Numbered from the stretch's first letter, positions 1 to 64,000 are shown. The stretch is 64,000 bases of DNA from Ignavibacteria bacterium (GCA_025612245.1 JAAXKQ010000005.1:134009-198008); one strand, 5' to 3'. Program-made: numbers and translations. Notes: generated by a model from the letters alone, not told the origin.

Positions 1-29
1 AGGAAATATGCACGGCCTGAAGAGCCATG

Positions 30-692
30 CTACTCCCGGGCAAGGAGCCTGATGTCCTCAATTTCCAGGATATGCTTCGGGTAGCCTTTTATTACGCTAT
101 TTATCATGGCAAGACCCACTTCATCCAGTGTATTTACATAATTCGGGAAAAGCGCGTGCAGTATTGGATATAGGCCGCCCAAAAGTTTAATCAAACTGTT
201 GATGTTCTTCTGTCCGGGGGAAGGCTTCATGAAACCGGGGCGGAAATTGTACACGCCACGAAATGGCAGCTTAATGAGGTCATTTTCAGTTTTGCCTTTT
301 ATACGTGCCCACATTAAGCGTCCCTTTTCAGTACTGTCCGTCTGTGCACCGGAAACATAATCAAGTACCATTCCGGGATTGAGCCTTGCGAGTATTCCGG
401 CAAAATGCATGGTCATTTCATAGGTTACACGGAAATAATTCTTCTCACTCATTCCTATTGAACTTTTTCCGGCACAAAAGAAGCACGCATCGAAACCTTT
501 AAGTTTGTCTGAATATTCTTCCAGTGAAAAAAAGTCGGGCATAATCAATTCGCTTAGTTTTGGATGTGATAGGTCATAATGCCTGCGGTTCACGATCAGC
601 ACTTTTTCTACGGCCGGGTGCTCCAGGCATTTTAGCAGAACCCCTTCGCCTACCATGCCGGTAGAGCCCGTTATGATGACTTTAATTCCCAC
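30..692 (-). CDS. NAD(P)-binding Rossmann-fold epimerase/oxidoreductase-like protein
   Basis: The protein opens with a beta strand and a TGxxGxxG-type dinucleotide-binding loop (TGSTGMVGEG, about residues 7-16), then a hydrophilic segment with NRR, as in atypical or extended short-chain dehydrogenases of the NmrA/HTATIP2-like kind. A later FFCAGKSS segment corresponds to the usual cofactor-contact strand. The open frame extends upstream to 854, but I chose the GTG at 692: it sits just before the Rossmann strand and has an AAGAGGAG ribosome-binding site about 10 bases upstream, while the extra N-terminal residues look like translated spacer. The length (220 aa) suits the small single-domain members of the family. 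The substrate cannot be deduced. It would act in the cytoplasm. It stands alone, downstream of a T9SS cargo gene on the same strand and separated from it by a hairpin. Confidence 0.75.
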   Translation of the reverse strand: MGIKVIITGSTGMVGEGVLLKCLEHPAVEKVLIVNRRHYDLSHPKLSELIMPDFFSLEEYSDKLKGFDACFFCAGKSSIGMSEKNYFRVTYEMTMHFAGILARLNPGMVLDYVSGAQTDSTEKGRLMWARIKGKTENDLIKLPFRGVYNFRPGFMKPSPGQKNINSLIKLLGGLYPILHALFPNYVNTLDEVGLAMINSVIKGYPKHILEIEDIRLLARE

Positions 693-880
693 TGTGCTTT
701 TTCTCCTCTTTTTATGCAAGAATCCTTCAGCTAAAATTAAAGAAAATCCCAAAAACTGAAAAGCTGTTTGGGGCAAAGTTATTATATCAGGGACAAAATA
801 AAAGGGGGCGCCGTGGCAAAAGATAATAAAGCCGTACTGCCAAAGAGGCCCCATAGTGTAAGATAGTTATGGATGGGCTA

Positions 881-920
881 TTCCCCGGGGGGGAGAAACT
901 ACTTCTTTTCCCCCGGGGAA
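881..920 (-). terminator. GC-rich hairpin behind the propeller T9SS gene
   Basis: The arms TTCCCCGGGGG (881-891) and CCCCCGGGGAA (910-920) are perfectly complementary over 11 bp with an 18-nt loop, directly after the stop codon of the gene ending at 925. No clear U-tract follows on the minus strand, so termination is likely but not certain. Confidence 0.6.
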
Positions 921-924
921 GAAA

Positions 925-3027
925 TTATTTAAGTAACAGCAGTTTTCTGGAAAACCTGAATCCCCCTGCCTTAATTGTATAGACGTATGTGCCGCTTGGA
1001 AGTTCCCGGGCATTAAACCTGACAGAATGGCTTCCGGCTTTTTGTACCTCATTTACCAGGGCTGCAACTTCACATCCAAGAAGGTTATAAACCTTAAGGC
1101 TTACAAATTCCTCACTGGGTAACGAATAGCGTATTGTGGTAGAAGGGTTAAAAGGGTTAGGAAAATTCTGACCGAGAACAAAATCCTTTACCAGGGCTGG
1201 AGCCTCATCTACATCTGTAATTTCCGCCGTTGCAACATTGCTGTATTCCGATTCCCCGCCTTCGGCAACTGCCTTCAGCCTGTACTGATAGCTGCCGGGA
1301 AGGCCGAGGCTTGAATCGATAAACCGGCTGCTGTTTGCAGGCAGCTGCGTCAGCTGCGTAAAACCTCCTCCGGAGTTCCTTTCCAAAACATATCCGGTCT
1401 CGCTTGAGGAATTATCCTGCCATGTAAGCAAACTTTTATCATGTCCTTCGGGTGAAGCCTTAAGGTTTGAAGGAGCGTTGAAAATTGTGGTAAAGCTCCA
1501 TACGGGAGACCACTTTGTATATATACTATTATTAAGCCCACGGACTTTCCAGTAGTATTTCCTGAAATCCGTTAGTCCTTTTAATTCCTTTACCGTATCG
1601 GTTATTGATGAATCTTCCAGTACAGGGTGTAGAAACGCGCTGTCGGAGGCGACAAGTAAATTATAGCTATTGCACAATTCTCCCTTCTGCCAGGTTATTT
1701 TAAGCTCAAGCGGCTGCCTGAGGGAATTGTTCGCGGGTTTATTTTGAATGGGAACAGACATTTTTGCGATCTGGAACCTTCCGCCTGTTCTTCCCTGAAT
1801 TTGTGAGAAGGAAATGGATTCAATTCTTATCATGCACTGGGAAGAAGAGACTTCCGGTACAGTGATTTCCTCGTAGCCGTCGTTTGGGCTGTTAAGCGCC
1901 AGGTCAAAAGGAAAGGTTGCGCCCCCGTCGGTTGAAAGCCTAATATTGACATTACCTGCAACGTTGCTGGTAGCCCAGGTGATCTTCTGCCTGCTTCCGG
2001 CAATCCAGCTCTCGGCATTTAAGGGTTTTGAAATGACGATAACGGGCAGAATATTAACCCCGGTCTCATTAAAGACTGAGACTCCGCCGCGGTATGTCCC
2101 GATCCATTTGTTGCCAAGCCTATCGATGGCAATTGACCTTACATATTTGTCTACCAGTCCTGAATTTGCAGTGTCGTAGAGTGTCCACTGGTTGCCGGAG
2201 AATTTTGCCACACCCGTGCTGTCCATGCCGAGCCACTTTGCCTGCTGCTTGTCCAGCGTAACGCATGCAACCCAGTTGTCGTGAAGAGGGGTTCTTGCTT
2301 TGTCGTATTTTGTAAAAGTTGTATCATGGAGCCTGAAAAGGCCGCAGCTGAAGGAAGCAATCCATTTATCATAGTTCCTGTCGATTGCAATTGAAAGGGA
2401 AGCATTGCAGCTGAGGTTGGAATTGTACTTATTCTTGATCTCCCAGGTCCCCCGGTTGTATCTTACCAGTCCGCCGCCATTAGTGCCGATCCAGGTATTC
2501 CCGAGTGAATCGGCTGCCAGGGCATAGATGAAATTAACGGGCAAAGGGGAGTTGGCGGTATTGAATATTGTCCAGTAATCTTTCTCGATCCTGACGAGGC
2601 CCTTGTCCCCGGTGCCTACCCAAATTATACCTTCAGGGTCAATTACAAAAGAGGCCACCCAGTTACTGGGCAGAATTGAATTGGAGGTATTCCAGTTTGT
2701 CCATTGTGAGCCGTCGAACTTATAAAGGCCTCCATACCTTGTCCCGATCCATTTATTATTTTCCTTATCAATATAAATTACACGGACGAAGTTATTGCTG
2801 AGGCCAGAGTTGTTGGAATTATATATGGTCCATGCGGTGCCATCGAAGCTGGCAAGGCCGTAGCCCTCGGTTCCGAACCATTTTACCTCCTGGCTGTCTA
2901 TTGCGACTGCACAGATGCTGTTATTAGGCAGGCGTGAATTTGCGCCGTTAAAGGTGATCCATTTTGAGCTTTGGGAAAAGAGCAAGCTGTTTAACATGAA
3001 GAAAAGGGATAGTAATATCTTTTTCAT
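925..3027 (-). CDS. Seven-bladed propeller / fibronectin-like T9SS-secreted protein
   Basis: An N-terminal signal peptide (MKKILLSLFFMLNSLLFSQS) is followed by seven repeats of the two-component-regulator propeller type, each with a W-[IVFL]-G-T-x-x-x-G-[LV] core (WFGTEGYGL, WIGTRYGGL, WVGTGDKGL, WIGTNGGGL, a degenerate WIASFSCGL, WLGMDSTGV, WIGTYRGGV), to about residue 330. That count would close one propeller. A beta-sandwich domain (about 335-430) and two fibronectin-III-like domains follow. The last 80 residues are a Por-secretion/T9SS sorting domain starting NFPNPFNPSTTIRYSLP and ending in a basic tail with LLLLK. The family rule is export by Sec, then passage of the outer membrane by T9SS with removal of the C-terminal domain. 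Binding partner and function are unknown. The propeller belongs to a sensor family but here carries no kinase or DNA-binding output, so it is probably a surface or secreted adhesion or recognition protein. Confidence 0.85.
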   Translation of the reverse strand: MKKILLSLFFMLNSLLFSQSSKWITFNGANSRLPNNSICAVAIDSQEVKWFGTEGYGLASFDGTAWTIYNSNNSGLSNNFVRVIYIDKENNKWIGTRYGGLYKFDGSQWTNWNTSNSILPSNWVASFVIDPEGIIWVGTGDKGLVRIEKDYWTIFNTANSPLPVNFIYALAADSLGNTWIGTNGGGLVRYNRGTWEIKNKYNSNLSCNASLSIAIDRNYDKWIASFSCGLFRLHDTTFTKYDKARTPLHDNWVACVTLDKQQAKWLGMDSTGVAKFSGNQWTLYDTANSGLVDKYVRSIAIDRLGNKWIGTYRGGVSVFNETGVNILPVIVISKPLNAESWIAGSRQKITWATSNVAGNVNIRLSTDGGATFPFDLALNSPNDGYEEITVPEVSSSQCMIRIESISFSQIQGRTGGRFQIAKMSVPIQNKPANNSLRQPLELKITWQKGELCNSYNLLVASDSAFLHPVLEDSSITDTVKELKGLTDFRKYYWKVRGLNNSIYTKWSPVWSFTTIFNAPSNLKASPEGHDKSLLTWQDNSSSETGYVLERNSGGGFTQLTQLPANSSRFIDSSLGLPGSYQYRLKAVAEGGESEYSNVATAEITDVDEAPALVKDFVLGQNFPNPFNPSTTIRYSLPSEEFVSLKVYNLLGCEVAALVNEVQKAGSHSVRFNARELPSGTYVYTIKAGGFRFSRKLLLLK

Positions 3028-3193
3028 GCGGCCCCCTTATTTATATTGTACTGTCTGCAATTATGTAAAAATCCTGTACATACATTTAATCATAAAACTC
3101 ACACAAAAAAAGGCAAGGTACAAAGAAGGATCTACTTACCTTCAATGTGGAAATTTCCTATGGCTGTGCGCGGCGGTAAAGGGGCAAGACTAC

Positions 3194-3222
3194 TTGACAT
3201 TGTATTTTTATCTCTTTAGAAT
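3194..3222 (+). promoter_or_regulatory. Sigma70-like promoter for the C45-like hydrolase
   Basis: TTGACA at 3194-3199, a 17-bp spacer and TAGAAT at 3217-3222 match the canonical bacterial -35/-10 layout, 40 bp before the ATG at 3262. The Bacteroidetes -33/-7 pattern is not needed here. Confidence 0.7.
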
Positions 3223-3261
3223 ACTTAAAATTTTAATTAATATTTATCGGGGAATAAGGAA

Positions 3262-4296
3262 ATGTATCATCCAAGGCTAAAGGGCAGCCATTATGAAATG
3301 GGGCGGAAGATGGGAGAGATATTCAGGATTAACAAAGCTGAATTTCCAATCGGGCTGGATAAGTTTCAGATGGAATTCGGCAGAAAGAGCGCTAAAATCT
3401 TAAAAAAGGTCTTCCCCGAGGCGGCCGAGGAGATCAGGGGCGTTACGGACGTAATTGGGTATGATAACGAGAAATTCACTTCATGGATGATGTGTATGGG
3501 GTGCTGCATGTATAACATTGATGAATTTCAAAGCGTTGAAGTAAAGGGCTGCACGGCATTTAGCTTCAATCGAAATGGCAAAATTTTTTACGCCAGGAAT
3601 AACGACCTTCCTCCATTCTTAAAGAAAGTCTGCAAAAGCGAATATTATGAGCCCGAGAAGAAGAACAGGTTTATACTGAATACCTCGTCATTTATTAACG
3701 GGGAGGAAGGAATAAATGAGCACGGGCTGGTTGCCGCAATGACATTTGTGATGCCTTTGCTTGAAGAAATAAGGCCGGGGCTGAATTCGGTTTTCCTGGT
3801 CAGGTATATACTGGAAAACTGCAGCAGTGTTGCTGAAGGAATTGTGGCTTTGAAAAGTCTGCCCATAGCGTCAAACTGCAACATACTCCTTACAGATCAG
3901 TCAGGCAGTATGGCTGTTGCCGAGTGCAATCCCGGGGAGATGAACCTGAGGCTCCCCATGAAAAACAGCAACGGGGAAGACTTTATTATTACCGTAAACA
4001 GTTTCATATCTGAAAAAATGAAAAGGCATGAGCCGGCAGGCCATAATACATATCTTTCATACGAACGCTATCAGACTGTGCTTAATGCCCTGAAATCCGG
4101 GTGCGGTCGCAACCCTACTGAATACGCTAAAGATATCCTCAGCGGAAGGCTTGGCTTTATGTGCCAGTACGAAAAGAAGCTTAATTTTGAGACGGTGTGG
4201 GCCTCCATCTTTGAAGTCATGGATATGAAGGTCTTAAGAGCCGAGGGCAACCCCGGAAGAAAGTGTTTCATTGAGGACAAAAGGCTCAAGTCTTAA
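3262..4296 (+). CDS. C45-like Ntn-hydrolase (acyl-CoA:6-aminopenicillanate acyltransferase-like)
   Basis: A 344-aa protein with no signal peptide. An N-terminal segment (HPRLKGSHYEMGRKMGE) matches the start of C45/acyltransferase-like proteins. A central GCTAFSF motif has Gly96-Cys97; in this family such a Gly-Cys bond is cut autocatalytically, so that the Cys becomes the N-terminal nucleophile. It is followed by FYARNNDLPP, NGEEGINEHGL (the family's substrate-pocket strand) and SGSMAVAECNPGE. The family cleaves or forms linear amide bonds (penicillin acyl transfer, bile-salt or acyl-homoserine-lactone hydrolysis in relatives). The substrate here cannot be read from sequence. The start is the ATG at 3262 after GGGGAATAAGGA, with a good promoter 40 bp upstream. 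It is followed by a separate gene on the same strand about 210 bp away, so it is probably monocistronic. It should be cytoplasmic. Confidence 0.75.
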   Translation: MYHPRLKGSHYEMGRKMGEIFRINKAEFPIGLDKFQMEFGRKSAKILKKVFPEAAEEIRGVTDVIGYDNEKFTSWMMCMGCCMYNIDEFQSVEVKGCTAFSFNRNGKIFYARNNDLPPFLKKVCKSEYYEPEKKNRFILNTSSFINGEEGINEHGLVAAMTFVMPLLEEIRPGLNSVFLVRYILENCSSVAEGIVALKSLPIASNCNILLTDQSGSMAVAECNPGEMNLRLPMKNSNGEDFIITVNSFISEKMKRHEPAGHNTYLSYERYQTVLNALKSGCGRNPTEYAKDILSGRLGFMCQYEKKLNFETVWASIFEVMDMKVLRAEGNPGRKCFIEDKRLKS

Positions 4297-4505
4297 GAGG
4301 CAGACCCCTAAATAGCGGCAATATGTGAATAATTCCGTTTTTCAGCTGTCAGCTCTGAAATTACTCATGTATTAAGAAAAAATTCTGTCCAAACCTCCAT
4401 GTGTATTCAGGTCTGAAGGAAACCCGATTAGTCATTCTAAAGAGATTTTTGTAAATTTTGTCTATTGAACTCTATTAATGTTTATAATCGGGAGAAAGAA
4501 AGACA

Positions 4506-5252
4506 GTGATAGTTAAAAGCGAGCATGACCTGACTGGAATTGTAAATGCTTCCAAGGTTGCAAAACACATACTAAACGTACTGGCCGAAAACAGCCTTGA
4601 AGGAGTAACAACAGAATTCCTGGATGAATTGTGCAAAAAGGAAATGGATGCCATTGGAGCCAAATCCGCGCCCAAAATGTTCTATGACACTCCATGTTAC
4701 TCGTTTTATTCGGTTAATAACTGCATCGTGCATGGTGTACCGAATAGAAAGGAATTGGTGAAGGGAGATATCTTAAAAATTGACGTAACCCCGTTTTATG
4801 AAGGCTTTGTTTCAGATACGGCATGCAGCGTAATTATTGGCGGAGAGGAACTTAACGCCGCGGCAGCCCTGATGATCAATAATGTAAAGACCTCTTTTCA
4901 AAAAGCCGTAAAACTTTGCATTCCGAACCAGAACTTAAATGAAATCGGCAGGGCTATTGAGAACAACACAAAAAGCGGCGGCTATTTTGTAATAAAAGAG
5001 CTCTCGGGCCATGGAGTCGGACAAGCAGTCCACGAGGACCCATCGGTGTTGAATTATTACGAATTCAGGGATAAAACAAAATTGAAAAACGGCGAAGTAA
5101 TTGCAATTGAGCCGATGATATCCAACAGAAAAAGCAAACTTGTGACTAAAAGGGACGGCTGGTCGCTTGCAACCAGAATGGGCTCTTTGACTGCACATTA
5201 TGAGCATACGGTTCTTATCTCGGACAAAACGCCAATTGTACTGACCGAGTAA
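4506..5252 (+). CDS. map: Methionine aminopeptidase, type I
   Basis: Removes the initiator methionine from nascent proteins. All five metal ligands of the family can be placed: Asp93 (KIDVTP), Asp104 (VSDTA), His169 (SGHGVGQ), Glu202 (AIEPM) and Glu233 (HYEHTV). The substrate-site His is in CIVHGVPN. At 248 aa it is a bare type I catalytic domain with no zinc-finger or type II insertion. The start is GTG at 4506 with GGGAGAAAG about 6 bases upstream; no in-frame ATG lies nearer the conserved region. A TTGTCT-N19-TATAAT promoter-like pair lies at 4458-4488. It is not next to secY/infA/rpsM, where many bacteria keep map, so it may be a second copy. A strong terminator follows 29 bp after the stop. 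Confidence 0.93.
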   Translation: MIVKSEHDLTGIVNASKVAKHILNVLAENSLEGVTTEFLDELCKKEMDAIGAKSAPKMFYDTPCYSFYSVNNCIVHGVPNRKELVKGDILKIDVTPFYEGFVSDTACSVIIGGEELNAAAALMINNVKTSFQKAVKLCIPNQNLNEIGRAIENNTKSGGYFVIKELSGHGVGQAVHEDPSVLNYYEFRDKTKLKNGEVIAIEPMISNRKSKLVTKRDGWSLATRMGSLTAHYEHTVLISDKTPIVLTE

Positions 5253-5280
5253 AGTAATCTCCTGCAGGAATATCTAAAAT

Positions 5281-5314
5281 AAAGCCCCGGGAAGAGCATT
5301 CTTCCCGGGCTTTT
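5281..5314 (+). terminator. Rho-independent terminator after map
   Basis: AAAGCCCCGGGAAGA and TCTTCCCGGGCTTTT form a long GC-rich stem with a GCAT loop, ending in a T-run. The AAAGCCCGGG type of stem recurs at other gene ends in this window. Confidence 0.9.
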
Positions 5315-5428
5315 CATTGCGCTTCCAAACCTCATTCCCATTTCCCCTTCCGGAGAAAATGGCTCTGTGAAAAAAAACGGACAAAAATACCCCGGCAAAA
5401 AAATAAAAAAGGATAAAGTGTCTTAAAG

Positions 5429-5457
5429 TTGACAATCGTGTCTTATTATAATATATT
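5429..5457 (+). promoter_or_regulatory. Sigma70-like promoter of the rrf2-cydAB operon
   Basis: TTGACA (5429-5434), 17-bp spacer, TATATT (5452-5457), 36 bp before the ATG at 5493. The -10 element lies inside the left arm of the inverted repeat at 5446-5480, so a protein bound there would block RNA polymerase. Confidence 0.7.
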
Positions 5458-5480
5458 ACCTCGCAGGTAATATATTATAA
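5446..5480. promoter_or_regulatory. Perfect 16-bp inverted repeat, probable Rrf2 operator
   Basis: TTATAATATATTACCT (5446-5461), spacer CGC, then its exact reverse complement (5465-5480). It covers the -10 element and start site of the operon and ends 12 bp before the regulator gene. There is no T-run suited to termination, and the AT-rich arms with a TACCT/AGGTA core look like a dimeric repressor site. Likely autoregulation by the Rrf2 protein; not proven. Confidence 0.8.
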
Positions 5481-5492
5481 CGGGAATTATAT

Positions 5493-5933
5493 ATGCAAAG
5501 CTATCTAACGAGGGAATGCGACTACGCCATCCGGATTACGGCATTTCTGGCGGGCTTAAAGTCCCAAAAGCAGCTGCCGGTCTCAGAAATCGCAAAAAGG
5601 ATTCATGTCACGAAATCCTACGCCGCAAGGATAATTCACGTCTTAAAGAACGGCGGAATAGTTTTAACGACGCAGGGCTTATACGGGGGAGTCTGCCTGG
5701 CCAGGGATGCCGGGGAAATATCCTTTTATGACGTGATGCAGGCAATGAACTTCAAGGCCACATTAAACGAGTGCCTTTGCAACAAGGATGTCTGCACGTT
5801 TCCCAAGGTCTGCAAGGTGCACGCCTTCTTTGCCTTACAGGAAAAGAATCTGCTCGATGAACTTAAAAAAGCAAAAATATCAGACTATGCATTTGACGAG
5901 GTTACAATAGACAAAATAAATAGCACTAAATAA
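5493..5933 (+). CDS. Rrf2-family Fe-S transcriptional regulator of the cydAB operon
   Basis: A 146-aa winged-helix protein starting with the typical Rrf2 N-terminus (YLTRECDYAIRITAFLA), a recognition segment VSEIAKRIHVTKSYAARIIHVLKN and a wing with YGGVCLAR. A Cys cluster (C94, C96, C101, C107) sits where IscR, NsrR and relatives hold a [2Fe-2S] or [4Fe-4S] cluster, so redox, oxygen or NO sensing is likely. The exact spacing (C-x-C-x4-C-x5-C) differs from the C-x5-C-x5-C of NsrR/IscR, so I do not assign a named member. It is the first gene of an operon with cydA 21 bp downstream and lies behind a perfect inverted repeat overlapping its promoter. Inference: it represses its own gene and cytochrome bd until the cluster is damaged or lost. 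Confidence 0.88.
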   Translation: MQSYLTRECDYAIRITAFLAGLKSQKQLPVSEIAKRIHVTKSYAARIIHVLKNGGIVLTTQGLYGGVCLARDAGEISFYDVMQAMNFKATLNECLCNKDVCTFPKVCKVHAFFALQEKNLLDELKKAKISDYAFDEVTIDKINSTK

Positions 5934-5954
5934 AAACCATAAAAAGGAGCAAGC

Positions 5955-7307
5955 ATGGATGCTGTTTTTCTTGCACGCGTACAATTTGCAATGACGGCCG
6001 GCTTTCATTTTCTTTTTCCGCCGGTGTCCATAGGCCTTGCCTGGCTGGTAGTAATACTGGAAGGGATGGGCTGGAGAAAAAATAACCTTGTATACCAGAA
6101 AGCGGGGAAGTTTTTCGGGAAACTCCTGGCACTTACATTTGCCGTAGGCGTAGCAACGGGAATTGTAATGGAATTCCAGTTTGGTACAAACTGGTCAGAA
6201 TACTCGAAATTTGTTGGCGACATATTCGGGGCTCCACTTGCAGCCGAAGGTGTATTTGCTTTCTTCCTGGAGTCCGGATTTCTAGGGCTTTATCTTTTCG
6301 GGCGCAACCGTGTTTCAAAGGGAGTGCACTGGTTCTCGGCTCTCATGGTGGCCTTCGGATCCACATTATCGGCTTTCTGGATCATTGTTGCCAATTCGTG
6401 GCAGCAGACGCCTTCGGGCTACATAATCAATAATAACCGCGCCGAGCTGAGTTCATTTTATGACGCGGTATTTAACCCCTCGACTCTTCCAAGATACTTC
6501 CACACCGTGGATGCAGCGCTGATGTGCGGAGCTTTTTTTGTGGCAGGAATATCTGCCTACTACCTGCTGAATAAAAAGCATCTGGATGAAGCCAGGGCTT
6601 CCATGAAAGTTGCAGTGATCTTCGGACTTATAGTTTCTCTGCTTGAGGTATTTCCTTTCGGGCACACTCACGCGCAGCAGGTTGCAAGGACGCAGCCTGA
6701 GAAATTTGCGGCCATTGAAGGGCTTTATACCACGCAGCAGGGAGCGCCTGTAGTTCTTTTTGCCATCCCGTCCTCGAAGCCCCCTGAACTGAAAGCTTCA
6801 CTCGAGGTTCCAAAAGTCCTCAGCTGGCTTGCATTTGGCGACGTGAATGCCAGTGTTAAAGGGTTGAATGATTTTCCCAAGGATGAAATTCCGCCGCTGG
6901 AGCTAACGTTCATTTCATTTCACACCATGGTGGCTCTGGGAATGTTTTTTATACTGGTTCTCTTGTGGGCCTTATATGCTATCTACAGGAAAACTTTATG
7001 GCAGAACAGGCCGCTTCTTAAGATCCTGCTCTGGTCCATCCCTTTGCCCGTAATTGCCTGCCAGGTTGGCTGGATGGCTGCAGAAGTGGGCAGGCAGCCC
7101 TGGATTGTCTACAGGCTGCTTAAGACGCAGATGGCGGCTTCCGTTACGGTTGGCGCTGGTGAGATTCTCTTTTCAATTATACTTTTCGGCCTGATTTATT
7201 TGGCACTGCTCTGTCTTTACATATTTCTTCTGGTAAAGGAAGTTAAAAATGGACCCGAGCATGATCTTGTAAACCATACAGAAAAAAATAATCTAGTGGA
7301 GGCATAA
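5955..7307 (+). CDS. cydA: Cytochrome bd ubiquinol oxidase subunit I
   Basis: Catalytic heme-bearing subunit of the quinol:O2 oxidoreductase in the cytoplasmic membrane; it reduces oxygen to water at low oxygen tension. Visible family signatures: N-terminal RVQFAMTAGFHFLFPP with the heme b595 His, MEFQFGTNW and LAAEGVFAFFLES with the conserved Glu residues of the proton path, and GRQPW at residues 379-383. At 450 aa it lacks the C-terminal Q-loop insertion of the E. coli-type protein (about 520 aa), placing it in the short-Q-loop class found in many non-enteric bacteria. The start ATG follows AAAAAGGAGCAAGC. It is co-transcribed with the Rrf2 regulator upstream and cydB 2 bp downstream. No cydX and no cydDC assembly genes are in the window. 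Confidence 0.96.
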   Translation: MDAVFLARVQFAMTAGFHFLFPPVSIGLAWLVVILEGMGWRKNNLVYQKAGKFFGKLLALTFAVGVATGIVMEFQFGTNWSEYSKFVGDIFGAPLAAEGVFAFFLESGFLGLYLFGRNRVSKGVHWFSALMVAFGSTLSAFWIIVANSWQQTPSGYIINNNRAELSSFYDAVFNPSTLPRYFHTVDAALMCGAFFVAGISAYYLLNKKHLDEARASMKVAVIFGLIVSLLEVFPFGHTHAQQVARTQPEKFAAIEGLYTTQQGAPVVLFAIPSSKPPELKASLEVPKVLSWLAFGDVNASVKGLNDFPKDEIPPLELTFISFHTMVALGMFFILVLLWALYAIYRKTLWQNRPLLKILLWSIPLPVIACQVGWMAAEVGRQPWIVYRLLKTQMAASVTVGAGEILFSIILFGLIYLALLCLYIFLLVKEVKNGPEHDLVNHTEKNNLVEA

Positions 7308-7309
7308 CG

Positions 7310-8329
7310 ATGATGGACTTAAATACAATCTGGTTTGTGCTCGTAGGAGTACTGATAACGGGTTATGCAGTACTGGACGGCTTTGATTTCGGAGTTGGAA
7401 TATTGCACCTGTTTACTGAAAATGAGAGGGAAAAACGCGTAAGCCTTAATGCCATTGGCCCGGTTTGGGACGGAAATGAAGTATGGCTGCTTACGGCAGG
7501 AGGAGCGCTCTTTGCCGCTTTCCCGGTCGTTTATGCCACCGTGTTCAGCGGCTTCTATATAGCCCTGATGCTGCTTCTTCTTGCGCTCATAATGCGCGCA
7601 GTTTCCATGGAGTTCCGCTCTAAGGTGGATAATGCAAAGTGGAGAAAAATGTGGGACTTTGCCTTTGGAATAGGAAGCCTGCTTCCACCGGTACTCTTTG
7701 GAGTTGCCATAGGGAACATCCTGCATGGACTGCCGATTAACGAAAAAGGCATATTTACTGGCTCATTCCTGGCATTACTCAATCCTTATTCCATTTTAAT
7801 AGGCGTTTTAAGCTGTGTTATGTTTATAATGCACGGGGCAATTTACCTTGCAATGAAGTCGCAGAATGAACAGCATGACAGGTCTATGTCTGTTGCATCA
7901 AAAGCATGGGTGGCATTTGTCATTCTCTATGTCATAAGCACACTGGCCTCAATCGTGGTTTCACCATTCCTGTTTGAAGGGATACTGAAAAATCCGTTAT
8001 TCTGGATCCTTTTTATTCTAATGACCCTCTCAATTGTATTTCTCCCGTTGGCGCTTAAACTTAAAAGGCTTAGCTATGCATTTATATCCTCCTCGGTTGT
8101 AATTGCTTCAATGATTGGACTCATGGCTGTAAGCCTGTTCCCGAGGCTTGTTCCGTCTGTTACGGATCTTTCCTATAGCCTGACGGTTTATAATTCCTCC
8201 TCAACCGGAAGGACACTCTCAACAATGCTGATAGTTGCACTTCTTGGAATGCCGCTCGTAATCTTATATACGGCGTTTATCTACAGAGTATTTAAAGGCA
8301 AGGTGACTATTGACGAAGGAAGCTGCTGA
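7310..8329 (+). CDS. cydB: Cytochrome bd ubiquinol oxidase subunit II
   Basis: Partner membrane subunit of CydA. The N-terminus has the family motif VLDGFDFGVG (acidic residues near the proton channel), then GPVWDGNEVWLLTAGGALFAAFP, both diagnostic of CydB. About eight or nine hydrophobic helices span the 339 aa. Two adjacent ATG codons open the frame (7310, 7313) after a GTGGAGGCATAACG ribosome-binding site. The 2-bp gap to cydA implies translational coupling. A rho-independent terminator 44 bp downstream closes the operon. Confidence 0.96.
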   Translation: MMDLNTIWFVLVGVLITGYAVLDGFDFGVGILHLFTENEREKRVSLNAIGPVWDGNEVWLLTAGGALFAAFPVVYATVFSGFYIALMLLLLALIMRAVSMEFRSKVDNAKWRKMWDFAFGIGSLLPPVLFGVAIGNILHGLPINEKGIFTGSFLALLNPYSILIGVLSCVMFIMHGAIYLAMKSQNEQHDRSMSVASKAWVAFVILYVISTLASIVVSPFLFEGILKNPLFWILFILMTLSIVFLPLALKLKRLSYAFISSSVVIASMIGLMAVSLFPRLVPSVTDLSYSLTVYNSSSTGRTLSTMLIVALLGMPLVILYTAFIYRVFKGKVTIDEGSC

Positions 8330-8372
8330 GGAAGAGATCTGCTAAAGAAAAATTCATAGAAGAACCCCAAAG

Positions 8373-8413
8373 GGAAAGCCGCGCTTTTTTAGGTCGCGGC
8401 TTTCCTTTTTTTT
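8373..8413 (+). terminator. Rho-independent terminator of the rrf2-cydAB operon
   Basis: The 11-bp stem GGAAAGCCGCG (8373-8383) / CGCGGCTTTCC (8395-8405) is followed by eight T residues. It isolates the oxidase operon from the large cassette downstream. Confidence 0.93.
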
Positions 8414-8456
8414 AAGGCAAGGATCTGCCCAGGGAAACTCCGAATAAGATTAAGGG

Positions 8457-8484
8457 TTGACATTGTCGGCAATATTTTTAATTT
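8457..8484 (+). promoter_or_regulatory. Candidate promoter of the three-gene NTPase/protease cassette
   Basis: TTGACA at 8457-8462 and TAATTT at 8479-8484 with a 16-bp spacer, about 145 bp before the ATG at 8628. The -35 is perfect and the -10 is weak. The long leader holds no hairpin that I can see. Confidence 0.45.
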
Positions 8485-8627
8485 TCAAATAGCTTTTATG
8501 GGTTAGTCCCCGATTAAAGATACTTCTCTACCGGATTTTGAAATTCCTGAGAGCCGGGCGAATGAATATTCAGGGCTTGTGGTCATTTGACATCTCACTT
8601 TGAATAAATGATTTAGCGGGAGTCATT

Positions 8628-11600
8628 ATGATTAAGGAAAAGAATCCTATCATTGAAAACCACTCTTCAAGGGTAAAAGATATCTACATCGAGCTTCACA
8701 ACTATACCTTCTTTCACAGTCCTTTTGAAATTGCCAATCCGGACAGAAGATTTATCGGACGGCAAAAACTTGTAGAAAAACTGAAAACCATACTACTCAA
8801 CAGTGAGACCAGGACAGGCGCATACCTGATTACGGGTTACAGAGGTACGGGTAAATCGAGTTACGTGAACAAGGTCGTGGACGAAATAAGCTCATGTAAG
8901 GGAAGGCCGTTGCAGATCCCAAATATAATCAGGATAATATTTCTGGCCGTTTTATTCATCATACTTCAGACAAACCTTCCCCTGTTTATTTGGGCTGGTA
9001 ATTACCTCTTTGGGCTAGCATGGGCATTTACCGGAGTTCTGGGCTTCTTCCTGTACTGGACAAGCAGGTACAGAAACGACCTAAAAGGCTCTCCGGAAAA
9101 AGGCGAAAGCCATTTAACCGGCAATAACGCTTCAAAAGAAAGAAAAGTAAGAGTTCCACCCGCGCCGTTAAAGGTAATTTCCGAAATTCTCGACATCAAA
9201 AACAACCCGCAGTCGAACCACAAAATGAGGGAAGTCCTAAAGGAGTTCCTGTACGTAATGTTGCTTTTCCTGCTTTATAATTGGCTGCGCGGCAAATTAA
9301 CCGTCATTAACGACTTATACATATTGCTTATCATTACCGGGGCGTTGTTACTGGTTTCACCCCTGCTTAATATGATTATTCGCACCCGAACTTATGAAGA
9401 AAGCCTCAGGCAGGCAGGAGTATTTCGAGCCCTGAAGATATCTGCCGGAAAACTGTTATCAGGTTTCATTGATCTTGGTAAGAGATTGTTTCAAAGAATT
9501 TCATCTTATTATGAGAATTCACGCAGGGTAAACATTAAGATCAACCTTGGAAGTGAGGACCTGAAGGAAATTGACCTCCTCAGACTAATTGCGAGAAATA
9601 TTCAGACACAGTACCGGGAATTCACCAGTTTTTCCAAAAGGAACTGGGTATGGCGTTTGTTTTTACTTTTTATAATTTACAGCATCACAGGAATTGCTTA
9701 TTATCATCCAATTATATATGAAATCAACGATAAGATAAAAAACAATATTCATCTGACCTCATATTTTCCGTCGCAGTTCAGTCCTGTGCTAACCGATCCG
9801 ACTAACAGGCTGGAAAGAACTGTCCGTATATTAAATATCGGGCACAAATTAAGCTACAAAAGTTACATAGAAAGCCTTTCCGATTATGGTAATGAAATTG
9901 CTGTTCAGAATCCCGGAGAAAGGAACGCTTTTGCCGGTATTGCAAATGATTCCGGTTCGCTAGGCTACAGCATTGCTTCTTTGACTTCATATATTGACCT
10001 GCTTGCATATATGGCCTACAGGAAAGCCAGGGAGGAGTTATTATTCTTCAGACCGGAAGGAGAGAAAACAGCTTACACAAAAACCCCCCATCAGCTGAAA
10101 AGTCCGCCAGAGGGAAAGGCCGCAGGCCTTGCAGGAAATGGCAATAAAGAATTCATCGCTCCTGCATTCAGGGTCGTTCCCTACAACGTCGATTATCTTC
10201 TGATTTTCTACTGCTTTATAGCATGGCTTTCTGTTAACGTTTTCTTCCGCTTTCAGATCTTTGACATTATGACACACAGAAAGGTAATGCGTAAGATTAA
10301 TCATCTGAATGATATTATAAGTGCCAACGTGACAGTCGAAAAAGGAGGGGAAACAGGCCTGCCGGATCTGGCTCTGAAAAATTTTTTCTTTAAGAGTATC
10401 CCACTTAAATATTCGGCGAAGAAAACGAAGGCTTATCCGGTGGCTGACATGAGGGAGATAGAAAAGGGACTCATTGAGATCCTCTCGGACATAAGTGAGA
10501 TCCCGAAATACACATTGAGGCCCGAATTTATCATCATCTTCGACGAGCTGGATAAGATTGAACCAAAGCTGAATGCCGAGGTAAAGGATCAGGAGGACCT
10601 TATGCTAAAGGAAAACCTTTATTTCGCAGCTGAAGGCATACGCGGCAGGCAGCAGAGTATCATGAAACTTTTTGCGAACATGAAATATTTCCTGTCAACC
10701 GCAAAAGCCAAATTTATTTTTATTGCCGGAAGAGAAATGTATGACGCGGCACTGGCTGACGTATCTGACAGGAACTATTTTATCGGCAGCATTTTCAACG
10801 ACGTGATAAATGTGAACAGCTTTTTGAGCGAACGTGATAAGGACAGGTATGATGTTACGACGCTTACAGAAAGATATGTCTGCCAGTATCTTCTTCCGGA
10901 AGACCTGGATGCGAATCATCTTACGCTTAAGGAATATAATGAATACCTGAAAGAATACTATAAGGATGACAGATATGCCGATGTAAAGAGAGAAAAAGTT
11001 ATATTCATTCTGCAGCAGTTCATAACTTACCTTACCTACCGCAGCAATGGTGCACCGAGGAAAATAGCAGAATACTTTGAGCAGTATGTCTCGCATTATT
11101 CCCAAGAAGCGCAGTCCGACAGCCTGAGATCCCTCAGTGTAGGCAGAAGCTCAAAGAATCTATACCTCGAATTCAACTTCTACGACCAGTATACCTTTGG
11201 CGTCTGTTCATACATTATAAACCCCATTTTCCAAAATATCATAAGGTCGATCAGGCATTATAACGACAAGATGCTTGTTTCTTCATTTTTCCTCATCGAT
11301 CACCTTTACAAATTTCACAGGACGGGGTTTTCCCTGAATAACCTGGAAATTACGCCTGAAATACTGGACATAAATAAGGCACCCCACTTAAGGGAACTGA
11401 TTACCAAAATCACCAGGACGTTATCCAAAACTCACATACAGCAAATAGACAATGGGCTTTATAACTACAAGTTCAGCAAGAAGATCGACAGCGAGATCAC
11501 CTTCCTCTCCAAGGTAAATGAAAGCGAATCGGCGGCATTTAACTTTACGCTGGATGAGTCGCTTGCAATTAAAAGGCATTATAAGAAGAGGCTTAATGAG

Positions 11601-13973
11601 CTTGAAATCAATCATAAACCCTATTCGGGAGGACAGGGCGGCGGGGCGGATTTTATCAGTTCTTTAAGTTACGTGCACATGATCTTAGGGGATTTGCACT
11701 TTTATGACAATGACTTTGATAACGCGATCATAGAGTACATGGAGGCTGCCCAGTTCTATGCCGGCAAGCAATTTGAAGGCCTGAACAGTGAGCTTTTTGT
11801 GCTTTTGATATTTAACACCCTGAAGCTCGGGCTTGCTTATGAAAGAAGAAAGAACTACGATTCAGCCTTTATGACCTATGGCAAACTGGCCAGTAGTCTC
11901 ATCAAATTCAGGAGTATAGATAAAGAAGAATCACCCGCATTAAGCCAGAAGTATAATTGCTGCAGTGAAGATAAAAGAGGAAATATAATAGATGATTTCA
12001 TCAAGCACGAAAATTTTTGTGTAAGCCTGGAGGACCTTTTCTTCAAGCTTACTGTCATTGAACGCCTGCGTTTGATGTACCAGCCCTTTCTGGCAAAATT
12101 CCAGATCAGTGAGAAAGCCACTCCCTCCGGGGTTTCCTCGGAAAGCCTGAAATGGCTTGAAAGGGAAATTCAGTTTTTAATAGGGGATATCATAGAAGAC
12201 AAAAACTCATTTACAATTGCAGAATTAAAGAACAGGATAGGGGATATATTATTCTTCAAGAACGGCCTTCTTCAGGACTTTAAAGACCATTTTTACCAGC
12301 CTTACTGTTCGGCTGAAAAGGGCCCAATGGAATTGCTCTTTAACGTAAACGGTGATGCCGGCATGGGCATTCTTCAGAATGGGTACCTGATTCCCTGTAC
12401 GGCGTGCAAATACTATAAACAAGGCTTAATACTGCTTTTGAAAAAATACTTCCGAAGGGGAATTAAATCCCCGAATGGGGAAATGGAAGAAGAATTCACT
12501 TCCTTTGAGACAATATTGACAACCCTTCTTGCCTGTTTGGATAATAAAGCCTCAGGCATGGCCCACAGGTTGCCGGAATCTGTTCAGAAACTAATGGGGG
12601 AAGTTCTTTCTGACCTGGGGGATACATTCCTGAGCTGTTCACCTAAGGAAAAATTTACTCAGGGCTTCTTTGATCTGTTCTATGAAATTATTACAAACCC
12701 GGGCTATACGAAAAAAGCTGAAGCCCTCGAAAAGTTCAATGCCAGGAGGCTCAACAAGCTTCAGGAAGCCTTAATCTGCTTTTATCTTTCTTCCATATTT
12801 TACAAACGTGCCGGGGATTATAGAGAAAACGTACTGCAGCTGACTAAAATCATATATGTCATTCACGACAACGTTGAGATAATGAAAAAGGAAGATGATT
12901 TCATAAAGCAAGACCTGGGTAAGAGTATTATCAAAACCGTAAAGACCCTCATGAATAAAGTAATCAAGGGATCGTACAAGGCTTATGAAGACATACACCG
13001 CATTGAAATTGAAAAATATTCACATATATTTAATCCCAATCGAAGTGAAATAACCTCAATACTTAGTAACCAGTCACTTAATATGGACTTAAGAGAAATT
13101 AACACGCTTTATTATGAAATGTTGATTGATATAAATCCCATGGACATCTATCAAATTGATAAGAAATGGGGGGAATATTTCCCGTATCCTTATTCGGTTA
13201 TTAACAGCATGTACAACAGGATACTGGAGTTAAAGCTAAAGACAAAACTTAATCTTGAAATTTGCCGAAGGCTGGAGCTGGTTAAATATGAAGGAGGGGA
13301 TCTTGTGCCATTTAACCCCGAAGATGGCCTGGAAAACCTGCTCCCCGAAAAGGAATTTTCAAAGATAAGAGAACATTTTGAGAGTTACCTGCAGCACGGC
13401 GCAGTAGCCGGACTACTGCGCAATAGTAGCAGGGAGGTTACGGAAAAGCTAAATATAACAGAGTACCTGATAACAGATTCAATATTCTGCCTTAACTGGA
13501 TAATACTTACTGGTACTACCTATGGCATAACCTACATCATAAATCACTCGCTTATGGCCTCAATACACGAAGAAATGGGTCTGTGGTGCCGTATGTATGA
13601 GAATTTTAAGGCGATGCTCAAACGCTACGCGTCCATAGGATACAAGACGACTGAGGAGATTGATGAAACGCTTGAACATTTAATCAACAGGGGCGGAATG
13701 CATACACTCTCTTCCGACTATCACTACGAAAGTGCTCTCAGGAACTACAGACAGGCAATTGAAACGCATTCTGAAGGGAAAGCCTACAAGAATATGATTG
13801 AAGATATGGTTTACCTTAATGATGACTATAACGATAACTTCTATCATTTTTGCGCCTCCAGGGAAAGATACAAAATCAATACCGGTTTTATTAAATGCAA
13901 GATCGAAAAGCTTAAAGAATTGGCAGATAAAACGCTGGAGCTTTATAAGGCAAAGACATATACCGGAAGCTAA
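8628..13973 (+). CDS. Giant membrane P-loop NTPase, KAP-like, with helical/TPR-like C-terminus
   Basis: A 1781-aa protein. An RRFIGRQKLVEKL box precedes Walker A (GYRGTGKSS, residues 70-78, Lys76). Walker B (IIIFDELDKIE, Asp639-Glu640) comes more than 550 residues later. Between them lie about six hydrophobic helices (about 97-145, 202-253, 339-361, 521-543) and a hydrophilic loop (about 362-520) that the positive-inside rule puts in the periplasm. After Walker B come a sensor-like strand KFIFIAGREMYD and a GAPRKI motif (808-813) like the Arg motif at the end of KAP domains. Membrane helices inserted between Walker A and B are the hallmark of KAP NTPases (Kidins220, PifA). The remaining 950 residues are helical, with a TPR-like stretch near 1007-1080. 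It heads a cassette with a membrane protease and an exported protein. An NTP-driven switch or scaffold is inferred; the substrate is unknown. A KAP assignment is likely but needs profile confirmation. Confidence 0.8.
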   Translation: MIKEKNPIIENHSSRVKDIYIELHNYTFFHSPFEIANPDRRFIGRQKLVEKLKTILLNSETRTGAYLITGYRGTGKSSYVNKVVDEISSCKGRPLQIPNIIRIIFLAVLFIILQTNLPLFIWAGNYLFGLAWAFTGVLGFFLYWTSRYRNDLKGSPEKGESHLTGNNASKERKVRVPPAPLKVISEILDIKNNPQSNHKMREVLKEFLYVMLLFLLYNWLRGKLTVINDLYILLIITGALLLVSPLLNMIIRTRTYEESLRQAGVFRALKISAGKLLSGFIDLGKRLFQRISSYYENSRRVNIKINLGSEDLKEIDLLRLIARNIQTQYREFTSFSKRNWVWRLFLLFIIYSITGIAYYHPIIYEINDKIKNNIHLTSYFPSQFSPVLTDPTNRLERTVRILNIGHKLSYKSYIESLSDYGNEIAVQNPGERNAFAGIANDSGSLGYSIASLTSYIDLLAYMAYRKAREELLFFRPEGEKTAYTKTPHQLKSPPEGKAAGLAGNGNKEFIAPAFRVVPYNVDYLLIFYCFIAWLSVNVFFRFQIFDIMTHRKVMRKINHLNDIISANVTVEKGGETGLPDLALKNFFFKSIPLKYSAKKTKAYPVADMREIEKGLIEILSDISEIPKYTLRPEFIIIFDELDKIEPKLNAEVKDQEDLMLKENLYFAAEGIRGRQQSIMKLFANMKYFLSTAKAKFIFIAGREMYDAALADVSDRNYFIGSIFNDVINVNSFLSERDKDRYDVTTLTERYVCQYLLPEDLDANHLTLKEYNEYLKEYYKDDRYADVKREKVIFILQQFITYLTYRSNGAPRKIAEYFEQYVSHYSQEAQSDSLRSLSVGRSSKNLYLEFNFYDQYTFGVCSYIINPIFQNIIRSIRHYNDKMLVSSFFLIDHLYKFHRTGFSLNNLEITPEILDINKAPHLRELITKITRTLSKTHIQQIDNGLYNYKFSKKIDSEITFLSKVNESESAAFNFTLDESLAIKRHYKKRLNELEINHKPYSGGQGGGADFISSLSYVHMILGDLHFYDNDFDNAIIEYMEAAQFYAGKQFEGLNSELFVLLIFNTLKLGLAYERRKNYDSAFMTYGKLASSLIKFRSIDKEESPALSQKYNCCSEDKRGNIIDDFIKHENFCVSLEDLFFKLTVIERLRLMYQPFLAKFQISEKATPSGVSSESLKWLEREIQFLIGDIIEDKNSFTIAELKNRIGDILFFKNGLLQDFKDHFYQPYCSAEKGPMELLFNVNGDAGMGILQNGYLIPCTACKYYKQGLILLLKKYFRRGIKSPNGEMEEEFTSFETILTTLLACLDNKASGMAHRLPESVQKLMGEVLSDLGDTFLSCSPKEKFTQGFFDLFYEIITNPGYTKKAEALEKFNARRLNKLQEALICFYLSSIFYKRAGDYRENVLQLTKIIYVIHDNVEIMKKEDDFIKQDLGKSIIKTVKTLMNKVIKGSYKAYEDIHRIEIEKYSHIFNPNRSEITSILSNQSLNMDLREINTLYYEMLIDINPMDIYQIDKKWGEYFPYPYSVINSMYNRILELKLKTKLNLEICRRLELVKYEGGDLVPFNPEDGLENLLPEKEFSKIREHFESYLQHGAVAGLLRNSSREVTEKLNITEYLITDSIFCLNWIILTGTTYGITYIINHSLMASIHEEMGLWCRMYENFKAMLKRYASIGYKTTEEIDETLEHLINRGGMHTLSSDYHYESALRNYRQAIETHSEGKAYKNMIEDMVYLNDDYNDNFYHFCASRERYKINTGFIKCKIEKLKELADKTLELYKAKTYTGS

Positions 13974-14124
13974 AATTACTGCGGAATTCTATTAAACCGT
14001 AATGTCTGCAGTGTCAGGCAAATTTCGGGAGAATTCCACCTGAAATGAAAATTAAAGTTTTGACCCATTGCATCCTGGATCAGAACTCAGCACTTTTACC
14101 AAATAAACGAAAGGAGGTAAGTAT

Positions 14125-16350
14125 ATGTTCGATTCAGTTGTCCTTAACGTTGTAATAAGCTTGGTGTTCATCTATCTCATTTACAGTCTCCTTGTCACTG
14201 TACTGGGAGAGATTGTTTCATCACTTCTTAAGCTCAGATCGGCTTTGCTCAAAAAGTCAATTGAAAGAATGCTGAATGACGGCATATCCGGCGAGTCGAA
14301 AAAGTCGTGGTTCATGTCATTAGTTGAAAAGATTGCACTGATATTTAATGCAATCCGTAAGGGATCAAAGCTTTCTGAGGAGGGAAAGAAAAAGTGGTGG
14401 TATAAGATAGTATCTGAGCAGTTAAAGGAGAATTCCAGGGCTAAGGCTGAAAAGTTCGAAAGCAGCTTTGCAGGAAGGTTCTACAATGCACCCGCAATCA
14501 AGTATTTGACACAAGAGAAGAAAACCAGGAAACCTGTTCGCCAGGCAAAAGAACCCTCGTATATTTCCAGCTCTTACTTTGCACAGACAATGATTCATCT
14601 TTTCCGTTATATGGGAAGCGGAGCGGATGACTCGGAAAAGGTGGAATTTGCGCTGAAATATAACACCCTGGATATTGAACCGGAGACACTCCTTTACATT
14701 AAAAACCTTTTTATCGATGCAGGCGGTAATATCAGCAACTTTATGCAGAATCTGATGAAATGGTTCGATGAGACTATGGACAGGACAAACGGCTGGTATA
14801 AAAGAAATCTCAAAAAGATATCCTTTGTGTTGGGATTGATCATAGCAGTGGCCTTTAACCTCGACAGTATAAAGTTAGTCGGCCTGCTCTCAACCGACGC
14901 CGGGGCAAGGGACCAGCTGGTTGCAATGGGCATAGCTGCGGCCAAGGACTCCGCGAAATTCAACCGGTATATCGACCGAAGCGGGGACACTGTAAGTACG
15001 GCAGTCCTGATTGACAGCAGTCTGAAGAGCATATCCTCCGACATAAAAAAGGCAAACCTTGTCATGGGGCCTGGATGGAACTTCTCCAAACTGCAGCCGG
15101 GCACTTCTAAAGCCAAGACCTCATGGGATAAGAAATCTCTTTTTATACTCGGGCATCTCCTTCCATGGACAACCAGCTTCTGGGGGCTGCTGATTACGGC
15201 ATTGATGCTTTCTCTGGGTGCTCCTTTCTGGTTCGACCTGCTGAAAAGGCTGGTTGCAATACGGGGCGCGGGTGTGAAGCCCGAGGAAAAGGAAAACAAG
15301 GAAATTGTTCCTGAACCCGCTTTTGAAAACAGGTATCTATCCCAAATGGCCCCTGCAAAAACCCTTGCTGAAAACCCGGTTGATACCGCAAAAAGGATAT
15401 ACGGCGATAGGATAAAAAAAGAAACAGGCGTTATTGATATTTCCTCAGGTTACGAAAAAGGCAGTCTGGCCAAGGAGCAGTATCTTCAGGTGGATGTCCT
15501 GAACCAGGAAACGGCGTCTTTAATCAGGAGCAAATACAGCACGCTCTTGGCTGGTGAAGGCAGCCCTGTCAAGATGAAAGTTGTTGTAACGGGGCAGAAA
15601 TTACTGCGTGCAGGTAACGCAGCCGGTTCGGATATGCAGGAAACTGAAACACAGACTTTGCCGGAGAAGAAGACTACAAAGCCGCAGGTAAAGGATACTT
15701 CGTATCTGGGGATTTGGAATGAGCAAAAGCTTTCATATCCGGGAAGTTTCGGCTGTCTGGTTAACCGTGTTGATTTCAAGGATGAAATATTTATACTTAC
15801 CTGCTATCACGTGGTAAATGCGGACCTGACCTGGAAAAATGACGGCAAGTACCGTGTGATAAATTTTAAGGACGGAACTGCTGCAAGGAACTACGAGGGA
15901 CACCTGACAAATTTACTGGATGTTGCGCTTGTGGGGCCAATTGAGCCTGAAATAAAAAACTATTTCCTGGAGCATGCAGAAAGATTCCCGGAGAGGGATA
16001 CCAGTGTAAGCCTGGAGGATGTCCATAAGACAGAAGTAACTATCCGGGGCTTCAAAACCCCATGGGCCAAGGGAGTGATAGTTCACGACAGCAAATCCGT
16101 AGCTTTCAAATATCCTCTTGGAGGCAGTAAGTACCTTGAAAAGCAGATTAATGACCTTATTGTCATAAGCCACGATAAATCCCTGTCTGAAGAATACGTG
16201 GGAACTGTGGAAGGCGATTCAGGAGCTCTTGTAGTCGACCAAAACAACCGCGCTCTCGGTATACTGGTCGGAGGGGATTTTTTACATTCTTACGCAATAA
16301 AGCTTTCTAACATAAAAGAGCTTGTTGGGCTGGAGGTATATCAATGTTAG
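14125..16350 (+). CDS. Three-TM membrane protein fused to a trypsin-like serine protease domain
   Basis: A 741-aa protein after a strong AAAGGAGG ribosome-binding site. Helices: about 7-27 (VVLNVVISLVFIYLIYSLLV), 232-249 and 347-369, the last followed by GAPFWFDLLKRLVAIRGAG. This N-terminal core resembles a widespread uncharacterised bacterial membrane family (from memory). A charged linker (about 385-530) leads to a chymotrypsin-fold domain with all three catalytic residues: His562 (TCYHVV), Asp599 (LLDVALVG) and Ser699 (EGDSGALVV). The positive-inside rule (KLRSALLKKSIER after helix 1, WYKRNLKK before helix 2, LKRLVAIR after helix 3) puts the protease in the cytoplasm and about 95 residues (252-346) in the periplasm. 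It lies 151 bp after the NTPase gene and overlaps the next gene by 7 bp. Most economical reading: an intracellular protease effector controlled by the neighbouring NTPase. Activity and targets are unknown. Confidence 0.82.
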   Translation: MFDSVVLNVVISLVFIYLIYSLLVTVLGEIVSSLLKLRSALLKKSIERMLNDGISGESKKSWFMSLVEKIALIFNAIRKGSKLSEEGKKKWWYKIVSEQLKENSRAKAEKFESSFAGRFYNAPAIKYLTQEKKTRKPVRQAKEPSYISSSYFAQTMIHLFRYMGSGADDSEKVEFALKYNTLDIEPETLLYIKNLFIDAGGNISNFMQNLMKWFDETMDRTNGWYKRNLKKISFVLGLIIAVAFNLDSIKLVGLLSTDAGARDQLVAMGIAAAKDSAKFNRYIDRSGDTVSTAVLIDSSLKSISSDIKKANLVMGPGWNFSKLQPGTSKAKTSWDKKSLFILGHLLPWTTSFWGLLITALMLSLGAPFWFDLLKRLVAIRGAGVKPEEKENKEIVPEPAFENRYLSQMAPAKTLAENPVDTAKRIYGDRIKKETGVIDISSGYEKGSLAKEQYLQVDVLNQETASLIRSKYSTLLAGEGSPVKMKVVVTGQKLLRAGNAAGSDMQETETQTLPEKKTTKPQVKDTSYLGIWNEQKLSYPGSFGCLVNRVDFKDEIFILTCYHVVNADLTWKNDGKYRVINFKDGTAARNYEGHLTNLLDVALVGPIEPEIKNYFLEHAERFPERDTSVSLEDVHKTEVTIRGFKTPWAKGVIVHDSKSVAFKYPLGGSKYLEKQINDLIVISHDKSLSEEYVGTVEGDSGALVVDQNNRALGILVGGDFLHSYAIKLSNIKELVGLEVYQC

Positions 16351-18926
16351 TCTCATTAGCAATTGCATTCTTATGCCTGGTATCCAGTGTATGCGCACAA
16401 ATTGAAGGCGGCCTAAAGCTGGAAGTCGTAATAGATAATCCGGTCACTTATAACCTGACCAGGAATGCCGGAGGGAAAGAAAAAAGAACATTTTTAGATA
16501 TATTGAATAAACGGGAAGAAGATTCCGTTATCGTTGTCTTGCTGCCGGGGAAAGGAAATGTCGAGGCATTCAGTTTTGCCTTTGGACGTGGAAAAGCTAT
16601 AACGCTAAAAAGGGGTCTGAATGAATTTGCCTTTGATCCAAGCGGGTTATTGCCCGGCTATCCGGGAAATATGCAGCGGCTGTCTTTCCCTCTTAGAATC
16701 AGGGTGCAGGATAGGAATAACAAAAATCTTCTGGACAAAGAAGTTGAATTTTCCAATAATAAACCACAACCGGATACCGGCAAAACAGATACAGAAAAAA
16801 TAACAACATATAAAAGGCTGACACGAATACCTTTTTATGATGCCTATCTTCTTTCTGATTACAAGAATACCGGAAGGACGGAAGTAAAAGAAGTCCTGAA
16901 TTATTACTTGTCCGAAAAAAATGTAACAGAAACCAGTAAATTGATTGAGCGCTTTAGCGGCAATCCCTTCCTGAATGAGTTTGTGGAAAAGGCATTTAGT
17001 GACAGATCGTGGGACACTGTGCACCTGAGCAGCTCTTCTTTGCTGGACCTTTCCGGTGTAACACCGGGCGCTTTGGCAGGAGTTGAGGTTACAAATGTTG
17101 CCGACGGGCTGGCTAAATTCATCGTAAAGCGTGCCAGGGAGGAGTTGACTATTGCATTTTTCAGAAGGTTCAAGGATATGATGAAGGATAACGACTACAG
17201 GGATGCAGCGGCGCTTTTCCCCGAAACATATAAAGCCCTGAATGCAATCGGCAATGAGATCTATCAGTTCAATGCCTACATGCAGACGCTCCGGGAATGC
17301 TTTGAGAAGGATTTACGGGAACTGCCGGCACATCTTCCTTTAATTACCGAGAACCATCCGGAATTCTATAACATGCACAGGGAGCTTAAAGCGCTTCTTC
17401 TTAGCGGGTCTTATATTGCCGAAGGCTTCAGGTTCAATGAACACCCGGGGAAAATTCTTGAGAACTTTCCCGATCAGTACCTCGAAGACCTCGATAGTAA
17501 CTGGAGAGCCTCGGTTCAGACGATTCAGATAATATCGGCATCTTTCAGGGATTCCGCAAGAACAAATGCATCTGGATCTTACTGGGTCTCCTCGGAAGAA
17601 GTTAAAAAATTGGTTGCTAATCGAGAGGTATTTAAGATATTCCTTGGCCTCATCTATGAGGAGTCGAAACATCCCGGAGGTGATTCATTGGCGGTGAGGT
17701 TCTCAAAAGGGATATGTCTTCCCGGGATTCTGAAAACTGCGGGTAAGAAGGGCAGCTTCGAAAAATATTACTCTTCATATAAAAATTATTTCACACGCCT
17801 CGGTACAGGGACGAACAAGCTGGCTTCAATAATGAAAGATATTAAGGATACAAAAAGCAACCCTGAGGCTCTTGAGCTTTATTGCAATTTCTTAAATGAA
17901 TCTGTCAATTTTATGGAAGCCGTCTCAGATATCCGTGACCTCCTTCCCGACGAGGACATTATGCCGGGGCTGAACAGGAAGCTTATATCTGACTTGAGAG
18001 ACTCGATTAAAGTCTATTTTGATCTTGTTCGTTCCTCGGTGCAGCTGGTATGGGATATTAAAAGGAGGAGCTATGCATCCGCTCTTGTAAATGTTGTAAG
18101 GATCTACAGCCAGATAAGGCCGAAGCTCACGGACATGGAGTCGGAGAACATTAAGCAGCAGCTCGCAGATCTGCAGAAGCCTCAAAAGTCCGTGGAAGGC
18201 GGGATAAGGCTTGCCTTCAAAGGAACCGGCCTAAGAGATGACATTGCCCTGAATAAGCCAGCAATAGATAAGCTCAGGCGGGAGCTGGATAACATCAAGA
18301 ATGATGCAGAACGTTCAGAGAAAGTAATGAACGACATTCTGAAATACGGCACCTTTGCCGCAACAATCGTGCAGGCGAATAATTCAGATCAGGTGGAAGA
18401 AGCAATTGAGGCTTTTACGCTGCCGGCAGGTTCATCGAGCATAAAGCGCGAAAGCGCATTCAATGCCGCCTTAAATGCGTATGCGGGATTTCATATTGGT
18501 TATGAGCATATAAGGCAGCTTAGTGAAACTTTCAATCTGAACAGCATGGGACTGGCGGCCCCGATAGGAGTTTCTTTCGGCTGGGGGCATAACCTTTTAG
18601 GTTTTAGTACAGAAGCCTCATGGTCCACCAGCCTTTATCTGAGCCTTTTGGATCTTGGAGCAATAGCTTCATTCAGGGTGAATGACGACACAACTAAAAG
18701 CATACCGGCAGTTCAGTTGAAAGACATTTTATCCCCGGGGCTATTTTTATCTCTCGGGATACCGAGCTCTCCGGTGTCGTTTAATCTTGGCTTCCAGATG
18801 GGCCCGAACCTGCATGAGGTTAAGGCAACCGAAAATAAATTCAGAAATGAGATCTACTTGCGCTACAGTATAGGGTTGTGTATTGATATACCGTTGTTGA
18901 ATTTGTACACAAGACCCCTGCATTAG
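16344..18926 (+). CDS. Exported protein with helical middle and outer-membrane barrel-like C-terminus
   Basis: I do not recognise a named family. The 860-aa protein starts with a signal peptide (LVSLAIAFLCLVSSVCA, cleavage before QIEGG). An N-terminal beta-rich domain follows (about 20-150, with a YNLTRN segment and alternating hydrophobic strands), then a long mainly helical middle (about 155-690). The last 150 residues are rich in Gly, Ser and aromatic residues with alternating strands (GVSFGWGHNLLGFSTEASW, SLGIPSSPVSFNLGFQMG), like an outer-membrane barrel or a barrel-type anchor. The ATG at 16344 lies inside the stop region of the protease gene (7-bp overlap) behind TGGAGG, so translation is coupled and the two proteins probably work together. 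It could be the outer part of a trans-envelope complex that contacts the periplasmic loops of the two membrane partners. Export is well supported; function is unknown. Confidence 0.72.
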   Translation: MLVSLAIAFLCLVSSVCAQIEGGLKLEVVIDNPVTYNLTRNAGGKEKRTFLDILNKREEDSVIVVLLPGKGNVEAFSFAFGRGKAITLKRGLNEFAFDPSGLLPGYPGNMQRLSFPLRIRVQDRNNKNLLDKEVEFSNNKPQPDTGKTDTEKITTYKRLTRIPFYDAYLLSDYKNTGRTEVKEVLNYYLSEKNVTETSKLIERFSGNPFLNEFVEKAFSDRSWDTVHLSSSSLLDLSGVTPGALAGVEVTNVADGLAKFIVKRAREELTIAFFRRFKDMMKDNDYRDAAALFPETYKALNAIGNEIYQFNAYMQTLRECFEKDLRELPAHLPLITENHPEFYNMHRELKALLLSGSYIAEGFRFNEHPGKILENFPDQYLEDLDSNWRASVQTIQIISASFRDSARTNASGSYWVSSEEVKKLVANREVFKIFLGLIYEESKHPGGDSLAVRFSKGICLPGILKTAGKKGSFEKYYSSYKNYFTRLGTGTNKLASIMKDIKDTKSNPEALELYCNFLNESVNFMEAVSDIRDLLPDEDIMPGLNRKLISDLRDSIKVYFDLVRSSVQLVWDIKRRSYASALVNVVRIYSQIRPKLTDMESENIKQQLADLQKPQKSVEGGIRLAFKGTGLRDDIALNKPAIDKLRRELDNIKNDAERSEKVMNDILKYGTFAATIVQANNSDQVEEAIEAFTLPAGSSSIKRESAFNAALNAYAGFHIGYEHIRQLSETFNLNSMGLAAPIGVSFGWGHNLLGFSTEASWSTSLYLSLLDLGAIASFRVNDDTTKSIPAVQLKDILSPGLFLSLGIPSSPVSFNLGFQMGPNLHEVKATENKFRNEIYLRYSIGLCIDIPLLNLYTRPLH

Positions 18927-19240
18927 GCCGGGCAAGTGCAAAGTTGGCGGTTTTAACTTTAATACTTTAATTTGAAATTCCTGAGCTTAGAAAAGTAGTT
19001 TTACATTGTTATTGAATCTTTTTATTGCTGCTGCATGGTTCCATAGGAATACTTTATTTGTTTTTTTTTGGCTTAAAAACAGTATGGTATTATGGGATTA
19101 TCAGCAGCATATTTTTTCCCCCTGCGTACCCCCGGCTTAATGGCCGTCTTAAGTGCCGGTATTATAACGAAGAGCAAGCACGTATAAAAGCAACGTGATC
19201 CGACAGACAAGGCAGCTCAGCTAGAATGACACCGGGGGAT
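18927..19240. other. Intergenic region between convergent operons
   Basis: 314 bp between the cassette and the antiporter gene, which converge. It holds a weak AAAGTT/AACTTT hairpin near 18940-18958, a T-run near 19061-19070 and a small CACGT/ACGTG hairpin at 19179-19197. No open frame with a ribosome-binding site and no RNA gene was seen. Confidence 0.5.
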
Positions 19241-20995
19241 TTATTCCTTCTTGCCGTTGTCAAGAGTTTCAGTCAAAGACTTTTGCAGCATGGAATGAAT
19301 CTTAATAAAGCGCTTCCAGAAAAGTCCCGCAATAATTGAAACCAGTAGCAAAACGAGTATCAGAAGCTGAATACGGGGCAGTATGCCTGAACTGAGAAAA
19401 AATATTACAAGCAGTATGCCGATAATTGAAAAAACGTTTATTATTTCATAAATGCTGCTCACCGCTTTTTCATTCCCGGGCGAAGTCTTGTCTGGTTTTC
19501 CTGCAAGCTCTGCAATTACAAGACTCAGGCCCCTCAGTTTTCTGTAAATTGCAATAAGAAAAGGGAGCGCGATAATCAGAATGCATCCCCAGAGTATGGC
19601 TCGCTGGATCTGATGGTCGCCAACAATAATTGCGAAGAAGGACAGTATTTTGTCCGCAAAATATGCCGAAACTAAGAACAATGCCGCAATGATGGTGAGG
19701 TTTATTAAAATATGGAATATAATTCTCCTGATTATACCCTTTACCGCGCTGTTTCTGCCCTCTGAACGGAATTTTTGCAGCCATCCGGTATAAAGATGAA
19801 AAAGGCGAGAGACCGGATATGGAAGTGCGCGACTGAGTCTTAAGGAAACGGGATCTGCCAGTTTGATCAGGTATGGCGTAAGGAGTGTGGTAACTGCAGA
19901 AACAGCGACTGTGATTGGGTAAATAAAGTCGCTTGTGACTTTTAAGGCACTGCCAAGTGAGGCAATTATAAATGAGAATTCACCTATCTGCGAAAGTCCC
20001 ATTCCGACGCGCATTGAAGTCCTGCCGTCGTTGCCTGAGATGAAAGTGCCGAAGCCGCAGGAAACAAGTTTTCCAATGACGACGCAGAAGGTTATTACAA
20101 TTACCGGCAGGGCATAATCCACCAGTATCCTGGGATCAAGCAAAAGTCCGATAGCGACAAAGAAAATAGCGCTGAACATATCACGAATCGGCTCAATCAT
20201 CTGCTCAATTGTATGGATCTGTTTTGATTCCGAAATAATTGCACCAATGATAAATGCGCCAAGCGCGATACTGTAATTCATTTTGAGTACCAGAAGGCAG
20301 AATCCGAAGCATAGTGCCAATACCGTAATGAGCAGCATTTCCCTGCTTTCGAACCTTGCCACATAATCCAAAAGTCGTGGGACGAGGAGAATGCCAAGGA
20401 CCAGAGAGACGACCATGAAGACTGCAAGCTTGCCTACTGTAAAAAATATTGCATCGACGCTTATGGAGCCTGTTGTTCCTACCGCCGAGAGGAGGGCAAT
20501 CATTCCAATGGCCAGAATGTCCTCAAAAATCAGTATGCCGAAGATCTGCCGCGCAAAGAGCTCATGCTTCATATTCAGATCATCGAGCGTTTTAATGATA
20601 ATTGTTGTAGACGAAACCGAGAGGATTGCACCCAGGAACAGGGAATTCATAAAGCCCCAGCCGAAAAACCCGCCAATTTGAAATCCCAGCCATATCATTA
20701 AAATAATTTCACTCAGTGCGGCAATGAGCGCCGTGGAGCCGACACTGATGAGTTTGCGGAAACTGAATTCAAGCCCTAGAGAAAATAAAAGGAATACAAT
20801 TCCAAGCTCTGCAAGTGTGTTTATTGTCGCCTCATCATGTATTAGTGAAAAGGGGGGCGTATAAGGGCCAATTATCATTCCGGCAATTATATAGCCAAGG
20901 ACGACCGGCTGCTTGAGGCGATGAAAAATTATTGTAACCACTCCGGCAATTATCATTACTATAGCCAGGTCCTGAATAAATTCTAGTATATGCAT
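19241..20995 (-). CDS. CPA2-type cation/proton antiporter (KefB/NapA-like)
   Basis: A 584-aa inner-membrane protein. The first about 390 residues form the monovalent cation:proton antiporter-2 fold with about twelve helices: LKQPVVLGYIIAGMIIGP, LGIVFLLFSLGLEFSFRKL, LSVSSTTIIIKTL, IFEDILAIGMIALL and MGLSQIGEFSFIIASLG, all typical of KefB/NapA-like transporters. After a charged segment (about 395-430), three or four more helices make a C-terminal membrane domain in place of the TrkA-N domain of Kef channels; no Rossmann NAD-binding motif is present. The family exchanges Na+ or K+ for protons in pH and salt homeostasis; the ion is not readable here. I start at the ATG at 20995, which has AGAAGGAGGAATTTAAC directly before it, rather than at the open-frame limit at 21055. 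Confidence 0.88.
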   Translation of the reverse strand: MHILEFIQDLAIVMIIAGVVTIIFHRLKQPVVLGYIIAGMIIGPYTPPFSLIHDEATINTLAELGIVFLLFSLGLEFSFRKLISVGSTALIAALSEIILMIWLGFQIGGFFGWGFMNSLFLGAILSVSSTTIIIKTLDDLNMKHELFARQIFGILIFEDILAIGMIALLSAVGTTGSISVDAIFFTVGKLAVFMVVSLVLGILLVPRLLDYVARFESREMLLITVLALCFGFCLLVLKMNYSIALGAFIIGAIISESKQIHTIEQMIEPIRDMFSAIFFVAIGLLLDPRILVDYALPVIVITFCVVIGKLVSCGFGTFISGNDGRTSMRVGMGLSQIGEFSFIIASLGSALKVTSDFIYPITVAVSAVTTLLTPYLIKLADPVSLRLSRALPYPVSRLFHLYTGWLQKFRSEGRNSAVKGIIRRIIFHILINLTIIAALFLVSAYFADKILSFFAIIVGDHQIQRAILWGCILIIALPFLIAIYRKLRGLSLVIAELAGKPDKTSPGNEKAVSSIYEIINVFSIIGILLVIFFLSSGILPRIQLLILVLLLVSIIAGLFWKRFIKIHSMLQKSLTETLDNGKKE

Positions 20996-21239
20996 TGTTA
21001 AATTCCTCCTTCTTGAAAATACCTGGCCGCTTAATTTTTCTGAAAAGCAGGACAAAGGGAGGAAACGGGCAAAGTGAACTGCAAATCCGCCCTTTTATGT
21101 ATAATTGAGAACTGGCCATATGCTATTAAAATGATAAGAAAATTAACCCTGGAATTCAAAACCGGAGTACTTATGTTTTTATTTTGCGCCTGCTTAAAAT
21201 AGCGGAAGAGAATTTTGGGGAAGAAATTATCGAATGGGC

Positions 21240-21272
21240 AAAAGCCCCCGGGAGATTCCCCGGGGGCTTTTG
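21240..21272 (-). terminator. Terminator after adhE
   Basis: AAAAGCCCCCGGG / CCCGGGGGCTTTT with a short loop starts 13 bp beyond the adhE stop. The symmetric A/T flanks would let it work on either strand; on the minus strand it follows adhE. Confidence 0.85.
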
Positions 21273-21284
21273 CGTTTAAGGAAG

Positions 21285-23885
21285 TTATTTTGTATTTCCG
21301 TTCCATGCCTTCAGATATAGTTCCTTGATTTCCGATATGAGAGGAAATCTCGGGTTCCCGCCTGTACACTGGTCGTCAAATGCAAGTTCCGAGAGCTCAT
21401 CCAGCTTTGCCATAAATTCGGCTTCGCTGACTCCTGCATCTTTAATTGAAAGAGGAATATCCAGAGTTTTTTTCAGCTCTTCAACTTTAGCTATGAGTGC
21501 GTCAATTTTTGCCGTGGGAGTATTTCCCTCAAGGCCTATGTAGTCTGCAATTTTCCCATAACGTTCAATTATCAAGGGATATTTATACTGTGCAAAGGCA
21601 GCCTGCTTCTTAGGAACGTCCGTAGCATTATACCTTATAACCTGGCTAATGAGCAGTGCATTTGCAAGTCCGTGCGGGATGTGGAATGCGGCACCGAGCT
21701 TATGCGCCATGGAATGGCAGACTCCCAGGAATGCATTTGCAAATGCCATCCCGGCCATAGTTGCGGCATAGTGAACCTTTTCCTTGGCCTTTAGGTCGGC
21801 TGCTCCCTTTTTGTATGAATCGGGCAGATACTTCATGAGCAGTCTGATTGCCTCGAGTGCCTGGCCGTTTGTGTATTCATTAGCAAAAATTGAGACGTAG
21901 GCTTCAATCGAATGCACTACGGCGTCAATGCCAGAGAATGCCGTTAGGCTCTTCGGCATGCTCAAAACCAGTTCCGGATCCACAATTGCCATATCCGGGG
22001 TAAGTTCATAGTCGGTAACGGGATATTTAATGCCAGTAGCGTCATCGGTGACAACGGCAAACGGAGTTACTTCGCTTCCCGTACCGCTTGTGGTAGGAAT
22101 GGCAATCATCATGGATTTCTTCGGCTTTTCAGGCACATTGTAAATCCTCTTACGGATATCCATGAAGCGCTGCGCAAGCCCTTCAAAAGTAATTTCGGGG
22201 TGTTCATACATTGCCCTCATAATTTTGGTTGCGTCTATTGGTGAGCCGCCGCCCATTGCTATTAAGACGTCCGGGCGGAAGGTTTTAATTCTCTCCAGGC
22301 CTTTTGTTACGGTGCTCATTGTCGGGTCGGGAGCTACCTCGGAGAATACTTCACATTCAATTTTCATCTCTTCCAGTACGCGTGTAATGCGGTCCGTATA
22401 ACCAAGGTCGAACAGTGACTTATCCGTTACGATAAAAACTCTTTTCCTTCCTTCCAGTTCCTGAAGCGCAATTGGAAGGCATCCGTATTTAAAATATATT
22501 TTCGGGGGGACGCGGAACCAGAGCATGTTCTCCCTGCGCTCTGCAATTGTTTTTATATTAATAAGGTGTTTAATGCCTACATTTTCACTCACTGAATTAC
22601 CTCCCCATGAGCCGCAGCCAAGTGTTAAGCTGGGTTCAAGTTTGAAATTATAGATGTCGCCAATTGCACCCTGAGAAGCCGGCGTATTAATCAGTACACG
22701 GCCGGTCTTCAGGCGGGTTCCAACTTGGTCTATCCTGTCTTTATTTCTGGCGTCGGTATAAAGAACGGAAGTATGCCCTAAGCCGCCGAACCTGACGAGC
22801 TTATCGGCAATGTTTACGGCGTCCTTGAAATCCTTTGCCCTGTAGAGCGCGAGCGTGGGGGAGAGCTTTTCGTACGAAAAGGGCTCTTCCTTGCCGACAA
22901 TGCTGCACTCAGCAATGAGTGCTTTTGTATCCTTTGGAACCTTTACAGAAGCCATCCTGGCAATCGTTTCGGCACTTTGCCCTACTATATCGGCATTGAT
23001 CTTGCCGTCGGTTAAAATTGTTTTGCCGACTTTAATTTTTTCTTTCTCGTTTAGTATATAGGCTCCGCGTGCAATGAATTCATCGTAAACAGTCTGGTAA
23101 ACGGAGTCGACAACAATTACGGACTGTTCGCTGGCGCAGATGACGCCGTTGTCAAAAGTCTTGGATATGAGTATGCTGGAAACCGCCATTTTCAAATGTG
23201 CAGTCTCATCAATGATTGCAGGCGTATTGCCGGCTCCAACGCCGAGTGCCGGTTTACCGCTGGAATAAGCTGCCTTAACCATTCCGGGTCCCCCGGTCGC
23301 CAGAATCAAGCTTACTTTGGGGTGTTTCATCAGGCGGTTGCTCAGTTCAATTGTCGGCTCGTCTATCCATCCGATAATGTCTTCGGGAGCCCCTGCTTCG
23401 ATGGCGGCTTTCTTAACAATTTCGGCGGCCATAATTGTGCATTTTTTTGCCCTTGGGTGAGGGGAAAAAATGATTGCATTTCTGGTCTTAAGCGCGAGTA
23501 ATGCCTTGAAGATTGCAGTTGAAGTAGGGTTGGTAGTCGGGATCACGCCTGCAATTATTCCAATTGGTTCGGCAATTTTCTTGACTCCGTATGTTCCGTC
23601 TGACTCAATGACGCCGCAGGTTTTTTCATCCTTGTAGCGGTTATATATATATTCAGAAGCAAAATGATTTTTAATTACCTTATCTTCAAGAATACCCATT
23701 CCCGTTTCCTCGCAGGCAGCTTTTGCAAGTTCAATGCGCCTGCTGCTTGCTGCAAGTGCCGCTCTTCTGAAAATGCTGTTGACGGCTTCCTGTGAAAATG
23801 TTGCATACTGTTCCTGTGCCTTTGCAACGCGTTCAATGAGCTGCTCAAGCTCTTCCGGGCTTTTAACGTGTATTTTTTCGGTCAT
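21285..23885 (-). CDS. adhE: Bifunctional acetaldehyde-CoA / alcohol dehydrogenase
   Basis: Reduces acetyl-CoA to acetaldehyde and then to ethanol with two NADH, regenerating NAD+ in fermentation. The N-terminal half (to about 440) is a CoA-acylating aldehyde dehydrogenase with the nucleophile Cys250 in GVICASEQS and the nucleotide-site ATGGPGMV. The C-terminal half is an iron-containing alcohol dehydrogenase with MGGGSPIDATK (nucleotide loop) and metal-binding His residues in GVCHSMAHKLGAAFHIPHG. Its 866 aa match the usual AdhE length and the enzyme should form spirosomes. The start is ATG at 23885 after GGAAAGGAAATAAAA, 12 codons inside the longest frame. It is monocistronic, with a terminator behind it and a perfect inverted repeat at 24073-24096 in its long upstream region. 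Confidence 0.96.
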   Translation of the reverse strand: MTEKIHVKSPEELEQLIERVAKAQEQYATFSQEAVNSIFRRAALAASSRRIELAKAACEETGMGILEDKVIKNHFASEYIYNRYKDEKTCGVIESDGTYGVKKIAEPIGIIAGVIPTTNPTSTAIFKALLALKTRNAIIFSPHPRAKKCTIMAAEIVKKAAIEAGAPEDIIGWIDEPTIELSNRLMKHPKVSLILATGGPGMVKAAYSSGKPALGVGAGNTPAIIDETAHLKMAVSSILISKTFDNGVICASEQSVIVVDSVYQTVYDEFIARGAYILNEKEKIKVGKTILTDGKINADIVGQSAETIARMASVKVPKDTKALIAECSIVGKEEPFSYEKLSPTLALYRAKDFKDAVNIADKLVRFGGLGHTSVLYTDARNKDRIDQVGTRLKTGRVLINTPASQGAIGDIYNFKLEPSLTLGCGSWGGNSVSENVGIKHLINIKTIAERRENMLWFRVPPKIYFKYGCLPIALQELEGRKRVFIVTDKSLFDLGYTDRITRVLEEMKIECEVFSEVAPDPTMSTVTKGLERIKTFRPDVLIAMGGGSPIDATKIMRAMYEHPEITFEGLAQRFMDIRKRIYNVPEKPKKSMMIAIPTTSGTGSEVTPFAVVTDDATGIKYPVTDYELTPDMAIVDPELVLSMPKSLTAFSGIDAVVHSIEAYVSIFANEYTNGQALEAIRLLMKYLPDSYKKGAADLKAKEKVHYAATMAGMAFANAFLGVCHSMAHKLGAAFHIPHGLANALLISQVIRYNATDVPKKQAAFAQYKYPLIIERYGKIADYIGLEGNTPTAKIDALIAKVEELKKTLDIPLSIKDAGVSEAEFMAKLDELSELAFDDQCTGGNPRFPLISEIKELYLKAWNGNTK

Positions 23886-24437
23886 TTTTATTTCCTTTCC
23901 GGCAAATATGCCATTTATCACTTTGTTAAGTCTGGCTTAATTAAATTTTGAAAATCGATAAGGCTATATGGGTGAAATGCTTAAAATGCGGATGAAGGCA
24001 TTTAACTGACAATTTCTACTTTCCAGAGCCCGAAGATATTTCTTTATTTCAACTTTTCAATAACTTTTTTGGATATCGAGAAAAATTTCTCGATATGTTG
24101 AATTGATAAATAAATATCAGAAACAAAAAAAGCAAGCATTTCTTTTAATAATTTAAAATATTTTTTAAAAACCTCGTTTTTATGCGGAAAATGCGGCTAT
24201 TTTACATGCCTTTAATAGGATATTCTAGCTGCTTTAGGAGGACAATCGGCAGTCCAATTTTTGCATGAAGATATTTTGTCAGCTATTGTGCGTAAAAGGG
24301 GCTAAAAAATTCGGATAAAAAGGCCGATAGATCTTGAAAAAATGAACCATCCGGAGCAGAGTTTTGGGCAAGTTCAGCCAGAGCAGGACCTGATTAAAAA
24401 GAAATCAGAGGGATTAGGCCAGCTATTCAGCAGAGCC
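23886..24437. other. Long AT-rich upstream region of adhE
   Basis: About 550 bp between the histidine-kinase stop and the adhE start, with many A/T runs. It contains the TTAAG-TCTGG-CTTAA repeat (23926-23940), the longer inverted repeat at 24073-24096 (listed separately) and no convincing coding frame. It is unusually long for a simple promoter and may hold several control sites. Confidence 0.55.
24073..24096. promoter_or_regulatory. Perfect 11-bp inverted repeat upstream of adhE
   Basis: ATATCGAGAAA (24073-24083), AA, TTTCTCGATAT (24086-24096). Dyad symmetry with a 2-bp centre and no following T-run suggests a repressor or activator site about 190 bp before adhE. It does not match the Rex consensus (TTGTNAAxxxxTTNACAA). 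Confidence 0.65.
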
Positions 24438-26798
24438 TTAAGCCAGCGGGATAGTAAAGTAAACGGCAGTTCCTTTGTTCGGTTCTGATTCAATCCAGAT
24501 TCTTCCGCCATGGCGCTCAACAATTTTCTTACAAAGGGCCAGTCCGATGCCGGTCCCGGGATATTTTTCGCGGTTATGCTGCAGCCTTTGGAAAATGAGG
24601 AAAATTCTTTCGAAATATGCGGATTCAATGCCTATTCCATTATCCCTTACGCTAAAGAGCCATTCATTTCTCTGCCTGCGTGCTGTAATTTCAATTACCG
24701 GAATGTCATCACTCCTGAATTTAATGGAGTTTGAGATTAGATTCTGAAACAATTGCCGCATCTGCACCGGGTCGGCTTTTATTACGGGAAGGTCACTATA
24801 GGTTATTGAAGCATGGCTTTCTTCAATTGAAAACTGGAGGTTATGAAGTGCTTCTTCCAGAATGCTCTTTATGTCGGTAAGAACAAAAACTTCACCTCTT
24901 GTAGTAACTCGCGAGAAGGTCAGCAGATCCATAATAAGCTGGTGCATTCTTTGGGCACCCTCTACGATATAGTCCATGAATTCATTGGCGTTACTGTCAA
25001 GCTGATTCCTATATCGCTCAGACAAAAGGCTTGTAAAACTGGAAACCATCCTGAGTGGTTCCTGAAGGTCGTGTGAGGCGACATAAGCAAACTGCTCGAG
25101 CTCTTTATTCGATACCTCCAGCTCGTGTTCGAGGACCTTTTGCTCGTGAATATCCGTGCAAGTGCCAAGCCATGTAAAGACTTCTCCCTTCTCATCAAGC
25201 TGCGGGACGGCTCTTATAAGGAACCATCTGTACTCGCCGTCATAACGCCTGAAGCGGCTGGTCGATTCATAAATTGACCTGGTTTTCAGGGATTCCTCCC
25301 ATATTTTTATGATATTCTCTTTATCTTCGGGATGCACCTGATTAATCCACTGCCAGTTTAAGGCTTCTTCGGTATTCAGTCCAGAAAAATCGTTCCACTG
25401 CTTATTGACATAAGTAATATTTCCATCTCTGTTTGCGGTCCAGACAATTTGCGGCATTGCCTCGGCGAGCTGCCTGTAGCTTTCTTCGTATCTTTCTGCC
25501 TCCTCCTTTGCTTTCTTTAATTCCTCTATGGCGCGGACACGTGAAGTAATAACTTCAGAGAAAATTATTAAGCCGCCTATCCGTCCGGGAGACTCATACC
25601 AGGGACGGATTTCCCAGCGTACCCAGTCCGTATGCCCGTCGAGCCTTGGGAAAGGATCGGCCTCGCATTTTTCAATAACGCCATTCAAGCATCTTTTATG
25701 GATTTCCTTCCAGCGCTCAGGAATTTCAGGAAATATTTCATAGTGGCTGCGCCCCGTAATATCCTGCTCTCCCAAGCCATAGTCCGAGAGATAGCGCTTG
25801 CTTGCAACAATATATTTCATTTCATGGTCCAGCATTGCAATTGCTGCCGGGCTGTGTTCAATGAAAAGGCTCAGGAGATGCTGATTTCTTTGTATTTTGC
25901 CGGCCTGTTCCAGAAGGATTTCCTCTTTCCTGCTGATCTCTGTTATATCCTGGTTGATAATAATGGCGCCAAGCAAGTCGTGGTTTGCGTTAAAGATAGG
26001 TACAGCCGAATTAAGAATGGTCTTAAATGTACCGTCGAAGCACTGGATTGTAAGTTTTTCATTCAATATGGGTTTGCCGCTTTGGAGCACTCGGTATGCT
26101 CCCCAGTCCTCCGACCGTAGTTTTTCTCCAGTATCCTTCCACCAGGCATTGTACTCTGAGTAATTGTCGATTCCGACGTACCTGGCGCCCTGCCATATAG
26201 ATCTGGCTATGGGGTTACCGAAAATGATGGAGCCCTTTTCGTCGGTCTGCCAGATTCCGATCGGCAAGTTTTCAAGTATCATGCGCAATTGAGTCTCCAC
26301 TTCCTTGCGCAGTAATATCTCTTCACTCATGTGCCTATTGGTATTTTCGAGCTCCAGGTTGAATTTCGTCAGCTCATCGGAATACATTTTAATTTCTGTA
26401 ATGTCGTCAAAAATGACCAGGACGCGGAAAGGGAGTTGATCTGAATTTTTGTATAGAGGTTCAGCCGTTATTCTGATCCAACGGTAGGTCTCGAGGGCAG
26501 AATTTCTGACCCCCATTGTAACATTGCTTATTTTTTTATTTTTCTTAAGCGCAATCATGGCCGGGTGAGTCTCGCCCGGGAAGTCCGAACCGTCTTCATG
26601 TATTGTTTTCCAGTTGGGATCCAGTGAAGTGCGCCCGAAAAGTTGGTCCTCGGTTAAGCCCAGTATTTCCAGGGCCGCAGGATTAGCTGAGATTATCCTG
26701 CCACTGGCATCATGAAAGACAGCGCCCTGGGTCATCTTATCAAAGAGGACCTGCAGATTTCCTTCGGGCTGAAGAAAAATTCCTTTTTTATTTTCCAT
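24438..26798 (-). CDS. Soluble multi-PAS sensor histidine kinase
   Basis: A 786-aa protein without signal peptide or membrane helices. Four PAS domains in tandem (about 14-135, 160-290, 300-420, 440-550) each end in a D-I-T-E-like PAC segment (DDITEIK, QDITEIS, SEVITSR, TDIHEQK). Then follow HisKA with the phospho-accepting His576 in VASHDLQEP, and a HATPase domain with the N box QNLISNSIKF, the G1 box DNGIGI and the G2 box GTGIGLALCKKIVERHGG. The VASHDLQEPLR variant is that of phytochrome-like/PAS hybrid kinases. No receiver domain and no response-regulator gene is adjacent, so it is an orphan. The PAS ligands (redox, heme, small molecules) cannot be told. The start is ATG at 26798 with a poor ribosome-binding site. 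Confidence 0.92.
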   Translation of the reverse strand: MENKKGIFLQPEGNLQVLFDKMTQGAVFHDASGRIISANPAALEILGLTEDQLFGRTSLDPNWKTIHEDGSDFPGETHPAMIALKKNKKISNVTMGVRNSALETYRWIRITAEPLYKNSDQLPFRVLVIFDDITEIKMYSDELTKFNLELENTNRHMSEEILLRKEVETQLRMILENLPIGIWQTDEKGSIIFGNPIARSIWQGARYVGIDNYSEYNAWWKDTGEKLRSEDWGAYRVLQSGKPILNEKLTIQCFDGTFKTILNSAVPIFNANHDLLGAIIINQDITEISRKEEILLEQAGKIQRNQHLLSLFIEHSPAAIAMLDHEMKYIVASKRYLSDYGLGEQDITGRSHYEIFPEIPERWKEIHKRCLNGVIEKCEADPFPRLDGHTDWVRWEIRPWYESPGRIGGLIIFSEVITSRVRAIEELKKAKEEAERYEESYRQLAEAMPQIVWTANRDGNITYVNKQWNDFSGLNTEEALNWQWINQVHPEDKENIIKIWEESLKTRSIYESTSRFRRYDGEYRWFLIRAVPQLDEKGEVFTWLGTCTDIHEQKVLEHELEVSNKELEQFAYVASHDLQEPLRMVSSFTSLLSERYRNQLDSNANEFMDYIVEGAQRMHQLIMDLLTFSRVTTRGEVFVLTDIKSILEEALHNLQFSIEESHASITYSDLPVIKADPVQMRQLFQNLISNSIKFRSDDIPVIEITARRQRNEWLFSVRDNGIGIESAYFERIFLIFQRLQHNREKYPGTGIGLALCKKIVERHGGRIWIESEPNKGTAVYFTIPLA

Positions 26799-26924
26799 AT
26801 TTACTTTTTAGCTGAAAATCCTTTAGTAAGAGATGATGCTAAAAAGGTAAGCCTAATTTAACAGAAGTTCAATGGCGCAAAAAAGGCTCCGGGAAAACAA
26901 AAAGTAAAGAAGTTCCGGATGCTT

Positions 26925-28331
26925 TTATTGCTTTAGCCCCTGTTTTATCCAGTCAAGAGTATAGTGAAGAAATCCGGGTACAAACTCCTTGGGAAGAGAT
27001 GAATATTCCAGGACGTCACCCGTTCTTGCATTCTGGTAGAGGTGGTTCGCTCCGGTGAAAATTTTTACAGTATACATTTTGTTGCCTCCTTTTTCGAGGG
27101 CTCTGATCATAGCATCTTTATTTTCTTCGGCAAAGACTTGTCTGTCTTTATCTCCGAACATCATCAGTACGGGGCACTTTACCTGTTCAAAATATAAGGA
27201 AGGATCGATGCTGATAAAATATCTGAACCATGGGCTTTTAACCTGAGCAAGCCTGCCGGCAACAACATTATCCAGATATTTTTCTCTAGGCGGCATCTGT
27301 TTTTTTATATGATCTTGCAACTTATCGTAATCGTGTGCAAATAACTCTTTAAGCTCCGAGGTAATTTCAGTCCAGTCATTACTCTTTGCCGCTTTAAGTA
27401 TTTTTCTCTGAAGTGCAGACTGTTCATTAAAAATCTTCTGGCTCACGCCTGAATTTTTCAGAGAATAATAAAACTGAGACATAATGAGGCTGTCGCCTTT
27501 AAGCCCAACACCAGACATGCAAATAATAAAAGCAATATCACTTCTTTTTGATGCGACCATAGGTGCAATCAGCCCTCCTTCGCTGTGGCCCATGAGACCG
27601 ATATGCGATTTATCGATATCATTGCGGGTTTTAAGGAAATTTACAGCAGACTCTATGTCGGAGGCAAAATCGGCAGTAGTGGAATTTACAGCGTCGCCGC
27701 CAGTCTGGCCAATTCCGCGGTCATCAAGGCGAAGTACTGCAATACCTCCGCGTGTGAAGTAATCGGCAATTACCTTAAAGATCTTAAAGCCGAAAATATC
27801 TTCGTCGCGGTTTTGCTGCCCGCTTCCGCTTATAAGTATTACCGCCGGGGCGCTGATGGAACCGGGATGGGTGAGTGTTCCTGAGATTCTTATATCACCA
27901 TTCTCAAAGCTGACTTCTTCCTGCTTATAGGGCAAGGATTTCTCGGCTGAAGAAGGATCTAAAGTTCTCTTGAGCAAGAAGGAGCCTTTTACTCCTGCTT
28001 GAGAAAAAGTGCCTTCGAGGAGGCTATCCAGAATGATGCCGTCAAAAGTAGCCAGGCGCCCGGGCTTCCCGGGTGTTTCAAGTTCAAAATGGATGCTGGA
28101 GCCCGTGAGCTGAAATTTGCTTAAAGGCACTCCCATGGCATTCTGTTCCGGAATGTCGATATTGCCGTTGAAGTTATCGGCACTATTCCGGATGGTAATG
28201 GCAATATTGAGCTTCATCTCAGCAACAGAAAGGGTGCCTTTCCAGTATCCGGCAGCACTTTGATTTTGCGCCTGAAGATTGCCCAAAAATAATGTTGCGC
28301 CAAGCAGCAAGACGAAGGAAAATCTTATCAT
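26925..28331 (-). CDS. Secreted alpha/beta hydrolase (serine hydrolase/peptidase-like)
   Basis: A 468-aa protein with signal peptide (FVLLLGATLFLGNLQA before QNQSA). Residues about 25-130 are a beta-rich domain of the type often preceding these hydrolases. The rest is an alpha/beta hydrolase fold: ILISGSGQQNRDED (oxyanion region), LRLDDRGIGQTGG, the nucleophile elbow GHSEGG, an acidic residue in MMFGDKDRQV and the catalytic His in GANHLYQ. This layout fits periplasmic esterases/peptidases of the dienelactone-hydrolase/S9-like group. The substrate is unknown. The ATG at 28331 follows AGGAGTTCTCAGAG. It lies downstream of the FtsX-type permease gene on the same strand with a 105-bp gap; co-transcription is possible but not shown. 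Confidence 0.85.
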   Translation of the reverse strand: MIRFSFVLLLGATLFLGNLQAQNQSAAGYWKGTLSVAEMKLNIAITIRNSADNFNGNIDIPEQNAMGVPLSKFQLTGSSIHFELETPGKPGRLATFDGIILDSLLEGTFSQAGVKGSFLLKRTLDPSSAEKSLPYKQEEVSFENGDIRISGTLTHPGSISAPAVILISGSGQQNRDEDIFGFKIFKVIADYFTRGGIAVLRLDDRGIGQTGGDAVNSTTADFASDIESAVNFLKTRNDIDKSHIGLMGHSEGGLIAPMVASKRSDIAFIICMSGVGLKGDSLIMSQFYYSLKNSGVSQKIFNEQSALQRKILKAAKSNDWTEITSELKELFAHDYDKLQDHIKKQMPPREKYLDNVVAGRLAQVKSPWFRYFISIDPSLYFEQVKCPVLMMFGDKDRQVFAEENKDAMIRALEKGGNKMYTVKIFTGANHLYQNARTGDVLEYSSLPKEFVPGFLHYTLDWIKQGLKQ

Positions 28332-28436
28332 CTCTGAGAACTCCTGAAATTATGTGCGGCCAACATAGATAAAAATAAGAAAAATGTAAAGCCCACCGGC
28401 ATTAAAGCCACACATACAGGTAAAAGAAAGTTTTTC

Positions 28437-30863
28437 TTATTCGCACCTCAGGCTATTTACGGGGTTTACTGATGCAGCCTTATAGGCTTTAATGCAAACG
28501 ACAAATGTGGAAAAAGCAATTACAGTTACTGAGGTTGATATAAAAGTAAATACGGGTACATCCGCATGACCTTCAATATTCCGTATCAGATCTGTAATTA
28601 TCATGTAAGAAACAGGAGAGGCAACGGCCGCGGCAATAATGACCAGGAGCACAAAAGATTTTGAGAGCTGAAAAATTACATTTCTTATGGAAGAGCCCAG
28701 GACTTTTCTTACGCCTATTTCTTTTGTCTTTCTTTCGATTACAAAAGAGGCCAGTGCGAATAAACCCATTATAGCAATCACGATTTCGGAAAGAGAAGCC
28801 ATACGAACCAGGCTGGCAGTGGAGTCAAAGGTTGAATATCCGGCATCAAGCTCATCAGATAAGAATGAGTATTCAAAAGGCTGACCAATATTCATTGAGT
28901 TCCATATGGATCTTATATGTCCAATTGTCTGCATGTTACTTGTGTTGTTGAGTTTTATGAGCATGTAGCCCGCGGCCTGTTCATTTAGTTTTATGAGAAG
29001 CGGGTCTTTTAGCGATGCAAGCATCCGGTATCTGAAGTTACCGACCGTTCCAATAATGTGCCCCGAAACCTTGGGCTCAGCTTTGTTATTTCCCCCGAAG
29101 TAAAATTCCACTGGCTGGTTAGAGGTGTTCTGAAAACAAAGCAATTTTGCGGCACTTTCATTTACTATGAAAGAATTTTGTTCCTTGTCGTTATTTCCTT
29201 CATTAAAATCCCGGCCGCCGGTTAGCTTAAGCCCCATGGTTTTAATAAAATCGTAATCTACTGTATAAGCCAGGACACTTACACCTTTCCTGCTGCCGGC
29301 ATTGAGCATTATGCGTCTTGCATCAAAGCAGCCCGGGAGCAGATCCGATGAGGTAACAGCTTCGACTCCCGGCTCACGTTTCAACGCTGCTTTTAAGCTC
29401 TCATATTTATTTAGAGCATCATTGGAGTAAAGAGTAATGGCTGCAATGTTATCCTTATTAAACCCGAGATTTTTGTTTTTCCATGAATCAATCTGTCTTA
29501 AGAGAAAGATCGTACAGTTAATGAATATAAGGGCTGTGGCAAACTGAAAGACGACGAAAATCCTTCTAAATAAGGCCTGTGACTTCCCGCTTCCGGACTT
29601 CCCTTTTATTACGTTTACAACCTTCATTGTGCTTAAAACAAATGCAGGATATAAGCCGGACAAAACACCGACTGCCAAGGCAACCATGGCCATAAAGCCT
29701 GCAAAGCCCGGGCTAAGAATGCCGAAACTAATGTTTCTTCCGGGAAGCACGCCAAGAGTAGGGAATGCAGAACCTATCAGGCGGATAAAAAACGGCAAAA
29801 GGATTTCTGAAAGGGCAATGGCCAGAAGCAATGCAAAGAAGCTTATAATGACAGATTCTCCCACGAACTGAAGCAATAGCTGAAGACGGCTGGCACCAAG
29901 GACTTTTCTTACCCCAATCTCCTTAGCCCTCGTTATGGAGCGGGCAGAAAGAAGGTTTATAAAATTTATGCATGCAATCAGCAGTACCATCAGAGATATT
30001 ATATACAGTATATATGTAACAGGCTTTAAGCCCCAGTCACCCATTGGAGCGCCGTCGGCCCGTGTGTAATAAATATCTTTTAAGCGGACGAGCTTAAATG
30101 CAACCGGATTCATCTCACCCCTGGTTATATTGTCCCTGACAAATGCGGGGAACTGCTTCTCAAGTTCTAAAGGACTGGATTTTCCATTTAGCTGGATATA
30201 GGTCCATACAGGGCCATCCCAGTCAACCTTATCTAAAGTGGTGACGGATGCAGTTTTCAGAAGGGAGAAGGGGGCAATGAAATTGAATTTAATTGTTGAG
30301 TTAGGCGGGGCCTCCTGAACGATTCCCTTGACAATTAAAGGCGTTTTGTTGTTATCCAGTATGATTTTTCCCATTGGGTCTTCAGAACCGAAATACTTTC
30401 TTGCTGCCGAAGGCGTGATTACCACAGAATTGGGTTCGGCAAGAACTGAAGTCTTGTCGCCTTTAATCAGGTTAAAAGAAAAGACTTTGAAGAAGTTTTT
30501 ATCTGCAAGAAGGAACCTGTTTTCCTTGAAAACTTTTCCCGAGATGCCGAGCATTCTTCTGAAAGAAGTGGTTATGCGGACGGCATTTTTAACCGAAGGG
30601 AAGTCCTGCTCAAGTTTCGGTCCAAGGTATGAGCCCGTGAAAGCTCGCTGAAAGCGCTCATCCTTTGACTGGACTATTTTATCCACCCTGAAAATGAATT
30701 TGCCGTTTTCGTGAAAACTATCGTAGCTTTCCTCAAACCTCATATATGCGGATATCAGAAAAAAGCAGGTCATACCAACTGTAAGGCCTGCAATAGTAAT
30801 GATGGAGTATGTCTTCTTATGGAGAAGATTTCTGAAGGCTATGTATATATAATTTTTAAGCAT
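28437..30863 (-). CDS. MacB/FtsX-type ABC transporter permease
   Basis: An 808-aa inner-membrane protein of the two-module FtsX class common in Bacteroidota-Chlorobi genomes. The N-terminus MLKNYIYIAFRNLLHKK plus a first helix (SIITIAGLTVGMTCFFLISAY) leads into a periplasmic MacB-like core domain. The first FtsX core has three helices and the box ARSITRAKEIGVRKVLGAS; a second periplasmic domain and a second FtsX core (VIERKTKEIGVRKVLGSS) follow. These permeases work with a separate MacB-type ATPase in mechanotransmission or export across the envelope; no ATPase gene is nearby, so the partner lies elsewhere. Two direct CGTACA boxes 21 bp apart are found about 150 bp upstream. Confidence 0.9.
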   Translation of the reverse strand: MLKNYIYIAFRNLLHKKTYSIITIAGLTVGMTCFFLISAYMRFEESYDSFHENGKFIFRVDKIVQSKDERFQRAFTGSYLGPKLEQDFPSVKNAVRITTSFRRMLGISGKVFKENRFLLADKNFFKVFSFNLIKGDKTSVLAEPNSVVITPSAARKYFGSEDPMGKIILDNNKTPLIVKGIVQEAPPNSTIKFNFIAPFSLLKTASVTTLDKVDWDGPVWTYIQLNGKSSPLELEKQFPAFVRDNITRGEMNPVAFKLVRLKDIYYTRADGAPMGDWGLKPVTYILYIISLMVLLIACINFINLLSARSITRAKEIGVRKVLGASRLQLLLQFVGESVIISFFALLLAIALSEILLPFFIRLIGSAFPTLGVLPGRNISFGILSPGFAGFMAMVALAVGVLSGLYPAFVLSTMKVVNVIKGKSGSGKSQALFRRIFVVFQFATALIFINCTIFLLRQIDSWKNKNLGFNKDNIAAITLYSNDALNKYESLKAALKREPGVEAVTSSDLLPGCFDARRIMLNAGSRKGVSVLAYTVDYDFIKTMGLKLTGGRDFNEGNNDKEQNSFIVNESAAKLLCFQNTSNQPVEFYFGGNNKAEPKVSGHIIGTVGNFRYRMLASLKDPLLIKLNEQAAGYMLIKLNNTSNMQTIGHIRSIWNSMNIGQPFEYSFLSDELDAGYSTFDSTASLVRMASLSEIVIAIMGLFALASFVIERKTKEIGVRKVLGSSIRNVIFQLSKSFVLLVIIAAAVASPVSYMIITDLIRNIEGHADVPVFTFISTSVTVIAFSTFVVCIKAYKAASVNPVNSLRCE

Positions 30864-31013
30864 TTGTTTCTCTGATTATTACCATGTGGTGGCACGGAAG
30901 CATATTCCCCCGGGGGTGGATTCCGGACAGCACTTCCTGAAATTACAGCAATAAAGTAACAATATTGATGCCGCGAACCTAAAGGCTAAAAGAATGATAT
31001 TTCAGGTACTGAA

Positions 31014-31040
31014 TGTACGGTTTCGCAATATGGGTGTACG
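31014..31040 (-). repeat. Two direct hexamers 21 bp apart upstream of the FtsX permease
   Basis: TGTACG at 31014-31019 and 31035-31040 (CGTACA in the reading direction of the permease gene). A 21-bp period is two helical turns, as for tandem activator sites. Short repeats can arise by chance. Confidence 0.35.
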
Positions 31041-31104
31041 ATTACGGACAAAACAGTTTCTTTAAGAAGCTTGAAAAGCAGACAAAAATTCCAGGCGGGA
31101 TTCT

Positions 31105-31560
31105 TTATGAAAAATGGTCTTTCAGGAACATGCTTCTAAAGCTGAAAATTTTATTAAGCCTCCTTTTAATTATGACCGCATTCAGAATTCGTCCTATCAG
31201 CCCGAATGGAATGGCATAGTGCACCAAGTCGGTCATTTCGATCTCAGCACCGAGCTCTTTGAATGTGTGTTCGTGGTGCCAGAATTTATATGGGCCAAAT
31301 CTTTGCTCATCGACAAAAAAATCATAATCCGTTACGTGGGTTATTTCAGTAATCCAAGTAACGTAAACTGCCGGAAATACCTTTATGCGGTAAATTATAA
31401 TCTGTCCGGGGTACATTCTTTCCGGCAGATCCGAAATTATCTTAAAATCCATTTCGGGCGGCGTTATTTTCTGAAGGTTCCCGGGATCGGAGAAAAACTT
31501 CCAGCATTCGCTTTTGCTGATTGGTAAAATTTGTTTCGATTCAAGCCTGTAAACTTTCAT
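31105..31560 (-). CDS. SRPBCC-superfamily ligand-binding protein
   Basis: A 151-aa protein with the START/SRPBCC opening (VYRLESKQILPISKSECWKFFSDPGNLQKITPPEM), a pocket strand (YRIKVFPAVYVTWITEI) and a late segment (WHHEHTFKELGAEIEMTDLVHYAIPFG) ending in a long C-terminal helix. The family binds hydrophobic ligands in a deep cavity; members of this subgroup (often labelled cell-division inhibitor or cyclase/dehydrase-like) have no proven role. I chose the ATG at 31560 with AGGGGCAG just before it over a TTG five codons upstream. It is cytoplasmic, monocistronic and divergent from the cupin gene. Confidence 0.82.
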   Translation of the reverse strand: MKVYRLESKQILPISKSECWKFFSDPGNLQKITPPEMDFKIISDLPERMYPGQIIIYRIKVFPAVYVTWITEITHVTDYDFFVDEQRFGPYKFWHHEHTFKELGAEIEMTDLVHYAIPFGLIGRILNAVIIKRRLNKIFSFRSMFLKDHFS

Positions 31561-31827
31561 TTCTGCCCCTGTCAATTATTCCTCTAAAAGCCCGAAATTT
31601 CGTTACTGCTGATAATATAATAAATTACGCCAGGATACCATATGCTTGTAAGCCTCATTATTTCGGGAAATAAATATTGGTTCCCTGGGCGCAGTAGCTT
31701 GCTTTCAGTGGGCTATCTGTATAAAAAAATGCAATGTAAATGCCGGGATGAAGAATTTCAGAAAGAGTTAACTATTTTTGAAAAATTACGCTATATTACT
31801 GAACGAAAAAATGGGAGCATCTTAAGT

Positions 31828-32157
31828 ATGAAAATGTCCGGTATTCCATTCGGCATTACAGACTGGTCGGGAATTGCCAGAACAGAGCACAAAGGAGAAA
31901 CCGGTACTGCTTACTGGCACACACAGCAATTTGGCGACATACGCGTGCGCATGGTTGAATATTCGCCCGGGTATCTTGCCGATCACTGGTGCCCAAAAGG
32001 GCACATTCTCTTTTGCCTTGAAGGGGAGCTCATAACTGAGCTTTCTGACGGAAGGAAGTTTACCCTTACTCCGGGGATGAGCTATCAGGTGGCCGACAAT
32101 ACAGAGCCTCACCGCTCCTATACGGCTACCGGAGCCAGGCTGTTTATAGTGGATTAG
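31828..32157 (+). CDS. DHCW-motif cupin-fold protein
   Basis: A 109-aa single-domain cupin. Two beta-strand blocks hold the usual metal-site residues (DIRVRMVEYSPGYLADHWCPKGHILFC in three adjoining segments, then GMSYQVADNTEPHRSY). The DHWCPKGH stretch resembles the signature of the DHCW cupin family. The frame is open further upstream to 31642, but that part (poly-basic, Cys-rich) is unlike any cupin. The ATG at 31828, preceded by GGGAG, gives a length normal for the family. Reaction unknown; probably a cytoplasmic metal-binding protein or small dioxygenase/isomerase-like enzyme. Confidence 0.82.
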   Translation: MKMSGIPFGITDWSGIARTEHKGETGTAYWHTQQFGDIRVRMVEYSPGYLADHWCPKGHILFCLEGELITELSDGRKFTLTPGMSYQVADNTEPHRSYTATGARLFIVD

Positions 32158-32183
32158 ATTTTTATTCTGCAAGTTTTTGCCTA

Positions 32184-32212
32184 TGGGCAGCCCTTTTATA
32201 GAGCCCTGCCCA
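32184..32212 (+). terminator. Possible hairpin after the cupin gene
   Basis: TGGGCAG (32184-32190) pairs with CTGCCCA (32206-32212). The stem is only 7 bp and no good T-run follows, so this is a weak call between convergent genes. Confidence 0.35.
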
Positions 32213-32271
32213 CAGGCTCTTATTGAAAGTTTTACATATCATGCGGCAATTTGAGCTTCTTTTTAAGTTCA

Positions 32272-34386
32272 TCAGCTGATTATAACCTCTCTTTTTATTC
32301 CCAGCTTGCGCATCTTTGAGCCCAGGGTTTTCCCGTTGAGGCCGAGGAGTTCCGCGGCGCTGTTTTTACCCATGATTTTTCCGTTTGTAGCCCTGAGAGC
32401 CGATATAATGTATTCTTTTTCCATTTCTTCGAGTGTCTTGAAAGAAGAGAAATCCTCTTCTTTTTTGTTATTTTTAACGAACTTGACGTCGGAGAAGTCC
32501 AGTGTCTGCCCGGTTGAGACTATGGTGGCCCTTTCGATCATATGCTCCAGTTCCCTGATGTTGCCAGGCCAGTCATAATTCATGAATGCCTCAAAGTCAG
32601 CCCTGGAAATTTCTTTTACCCTTTTACCCATTGACCTGGCGTACTTTTCTGCAAAATGCCGGACAAATAGTGGCAGGTCCTCCTTGCGGTTTCTTAACGG
32701 GGGGACAGTAATCGGGAATACATTAAGGCGGTAGAAGAGGTCAGCCCTGAAGCGGCCTGCGTTTACTTCCTCTTCGAGGTTGCGGTTTGTTGCTGCAATA
32801 ACGCGAACGTCGGCCTTAAGGGTTTGTTTTCCACCGATGCGCTCAAATTCTTTTTCCTGAAGAACGCGCAGGAGTTTTGCCTGAAGCTCAAGAGGCAGTT
32901 CACCGATCTCGTCCAGGAAAATTGTGCCGCCGTTAGCAAGTTCAAACTTACCTATCCTTCTTTCCATTGCACCGGTAAAAGAACCCTTTTCATGGCCGAA
33001 GAGCTCTGACTCGATGAGCTGGGCCGGGAGGGTTGCGCAGTTAACTTTTACCATTACTTTGTCTTTCCTGGAAGAAGTATTGTGAATTGCCCGGGCAATC
33101 ATTTCCTTACCCGTGCCTGTTTCACCCAGTATAAGCACGGTAGCGTCTAGCATGGCCACCTGTTTTACCTTATATAATACGCCTTGAATGATTGTGCTGG
33201 AGCCTATTATGTCCTGGTAGCTGTCCTGATGGCTGATTTCATCTATAAGCGAGACTTTTTCCTCTTCGAGCTGTTTTTTGAGGGAGTCAATTTCCTCATA
33301 GGCGGCATAGTTTTTAAGCAGTACCGCAAACTGAGGTACAAGCTGAGAGGTAAAGGAGAGCTCCAGCGTTGGAGGAATTTTCTTTTTGATGATTCCCATT
33401 ATGGATTCAATCCTTCTTCCGTCGGTTGTCGTATATTGTTCCCAACGGAGCTCATGTACCTGGGAATTCCGGCAGATAAGGCTAAGACGTGGGTTCCTGC
33501 TGCACAAGCCTTCGAGCTGCCTGTTGTCAATTACAAGTGGAATGCCATCGCCCGGATGAGTAATGCCTGAGGATTCCAGCATGGAAAATACATCCTGGTT
33601 AGCTCCGTAAGGAATATATTCAAAGTTCTCCTGCAGCTTAAATCTTACGATGAGTGGGCTGCCTGTAAAAAAGTTGGACAACCTGGCTTCTGCATAATTG
33701 CAGAAAGGTTCACCGACTTCCGGCTTGTAAAATTCACGTGCCAGCTGATAGAAAAGGCTGTCCCTGTCCTTTACTGCAACCAGGCTATTAGTAATCCTAA
33801 GCAGGGCAGACTGAAAAAGCTCGCGCTTATGCAGTTCATCGAAGTAGAGGAAATTCCTGATCCCCACACCCGCCAGGTTTGCAAACTGCATGATAAATTC
33901 CAGCTTTTCCTCATCCTCAAAGGGATTTTCCCCAGAGACGCCAAAAAGAAAAAATCCTGTAATTATTCCGCTGCAGCGCAACGGGACCTGAACGAGCCGG
34001 CTGACATTATTCTTTTCAATTATGTGCCTGTATTCAGGTTTGCCGTTCAGGCTCTTTAGTATAGAAGGAGTGTCGTGGCTGATAATCCTGTCGGAAGTGA
34101 GATCCAGTCCGAAAGGAAGCTCATTGAGCTTATACACCCCAAGCCATTTACTTATGGAAACTTCCGGTCTTTGGGTTAATAAATCGGGAGAAGTTTCGCT
34201 AAAGAAAATGTAGGCGTTGGTTTTATCATTCTGGAACAGGCAAATGCCTCCAACGGGTGAATTATACATCTTATAAATCTTTTCAAAAATCGGCTTCATC
34301 AGTTCCTCAGGGCTCTGAACAGTTGCAATAGTTTCATTGAGTGAAAGGAGAAGCGAGATGTTATCTTTTTGCATATCTGGTCTCAT
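32272..34386 (-). CDS. GAF-domain sigma54 enhancer-binding protein (FhlA/NtrC-like)
   Basis: A 704-aa activator of sigma54 RNA polymerase. An N-terminal GAF-like sensor region (about 10-180) and a second sensory segment (to about 385) are followed by an AAA+ domain: Walker A GETGTGKE (Lys427), the GAFTGA loop in the variant GSFTGA (468-473) that contacts sigma54, Walker [13 protein letters not shown], and [15 protein letters not shown] Fis-type helix-turn-helix closes the protein ([22 protein letters not shown]). There is no receiver domain, so activation is probably by ligand binding to GAF, as in FhlA. It is divergent from the tolC-RND operon; the 183-bp gap carries a dyad element and a sigma54-like -24 box, and both recur before the operon at 40734. 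It probably controls both. An ATG at codon 5 is an alternative start. Confidence 0.93.
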
Positions 34387-34420
34387 AATTCGTCATACTG
34401 CTCATATTTAAGCGATGAAT

Positions 34421-34443
34421 TTAAGAAAGTGCTTAAATAAAAG
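34421..34443. promoter_or_regulatory. Candidate enhancer site for the EBP (tolC side)
   Basis: TTAAGAAAGTGCTTAA (34421-34436) runs into CTTAAATAAAAG (34432-34443). The stretch 34422-34443 matches 40361-40382 at 20 of 22 positions. Its centre lies about 65-70 bp before the sigma54-like element at 34497, a normal distance for an EBP enhancer. Confidence 0.6.
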
Positions 34444-34496
34444 CAATTACCTCCCTGCTTTGTTTCTAAATACTTATAATCCATCAAAAACCGTAC

Positions 34497-34512
34497 TGGC
34501 ACATAAACTGAA
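34497..34512 (+). promoter_or_regulatory. Sigma54-like promoter element of the efflux operon (weak -12)
   Basis: TGGCACATAAACTGAA fits the -24 box TGGCAYR fully, but the -12 box reads CTGAA instead of TTGCW (GG-N10-GA). It lies 58 bp before the TTG start of the tolC-like gene. Confidence 0.4.
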
Positions 34513-34569
34513 AGTATAATTGAACAGAAAAACAATCAGTTAACAATTTGTGAAAGAAACGGAGAAAAA

Positions 34570-35967
34570 TTGAAGCCGGAATTCAAATTTATTGTATTAT
34601 GTTCCTTGCTGCTGCTGGCCTTCATGTCGTTGCCTCTTAGAGCACAGAGCCCGCTGCAATCGGGTTTTTCCTTGAAGGACTGCATAAAGTATGCCTCTGA
34701 GAAGAATACTGATCTCAAGGCTGCCCGTATAGATGAAGAGATAGCCAAAAAGAAAGTAAATGAGGTGGCAGGTTCGGGGCTGCCGCAATTTGATATAACA
34801 GGAAATCTTGTAAATAACCTGAAGCTTCCCGCACAGCTTCTGCCGGGTGAGCTAATGGGTGGTGCTCCGGGGTCATTTATGGCAGTAAAATTCGGCACCA
34901 AGTATAATTTTACCTTTACAGGGCAGGTTACACAGCTCCTTTTTAACGGTTCATTCTGGGTGGGTCTGAGCGCCGCAAAAGAATCTGCCAATTATTACAG
35001 GCAGAATACAGAAAGTATTTCAGAACAGAACATTTACGAGGTAGCCTCTGCTTATTATCAGACACTAGTAATACAGAAGCAAATAAAGCTGCTTGAGTAC
35101 AATCTTGTTTCACTTGAGAAAGCCTTCCAGGATACAAAGCTCAGGTTTGAGAACGGCCGTGCCGTGGAAACAGACGTGGACCGGCTTAATGTAAATCAGA
35201 ATAACCTTCAGTACCAGCTGAAAAAGGCCCGTGAAGGACTCAAACAGTCGTATAACGTACTGAAGTTTAAGATAGGCATGCCGCTTGAAACGGCAATTAG
35301 CTTAAGCGACAGCATGTACTTCAGCCAGGATTCACTGGTTGCCGGGAAAATTGAAAGCCTGAAATATTCGGCAGATGAAGAGGTGAACTTTCAGAACAGG
35401 GCTGATTACAGAATGCTTCAGTCGGGACTCACGCTCCAGGAGCTGAACTGGAAAAACGAAGTATCAAAGAAGCTTCCGACATTAAGTGCATTTGGAAACT
35501 ATTCCTACCAGGCACAGAGGCCACAGGCAGATCTGTTTAATTCGCACAAGGAGTGGTTTAACTACTACTCTATAGGGTTGCAGGTAAGCCTTCCTATATT
35601 TAACGGGGGACAAACACTGGCCAGAGTACAGCAGGCCTCTCTTGAAATTGACAAGCTGAAGGAAACAATCAGGAAGACCGAGCAGGGGATAAACCTCGAA
35701 ATGTCCAATGCCATCATAAAATACAACAATGCCTATGACAACATTCAGTCGCAGAGTCTGAACGTTGCTCTTGCGCGCAAGGTATACAACAATTCTCAGC
35801 TTGAATACCGTGAAGGCAAGGCAACGGCACTGGCGCTGATTGATTCGGAGACAAAACTCCGTGAGGCGCAGACAAATTATGTTAACTCACTGCTTGACCT
35901 CTACATTGCCCGGCTGGATGTTGAAAAGGCAAAAGGGTCTTTACCGGCATATATAAATTCACTCTGA
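34570..35967 (+). CDS. TolC-family outer-membrane efflux protein
   Basis: Outer-membrane channel of a tripartite efflux pump. The 465-aa protein starts with a signal peptide (FIVLCSLLLLAFMSLPLRA before QSP), then FSLKDCIKYASEKNTDLKAA, the usual OEP opening. Two OEP repeats with long amphipathic coiled helices follow (YYQTLVIQKQIKLLEYNLVSLEK and DVDRLNVNQNNLQYQLKKA; repeated near 360-440). The start is TTG at 34570 with GGAG five bases before it; there is no ATG before the signal peptide. It is the first gene of an operon with the adaptor (46-bp gap) and the RND pump. A sigma54-type element and enhancer-like repeat precede it. Confidence 0.92.
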   Translation: MKPEFKFIVLCSLLLLAFMSLPLRAQSPLQSGFSLKDCIKYASEKNTDLKAARIDEEIAKKKVNEVAGSGLPQFDITGNLVNNLKLPAQLLPGELMGGAPGSFMAVKFGTKYNFTFTGQVTQLLFNGSFWVGLSAAKESANYYRQNTESISEQNIYEVASAYYQTLVIQKQIKLLEYNLVSLEKAFQDTKLRFENGRAVETDVDRLNVNQNNLQYQLKKAREGLKQSYNVLKFKIGMPLETAISLSDSMYFSQDSLVAGKIESLKYSADEEVNFQNRADYRMLQSGLTLQELNWKNEVSKKLPTLSAFGNYSYQAQRPQADLFNSHKEWFNYYSIGLQVSLPIFNGGQTLARVQQASLEIDKLKETIRKTEQGINLEMSNAIIKYNNAYDNIQSQSLNVALARKVYNNSQLEYREGKATALALIDSETKLREAQTNYVNSLLDLYIARLDVEKAKGSLPAYINSL

Positions 35968-36013
35968 CAATATTCATTTTACAACAAACGAGAAGCAAGA
36001 AGAGAAACAGAAA

Positions 36014-37075
36014 ATGAAAAAGAAAATCTTAATAATTGGTTCAGTACTTATTGCATTAATAGTAATATCCGCCAAGCTGATGGGAAATAAAGCTGAAGTG
36101 GACAAAAGGAACAAGACTAACGACCTGAACTTTAAGTCCGTTACAGTGAATATTGCTAAGGCGCTCAGGCAGGAAGAGTCTGCCAGGTTTACACTTGTAG
36201 GCACAACGGCAGGAAAAAACGAAGTTCTCATTCAGTCGCAGGGTAACGGGGAGGTGATAAAAATAAACTTCAGTACAGGCGACTATGTGACAAAGGGGAA
36301 AGTACTGGCGCAGTTAGATGACAGGCTTGCCCAGCTTTCACTTGAGAAAGCCAAGCTTGCTCTTTCAAGGGCTGAGGACGATTACAATAAGGAGAAAAAT
36401 CTTTATTCCGGGAAAGCCTCCACGGAAAACCAGCTGAGGGATAAAAAGATTGACTATGAAAACGCAAAGCTTTCGGTGGAACAGGCTAAAAAGCAGCTGG
36501 AATTCATGAGGGTAGCTGCCCCACAGAACGGCTACATAGTTGAAAAGCTGATTGAAAAAGGCTCTCTTGCCGGGCCAGGCAGTGCTGTAGCCAGGATAGT
36601 TGACATTTCACAGCTGAAGATAAATTTAAGTGTTTCCGAAAAGGATGTTTACAGCATAAAAACAGGCATGAGCGTCAGTGCCTCTTCGTCGGTTTATCCG
36701 GGTGTAACGTATTCGGGCAAGGTGACATTTGTAAGCAGTAAGGGTGACCAGGCGCATAACTATTCAGTTGAGGTAGCCATTAATAACAATCAATTGCACC
36801 CCCTCAAAGCAGGAACATTTACTTCCGTGGAATTCGGCATGGCATCAAAACACAATGTGCTCCTGATACCAAGGGAGGCTCTGACAGGAAGCATCAAGGA
36901 TGCAAAAGTATTTGTGGTAAACGGTAATATAGCACACCTCAGAAGTGTTACCATTGGTAACGATTACGGAAACTTCCTCGAGGTCCTTAGCGGCATTAGT
37001 GAAGGGGAAACAGTTGTTACAGCCGGACAGATCAACCTGGCGGATGGTTCACGCGTAGTTACAATAAATAATTAA
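36014..37075 (+). CDS. RND efflux periplasmic adaptor (HlyD/MFP family)
   Basis: Links the TolC-like channel to the RND pump. The 353-aa protein has one N-terminal hydrophobic helix (KILIIGSVLIALIVISAKLM) without a clear signal-peptidase or lipobox site, so it is probably inner-membrane anchored. The lipoyl half-motifs are visible (VLIQSQGNGEVIKINFSTGDYVTKGKVLAQLDD and VAAPQNGYIVEKLIEKGSLAG, each cut short here), with a helical hairpin between them (KLALSRAEDDYNKEKNLYSGK) and beta-barrel and membrane-proximal domains after (GVTYSGKVTFVSSKGD; LIPREALTG). It sits 12 bp before the pump gene. Confidence 0.92.
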   Translation: MKKKILIIGSVLIALIVISAKLMGNKAEVDKRNKTNDLNFKSVTVNIAKALRQEESARFTLVGTTAGKNEVLIQSQGNGEVIKINFSTGDYVTKGKVLAQLDDRLAQLSLEKAKLALSRAEDDYNKEKNLYSGKASTENQLRDKKIDYENAKLSVEQAKKQLEFMRVAAPQNGYIVEKLIEKGSLAGPGSAVARIVDISQLKINLSVSEKDVYSIKTGMSVSASSSVYPGVTYSGKVTFVSSKGDQAHNYSVEVAINNNQLHPLKAGTFTSVEFGMASKHNVLLIPREALTGSIKDAKVFVVNGNIAHLRSVTIGNDYGNFLEVLSGISEGETVVTAGQINLADGSRVVTINN

Positions 37076-37087
37076 GAGAGAATAATA

Positions 37088-40000
37088 ATGATAGATTTAT
37101 CGCTAAAAAGGCCGCTGATAGTCTTTGTTCTTTTCGCAACGATTGCTCTTTTGGGCTTTGCTACATTTAGTATGCTGAACATAGATCTTATGCCGAAATT
37201 CGAGACCAACGTCGTAACAGTAGCAACGGTATACCCGGGTGCCTCGGCAAGCGAGGTGGAGTCCTCGGTTACAAAAAAGCTTGAAGATGCCTTATCGACG
37301 CTGGAGAACCTGGATAAAATGACCTCAGTTTCTCAGGAGGGTGTATCCTTTACTACAATCGAGCTCAAGAGTGCAGCTGATCCTAACCAGGCAGTACAGG
37401 ACGCACAGAGAAAGATCAACTCTGTTTTGGCAACGCTTCCGACGGGTGTAAAGTCACCCGTTATTAGCAAGTTTTCCCCTTCGGAAATGCCGATAATGAA
37501 AATTGCCTTAACGGCTGAAATGCCTCCGGCAGAATTTTACAAAATAGCTGAAGACAGGATAAAGCCGAGGCTATCGAAGCTCAAAGGTGTGGGAGAGGTC
37601 AGTCTTCTTGGCGGCAGCGAAAGGGAAATTAAGGTTAACGTAAACCGGGATAAACTTAAGTCATATAACCTTTCGATACTGCAGGTGCTTATGGCAATCC
37701 AGAAAGCAAACCAGGATTTCCCGACAGGCAAAGTTGAAGAAACAAACAAGCAGTACACTGTTAGGCTTTCGGCAAAGTATTCTTCGCTTGAAGAGCTAAA
37801 GAATACTGCAATTGCAGTATTTAATAACCAGAGCAAAGTGCTGGTAAAAGACGTTGCGGAAGTTGAGGATGGAATTGCCGAGCAGACGCAGCTAAGCAGG
37901 TTAAATAATGCTTCTTCAATCGGCATTCAGGTCCAGAAACAGTCGGATGCCAACACGGTAGAAGTAGCAAGGCTGGTAAGAAACGAAATAAAGGAAATAG
38001 AAAAGGAATACGCTTCGAATCACATGCGCTTTGAAATTGCAACTGATAACTCCACATACACGATGGAAGCGGTTAACTCTGTTGTGGAGGACTTACTGCT
38101 GGCGATATTGATTGTTTCGGTTGTAAGTTTCCTTTTCCTCCACAGCCTGAGAAGTGCAATGATAGTAATGGTTGCAGTGCCGCTTTCAATGCTACCTGCG
38201 TTCATATTCCTCTACCTGTTTGGTTATACGCTAAATATTATGTCGCTCATGGCACTTTCGCTTGCAGTAGGCATACTTGTAGATGACTCCATTGTGGTCG
38301 TTGAAAACATTTACCGTTACCTTGAAATGGGCAAGACAAGGTTTGAGGCCGCACTTCAGGGTGCGAAACAGATTCTTTATACGGCAATATCAATAACGCT
38401 TGTTATAGTAATTGTATTCCTGCCTCTTATGGTGACGGGCGGAATAATTGGAAATATACTGAAGGAGTTTGCACTTCCCTTAGTCATTTCAACTCTGTCG
38501 AGTCTGCTGGTATCCTTCACGCTTACCCCCTTGCTGCTTTCTAAGTTCGGCAGGCTTGAAGACATCTCTTCAGATACATTTATGGGAAGATTCAGCCGCA
38601 CGTTTGAGAACGGGTTCAATAAGGTAAAAGGTTTATATGCAGGCATACTCAGGTACGGATTATCGCACAGGAAGACTTTATATGCCGGGGTAGTAGCTCT
38701 TTTTATTGCCTCTCTCACGCTGTTCCCGGCGGGGCTCATAGGAACAGCATTCATCCCAGACACGGATCAGGGTGAATTTGTAGTTGATCTCGAGATGTCG
38801 CCACAGATCTCCGTGTCTGCAAACAATATGCTGACAAAGAGAGTAGAAGGTATTCTGGCTTCAAAGAAAGAAGTTGTTAAGATATTTACAAACGTAGGCT
38901 ACTCAGGTAACATGCTCAGTTCTACAGCCAAGAATAACGTTACGCAGCTGACTGTTACGATAGTTGATAAAAAGTACAGGACTATAGGCGTAAATGAATA
39001 CGGCAAAATGATGAAAGAGGAAATAGCGGCAAAGGTTCCGGGAGTAAAAGTAAGGGTATCACCTACAAGCGTTGCCGGAGGTGCCGGAACCGCGCCGGTA
39101 CAGTTTGTAATAAACGGGACAGACATGGAAAAAATACGCTCCACGGCTACGATGCTTATGGATATAATGAAAAAGACTCCCGGCACTTCGGACGTTAAGT
39201 ATTCAATTGACGATCCGAAGCCGGAGGTGAAAATACAAATTGACCGCCAGAAAATGGAGCAGCTGGGCCTTTCAATTGCCGACGTTGGTGCCACAATGAG
39301 AACCGCGCTTGCAGGCAACACAGATTCAAAATATACAGACGGACCTTTTGAGTACGACATTAATCTTGCCTTCGACAAGTTCGACAGGAAAAACAGCAAT
39401 GACGTAGGAAGCATTACTTTTATAAACAGCCGCGGCGAGGCAATTGAGCTGAACCAGTTTGCCGAGATTACGCAGACAATGGGTCCAAGCATGCTTGAAA
39501 GAACAGACCGCAACAGCTCCATAACAGTGTCATGCTTTGTTATAGGAAGGGGATCGGGTACGGTAGGTGACGAAATAAAGAAAGGCTTTGAAGGCAGGAT
39601 TCCCGCAGGAGTAACCATTAAGCCCGCAGGTATGCTCAAGACTCAGGGAGAGGCATTCTCAAGCCTGGGTTATGCAATGATTGCGGCACTAATACTGATC
39701 TATCTTACCATGGTTACGCTTTACAATTCATTGCTCCACCCGGTAGTTGTACTCTTCTCAATTCCCGTGGCTTTGATAGGCTCGTTCTTTGCACTCGGAC
39801 TGACTCTGGAGAACCTGACAATATTTTCAATTGTCGGGCTCATTACACTCATGGGGCTGGTTGCCAAGAATGCAATTCTTCTGGTGGACTTTACAAACCA
39901 CTTAAGGGCCGAAGGGCGCGAATTAAAAGAAGCCTTAATTGAAGCCGGAAAAGAAAGGCTCCGTCCTATACTCATGACGACTGCAGCAATGATCTTTGGT

Positions 40001-40219
40001 ATGCTTCCTGTTGCGTTAGCAAGTGGGGCAGGTGCCGAGATGAAAAACGGTATGGCATGGGTTATTATTGGCGGCCTTACAAGTTCACTATTCCTGACGC
40101 TGGTTCTGGTTCCATCGATCTATATGTCTTTTGAAACCATAAAGATGAAGCTCAAAAGAAAAAATGCGGGCAAAGAGGCAGCTGAGGCAGAATTGGAAAA
40201 TCCAGCTTACCAAAAGTAA
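37088..40219 (+). CDS. RND efflux transporter permease (AcrB/MdtB-like)
   Basis: Proton-driven inner-membrane pump, 1043 aa, the family's standard length. The first helix (LIVFVLFATIALLGFATFSML) is followed by the porter-domain opening PGASASEVESSVTKKLED. TM4 carries the proton-relay pair Asp399-Asp400 in GILVDDSIVVVENIYRYLE. The second half repeats the fold with GLVAKNAILLVDFTNHLR and the motif GKERLRPILMTTAAMIFGMLP. The uncharged context at the periplasmic ends and the lack of the heavy-metal (HME) motif in TM4 favour the hydrophobe/amphiphile class; the substrate is unknown. Third gene of the efflux operon. Confidence 0.95.
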   Translation: MIDLSLKRPLIVFVLFATIALLGFATFSMLNIDLMPKFETNVVTVATVYPGASASEVESSVTKKLEDALSTLENLDKMTSVSQEGVSFTTIELKSAADPNQAVQDAQRKINSVLATLPTGVKSPVISKFSPSEMPIMKIALTAEMPPAEFYKIAEDRIKPRLSKLKGVGEVSLLGGSEREIKVNVNRDKLKSYNLSILQVLMAIQKANQDFPTGKVEETNKQYTVRLSAKYSSLEELKNTAIAVFNNQSKVLVKDVAEVEDGIAEQTQLSRLNNASSIGIQVQKQSDANTVEVARLVRNEIKEIEKEYASNHMRFEIATDNSTYTMEAVNSVVEDLLLAILIVSVVSFLFLHSLRSAMIVMVAVPLSMLPAFIFLYLFGYTLNIMSLMALSLAVGILVDDSIVVVENIYRYLEMGKTRFEAALQGAKQILYTAISITLVIVIVFLPLMVTGGIIGNILKEFALPLVISTLSSLLVSFTLTPLLLSKFGRLEDISSDTFMGRFSRTFENGFNKVKGLYAGILRYGLSHRKTLYAGVVALFIASLTLFPAGLIGTAFIPDTDQGEFVVDLEMSPQISVSANNMLTKRVEGILASKKEVVKIFTNVGYSGNMLSSTAKNNVTQLTVTIVDKKYRTIGVNEYGKMMKEEIAAKVPGVKVRVSPTSVAGGAGTAPVQFVINGTDMEKIRSTATMLMDIMKKTPGTSDVKYSIDDPKPEVKIQIDRQKMEQLGLSIADVGATMRTALAGNTDSKYTDGPFEYDINLAFDKFDRKNSNDVGSITFINSRGEAIELNQFAEITQTMGPSMLERTDRNSSITVSCFVIGRGSGTVGDEIKKGFEGRIPAGVTIKPAGMLKTQGEAFSSLGYAMIAALILIYLTMVTLYNSLLHPVVVLFSIPVALIGSFFALGLTLENLTIFSIVGLITLMGLVAKNAILLVDFTNHLRAEGRELKEALIEAGKERLRPILMTTAAMIFGMLPVALASGAGAEMKNGMAWVIIGGLTSSLFLTLVLVPSIYMSFETIKMKLKRKNAGKEAAEAELENPAYQK

Positions 40220-40227
40220 ATTAAAAA

Positions 40228-40291
40228 GAACCCGGCGGCACAGGTGTGCTGCAAATAACGCACTGGCAAAAAGGTTATTGCTGCCGGGTTC
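40228..40291 (+). terminator. Branched hairpin after the RND operon
   Basis: GAACCCGGCGGCA (40228-40240) pairs with TGCTGCCGGGTTC (40279-40291) with one G-U pair. The 38-nt interior has its own GTGC/GCAC hairpin. No strong T-run follows, so it may slow, process or stabilise the transcript rather than simply terminate it. Confidence 0.5.
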
Positions 40292-40339
40292 CTCCTTAAA
40301 ATAAATTGCAGGAAACAATTCCTTAGATGTCATCAGTTG

Positions 40340-40386
40340 CTTTTATATAAGAAGCAAAAATAAGAAAGTGCTTATATATAAGAAGC
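40340..40386. promoter_or_regulatory. Paired dyad elements, candidate enhancer cluster for the EBP
   Basis: CTTTTATATAAG (40340-40351) and CTTATATATAAG (40371-40382) each continue with AAGC, giving a direct repeat TATATAAGAAGC 31 bp apart (three helical turns). The sequence TAAGAAAGTGCTTA at 40361-40374 is identical to 34422-34435 upstream of tolC. Confidence 0.6.
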
Positions 40387-40439
40387 GCACTCATCGAAAA
40401 ATACGTCCGCAGCCTTGTTTTGATGCATTTATTCTGAAG

Positions 40440-40455
40440 TGGCATGGCATTTGTT
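40440..40455 (+). promoter_or_regulatory. Sigma54-like promoter of the VTC/CotH operon
   Basis: TGGCATGGCATTTGTT agrees with TGGCAYR-N4-TTGCW except for T instead of C in the -12 GC. Its GG lies about 73 bp after the centre of the shared enhancer-like element, close to the 70 bp seen upstream of tolC. The leader to the ATG at 40734 would be about 280 nt. Confidence 0.5.
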
Positions 40456-40505
40456 TTAATGGCCGGCACACAAAACGGGCGCTGATGATAATCCCGATCT
40501 GAATA

Positions 40506-40532
40506 TTTAACGTCATAAAAATGTTTAACGTC
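40506..40532. repeat. Direct repeat TTTAACGTC, 18 bp apart
   Basis: TTTAACGTC occurs at 40506-40514 and 40524-40532 (the first preceded by ATA, the second by ATG). It may be a tandem protein-binding site downstream of the proposed sigma54 start. Confidence 0.4.
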
Positions 40533-40733
40533 CGTACTGAGCTAAAGATTTTGTCGGTGCAGAATAAGATGAAGATATGAGGGGTAAAAGATGGGACAGA
40601 TGGAATAATGGAAGCAGTTCTAAGGAAGAGGAGAAGAACTATACGGGGAAATAGCTCAGGGATTATTGATGCAGCACCTGAAAAATAAATTATGAAGTAA
40701 CACTAATACAGATTGCGGAAGAGGAATAAAACA

Positions 40734-41564
40734 ATGACTGATAATGGAAATGTGATTGAAATTGAAAGATATGCGAAGAAAGAAACAGCCGAATTCCAGT
40801 TCAGGAGACTGGAAAAGAAATTTCTGATCAACACTGCAGCAGCAGAAATTATGAAGGGCCAGGTAGGGTTTTATCTGCCAAATGATGAAAAAGCCTATAA
40901 ATATCCCGGAATAAGGTCTGTTTATTTCGACAACAGGGAACTCAAGTGCTTCAATGAGCACATGAATAAGGTTAATCCAAGGTTTAAGGTTCGTTTCAGG
41001 CAGTATAAAAAAGATGAGAATATACAGGGCGCAGGATTCCTGGAAATTAAGAAAAAAAACAATGAGGTGACCGTAAAGGACCGCTTTAAGGCTGATTTTT
41101 GCCTGATTGACAAAATTACGGATGAAACATTGCCGGACTTTATAGTTTCAGAGAACAAAGGACTGAACATAGATAAACTGAGCTGTATTTACTACGAAAT
41201 TACAGGGAAGATGGGCCTTTATAAATTAGAACCCGTTACCGCGGTAAATTACCGCAGGGAAGCCTTTGAAAATAGTGAAAGGACACTCAGAATTACTTTT
41301 GACTCCGACCTGGAATTTGAGGCTATGCCGAATAAAATACTCGGCTTTTCAGCACTCAAAAGCAGTATGCCTCAGGATTTTATAATCATGGAAATCAAGT
41401 ATGCAGACAGCATGCCTGAATGGCTAAAATCGTTGCTTAAATTTAATGGCTTAAGATCGGAGCATTTCTCAAAATATTGCGAGTCAATACGAAAGCTGAA
41501 ATTAAGTGCGGAAAGTAGCCAAATGAATGCCGTTCCCGGATTTAACCTTTTTAAAATTAATTAA
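40734..41564 (+). CDS. VTC-domain polyphosphate polymerase-like protein
   Basis: A 276-aa cytoplasmic protein made almost wholly of a VTC domain, the tunnel-shaped fold that in yeast Vtc4 makes polyphosphate from ATP. Visible landmarks are FRRLEKKFLI (basic strand 1), YPGIRSVYFDN, FKVRFRQYKK, FLEIKKK and KDRFKADF, and a late acidic strand FIIMEIKYADSMPEW, matching the alternating basic and acidic residues that line the tunnel. ATG at 40734 has GGAAGAGGAATAAAA before it; a longer frame starting with TTG at 40713 is less likely. First gene of a five-gene operon (gap to the next gene 6 bp). Bacterial VTC proteins of this kind, next to DUF4956 and CotH, have no settled product, so polyphosphate synthesis is a family-based inference. 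Confidence 0.87.
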   Translation: MTDNGNVIEIERYAKKETAEFQFRRLEKKFLINTAAAEIMKGQVGFYLPNDEKAYKYPGIRSVYFDNRELKCFNEHMNKVNPRFKVRFRQYKKDENIQGAGFLEIKKKNNEVTVKDRFKADFCLIDKITDETLPDFIVSENKGLNIDKLSCIYYEITGKMGLYKLEPVTAVNYRREAFENSERTLRITFDSDLEFEAMPNKILGFSALKSSMPQDFIIMEIKYADSMPEWLKSLLKFNGLRSEHFSKYCESIRKLKLSAESSQMNAVPGFNLFKIN

Positions 41565-41570
41565 ACGAAT

Positions 41571-42248
41571 ATGGACATCTTAAAATTATTAACATCTATA
41601 CACATAAACTACAGCTGGGTTGCGGTACTGGCGAGTTTTATTTCGACAACACTGCTGTCACTGACGGTCGTGAAAATTTACATGATAACCCACAAAAAAA
41701 AAGGATACGACCAGGATTTTCTTCAGGCCCTGATATTCCTGAGCCTGGTTGTTACATCGGTCATGCTGGTAATAGGAAATAACCTGGCAGGGGCTTTTGG
41801 ACTGGTAGGCGCAGTATCCATCATCAGGTTCCGTACGAGGCTGGATAATTCGCAGGATACGGCATACATTTTTCTTGAGATGGCAATCGGGCTGACGTGC
41901 GGATTGCAACAGTACACGGTTGCAGTTTCAGCAACCGTATTTATTACTTTAATAATACTGATCCTCTGGAAATCGGACTTCGGGGGGGCGGGATCGCAGG
42001 GAACGGGCAATATTCTAAGGGTTAAGGTAAATGAGGTAATAAGCGGCAGGGAGATTGTGGAAAGAACATTTACTGATGACGTTCAGGCCTGGGATATCAT
42101 TAGCATTACTGCCATAGATGATAAAAAGGCAATTATAGACTATAAGGTGATGCTTAAGAAGAACATAACTGCCCAGGGCTTTGCCGATAAACTCTTCAAT
42201 TCTATCAAAGATAAATTAACGGTGCTGAAATTTGAGACTGTTCAGTAA
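41571..42248 (+). CDS. DUF4956 membrane protein
   Basis: A 225-aa inner-membrane protein with about four helices in the first 135 residues (WVAVLASFISTTLLSLTVV, ALIFLSLVVTSVMLVIG, the loop GAFGLVGAVSIIRFRTRLD, then FLEMAIGLTCGL and VAVSATVFITLIILILW) and a soluble C-terminal domain of about 80 residues (VKVNEVISGREIVER to the end). GLVGAVSIIRFRT is the hallmark of DUF4956. From memory, DUF4956 genes commonly lie beside VTC genes, which suggests a membrane partner that receives, moves or anchors the VTC product. It starts 6 bp after the VTC gene and ends 10 bp before the next start. Confidence 0.87.
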   Translation: MDILKLLTSIHINYSWVAVLASFISTTLLSLTVVKIYMITHKKKGYDQDFLQALIFLSLVVTSVMLVIGNNLAGAFGLVGAVSIIRFRTRLDNSQDTAYIFLEMAIGLTCGLQQYTVAVSATVFITLIILILWKSDFGGAGSQGTGNILRVKVNEVISGREIVERTFTDDVQAWDIISITAIDDKKAIIDYKVMLKKNITAQGFADKLFNSIKDKLTVLKFETVQ

Positions 42249-42258
42249 GTTCAGGCGT

Positions 42259-43284
42259 ATGAACATATTCGTACGCCCTTCGATAATTTTCCCCATTATT
42301 GTGCTCTCCTTCTTTTCCGGGGAAACTTCCCTGGCTCAGGAAAAAGTCCAGTTTTCGGGTTATGGCGCTGCCGGCTACAAGTTTTACGACAGGAATATAC
42401 TCAGGCAATATAACCAGGAAGTATATTATGAAGGTAAACTTCAGGCTGATATAAAAATCAACAGGCATCTTGATGCCCAGCTGGACATGCGCGGAAGTTC
42501 TGAGGATGAAAGGCTTTTGCTGCGTGAATTTTCTGTAAAGTTCGACTACCTGAAATACCTGAAGTTTAAGGTGGGCAACATTAAAAAACCGTTCGGACTC
42601 GAGCAGCTTGTAAATACCGAGGAACTCCTGACAGTTGAAAGAAGCTACATCCAGCGTTCAATTTCGGACATAGGCTACGGAGGCAGGAGCGTAAGCCTGA
42701 TGGCATATTATAAATTCAATAAGAAGCGCTCGGAGTTCCCGTTCTCATATTCACTGGCCTTAATGAAGGATAACTCTCTTAACACAAGCCTTGCAGGAAG
42801 GTTCTCTTTTCACGATGAGGCACTTATTTATTCACTAAATTACCTTTATCAGCGTCTTGGCGGTGAATACCCCGAGAGGGCCAATGGCTTTAGCGCCGAT
42901 CTGGTGTATGAAGGTGAACTATTGAAATCTTCATTTGAAGTTCAGTACGTGGAGGATCCGATTGAAAGCCAAAGGCTAAAATTATCCGGAGAGGGAAGGA
43001 ACGTGTATGTGTGCGGAATAAAATCTATCAATGCCTTTTCTATCAATCCCGATGGTGAGGTAATAAAGACCATAGAGCCTGTTTTACTCGCGGGAATGTA
43101 TTTCCCGGACAGTAGGGAGAAAAACACGCACACCTTTGAGATCATTGCGGGCGGGAATATTTATCTGGACAAGGATCTGCGCCTCAGGTTAAATGGCGAC
43201 CTGCTGCTTTCAAAAGACAGATATAATTCCTCTTACAGCACAACAGACTCAAAACTAGTATTTGAATGTCAGGTTACATTCTGA
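42259..43284 (+). CDS. Outer-membrane porin-like protein (OprO/OprP-type)
   Basis: A 341-aa protein with signal peptide (IIFPIIVLSFFSGETSLA before QEK) and then repeated amphipathic strands: VQFSGYGAAGYKFYDRN, AQLDMRGSSEDERLLLREF, LKFKVGNIKKPFGLEQL and a final aromatic strand SKLVFECQVTF. The VGNIKKPFGLEQL segment is the VGxxKxPFG box of phosphate-selective O/P porins and related Bacteroidota channels. A C-terminal Phe fits BAM-dependent insertion. I start at the ATG at 42259; a TTG at 42232 would overlap the DUF4956 gene. In an operon with phosphate-linked genes, phosphate or phosphorylated-polymer passage is an attractive inference only. Confidence 0.75.
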   Translation: MNIFVRPSIIFPIIVLSFFSGETSLAQEKVQFSGYGAAGYKFYDRNILRQYNQEVYYEGKLQADIKINRHLDAQLDMRGSSEDERLLLREFSVKFDYLKYLKFKVGNIKKPFGLEQLVNTEELLTVERSYIQRSISDIGYGGRSVSLMAYYKFNKKRSEFPFSYSLALMKDNSLNTSLAGRFSFHDEALIYSLNYLYQRLGGEYPERANGFSADLVYEGELLKSSFEVQYVEDPIESQRLKLSGEGRNVYVCGIKSINAFSINPDGEVIKTIEPVLLAGMYFPDSREKNTHTFEIIAGGNIYLDKDLRLRLNGDLLLSKDRYNSSYSTTDSKLVFECQVTF

Positions 43285-44438
43285 TGAAGTATCTTAAATA
43301 CATTTCAGCCGTCCTTTTTATGCTTGCAATTACTTCGTGCCGGGAGAGCATAATAAACGGCCCGGAAGACAACATAGCCTCAATTCCTCAGCTGGACACT
43401 TATATAAGTGACGGAAATTACCAGATACTGCAGGAAAACAGGTTCAGCAATGTATCGGTTGCGGCAGATATTTTCGCAGGCCGGGAGAAGCTGAGTGCAA
43501 CATTGGAAGCGCAGGGGGCGGGTTCAAGATATTTCCCAAAGTGGGGCTATTATGTCAGGCTTGATAACGGTCAGGAAATTGGTGGCGAAAACAGTTTTAA
43601 CTTAAGTGCCCAGCCTCATGACAGGACAATGCTCAGAAGCATTCTTGCTTCTTACATATATTCCGAAGCCGGCTTTGAGGTTTTCCATTCATCGCACGTA
43701 TTCCTGAAGATAAACGGTAAGCCCAAGGGATTATATCTGCTCACAGAAAAAATTGACGAAGTTTTTTTTGCAAAGAGGGACATTCCCGTTCATGAGCTCA
43801 TAAAGGTAATCTTTGAAGCAAAATTTTCTTTTACGGAGCTAAACAATCCAGCGAGCTGCTTTGAAAAGAAGATACCCGATGACAATAACCTAAACAATCT
43901 CCGGGATTTCATCCATTGCCTTGATAATTCAGATAATAGTGATCTGTTCCAGAGGCTCGGGAAATATCTTGATATCAGGCAGTACCTGATGTATCATGCC
44001 GTTACTTCCGTACTGAATAACCTTGATGGATTTGAGAATAATTTTTACCTGGTAAAAGATTACCCGGATTCGCCTTATAGAATATTGCCCTGGGATTTTG
44101 ACAAGACGTTTGACACTGGAATAAACGTTGGTTTAGCGGGCAATAACGCGATAATCCGGAAGCTGCTGCAAAATGACAGCTGTCTTTCCATCTATAAGTC
44201 GGATCTGCGTATGATACTAAATAGCTGCTTTACCGAAGATAGACTTTACCCTATCATAGATTCTGTTTATATTAAAATAAAAGGTGCCTACAACGAAGAT
44301 CCGTACCTCGGTGCAAATGGAATTTCACTCGAAGATGAAATCTCCGAACTCAAGAGGTTCATCAGAGAACGAAGGGCATACCTGTTAAACAATATCGACT
44401 CTTTTAGGGGATTGACTGACAAATGGGGAGAATTATAG
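43284..44438 (+). CDS. CotH-family kinase, lipoprotein
   Basis: A 384-aa predicted lipoprotein: signal YISAVLFMLAITSC with the lipobox Cys at about residue 19. The CotH core is clear: QPHDRTMLRSILASYIYSEAG (family N-lobe helix), FLKINGKPKGLYLLTEKID and the metal-binding loop LPWDFDKTFD (Asp271, Asp273). CotH proteins are atypical protein/polymer kinases (B. subtilis CotH phosphorylates spore-coat proteins). Being lipid-anchored, it would act in the periplasm or at the outer-membrane inner face, where ATP is scarce, so the phosphodonor is a puzzle. Its ATG overlaps the porin stop by one base (ATGA-type coupling) and its end overlaps the PAP2 gene by 16 bases. Confidence 0.88.
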   Translation: MKYLKYISAVLFMLAITSCRESIINGPEDNIASIPQLDTYISDGNYQILQENRFSNVSVAADIFAGREKLSATLEAQGAGSRYFPKWGYYVRLDNGQEIGGENSFNLSAQPHDRTMLRSILASYIYSEAGFEVFHSSHVFLKINGKPKGLYLLTEKIDEVFFAKRDIPVHELIKVIFEAKFSFTELNNPASCFEKKIPDDNNLNNLRDFIHCLDNSDNSDLFQRLGKYLDIRQYLMYHAVTSVLNNLDGFENNFYLVKDYPDSPYRILPWDFDKTFDTGINVGLAGNNAIIRKLLQNDSCLSIYKSDLRMILNSCFTEDRLYPIIDSVYIKIKGAYNEDPYLGANGISLEDEISELKRFIRERRAYLLNNIDSFRGLTDKWGEL

Positions 44439-45244
44439 TTGTACTGCTGTTACTCTTCCAGGCGGTAATTCAGCCGCAGGATTTTATTCAAAAGCTCAAG
44501 CTGTCGGCAGGCAATATTTCTCAGGCTGTAACAGAAAACCTGAGGTGGTACGACCTGCCCATTGGGGCGGTTTATTTAACCGGGAAATATTTTGCTCCGG
44601 ACCAGGATGACAGAATTAAGCTGAGATCAGCCGGAATTGATGATGAAATTCAAAGAAGGCTGGGTATATCGGGAAGATACTCATTCGGCAGCATGGATAA
44701 GAATATCATACCGCAGGACATACTCCTCGCAAGAACGCTCTACAATGTTGCCTATGACCTGTTCTCAGGCAGTGCTGATGGCAAGGAAAACCACAGGCAC
44801 GCGTTCCTTTTCTACAAGTCACTTGTTTATACCTACACACTTACTGAATTTGCAAAAAACTGGACACGAAGGCAGCGTCCAGACAGCAGCAACATGGAGA
44901 GTTTTTTCAGCGGCCACAGCGCAACTACCTTTGCCGCCGCCTCTTTCCTTTCTCGTGAGCTTAACGATTATATAAATCAGAAAATGCCCGAAAAGTCCAT
45001 CCCGAGGTTTGCCCTCAAGTTTGCTTCATTTTCAGCATTATACGGTTGGGCCTCCTATGTTGCTTACAGCAGGATGAGAGACAATAAACATTATTTTAGC
45101 GACGTCCTGATAGGTGCGCTTACCGGTACGGCAGTAAGTAATTTAGTTTACAACTTCTATATCACGAATAGGAACAGTCCGGTAGACATAAACCTGGGAA
45201 TAATAAGAAGCGCCCCATCTTTTTCTCTTACCATTGTGCTTTAA
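44423..45244 (+). CDS. PAP2-superfamily phosphatase
   Basis: A 273-aa exported or membrane-associated phosphatase with all three PAP2 signatures: KX6RP (Lys145 to Pro153 in KNWTRRQRP), SGH (163-165) and SRX5HX3D (Ser216-Arg217, His223, Asp227). The N-terminal hydrophobic stretch (IIVVLLLLFQAVIQPQ) looks like a signal peptide. The long region between it and the catalytic core lacks the six helices of lipid-type PAP2 enzymes, so this is closer to periplasmic acid phosphatases or haloperoxidase-like members. Last gene of the operon, overlapping the CotH gene. A phosphatase beside a CotH kinase and a VTC polymerase suggests turnover of a phosphorylated surface or periplasmic product. Confidence 0.88.
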   Translation: MGRIIVVLLLLFQAVIQPQDFIQKLKLSAGNISQAVTENLRWYDLPIGAVYLTGKYFAPDQDDRIKLRSAGIDDEIQRRLGISGRYSFGSMDKNIIPQDILLARTLYNVAYDLFSGSADGKENHRHAFLFYKSLVYTYTLTEFAKNWTRRQRPDSSNMESFFSGHSATTFAAASFLSRELNDYINQKMPEKSIPRFALKFASFSALYGWASYVAYSRMRDNKHYFSDVLIGALTGTAVSNLVYNFYITNRNSPVDINLGIIRSAPSFSLTIVL

Positions 45245-45462
45245 AAATATTATGAATGTTTTACAAAAGTCCAATAGCCATAAACTACGTGACCATCATT
45301 TACTTGCTCCAGGAGACCCTCAGGGGCTTTCATTCTAAAAAAAGCCTTCCTTACCAGTAGAATATTACTTATTTTTGTTTGTTCTGCTATTATTAGCATT
45401 AAAGTGTAGAATCTCAAATTACCTATAAATGTACTTAAACTACAAACATTTCCGGAGATCCT

Positions 45463-47100
45463 ATGAAAAAGTTAATTCTAGTGTTCTTGTTCATTATCGG
45501 CACTTTCAGCAGCGTTTTATTTGCACAAAAGGTCACTATTTCTGGAAGGATTCTAGGCAACGACGGCAGGCCTCTGGCAAAAGCAGTTGCTGAAGTGTAT
45601 GATGAAAATAGCGACAAATTTACCAGGATCCCCGTGGAAAAAGACGGGTCATTCACAATTGAAACCGAGTCGAAATATCTCGAGCTAAGACTCTCGGGCG
45701 TAAACCACCGGAGTACGTTCCTGCCCGTAATCATTCATAACACAGAGCAACTGAAATTTGACGTTTTACTTGCCACTAACAGCTACATCGATGACTTCAG
45801 CAAAGTCAAAATGATCTGCAGCATCAACGATTATAGCCGGGAGAATCCATATACTTTTAAGAAAAACGACAAAGGCATTTATTTTGTGGATATAGATACC
45901 GAGAAAGACACCATTGAATATGAGCTCATTGGTCTTTCGAAACAGAGTGAAACCCACAGCTGGAACGGAACAATGTCGGATGACTTCAAGTATGATTCCG
46001 GCGGCGACTTCAGGTCGGTAATTTATAAGAAGGGAAAAACAGTCCACATAGAATTCGATCCGTCAAAGCTTATTCCGGAAAACACGGAGGAGAAAATTGT
46101 TGCTGAAGACGAGACTCTTCCCGAAATCATAATGCTCAAGAATAGCGTTGAATATAACAATAACCTGAACCGCATGCACCTGGAAGCCGCAGACAACAAG
46201 GACAAAAGACCGGACTTTTCAGCAGCAATTGAAGGCTTAAGGATAAAGGCCTTTTCCGAAAAGGATCAATTCCTAAAGGGCTACTATTCAATCAGTTACT
46301 TAAAGTACTGGCCTTATATTGAGAACAGCAAGTTTGATACGATGATTTGCCGCCAGACGATTGAAGCTGTTCCTCCGGAATCGGACTTGTGGATGATAAA
46401 CCCGAATCTTTTGGCGGTAATGACCAGAGGCTTCAGGTATGAGAACAAGGGGAAATTTGATAAATACATAAAAGATGTAGTTGAGGTACAGAAGAATACA
46501 TCCGTCAAAGCAGAAGCATTAAGGGGCCTGATCTGGGATGCAAAAGTAAAAGGGGATACTGCTAGCTTTAACGCTTACATTCAAAGGATATTAAAAGACT
46601 GCCCGAATACGTATCAGGCCAAAAGCATCAAAGCTGATTTTCTGACGCTAATGGTTGGTGCTGATGTTCCAGATTTTGAAGTAAAATCTCTTTCTGATGA
46701 AAACGTCATCTATTCCAACAAGACGCTGAAGGGGAAATTTTATTTGATGGATTTCTGGGCCACCTGGTGCGGACCGTGTGTTGGAGAACTGCCGGGCCTG
46801 CACGAAGCTTATCAGGAATTCAAAGACAAGAACTTTGAAATATTAAGCATTTCACTGGACGGCAGCAGAGAAGACGTCGTTAAATTCCGGGAGGGAAAGT
46901 TCAAGATGCCATGGCTGCATGCCTTTCTGGACAAGAGTTTTAATAGTGAAATAGCAAAGAAATTTGGAATTACCGGCATTCCCAAGGTTGTTCTTGTATC
47001 GGATCAGGGAAAAATTCTTGCAATTGACATGGATGCAAGGGGAGAGAATCTGAAGAAGACCCTGGAGAAATACTTAAATTCAGGCGTCTCTTCAAAATAG
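45463..47100 (+). CDS. Periplasmic TlpA-like thiol-disulfide oxidoreductase with N-terminal beta domain
   Basis: A 545-aa protein with signal peptide (LILVFLFIIGTFSSVLFA before QKV), a carboxypeptidase-regulatory-like beta domain (ISGRILGNDGRPLAKAVAEVYD), a long helical middle (about 250-400) and a C-terminal AhpC/TSA-thioredoxin domain with DFWATWCGPCVGELP (Cys436, Cys439) and the cis-Pro segment GITGIPKVVLV. The CGPC pair supports reduction of disulfides in exported proteins or cytochrome c maturation. This long architecture is typical of Bacteroidota/Ignavibacteria TlpA proteins. ATG at 45463 follows CCGGAGATCCT. Monocistronic, with a terminator 60 bp downstream. Confidence 0.88.
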   Translation: MKKLILVFLFIIGTFSSVLFAQKVTISGRILGNDGRPLAKAVAEVYDENSDKFTRIPVEKDGSFTIETESKYLELRLSGVNHRSTFLPVIIHNTEQLKFDVLLATNSYIDDFSKVKMICSINDYSRENPYTFKKNDKGIYFVDIDTEKDTIEYELIGLSKQSETHSWNGTMSDDFKYDSGGDFRSVIYKKGKTVHIEFDPSKLIPENTEEKIVAEDETLPEIIMLKNSVEYNNNLNRMHLEAADNKDKRPDFSAAIEGLRIKAFSEKDQFLKGYYSISYLKYWPYIENSKFDTMICRQTIEAVPPESDLWMINPNLLAVMTRGFRYENKGKFDKYIKDVVEVQKNTSVKAEALRGLIWDAKVKGDTASFNAYIQRILKDCPNTYQAKSIKADFLTLMVGADVPDFEVKSLSDENVIYSNKTLKGKFYLMDFWATWCGPCVGELPGLHEAYQEFKDKNFEILSISLDGSREDVVKFREGKFKMPWLHAFLDKSFNSEIAKKFGITGIPKVVLVSDQGKILAIDMDARGENLKKTLEKYLNSGVSSK

Positions 47101-47420
47101 GCGAAAGAAAAGAAATTACAATAAAAGAAAAAATGAAAACAGCTTAATAAGGCAAATGAAAAGCCCGGGAGATACTTAACCCCGGGCTTTTTCTATTACA
47201 GTCCGGCCCGCGATGGAGGAGTTTACGTTCGGCGCATGGTTCCCCGGTTTTAAGTCGCATACCAGATGATGAACCGGGCTGGCAGCATTGTGATTAGCCA
47301 GGGGTTTTCTGATCCGGCACATTCTGCAACAGGAATATGCACTTTTTATTAATAAGTTTTTTAATATCTTTGAAATGCCTAAAGAATAATTATTTGACAA
47401 AAAAGGATTAAGCCCAGCAA
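47101..47420. other. Intergenic region between tlpA-like gene and DUF169 gene
   Basis: 320 bp holding the terminator at 47160-47193 and an AT-rich stretch (47335-47400) with TTGACA at 47394-47399. The latter is too near the ATG at 47421 to serve as a -35 element for a leadered transcript. Nothing else recognisable. Confidence 0.5.
47160..47193 (+). terminator. Rho-independent terminator after the TlpA-like gene
   Basis: AAAGCCCGGG (47160-47169) and CCCGGGCTTT (47181-47190) followed by TTTC; a standard intrinsic terminator. Confidence 0.9.
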
Positions 47421-48182
47421 ATGACCTCAACCAGCAATATCGGCCAGGAATTCAAAGAGAAACTGGCATTAAAATACAGCGCAGTCGGGCTGTATCATGA
47501 CAAGAGTAAACCCCTGGATGCACTCGAATTAAAAAAGCCCGGTCAGGGCTGTGTTATGCCGTTTATATTTCAAAGTGCAAAAGGTAAAACCTTTGCATTC
47601 AGCGAAAATACAATGGGATTTGCCTGCTCGGCATTTTACTTCGGATACAAGGACTGGATTTTCCCGGGAATTGAAAACTTCCTTTCCTGCGGACCTTTTC
47701 CGGGCAGGGAATGCGAAAGGTTTGTTAAAAATCCCGAACTTACAAAGAAGTACCTAGAAGGGATCCGGATGGAAAATAAAACCGAAGGATATACGATATT
47801 AAAACCACTGGAGAATTTTACACAGGATGAAATTCCAGAGGTAGTGATATTCTTTGCAAATGCCGACCAGTTAAGCGCCCTTTCTTTTCTTGCTTATTAT
47901 GATGCCCCGGAAAGAGAGGACCGTGTAATTACAAGATTCGCCTCTGCCTGTGCGGCATCCGTTATGATGCCTCTTCAGCACGCCCTGAAAAATGAAGACA
48001 AGGCTGTCTGGGGGATGCACGACATTTCAGCACGTGCAAAGCTTCCGGCAGATCTTATGACGTTTGCATTGCCCTTTAATTTTCTCAGGAAAATTCATGA
48101 AAGCCTGAACGAAAGTTTTCTTTCAACTCACCAGTGGGAAGTAATCCGTCAGAGGATTATGAAAGGGGATGAGGAGAAATAG
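47421..48182 (+). CDS. DUF169-family protein
   Basis: A 253-aa cytoplasmic protein matching the DUF169 layout: an N-terminal LKYSAVGLYHDKSKP, then a conserved Cys block (GQGCVMPFIFQSAKGKTFAF), NTMGFACSAFYFGY, and a late HAL/DISAR segment with hydrophobic strands. Several Cys residues (QGCV, FACS, LSCGPF, ECERF) might bind metal or a cofactor. No catalysed reaction is established for the family. It stands alone between the TlpA-like gene and the convergent giant T9SS gene. Confidence 0.75.
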   Translation: MTSTSNIGQEFKEKLALKYSAVGLYHDKSKPLDALELKKPGQGCVMPFIFQSAKGKTFAFSENTMGFACSAFYFGYKDWIFPGIENFLSCGPFPGRECERFVKNPELTKKYLEGIRMENKTEGYTILKPLENFTQDEIPEVVIFFANADQLSALSFLAYYDAPEREDRVITRFASACAASVMMPLQHALKNEDKAVWGMHDISARAKLPADLMTFALPFNFLRKIHESLNESFLSTHQWEVIRQRIMKGDEEK

Positions 48183-48378
48183 CGCCCACTGCCTCACCGG
48201 AAAAACTAACTAAAGCCATTTAACGCCATTCCGGAAATTAAACAATTGGGGACCCAAAAATTAACAATTTGGCCTCCCCTGGCTTTTTCTTTGCATTTCT
48301 ACACTTAAATAATTTTTCCTGATGGAATAAATCTCAATTTGCTATTGAGTTGCCGGCGGTGAGATCTGAGGGCAATAA

Positions 48379-48408
48379 AAAAGGGGCGGAAGTAAAACCG
48401 CCCCTTTT
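48379..48408 (-). terminator. Terminator of the anchor-domain T9SS gene
   Basis: AAAAGGGGCGG / CCGCCCCTTTT forms an 11-bp stem with an 8-nt loop. On the minus strand it ends in a run of T residues, 40 bp after the stop at 48449, and it can also serve the convergent DUF169 gene. Confidence 0.85.
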
Positions 48409-48448
48409 AGCTTTGCACTTGTTGGCAAAGGTATTATTGTGAAAATTC

Positions 48449-51400
48449 TTACCTGAGAATTAGCATTTTTCTAACCTGGTTCAAGTTGAAGCCTCTAAGC
48501 TGATAAATATAAATTCCGGAAGCCAGGTTTTTCGCATTAAATTCTAAAGAGAACCTTCCGGCCTTGAGGTTGTCGTTTATCAGTGTTGCAACCTCTTTAC
48601 CCAGGACGTCAAATACTTTTAATGTATAGTGCCCTTCTTTTGCAATATTGAATTTAATCATTGTTGAAGGGTTAAAAGGATTTGGGAAGTTCTGCAGGAG
48701 GCTGAACTCCTCCGGCGCTGAGGAGGTTTTGTCGACCCCGGTTGCAGAAGAAACGGCAGTTTTTACGTATATCTTTCCGTCTTTTGTTCCTGCAAATACA
48801 TTCTCTCCGTTGCCGGATATCACGATGCTGCTTACACCCGAGCCTTCCATTCCCAATGACCGGGCTGATGACTCGTTTGAGCTAATGACGTATACGCCGC
48901 CTGACCATGAGCTTAAGTAGACATTGTCGTTATTGTCGGAGACAATTGAGTACACAAAAGGCAGGTTAAGTGTGCTTGCCTTTTCCCAGTTAGCGCCTTC
49001 GTCCGTGCTCCTGTAAAGTCCGTCGCTATAAAGGCCTGCGTAAAGTGTGCCCTGCGACTGGCCGAGTGACCAGACAATGTTGTTGCCCACTTCGTGTTTG
49101 TACCACTTGCTTTCTCCGGAATGCATCTTAAAGATTCCGCCACCGACGCTTCCGGCAAATAAGTTACCCTTGTCATCTGCTACAAGTGACTGTATGACCT
49201 TAAAGTCTCCAAGTCCGTCGTTGAACTCAGTCCAGTTTAAAGCATTGTCAGTTGACCTGAAGATTCCCTGCCCCCAGGTTCCGGCAACAAGTGAACCATT
49301 AAATGCTGCCAATGCATGTACATCTTTTCCCGAAAGGGAAGTAAGTGTCCATTCTTTTCCGGTAAACTTATAGACGCCTTTTTCCGTAGCCGCAAAAAGC
49401 TGCCCGTTATTAAGGCACAAAGCCCATATCCAGCCCGCATTCATGTCGGCGTTAATTCGTGCCCAGCACAGCCCATTATCTGTTGACTGGTAAATCTTGC
49501 CGCCTACGGTTCCGGCATAGATTGAAGTTCCATTGTAAAGCATCGAGTAAATTATTTCACCCTGTGTAAATGAGCTTACTTCTTGCCAGGTGGTATTCCC
49601 TTCATTTGAGCCGGTGTTTCCGCCATTGGAAGTTGAACCGGCGAGGGTAACTGTAACGCTTGAAGAGTTATTCTCGGGAACAGGGTCCGTTGTAATTGAT
49701 GTGCTTACAGTGGCAATGTTTGTGATCTTCCTGTCATAAGGAATGTTACCGATGAATTTTGAATTATTGAACTGTCCCTGACCCGTAAGTGCCTTACAGA
49801 TCATCTGTCCGTTTTCTACACCGCTAATAAAGTTGACGTTTGCCCAGGGTGCCAGCACAGAGCCCTTGATGTCAATTCCTTTGATGGAAAGATCGGTGGC
49901 CTGATAAAAGTTATACAATACATTTGAAATTGATGTACCGTTAACAGTAAGCCCGCCGGTCCAGCTCAAATTCTGTCCGCTGATGTTTATGAGTACAACG
50001 GAACCATTGGGGACGTCTATCTGGAAATTGTTAGCCTGCGATAGATTTGAGCCGTCAATGCTGAAGACATTTAAGAAAGGGTCCGTCCCGGATAAAAATA
50101 AGCCGCCCCATTCGAACTTTGTATTTCCGTTAATGGCGTATGAACTTAAAGTAGTTGAAAGATTTTCCAGGTATGATTTTGCGGATGCAAAATTAACAGG
50201 AGCATCCATTCTGAGTTTCCCGTCAACAGAAACCGATGACAAGGGCAGATTGGTTGAGCCTCCGTAGACAGCATTGCCATTATAGACTCTGCCGCTTGTA
50301 AAGGTCAGATTTCTTCCTACGATCAGTACGTCGCCGCTTTCGGGGGCGAGCTGGTCGCCAATGCTATAGTTGCCAAAAGCAGCATCGCGGCCGATAGCAG
50401 CTTTGCCCTGGGTATCGGAAGAAGGCTGCGAGGCGTCCTGCAGGACGAACAGGTTATAATCCTTTGCACTCCCAAGGTCAAAGGCAGTATTGTTTACCTG
50501 GCTGCCGTCAATCTTAACGTTGACAGTTAAAGTGGCTTCCTGATCCCTGGATAGGTTTCCTACAGTCCAGAGGCCGGTTTGTCTATCGTAAACCCCTTGT
50601 GTTGTACTGTGTGAAACGTAAATTACTGCAGCGGGCAAAAGTTCTGAAACCTGTACGCCTTTAGCATCCCCAGGACCTGAATTGGAAACTCTGACGGTGT
50701 AGGTCAGGTTGTCGCCATAAGAAGGGTTCAGGCTGCTGGCAGATTTTGTGATTTTTACGTCGGCCTGTTTCGGGGCAGGCGGAGGGCAGACATAAGGATA
50801 CCAGTAAAGATCCCGTCCGATGCCGTTTTTAATAGGGTTACCATTGATATCGAGTATATTTACTCCATAGTGGATTTCCACTGCCTGATCCTCCGGGCGC
50901 ACGCCGGGCCAGTAGCCGGAGATGGAGAAAACGGTATCTTTAGTAATTCTAACGGTTGAATAATGCGTAGAATTATCGACGCTTCCGTCATCGGGTTTTA
51001 CAATTCTCCATGAAGTCTGAAGGTATGCAATTGCCGGATTAGGCGTAAGGTGAACAGACGCCAGGACGGGTATCCATTTAGCGTCAGGCTCGCAGATTGC
51101 AGAATCGGGCCCTATCAAAGCGCTCCAGTCAGTAGCCCCCGGGGTGCCGCATACAATGTCAACAGAGGCCTGTGCATTAAAATGCAGTGAAGCTGATCCA
51201 TCTACCGGGTGAGCCTCAGCAGTGGCAATATTTATCAGCTCGCCGCAGTCTGTATTTTTAACCGTATATTCTTTTGTAAATGTGAATGATGCGCCCGGGT
51301 CCAGAATGTCGATATGGTATATCAAATAAGGGGTTACGGGGTTAATCATCCTGTCGAAAATATCCACGCCGCCATGATGCTGAACGTCGCCGGTATTTTG

Positions 51401-52735
51401 GACCGTAAAGGAATACGTGATCTTTTCGCCAGGTTTTGAATTAGTCTTGTCGGCGCTCTTAGTCATGCTGATGCCCGTTGTATAAAAGCCGAGGTTGACT
51501 AAGAGATTATCGGCACAGTTAAGTGTAATGTCTTTTGAAGTAATGTTACCTACCGGGTACCATTTTGTTTGTTCCGAGCTTGAAAGAATTCCGCCCTGGC
51601 TGAAATTTGATGCTGCGGTTCTTAGTGTATAATTGCCGTTTGAAAGGTCGTTGAATACATAATGACCGTTATTGTCGGTTACCGCACTTGCGATAAGAGA
51701 ATTGTTCTGCAGGAGTTCAACTGCCACGCCCGGAAGGCAGGGTTCCCCGGAATCCTGCGTGTCATCAGAATCTTTGTCGTGCCATAAGTACCCGGCTAAA
51801 GTATTCTTGCAATCCGGCTGTGTAGGCACGGGCAGACTGCCCATCCAGCCACCCGAGGGGTTATGTATCTCACTTTGGATGTTCAGGTTTTCAACCACCA
51901 CGCAGCCGTCGATGTTTGAGTTTGTGGTTAAAGTTGCGGTAGGTGCAATTAAAGCGCCGCCGAGGCCCGAATTGAAGTTAATGGTGCCCATCTCACCGTT
52001 ATTGGTATTTGTGTAGATGTTCCAGATAACTCTTGAGCGCCAGTAGTCATCTGTAAACTTGCCGGTCATATTGCCCGAGGTCCAGTTTATATTCCCGTCA
52101 ACAGAATTGACGTTAATAATAACGGTTTTTGTAGCCGAAGAAGTTACGAGATTGAACTGCTGCACCATTGAGTTTTCGAACACCTGTGTGTCCGTCACAT
52201 TAAAGACAGCAACGGCCTGATTTGCCGAGCAGTTGAATACCAGGGGAGCCGGCTGCCCGGATGGGATTTGCACTGTGCTGTTTGCAGCAAGAGTTTTCCA
52301 ATAATTTGAGGCTGCAATGATATCATCAACAGGAGAGTTATCTGAAGGCCAGGTGCCTGGAGCCAGAAGTGATCCGCCATTCTGAAAGCTGAACCAGGAT
52401 GGATTTGAAACGGCACTTGAAACTGCCGCGCTGCCATAAACTATCTTAATATTTGCCATGCCGTTAGTTGACACGTTGCCCTTTACGGCAAAGACAACGT
52501 CGGAGGAAGAAATTCCGGACAGTTTTGTGCCGAACTGGTGTGAGTTTATTGCCGAGTAATTTCCCCCTACAAATGTTCTGCCTTCTATTTCCGATACTTT
52601 CTGGAAATCTCTTACAACGATAACATTCCATTTGTTAAGAATGCGGTTCGGATCAGCAGCAAATACCAATGCCGGCAATAATAACCAGACTATCAGTGAA
52701 AGCATTTGTCCGGGTTTTGCGGATATTCTGTTCAT
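48449..52735 (-). CDS. Giant T9SS cargo with two choice-of-anchor A modules, SdrD-like, DUF11 and propeller domains
   Basis: A 1428-aa exported protein. Signal peptide about 1-27 (LIVWLLLPALVFA before ADP). Module 1, about 30-305, is a choice-of-anchor A beta domain (WNVIVVRDFQ, GRTFVGGNYSA, GALIAPTATLTTNSNIDGCVVVENLN in two parts). An SdrD/SpaA-like B repeat follows, 308-380 (GYLWHDKDSDDTQDSGEPCL), then a DUF11-like domain near 418-525, a beta region, and a second DUF11 domain from about 656. Inside that one sits a second choice-of-anchor A module (about 745-1000, from AFDLGSAKDYNLFVLQD). The DUF11 end strand (ITNIATVSTSITTDPVPENN) returns afterwards. A sialidase/BNR-type propeller (about 1045-1322) and a T9SS sorting domain (NFPNPFNPSTMIKFNI to the end) finish it. 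Probably cell-surface adhesion or matrix. The start ATG follows AAAAGGATGG. Confidence 0.85.
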   Translation of the reverse strand: MNRISAKPGQMLSLIVWLLLPALVFAADPNRILNKWNVIVVRDFQKVSEIEGRTFVGGNYSAINSHQFGTKLSGISSSDVVFAVKGNVSTNGMANIKIVYGSAAVSSAVSNPSWFSFQNGGSLLAPGTWPSDNSPVDDIIAASNYWKTLAANSTVQIPSGQPAPLVFNCSANQAVAVFNVTDTQVFENSMVQQFNLVTSSATKTVIINVNSVDGNINWTSGNMTGKFTDDYWRSRVIWNIYTNTNNGEMGTINFNSGLGGALIAPTATLTTNSNIDGCVVVENLNIQSEIHNPSGGWMGSLPVPTQPDCKNTLAGYLWHDKDSDDTQDSGEPCLPGVAVELLQNNSLIASAVTDNNGHYVFNDLSNGNYTLRTAASNFSQGGILSSSEQTKWYPVGNITSKDITLNCADNLLVNLGFYTTGISMTKSADKTNSKPGEKITYSFTVQNTGDVQHHGGVDIFDRMINPVTPYLIYHIDILDPGASFTFTKEYTVKNTDCGELINIATAEAHPVDGSASLHFNAQASVDIVCGTPGATDWSALIGPDSAICEPDAKWIPVLASVHLTPNPAIAYLQTSWRIVKPDDGSVDNSTHYSTVRITKDTVFSISGYWPGVRPEDQAVEIHYGVNILDINGNPIKNGIGRDLYWYPYVCPPPAPKQADVKITKSASSLNPSYGDNLTYTVRVSNSGPGDAKGVQVSELLPAAVIYVSHSTTQGVYDRQTGLWTVGNLSRDQEATLTVNVKIDGSQVNNTAFDLGSAKDYNLFVLQDASQPSSDTQGKAAIGRDAAFGNYSIGDQLAPESGDVLIVGRNLTFTSGRVYNGNAVYGGSTNLPLSSVSVDGKLRMDAPVNFASAKSYLENLSTTLSSYAINGNTKFEWGGLFLSGTDPFLNVFSIDGSNLSQANNFQIDVPNGSVVLINISGQNLSWTGGLTVNGTSISNVLYNFYQATDLSIKGIDIKGSVLAPWANVNFISGVENGQMICKALTGQGQFNNSKFIGNIPYDRKITNIATVSTSITTDPVPENNSSSVTVTLAGSTSNGGNTGSNEGNTTWQEVSSFTQGEIIYSMLYNGTSIYAGTVGGKIYQSTDNGLCWARINADMNAGWIWALCLNNGQLFAATEKGVYKFTGKEWTLTSLSGKDVHALAAFNGSLVAGTWGQGIFRSTDNALNWTEFNDGLGDFKVIQSLVADDKGNLFAGSVGGGIFKMHSGESKWYKHEVGNNIVWSLGQSQGTLYAGLYSDGLYRSTDEGANWEKASTLNLPFVYSIVSDNNDNVYLSSWSGGVYVISSNESSARSLGMEGSGVSSIVISGNGENVFAGTKDGKIYVKTAVSSATGVDKTSSAPEEFSLLQNFPNPFNPSTMIKFNIAKEGHYTLKVFDVLGKEVATLINDNLKAGRFSLEFNAKNLASGIYIYQLRGFNLNQVRKMLILR

Positions 52736-53072
52736 GTACCATCCTTTTGTTTTTATCTATTTGTAAAACCAATATGTGTACCAAAGAAAAATGCTCATTT
52801 CAGCGAAAAAATGAACTTAAGCAGAGGGATGAAATAAGGAGGGTTGACTCAAAATGGGACACTGCATTTTTTTGAGGCAGTGAAAAGAATAAATTGTAAT
52901 ATGCGGAATTAAGGATGACACGTAAGTCTAGGTTGAGAAAGTGGTAAAAAGGTTATTAGTATTTGCGCTACATTGCGAAAGGGGAGGATCGCAAAAAAAA
53001 AGCCCGGAATTGAAGAATTCCGGGCCTTACCGTTACGGGTTCAAAGCCGGCGTGCTATAGAAATAGCAGTTA
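52736..53072. other. Intergenic region upstream of the anchor-domain gene
   Basis: 337 bp between two T9SS cargo genes on the same strand. It holds the terminator at 52993-53025 and an AT-rich promoter-like stretch (52745-52900) with no clear -35/-10 pair. No gene seen. Confidence 0.5.
52993..53025 (-). terminator. Rho-independent terminator after the C39-like T9SS gene
   Basis: GCCCGGAATT (53002-53011) and AATTCCGGGC (53016-53025) with a GAAG loop. On the minus strand a run of nine T residues follows (52993-53001). Confidence 0.92.
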
Positions 53073-56000
53073 TCATTTCAGGAGCATCAGCTTTTTAGAC
53101 TCCCTGAACTGACCCACCTGAATAGTGTAAATATAAACGCCGCTGGGCAGGGAAGAGGCATCAAATTGAACTGTATAAGTTCCGGCCGGTTTAGCCTCAT
53201 TTACCAGACTCTTTACTTCTTTACCCAATATGTCTCTAATTATCAGCTTAACTTGTCCAGCCTCAGGGATCGAATAGCTGATCTTAGTAGTTGGGTTAAA
53301 AGGATTTGGATAATTTTGTGACAATGAATACTTGGCCGGGCGCTGGCTCAAGGGGCCATCTTCCACTGAAGTAACTGACCTTACCTGCATATTGTCGAAA
53401 TAAAGAGAGCCTGCCTGGTTTCCGCCTGGGGCTTGTCTTAAAAGCAGGCTATGGAATCTCCTGATTCCGCTTCCGCCAATTTTAGAAACCGGAATTTCCT
53501 TGTATTTCCAGCCTGTCCAGTTAAGAGTATCGACAACGACTGTCTGATTCTGGTTTTGGCCGTCGTAGAACCAGTATTCCAGAGTATTAAAGCTGTAGTC
53601 GCCAAATACCCACATGCCAAATGTAGCCTTGTCGTCAGAAGGGATCTGTGGCGTCAAATCGTTATATACCCTGCAGAGTCCGCCTTCATTTTCCGTAAAA
53701 CTATAGCAAATTCTACCACAGCTCAGGCCGCCGATCTTTTTTTCAGTGAAGATTGAGAATTTTGAGCTTACTGTGTCAATTCCTGCAGATGTGCCGCTGT
53801 AAGACGGATTTTTCCAGTGTCCTTCAGTTTCGAAATCATCCACAATAGTGCCCTCTGCCGGGGGTTGAGCTTCCGTCCTGAAATTAACTACAATTGTATC
53901 CTTAAGCAAATAGCCGTTTGTATCAGTAAAGCCTCCAAGGAGAGTCAGCCTGTACAAGGAATTATAGTTAAGGCGGCGCAAAGGTTCAAAAGAGAACAAG
54001 GTTTTATTTCCAAGCTGTGTCAGCTTAAGTTTTCCTGGTGCTATACTTTTACCCAATGAATCGGTAAACTTCACATAATTAGCATAACTGAGTACATTTC
54101 CGTCAAAAAGTATATACATCTGAACAGTTGTACTTACATTCTGCTGGTCCTTTGCGGGATACAGTTTGCTTATGCTAAGTTTGGATCTGTGGTTAATATT
54201 TACATTTAAAGTATAGGCCTGCGGAAGGTGCTTATTCCAGACGGATTTTGCAGATGTATCTATTTTGATCGCATAGGACACTCCAGTCGGGAAAGGTGAA
54301 TCAGGCTTAAATGTGAGTGTCTGTGCATAATTTGTCCAGGTAAATGTTCCGCTAATCGAAGGCGTAATTGTAATAGCCTTTAGAGTTGCAGCGCGGTCCA
54401 TTACCTGTGAGAAATCCAAACTGATAGAGGAATTCGGGGTAAGGCTGTCAGCAGTTGCGGTCGAAGTTACGGAAGGTATAGCGCTTGAATCTATTCTTGC
54501 AGAAACGCCCCATGCCGCAGGAGTGATCTGAACTCTTCCCGTATTTCCGTCTGACCAGTCGTAGATTGCGTTCTCCCCATTATTAATTTCACCATACCGA
54601 CCTAAGTTCTTGTTGCCATACGGGTCATTTACAACTACGGTATGTCCGGTTCCATAATGCCCTATTACTAGTACAATGTGGCCGTCAGTTAAGCCGGTGC
54701 TGCAGATTATATAGGGGAAACCCGAATTCAGTTCAGTTTCAACGTCAGTCCAGGAAGGAGCGTCTTTACGAATTGTATTGGTGATACGGTTAAGATGAAG
54801 GAACCCGATAATATTGGAATAAGGTGATCCCCCGTCATTCCACATGTAACCATGTGCGCCTGTTGGCCAGGTACTGTAGTTCTCAAAGGTATAGCCATTC
54901 ATTGTATAGGCTTTAGACACATACTGCCCGTAATCGGAAGTATGCCCGTAGGTTGTAAATGGCCATGGGGGAATAATCCCATAGGAAGCCAGGAGCTCAA
55001 TTGCAGTTGTTGCGCCGCAAGCTCTGTAGCCTTCGTAGGAACTGCCCCATGCGCCTGAATCTTCCGTATCCCAGACCTGATGAACGTGCACCCATTTGTA
55101 ACTTCCTGCGGTTTTAATCTTTTCCGTAGTGTTTTTGTGCATCTGAAAAGTTTTAACACTTAAAGGTTCCTCACTCTTAAAGAGGAGAGCCGGCTGTACC
55201 GAGTTTGGTGCCATTAAAGAATTTTCTACATTAAGGCTTTTTATTTCTCTGGAAGCCTGCGTCTGGAAAAGAATATTTTTCGAATTGTCTGAGAACTTTG
55301 CATCCATTTCAATAACATTGGGAGTATTCGTCAGATTAACGACCTTAGTCCCGTTGTAATTTGAAAGATAGATATCGGAATTTATGAGCTTTACCTCATT
55401 AAAATCTATCTGTCTTCTGTGGAAAACGAGTGACTGGCTGTCTTCCGACCATGAGGGATTTTCTCCCTCTCCAATTGAATAGTTGCAGTTTTGCACTAAA
55501 TCGTATACAAAAATCTGGGTCCCTGTGGTAGTATAGGCGATAAATTTACCGTTTGGTGACCAGATGGCGTTACCGTAGCCCGATTTTGGTTCAGAGATCC
55601 GGAGCCTGGAATTATCTTCAAGGCTGAAGATCCAAAGCTGGTCGCTTTCATCCTTAAATACAATTTCCTTTGCATCAGGGGAGATTGGTGTACGGTTAGA
55701 ATAAACGCCGAGATCGTACTTGCGGACTTCACTTCCTTTTTCTACGAATAATTCACTGCCGATTGAAAAAGCAATTGTACCGTCTTCGGCAAAACTTACC
55801 TGACCGGCTTCAGCCGCCGCGTCGGATAATTTTGTGACTTCCTTTTTTTCGAGATCATAGATCGCCGGTGTCTGCAGACCGGTTGTGGGATCAATTAGCT
55901 TAAAGCCTATCTTGTTGCCTTCCTTATTAAGCGTGAAGTATCTGCCGCAGCCGGGGGCGGTGATGAGTTCATCGATCTTATTGTCGTGAATAAGATAGAG

Positions 56001-56156
56001 TGCCGACTGGAACTCATTGGTGGCAATTACACCATAGCTTGTTTTGACAGGATTGGAGAAGAGCCCTTCCTGTGTGGAAATTGAATTACCCGAGCTTGCG
56101 AAGATGTTGGATAGTAAACTAATAGAAATGAACGAGAACAGGATCAGTTTTTTCAA
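53073..56156 (-). CDS. Secreted C39-like cysteine protease with propeller, Ig-like and T9SS domains
   Basis: A 1027-aa exported protein. Signal peptide LILFSFISISLLSNIFA before SSG. Residues about 25-320 form a TolB/WD40-like propeller (repeats such as PIYSPDAK-like SPDAKEIVF, SPNGKFIAY, SEDSQSLVF, SDNSKNILF). A C39_2-type papain-fold domain follows, about 355-545, with Cys380 (YRACGATTAIELL), His493 (DGHIVLVIGHY) and Asp511 (VVNDPYGN). Then come two Big_5-type Ig domains, a carbohydrate-binding-like sandwich (about 790-930) and a T9SS sorting domain (NYPNPFNPTTKISYSI). The frame opens with a TTG at 56165, but GAGGAG touches it; a second TTG three codons later (56156) is 8 bases from GAGGAG and gives the classic MKKLILF start, so I use that one. 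Probably a secreted protease or peptidoglycan/peptide-cleaving enzyme. Confidence 0.83.
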   Translation of the reverse strand: MKKLILFSFISISLLSNIFASSGNSISTQEGLFSNPVKTSYGVIATNEFQSALYLIHDNKIDELITAPGCGRYFTLNKEGNKIGFKLIDPTTGLQTPAIYDLEKKEVTKLSDAAAEAGQVSFAEDGTIAFSIGSELFVEKGSEVRKYDLGVYSNRTPISPDAKEIVFKDESDQLWIFSLEDNSRLRISEPKSGYGNAIWSPNGKFIAYTTTGTQIFVYDLVQNCNYSIGEGENPSWSEDSQSLVFHRRQIDFNEVKLINSDIYLSNYNGTKVVNLTNTPNVIEMDAKFSDNSKNILFQTQASREIKSLNVENSLMAPNSVQPALLFKSEEPLSVKTFQMHKNTTEKIKTAGSYKWVHVHQVWDTEDSGAWGSSYEGYRACGATTAIELLASYGIIPPWPFTTYGHTSDYGQYVSKAYTMNGYTFENYSTWPTGAHGYMWNDGGSPYSNIIGFLHLNRITNTIRKDAPSWTDVETELNSGFPYIICSTGLTDGHIVLVIGHYGTGHTVVVNDPYGNKNLGRYGEINNGENAIYDWSDGNTGRVQITPAAWGVSARIDSSAIPSVTSTATADSLTPNSSISLDFSQVMDRAATLKAITITPSISGTFTWTNYAQTLTFKPDSPFPTGVSYAIKIDTSAKSVWNKHLPQAYTLNVNINHRSKLSISKLYPAKDQQNVSTTVQMYILFDGNVLSYANYVKFTDSLGKSIAPGKLKLTQLGNKTLFSFEPLRRLNYNSLYRLTLLGGFTDTNGYLLKDTIVVNFRTEAQPPAEGTIVDDFETEGHWKNPSYSGTSAGIDTVSSKFSIFTEKKIGGLSCGRICYSFTENEGGLCRVYNDLTPQIPSDDKATFGMWVFGDYSFNTLEYWFYDGQNQNQTVVVDTLNWTGWKYKEIPVSKIGGSGIRRFHSLLLRQAPGGNQAGSLYFDNMQVRSVTSVEDGPLSQRPAKYSLSQNYPNPFNPTTKISYSIPEAGQVKLIIRDILGKEVKSLVNEAKPAGTYTVQFDASSLPSGVYIYTIQVGQFRESKKLMLLK

Positions 56157-56472
56157 AGTTTTCAACTCCTCTAATAGTTTGACCGATTAAACAGAACTAA
56201 ATAACAACTTTTATATTTAGTTGAAATAAACTAGTAATAAAATACCTTTAGTACAAAGGTATTTTTGGCTGTTTTGAAGAAAAATGTGATCCGGGAAGGA
56301 TATAATTGTCACTGTGCTCAGTTCTCCGTTTCGGAGCCCATTCCGGCCACTCCAGAATTTCCCGTGCTTGTACAAAAGAGACATTCTATGCGTTTTAAGG
56401 CGGCTTCCGGGCTTAGAATTCTCATGACTAAGGGGGTAGGGTCTTTGCTATTAAAGGAAAGTATCAGCTTCC
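56157..56472. other. Divergent intergenic region
   Basis: 316 bp between divergent genes. It contains the inverted repeat at 56239-56265 and AT-rich promoter-like sequence. A 74-codon open frame (56265-56489) has no ribosome-binding site, resembles no family and is not accepted. Confidence 0.55.
56239..56265. promoter_or_regulatory. Perfect 11-bp inverted repeat in a divergent promoter region
   Basis: AAAATACCTTT (56239-56249), AGTAC, AAAGGTATTTT (56255-56265). It lies between divergent starts, so a shared operator is more likely than a terminator, though the trailing T residues would also allow attenuation of rightward transcripts. Confidence 0.55.
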
Positions 56473-58989
56473 TTGAATGGGAAGTCTAATTTGATTATTT
56501 TGGCAGAACTTTCTTTCAATTTGAATTACGGGATAAAGTTGCCATTTCTGAAAGATCATAATAAAACTGCCTTGGTCTGCAACAACCGGAATATTTCTTA
56601 TTCGGAAGTGCTCCGGGAGACTGCTTTTCTTTCTTCCTTATTTCCTGCAATAGGAAACCTGAAGGTTTGCATATTCTCAGAAAACAGGCCTGAATGGGTC
56701 TATTCTATTTATTCTGCATGGAATATGAATGCAATTCCCGTGATTTTCGATCATACCGGGGAAATTGATGAGATTGTATTTATATTAAATGAAGCATTGC
56801 CCGAGCTGATATTCTGCTCTCAAAGCTGCAAAAAAAGGCTGGAGAGCATCATTCCCTTAATTAGCTTTACTCCTGAGATAATTGTATTTGAAGATTTGGG
56901 ACTTAAATGCCATAACGCCGTATCTATTCGGGAAATTGTGCCATCCGAGGTGCAAAAGACAGCATTGATAGCTTATACATCCGGGACAACGGGATCTCCC
57001 AAAGGGGTAATGCTAAGCTTTAATGACCTCCTTTCTAACATTCAGCCTATACTTGAACTTGGCGGGCGTGAGGATGCGGTTTTGGCTATACTCCCATTTT
57101 ACCACACCTTTCCCATGCTATGGACCATGGTTCTGCCGCTGTATGTTGGAGCGGCAATTGTATTTGCAAAATCTCTGGCACCAAAGGACATAATGCAGGC
57201 GATGCAGGAAAATAAGGTTACCGCCGTAATCGGTGTGCCGAAACTATTCCGTCTGATAAGGGAAAAAGTACTGGAAGAAATAGAAAAAAGCATTTGGAAG
57301 AAAGGAGCCTTATTTGCCGCAAGGAAAGTAAATTCATTGTGGTTCTCGGGACTCATCTTCCGTCGGGTGCAAAAGAGGTTCGGGGGGCATATACGCTACC
57401 TCATCTGCGGGGGAGCTGAAATTGAAAGGGAGGTAGAGGAGGATTTCAGAACGCTGGGATTTTTACTTCAGACGGGATACGGCCTTACTGAAACCTCGCC
57501 GATGATATCTTTCAACCGGCCCGGCAGGATTAAAATTGGCTCGGCAGGTGAACCACTTCCGTGCAATGATGTCAGAATAGTTGATGGCGAAATTGCAGTC
57601 AGGGGTGAAAACGTGATGCGGGGATATTACTTAAAAGAGGCCGAAACATCAGCTGTACTGAAGGACGGCTGGTTTTATACAGGTGACATGGGAAGGCTGG
57701 ATGAGGATGGATATCTGTTTGTTACAGGGCGGAAAGATGACATGATTGTTCTTTCAAATGGAAAGAATATTGATCCAGCTAAAATAGAGGCGGGTATCTT
57801 ATCGGTATCGGAGCTGGTAAAAGAAGCGGCAGTGGTAAAAAATGGCGACAAGCTCTACGCGTTTATATATCCTGATTACTCAAAATTCAGCTGTTCTTCT
57901 CAGATGATAAGAGGAGAGATTAAATGGAAGGTCATCAGCAAGTATAACATGACTGTGCCGGATTACAGGAAGATAACTTCCTTTGAACTGACCAAAGAGG
58001 AACTGCCAAAGACCTTGCTCGGAAAGGTAAGGCGCTTTAAGCTGGTTCCGAAGTGCCCTGTCTCAGATTCCGAAGAAGGCATGAAAAGTGGAACAGCCAA
58101 GGATGAAGTTAACGCACTTACAAAGTATCTTAGCAGGGAGAAGAAAGTAGAGGCAAAGCCACACTCACACATTGAATTTGATATCGGCCTGGATTCCCTG
58201 GATAAAGTGCTTTTGCTTTCCTTTATAGAGTCCTCCTTCGGGGTAAAAATGACAGAAGAGGAGCTCAAGCAGCATGCGACCTTAAAGGAATTGATCGGCT
58301 ATATAAATAAGGTAAAAGAGGATGAAGAGCTAAAAGAGGCCGAATGGAAAAGGCTTTTGAGTGACACTGAAGGCATTACAATTCCAAATGCCTGGTTTAC
58401 ACTTACATTGCTGCAGGCTTTTTTCAGGCTTTTCTTTAAGCTCTATTGCAGGATAAAGATTACGGGCCTCCGGGAAATTCCTGATTCACCGGTGCTCTTT
58501 GTCCCCAATCACCAGTGTTCTCTTGACCAGTTTATTGTATCCTGCTTACTGAAGAGGAGAGCTTTTCTGGATACTTTTTATCTGGCCAAGAAAAAACATT
58601 ACAGGAAACCCTGGAAGACCCTTCTGGCAGAAAGGCACAATACGGTACTTGTGGAAATTGAAAAGGACCTTAAGCTTTCACTTCAAAAACTCGCAGCCTG
58701 TCTGAACCGGGGAAAGAATGTAATGATTTTTCCCGAGGGCACAAGGTCCGTTGACGGTTCATTAGGAAACTTTAAGACAGCATATGCTATTCTTAGCTGC
58801 GCACTGGGTGTTCCGGTAATTCCGGTAGTAATAAATGGATCAAAAGAACTGTTGCCAAAAGGGACTTTGTTTCCGAAGGCCTTCAGGAAATTTACAGTGG
58901 AGTACTTACCTCCGGTTTATCCGGATGGAATGACTGCCAGTGAGCTAAATGAACTGGTTTTTGAAGTGATGAAAAAGAAAATTTATTAA
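56473..58989 (+). CDS. Tri-domain acyl-CoA/ACP synthetase - acyl carrier - PlsC acyltransferase
   Basis: An 838-aa protein in three parts. (1) AMP-binding adenylate-forming domain, about 20-510, with the P-loop TSGTTGSPKG (169-178), GYGLTETSPM and YTGDMGRLDEDGYLFVTGRKDD: it activates a fatty acid. (2) A carrier-protein domain, about 535-620, with the phosphopantetheine Ser575 in GLDSLDKV. (3) A PlsC glycerolipid acyltransferase domain, about 650-838, with HX4D (His680, Asp685 in NHQCSLD) and FPEGTRS (753-759). Domain logic: a fatty acid is adenylated, loaded on the built-in carrier and transferred to a lysophospholipid. E. coli Aas has the reverse order and no carrier. No ATG exists near the start; TTG at 56473 (AAGGAAAG upstream) or TTG at 56491 (GGGAAG upstream) are possible. 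lgt follows after 26 bp. Confidence 0.88.
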   Translation: MNGKSNLIILAELSFNLNYGIKLPFLKDHNKTALVCNNRNISYSEVLRETAFLSSLFPAIGNLKVCIFSENRPEWVYSIYSAWNMNAIPVIFDHTGEIDEIVFILNEALPELIFCSQSCKKRLESIIPLISFTPEIIVFEDLGLKCHNAVSIREIVPSEVQKTALIAYTSGTTGSPKGVMLSFNDLLSNIQPILELGGREDAVLAILPFYHTFPMLWTMVLPLYVGAAIVFAKSLAPKDIMQAMQENKVTAVIGVPKLFRLIREKVLEEIEKSIWKKGALFAARKVNSLWFSGLIFRRVQKRFGGHIRYLICGGAEIEREVEEDFRTLGFLLQTGYGLTETSPMISFNRPGRIKIGSAGEPLPCNDVRIVDGEIAVRGENVMRGYYLKEAETSAVLKDGWFYTGDMGRLDEDGYLFVTGRKDDMIVLSNGKNIDPAKIEAGILSVSELVKEAAVVKNGDKLYAFIYPDYSKFSCSSQMIRGEIKWKVISKYNMTVPDYRKITSFELTKEELPKTLLGKVRRFKLVPKCPVSDSEEGMKSGTAKDEVNALTKYLSREKKVEAKPHSHIEFDIGLDSLDKVLLLSFIESSFGVKMTEEELKQHATLKELIGYINKVKEDEELKEAEWKRLLSDTEGITIPNAWFTLTLLQAFFRLFFKLYCRIKITGLREIPDSPVLFVPNHQCSLDQFIVSCLLKRRAFLDTFYLAKKKHYRKPWKTLLAERHNTVLVEIEKDLKLSLQKLAACLNRGKNVMIFPEGTRSVDGSLGNFKTAYAILSCALGVPVIPVVINGSKELLPKGTLFPKAFRKFTVEYLPPVYPDGMTASELNELVFEVMKKKIY

Positions 58990-59015
58990 TTGTTAAATTC
59001 ACCCGGGGGGTAAAT

Positions 59016-59804
59016 ATGTTACCAAGCATAGTCATAGGAAATACGGTAATAAACACATATTCATTATCTTTGATGATTGCAATACTATCGGGCCTTTTGA
59101 TTGCATACAAAGAGTGTAAAAGATTAAATTTGCCGGTTTACCACTTCCCCCCTACTGCCTTTTTTGGCGTGGTTTCCGGAATTATAGGGGCGAAAATCTT
59201 TGAAATTATCTTTTATGAATGGAATGATTTTATCAGGTCTCCTTTGTCCAGTTTATTATCCGGCGGTGGATGGATGTATTACGGTGCTGAGATTGTTGGA
59301 ATTCTGGGGGGAGTGACCTATCTGGTTATTAGAAGGATTCCCGTCCTAAGTCCGCTTGACGTTACGGCTTTCGCATTTATGCTTGCTCATGCCTTCGGCC
59401 GGGTAGGCTGTTTTCTTTCAGGCTGCTGCTACGGACTTGAGACTACCTGTTTTACCGGAGTTACTTTCCCGGGTCACCACATAAAAGTTCATCCCACGCA
59501 GCTTTACGAGAGTATTCCATTACTGCTTGGCTTTACAATATTCTGGTTTCTGAGGAAGAAGTTTGTTGTGCCGGGGACAATATTTGCGTCGTATCTGGTT
59601 TTTTACAGTATTTTGAGGTTTTCCGTTGAGTTCTACAGGTATGACGCCTACCGGTTCGGCTTTTTGAGTTTAAGTCCTTCCCAATACATTGCAGCAGTTC
59701 TTTTTATTGCAGGCTTGGTAGCTTTCCCCATCATTCTGAAATCGTACAGTGCACAGGCAAAAGAAGAAATGGCGACTGAAGAGAAGAAAGAATATGTAAT
59801 ATAA
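59016..59804 (+). CDS. lgt: Prolipoprotein diacylglyceryl transferase
   Basis: Attaches diacylglycerol from phosphatidylglycerol to the lipobox Cys of prolipoproteins, the first step of lipoprotein maturation, in the inner membrane. The 262-aa protein has about seven helices and the Lgt signature AHAFGRVGCFLSGCCYG (Gly128-Arg129 at its core), followed by HPTQLYES and a late RFSVEFYR segment, all conserved in the family. ATG at 59016 follows CACCCGGGGGG. It lies 26 bp after the acyl-activating tri-domain gene, so the two lipid genes probably form an operon. Many bacteria keep more than one lgt; whether this is the housekeeping copy is unknown. Confidence 0.93.
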   Translation: MLPSIVIGNTVINTYSLSLMIAILSGLLIAYKECKRLNLPVYHFPPTAFFGVVSGIIGAKIFEIIFYEWNDFIRSPLSSLLSGGGWMYYGAEIVGILGGVTYLVIRRIPVLSPLDVTAFAFMLAHAFGRVGCFLSGCCYGLETTCFTGVTFPGHHIKVHPTQLYESIPLLLGFTIFWFLRKKFVVPGTIFASYLVFYSILRFSVEFYRYDAYRFGFLSLSPSQYIAAVLFIAGLVAFPIILKSYSAQAKEEMATEEKKEYVI

Positions 59805-59890
59805 GAGAAAAGTGACCCTGGGGTTAAGAGTCCGCGGGTAGCAGTAGTAAAAGGGGGATGGGAAGAATTCCCTGTGATATATTATCCAAG

Positions 59891-59937
59891 CTTCAGGTGT
59901 TTCAGCGAAATGGTTCATTCCGCAAAAACACCTGAAG
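59891..59937. repeat. 47-nt almost perfect hairpin between convergent genes
   Basis: CTTCAGGTGTTT (59891-59902) and AAACACCTGAAG (59926-59937) are perfect complements. Inside, GCGAAATG and CATTCCGC pair with one mismatch around a GTT loop, separated from the outer stem by a 2x2 internal loop (CA/AA). It lies between lgt (+) and the gene at 59961 (-) and may be a bidirectional terminator, although long runs of T are absent. Confidence 0.6.
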
Positions 59938-59960
59938 TGAATTTTGCTTTTGCTTTAAGC

Positions 59961-60806
59961 TTAATTTTTCGAAAATGTCAGTATGAATTCATTATTATTC
60001 TTATCCTTATATGACAGTGTCATAGTGCTTCCATTATAGGTATAGTTATAAGCAGCATATACGCTGTTATTATATTCAATTCTGAACTCATAAAGGCCCG
60101 TATTCGGGTTCTTTTCAATAACCCATTTACCCGATACGTCATATTTATAATTTTGTGTCAATGCCGGGTAATTTCTGACAACAGAAGGATCAAACGTTGC
60201 GTTTGTATGCATGGAAGCCGTATTATCCCCCTTAATTGTAAGGTAACTGTTCCCGAGCGCCGCGGCACCATTAACCTCAAAAGGAGTGGGGTTTGAAGTG
60301 CTGATGTGCTTAAAGTTCACAAGCGTAAAGGTCCCGGGCTGCAATGTAGTGATACTTCCTTCCTTAACGTCCAGCGTAATGGTTTTTGTGGAAGTTTTGT
60401 TGTCACCCTCATTGCTGCTGGTAAATTCACTGATAACAGTATACTGGCCGGGAAAGCTGAATACGTAATCGAAAGTGAAGTTTGTTTTATAAGTATATTG
60501 CCCCGTTGCAATGGTCTCCGAACCTTTCAAAATTGTAATTTTCGAGTTTAATTTCTCCGGGCTTGAAGGTGTATTTGTATTGTTGCAGCTATTGTGTTCA
60601 TAGCTTTTATTCTGTACAAGTGCATTAAACGTAACTTTATCGTAAATCTGTGCGGGTGAGGAGCTGGCAGAAACATCGTCAATCTGCGGAGCAAAGTTGT
60701 TGTATGTAACATCATTTTCGGTTGAAGTTACGCCGCCCGTGAAAATAAAAAATCCGGCAATTATAACCGTTAAAAGGCATAGATACTTAACGTTTGTCTT
60801 ATACAT
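59961..60806 (-). CDS. Exported protein with PKD/Ig-like domain, unknown function
   Basis: A 281-aa protein with an N-terminal signal or anchor segment (YLCLLTVIIAGFFIFTGGV). No lipobox Cys is at the cleavage site. About 40-160 is a PKD/Ig-like sandwich (SSSPAQIYDKVTFNALVQ, FDYVFSFPGQYTVISEF). The second half (about 165-281) is a small beta domain with SGKWVIEKNPNTGLYEF and ends SYKDKNNNEFILTFSKN, as in lipocalin-like or calycin-type domains. The family is not recognised beyond this. It is co-directional with and 17 bp downstream of the barrel gene at 60824, hence probably one operon and possibly a partner in the outer envelope. GGGG of the ribosome-binding site precedes the ATG at 60806. Confidence 0.65.
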   Translation of the reverse strand: MYKTNVKYLCLLTVIIAGFFIFTGGVTSTENDVTYNNFAPQIDDVSASSSPAQIYDKVTFNALVQNKSYEHNSCNNTNTPSSPEKLNSKITILKGSETIATGQYTYKTNFTFDYVFSFPGQYTVISEFTSSNEGDNKTSTKTITLDVKEGSITTLQPGTFTLVNFKHISTSNPTPFEVNGAAALGNSYLTIKGDNTASMHTNATFDPSVVRNYPALTQNYKYDVSGKWVIEKNPNTGLYEFRIEYNNSVYAAYNYTYNGSTMTLSYKDKNNNEFILTFSKN

Positions 60807-60823
60807 TTTATTAACCCCTGGTG

Positions 60824-61918
60824 TTAAAATCCGAAATTAAATAATAAGCCGCCGGTAAATGAATTATTCTTGCTGAAATTATAATCGGCGATTAAATTAA
60901 CGAAGAACAGGCGGAGGTTTAAGCCTGCATTTACGCGGCTTGAGTTCTCGCCATCCATGTCGAAATTGATATTAATGTTTTCCTTTCCGGCATCGGTATC
61001 GATGGTATGGGAATAAGAGACATTCATTTTGGAATTTTCTATCATGAATCCGGCGTAAGGAGTAAGTCCCAGCCAGCCAAATCCGAAATTTTTGCTGACA
61101 TTAAGTCCGAAGCTTGTTGTGTTTATCTTAAGCAGGTCTTCCACCTTAATTTGCTGTACAAAGAAGCCAGCCGAGAGATCAACAGGCAATGGATAGTTAA
61201 ACCACATGGCGGGATTATGCTGAAGCCCGAAGCCAAAGAAACTAAGTTTTCCGATGTCATCACTGACCTTAATGCTTGGCAATAAGCGGATGATTGCCTG
61301 CGTTCCATAGACCGTTCCCAGTTTGATTTGCGGAGTTGCAGCCGGAAGCATCGGGAAATGGTCCAATACGCCGCCTACACCAAGGTCAATTTTTTGGGAC
61401 GGGAGTCTTACGTGGACAGGGAAAGGGTACTTAGGGTCGGAAACAGTAAATTCTTCGCTTCCCTGCGGGGCAAAAGTAACATATATATGATCCGATTTAC
61501 TGCCGGTTATTGTAGGGCCGTATATCATAACACCATAGTCTTTCTGGATTATCTGATCGACTACCTGGCCGCGGACCCCGGCATTATCGATTGAAGAGGT
61601 AAGCGAATTTGCCTGTTCCCTTGAAAAACGGAAAGAACCGCTCGTTGAAAAATGGTCGCAATTGTCTTTGAAATAAGAACCCATTCCTATAAAACCTATT
61701 TCGACATCAATGCCCAGGATTTTGGCTTTTGGGGGAGTAGTAAACCATCCTCCGTTGATATTTGCCCCGAATGAGTTAAATGCAGGTGCAACATAAGAGT
61801 TTGCAGCGACGCCTGAAAGCTGCTGAAGCCGGTCATTAAGTGATTGTGAAAAGGTGGAACTGAAAGCTGATATCAGCAGAAGAGTTGTCACACTGAGCGA
61901 TCTTAACAGAATTTTCAT
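60824..61918 (-). CDS. Outer-membrane barrel-like protein, DUF6588-like
   Basis: A 364-aa protein with signal peptide (SVTTLLLISAFSSTFS before QSLND). Residues 35 onward resemble the DUF6588 family from memory: VAANSYVAPAFNSFGANINGGWF and AKILGIDVEIGFIGMG near the start, then alternating strands with aromatic girdle residues (FGFGLQHNPAMWFNYPLP, NFGFGWLGLTPYAGF), ending FTGGLLFNFGF with a C-terminal Phe typical of barrels. Function is unknown. The ATG at 61918 is preceded by TTGAGGGTCGG. First gene of a two-gene operon with the exported PKD/lipocalin-like protein. Confidence 0.72.
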   Translation of the reverse strand: MKILLRSLSVTTLLLISAFSSTFSQSLNDRLQQLSGVAANSYVAPAFNSFGANINGGWFTTPPKAKILGIDVEIGFIGMGSYFKDNCDHFSTSGSFRFSREQANSLTSSIDNAGVRGQVVDQIIQKDYGVMIYGPTITGSKSDHIYVTFAPQGSEEFTVSDPKYPFPVHVRLPSQKIDLGVGGVLDHFPMLPAATPQIKLGTVYGTQAIIRLLPSIKVSDDIGKLSFFGFGLQHNPAMWFNYPLPVDLSAGFFVQQIKVEDLLKINTTSFGLNVSKNFGFGWLGLTPYAGFMIENSKMNVSYSHTIDTDAGKENININFDMDGENSSRVNAGLNLRLFFVNLIADYNFSKNNSFTGGLLFNFGF

Positions 61919-62063
61919 CCGACCCTCAATTTAGTATTTAATGATGGTCAAGTTAGAAAAACTGAGAGCTAAAGGCAAGAAAAATTGTTTTTGCAAGAAT
62001 TGGGATGGGAAAAAGGGCGGATCCTTTTTGGGGACCACAAAAGGAGTATTTTTAATAGAAAAG

Positions 62064-62093
62064 GGCTGCATATTCTTAAAAATCTGCAGCCCC
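62064..62093 (-). terminator. Rho-independent terminator after the YidE/AspT-like gene
   Basis: GGGCTGCA (62064-62071) pairs with TGCAGCCC (62086-62093). On the minus strand it is followed by TTTTCTATT. It begins 9 bp after the stop at 62102. Confidence 0.82.
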
Positions 62094-62101
62094 GGGAAAA
62101 A

Positions 62102-63763
62102 TTAAAGCGTTAAAAGTATGAACATCTGTGCTACAAGTACCCTCAGGAACATTGCCAGGGGATATACCGTGGCATATGCTGTTGACTGTGCCTGTACCGG
62201 AGCAAGAGAATTTGCAAATTCGAGTGCCGGCGGATCGGTCATTGTGCCGCTTATGAGCCCGCATATCTTCAGATAATTAAATTTCATTAGACGCGCAACA
62301 ATTGAAACTATCATTATTGGTATGAATGTAATTGCAGCTCCATAAAGCATCCACCAGTAGCCGCCGTTCCAGATAGTACTGATGAAGTTGGCACCGGATA
62401 AAAGTCCCACGCTGGCAAGGAAAAGTATGATTCCGACCTCGCGGAGCATCATGTTAGCGCCTGGAGTCATATAGAAATCCATTCTGCCTACCCTGCCTTT
62501 ATGTCCCAGAAGAATTGCAATGATCAGTGGGCCTCCGGCAAGACCAAGTTTTGCAGGGGCCGGCAGGCCTGGGATAAAGACCGGAATGCTGCCCAGAATA
62601 ACGCCTAAGAAAATTCCGATAAAGACCGGTACAGTATTAGGCACCGAGAGCTCTTTCATGGAATTTCCGAGTTCACTTCTTATTTCGGGCAGTAGGTCTG
62701 TTTTACCTACTATTCTTACCGTATCGCCGAATTCCACGGTCGTATCGAGTGATGGGAGAATTTCCATTCCCGCCCTGAATATGCGTGTAATATTGGCTTC
62801 ATAACGGCGGTAAATACCGATCTGCTGAATTGTTTTGCCTGAGTATTTTCTGTTGGTGACCAAAACCTGAGCCATGGACAAATCCCCCCTGATCTCACGT
62901 TTTTCCTGGATTTTAACTTCACCGATCTTCAGGCCAAGATTTTCAATGTGGTTTTCTGTTGAAACTCCGTAGAGTACATCGCCTTCCTTGATTTCTTCGT
63001 CGTCTACGGCAATAAAGTACTGTTCGCCGCGCTTGATTCGCGAAATGACGAGTTCCTTGTCGATTATAGTCTTGATATAACCAATTTTCTTTCCGAAGAG
63101 CTGGGGATTAGTGACGCAAATGCTTACGCTTTCAAGCTTGGTAGTTGAATTAGCAAGGTTCTTGGTATAATTTTCAGCTTCCTCTTTTACCTTTACCTTG
63201 AAGAATATTCTCACAAGAATCATAGTAAGAATGATACCCATAACACCGAACGGATAGGCTACGGCATAACCCATTCCGGCCAGATTTGCGGCTTCAGCAC
63301 CGGTCTTTGAGAACTCATGAAGAACCTGCTGTGCCGAACCAAGTCCCGGGGTATTTGTAACGGCTCCGCACATAATTCCTGTTGCCAGGGATGGCTGGAG
63401 GCCATAGACCTTATAAAGGACGAATGTTATGGCAAGATTTAATAAAACGATTGAAACTGCAAAAAGGTTAAGCTTTAGTCCCTCATTCTTAAAAGTAGAG
63501 AAAAAGCGAGGGCCTATATCAAGTCCGATTGAATAAACGAACAAAATTAAACCGAAATCACGTGCAAAGCCGATTACGGCTGCATCAGCACGTGCTCCCA
63601 GGTGTGCGATGAGCAAACCTGAGAAGAGGACTCCTGCAATGCCGAGCTTTATATTCTTTATTTCAACTTTCCCGATAATTACACCTGAAAAAGCAGCAAG
63701 ACAAAGATAAAGAAGCGTTGATGCAGTGGTTTGTGTCGTAAATAATGTGTAAAGAAAACTCAT
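62102..63763 (-). CDS. YidE/AspT-type transporter with two RCK_C domains
   Basis: A 553-aa inner-membrane protein of the aspartate:alanine exchanger superfamily. Two homologous membrane halves (about 1-195 and 380-553) each contain five or six helices and the repeat-type motif: GIMCGAVTNTPGLGSAQQVL in the first, GLISGTMTDPPALEFANSL in the second. Between them lie two TrkA-C/RCK_C regulatory domains (about 205-285 and 290-370; for example GDVLYGVSTENHIENLG, FGDTVRIVGKTDLLPEI). AspT swaps aspartate for alanine; YidE and YbjL have no firm substrate. RCK_C domains often bind nucleotides, suggesting gating. Ribosome-binding site poor. It is the last gene in the window. Confidence 0.9.
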   Translation of the reverse strand: MSFLYTLFTTQTTASTLLYLCLAAFSGVIIGKVEIKNIKLGIAGVLFSGLLIAHLGARADAAVIGFARDFGLILFVYSIGLDIGPRFFSTFKNEGLKLNLFAVSIVLLNLAITFVLYKVYGLQPSLATGIMCGAVTNTPGLGSAQQVLHEFSKTGAEAANLAGMGYAVAYPFGVMGIILTMILVRIFFKVKVKEEAENYTKNLANSTTKLESVSICVTNPQLFGKKIGYIKTIIDKELVISRIKRGEQYFIAVDDEEIKEGDVLYGVSTENHIENLGLKIGEVKIQEKREIRGDLSMAQVLVTNRKYSGKTIQQIGIYRRYEANITRIFRAGMEILPSLDTTVEFGDTVRIVGKTDLLPEIRSELGNSMKELSVPNTVPVFIGIFLGVILGSIPVFIPGLPAPAKLGLAGGPLIIAILLGHKGRVGRMDFYMTPGANMMLREVGIILFLASVGLLSGANFISTIWNGGYWWMLYGAAITFIPIMIVSIVARLMKFNYLKICGLISGTMTDPPALEFANSLAPVQAQSTAYATVYPLAMFLRVLVAQMFILLTL

Positions 63764-64000
63764 GTTTTATTTATGGTATCTAGTTATTGAATAAATGTAA
63801 ATTGATGTTTAGCAGCAATCACTCATTATTGAGAATGAATGATTATGAAATAACATGGCACAGGCTGAATATTTATCGGAGGTGATGTATAAATATTCGT
63901 ATGCCGGTATTATTTAATAATCATAAAATATTATGTGTGCGCTTTCAGGGAATGTTATGTTAGCTAGAGCAGAAAGTAACCACGAACACAAACATTACCA
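63764..64000. other. Intergenic region at the window end
   Basis: AT-rich, with a near-palindrome ATCACTCATT/AATGAATGAT at 63818-63843 (one mismatch, 6-nt centre), about 55 bp upstream of the transporter start. It could be an operator for that gene. No gene seen up to 64000. Confidence 0.45.

Follow-up and report, generated by a model that had tools for sequence, protein, structure and literature searches.

We identified five contiguous open reading frames on the plus strand at 40734–45244 of the window (the whole 64,000 nt stretch of DNA that was analysed), encoding a VTC protein, a DUF4956 protein, a predicted outer-membrane barrel, a CotH lipoprotein kinase and a putatively secreted PAP2 phosphatase. 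The locus is a porin–CotH–PAP2 trio joined to a polyphosphate-type VTC–DUF4956 pair. Clusters of VTC, DUF4956 and CotH genes are known already; what is new is the conserved trio and its joining with VTC–DUF4956. We tentatively propose, at a probability of roughly 45 %, that the operon specifies a phosphoryl-transfer module of the cell envelope, supplied by the synthesis of polyphosphate.

Gene organization and genomic context

The five genes are listed in Table 1. Spacing between neighbours was +6 bp for VTC–DUF4956, +10 bp for DUF4956–porin, −1 bp for porin–CotH and −16 bp for CotH–PAP2, with ATG 42259 and ATG 43284 as the preferred start codons of the porin and CotH genes; the alternative CotH start at ATG 43266 would change the porin–CotH spacing to −19 bp. 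The shared strand, overlaps and short gaps confirm the sequence-only reading of one tightly coupled operon, which is set apart from other genes by 514 bp on its upstream side and 218 bp on its downstream side. Promoter-like sites at the operon were no commoner than in shuffled sequences, and for this reason no promoter is claimed.

Table 1. Genes of the five-gene operon, in window coordinates
Feature	Position	Strand	Length and features	Pfam match
VTC/TTM-domain polyphosphate polymerase-like protein	40734..41564	+	276 aa	VTC, 1.3e-42
DUF4956 membrane protein	41571..42248	+	225 aa	DUF4956, 3.3e-18
Outer-membrane beta-barrel (porin), predicted	42259..43284	+	341 aa with signal peptide	Porin_O_P, 1.6e-4
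CotH-family atypical kinase, putative lipoprotein	43284..44438	+	Mature from Cys19	CotH, 4.4e-48
PAP2-superfamily phosphatase	44423..45244	+	273 aa	PAP2, 6e-19

In the window the operon is bordered by genes for an RND efflux pump and a thioredoxin-fold protein, and no Pel genes lie directly beside it. In a genome of the same genus (G001), from which the operon is absent, orthologues of window 31642–32157 and 47421–48182 lie next to each other. The 32.3–47.1 kb block, which contains a sensor kinase, TolC/MFP/RND efflux genes, the operon and the thioredoxin-fold protein, is therefore missing at that site through either insertion or deletion. In the one other genome found to carry the five-gene form (G004), the immediate flanks differ from those in the window, and orthologues of window 56473–58989 and 59016–59804 directly follow the operon. 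A description of the operon as having a different neighbourhood in every genome was softened accordingly, the genes that the G004 operon abuts being located 11 kb downstream in the window.

Distribution and modular composition

A VTC search of 96 genomes, comprising the window genome and 95 relatives, gave matches in 28, with a single VTC gene in the window genome. DUF4956 adjoins VTC in nearly all of the 33 other VTC loci, the five-gene form being present only in G004 and the remaining loci being mostly VTC–DUF4956 with or without another type of CotH. The G004 operon, on record JAUZPB010000038.1 (‘Bacteroidota bacterium’), belongs to the same family as the window genome, and this record was also the sole match in a VTC scan of genome contigs. 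Identity between the two operons was 56 % for VTC, 73 % for DUF4956, 71 % for the porin, 65 % for CotH and 64 % for PAP2.

The occurrence of the five-gene form in two genomes only, and its absence from the same-genus G001, would be consistent with independent genes made adjacent by accident. This explanation is scarcely credible given the overlapping starts and stops, the conservation of the trio in 16 further genomes and a gene order kept despite different immediate flanks; recurrence of that order in G004 at 56–73 % identity indicates more than chance.

The porin profile was searched against 391 genomes of the class, which is probably Ignavibacteria-like, with matches in 34, of which 21 were strong (E 1e-28 or better). 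When 395 genomes were sampled across the phylum, strong matches were confined to the same class, and within the window's own family the porin was absent from G001 and G002 (G003 lies outside the sample). Porin–CotH–PAP2 was present on one strand and in one order in 16 further loci from several families (L087–L102), with neither VTC nor DUF4956 detected beside the trio in any of these. In a further locus, L103, porin–CotH is accompanied by a divergent PAP2, and two others, L104 and L105, have DUF4956–porin–CotH and lack PAP2. Across this survey porin–CotH is the constant element, PAP2 is nearly so and VTC/DUF4956 is variable.

In the CotH tree, the window and G004 sequences are nested within the trio clade (100/100; 18 rows) and separated from the long CotHs that occur at ordinary VTC loci; in the DUF4956 tree, those of the two genomes group with the DUF4956 proteins of L104 and L105 (98/96). 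These placements show the five-gene locus to be composite, made up of separate modules. The two VTC sequences form a long-branched, well-supported pair whose placement is unsure. The sequence-only reading had taken the porin and PAP2 genes as additions to VTC–DUF4956–CotH, expected beside it in related genomes. The full five-gene form recurred in G004 only, and the conservation of porin–CotH–PAP2 in 16 more genomes reverses the order of addition: it is VTC and DUF4956 that stand beside the trio.

Sequence features of the encoded proteins

The VTC protein has no signal peptide or transmembrane segment, consistent with a cytoplasmic location. The acidic and basic residues of the TTM fold signature are present (ExK, KxRxR, ExK, R, ExK and SKY), and E27, K29, K85, R87, R89, E104, K106, K115, R175, R186, E220, K222, S246 and K247 are invariant in 19 homologues. 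The family profile matched yeast Vtc4 (PDB 3g3q) at 1.3e-21; in our reading of the alignment, R87/R89 and E220 correspond to Vtc4 R264/R266 and E426, whose mutation inactivates Vtc4 (PMC9911596). The basic tunnel residues expected of a polymerase thus appear intact at the level of sequence, and their loss, which the sequence-only reading had named as a refuting condition, is not seen there. For DUF4956, hydropathy indicated about four hydrophobic segments within residues 16–133 followed by a soluble C-terminal domain, and the Pfam search showed weak similarity to MgtC. Structure prediction from a two-row alignment gave no usable fold for DUF4956 (mean pLDDT 48) or for the porin (mean pLDDT 30).

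A signal peptide is visible at the N-terminus of the porin, which shares 34–47 % identity with its homologues in other trio genomes. Its Porin_O_P match scored 21.5 bits, just above the cut-off of 20.9, and covered 107 of 350 residues; 15 of 21 homologues also matched this family, the best at 2.5e-7. The porin profile found no match in the PDB, including none to OprP or OprO, and there is no net basic excess (42 K+R versus 44 D+E). No matches were found in viral contigs, and no PHROGs family was assigned. Of the earlier description as an OprO/P-like porin, the barrel with a signal peptide stands as a prediction and the OprO/P assignment is barely supported, so that a label of phosphate-selective porin would rest on a borderline match.

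The CotH protein carries the lipobox AITSC, in which Cys19 is invariant in 21 homologues. It matched Bacillus cereus CotH (5jd9) at 3.3e-31 (111.9 bits) as a single sequence and at 219.6 bits across the whole kinase domain as a profile. In the alignment to 5jd9 the catalytic Asp and Asn and the metal Asp (D248, N253 and D271/D273) are retained, with roles taken from previous work (PMC7821199, PMC12189002), and W270 is kept as well. These features agree with the lipid-anchored kinase that had been predicted. Tyr142 and Trp245 sandwich the adenine of ATP in Bacillus CotH (PMC12189002), although this arrangement is perhaps not family-defining. W270 is the equivalent of Trp245, and Ile173 occupies the place of the adenine-stacking Tyr142; most trio members have Ile, Phe or Met at the latter position, and L091 and L103–L105 have Tyr. 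Ile173 is a pocket substitution and is no proof of lost ATP use.

The PAP2 motif triad is complete, as first reported (K145-x6-R152P, SGH165 and SR217-x5-H223-x3-D227, with S163-H165 and S216-R217), and is kept in 19 aligned members, the one exception being a protein with Ala in place of Gly164 of SGH. Hydropathy showed an N-terminal hydrophobic signal and no further strong transmembrane segment, so PAP2 seems soluble and either periplasmic or secreted. Its profile matched human phospholipid phosphatases at 7.7e-11. Together, the predicted locations would provide parts for the cytoplasm, inner membrane, periplasm and outer membrane, as previously suggested.

Two alternative functions are set out here. 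The first is phosphate scavenging, in which the barrel would import phosphorylated compounds, PAP2 would dephosphorylate them in the periplasm, VTC or PPK1 would store the phosphate as polyphosphate and CotH would be regulatory or kinase-dead. The match of PAP2 to lipid-phosphate phosphatases, the weak relation of the porin family to OprO/P and the co-occurrence of polyphosphate storage enzymes are consistent with this, but scavenging alone does not explain why CotH retains every catalytic residue and accompanies the porin more constantly than any other partner, and PAP2 is missing from the DUF4956–porin–CotH loci L104 and L105. We consider this explanation unlikely.

The second is a cycle of outer-membrane lipid head-groups, such as those of an inositol lipid, with CotH as lipid or inositol kinase and PAP2 as its phosphatase. 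Phospholipid phosphatases were the best PAP2 profile match, and in G034 a DUF4956–porin–CotH locus starts ~46 bp after genes for a CDP-alcohol phosphatidyltransferase, GFO/IDH/MocA, LPG_synthase_TM, HAD and myo-inositol-1-phosphate synthase. However, the sister genome G057 lacks such neighbours, none were seen at the trio loci (where neighbours were family-scanned in part) and the window PAP2, apparently a soluble protein, differs in this from the six-TM lipid phosphatases. Because an inositol-lipid context was confined to G034, it was not accepted as a general feature, and the lipid cycle as a whole is very improbable.

Association with a second PPK1 paralog

In L087 and L088 a PPK1 gene is located within a few kb of the trio; these genomes also have an ordinary PPK1, from which this second paralog is distinct. 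We detected the second paralog in 12 of the 17 trio genomes versus 7 of 46 others, in a set of genomes that we chose to include all known two-copy genomes of families f2 and f4, so the background is not understated. Within f4 the counts were 6/7 trio genomes versus 0/5 others, and for f2 and f4 collapsed to genera 8/10 versus 6/22. The association with the trio gave p = 0.0125 at the genus level (permutation within families), the statistics being corrected at genus and family level only and not with the full tree. Class-wide, at least two PPK1 genes were present in 11 of 17 trio genomes versus 26 of 374 others.

Most of the second paralogs are not close to the trio on the genome. The near cases, including those at 5–9 kb in G021, G036 and G049, share one synteny within f2 and probably represent a single event. 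The second paralog is absent from both five-gene genomes (window and G004), which carry VTC in the operon, and we hypothesize that VTC and the second PPK1 replace one another. Some PPK1 is present in every genome concerned except G206, so an extra polyphosphate supplier may be redundant. Since the trio occurs without adjacent VTC, and in 5 of 17 genomes without the second PPK1, a trio-linked source of polyphosphate is not obligatory.

Proposed function

The core of the proposed phosphoryl-transfer module would be formed by the outer-membrane barrel, by PAP2 in the periplasm and by the lipid-anchored CotH, most likely also an outer-membrane protein. CotH would phosphorylate a periplasmic or surface substrate, which may be a protein, a glycan or a lipid head-group; PAP2 would reverse this phosphorylation or recover phosphate, and the barrel could serve as a passage or docking point. 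In the cytoplasm, VTC is predicted to make polyphosphate from ATP. DUF4956, an inner-membrane protein and near-constant partner of VTC, probably either holds VTC at the membrane or conducts the chain outwards, a role that may be likened to that of the transmembrane domains of yeast VTC. Polyphosphate would then supply the envelope with phosphate, energy or phosphodonor, and the second PPK1 appears to stand in for VTC in related genomes.

Extracytoplasmic kinases require a phosphodonor. A more specific form of the model is that polyphosphate from VTC or the second PPK1, passing out through DUF4956, is used by CotH for reversible surface phosphorylation with PAP2 as the eraser. We consider this form improbable as it stands; if true, CotH acting on polyphosphate would constitute an ATP-independent extracytoplasmic phosphorylation system. 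The combination of a lipid-anchored CotH, a phosphatase and a barrel with either VTC or the second PPK1 makes polyphosphate directly testable as a donor.

Surface modification with ATP or another ordinary donor is a possible but doubtful alternative, in which porin and lipoprotein CotH, as an outer-membrane pair, would phosphorylate a surface glycan or protein, PAP2 would trim the product and VTC–DUF4956 would be regulatory or accessory, with no export of polymer. In its favour, porin–CotH is the constant pair across all arrangements, DUF4956 is accompanied by a different, long CotH in many VTC loci, and there is a parallel with the VTC–DUF4956–CotH(–DUF4832) accessory genes at Gram-positive Pel clusters (PMC7112168). 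The window operon, however, has no glycan synthase, and the association with the second PPK1 points to polyphosphate. An ordinary donor would also leave the extracytoplasmic source of ATP unexplained, the same question having been stated as open for spore-coat CotH (PMC7821199).

Comparison with known systems

CotH, PAP2 and porin genes together were not found in the open-access papers searched, which is no proof of novelty. The ordinary VTC–DUF4956 loci of the class have the same adjacency of these two genes as the window but lack a window-type porin or PAP2, and any CotH present is from different clades; one long CotH from such a locus was inspected and has a T9SS tail and a lamin-tail domain (LTD). 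The earlier statement that VTC, DUF4956 and CotH are known neighbours is borne out by published clusters, in which CotH, a polyphosphate polymerase, DUF4956 and DUF4832 form an accessory group contiguous with pelDEADAFG (PMC7112168), and VTC-domain and CotH genes are also near neighbours at a Clostridium locus (PMC2879425). The Gram-positive Pel accessory cluster therefore has three of the window's five families, likewise contiguous. The window operon differs in its lack of Pel genes, its barrel and PAP2, its Gram-negative envelope and its CotH, a member of a clade of short lipoproteins associated with the porin.

The window CotH shares the catalytic Asp/Asn/Asp and Trp245 equivalents of the Bacillus spore-coat kinase (5jd9/5jda), but is predicted to be lipid-anchored, is tied to a porin, has Ile at the Tyr142 equivalent and has no CotB or CotG seen alongside. 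The eukaryotic VTC complex (Vtc4 3g3q; PMC9911596) and the window VTC have the TTM polymerase domain in common, including its invariant acidic and basic residues, and both pair the polymerase with a membrane protein. In contrast to the eukaryotic complex, the window VTC has neither SPX nor fused transmembrane domains, its partner is DUF4956 rather than a Vtc1-type protein and it is linked to outer-membrane genes, so the operon offers bacterial VTC–DUF4956 a context in which to look for polymer export.

Genomic context of the five-gene operon

The approximately 15 kb block holding the VTC, DUF4956, porin, CotH and PAP2 genes was absent from the same-genus genome, where the flanking orthologues adjoin (relative's locus L115:11725-12934). 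A separate DNA segment of the window (48499-48700) had matches at dozens of places in family genomes and probably encodes a repeated C-terminal sorting domain of a 1428-aa gene on the minus strand.

Related loci

The porin-CotH-PAP2 trio of related genomes carried a tandem PAP2 pair in several genomes of family f4 (L093, L094, L097-L100), and in genomes of family f2 it had further neighbours (L087, L088). A run of inositol-lipid type genes followed by DUF4956-porin-CotH was seen only in genome G034.

Features of the window and of relatives' loci (L)
Feature	Position	Content
Absent block	window 32272-47100	sensor kinase, TolC/MFP/RND efflux, five-gene operon, thioredoxin-fold protein
Repeated DNA	window 48499-48700	
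Trio neighbours, f2	L087:294-7493	HD/PycTM, SixA-like phosphatase, PPK1 paralog, Omp85-type protein, SdiA-regulated-like protein
Inositol-lipid type gene run, G034	L104:1351-10301	Aminotran_3, CDP-OH_P_transf, GFO/IDH/MocA, LPG_synthase_TM, HAD, myo-inositol-1-phosphate synthase
Divergent set	L063:8923-13039	VTC-CotH-DUF4956
CotH adjoining VTC-DUF4956	L037:4345-7944	lamin-tail domain, T9SS sorting tail

In the divergent set, the 900-aa CotH as aligned is without the usual catalytic motifs. The approximately 1200-aa CotH of L037 represents a putatively secreted CotH type of ordinary VTC loci.
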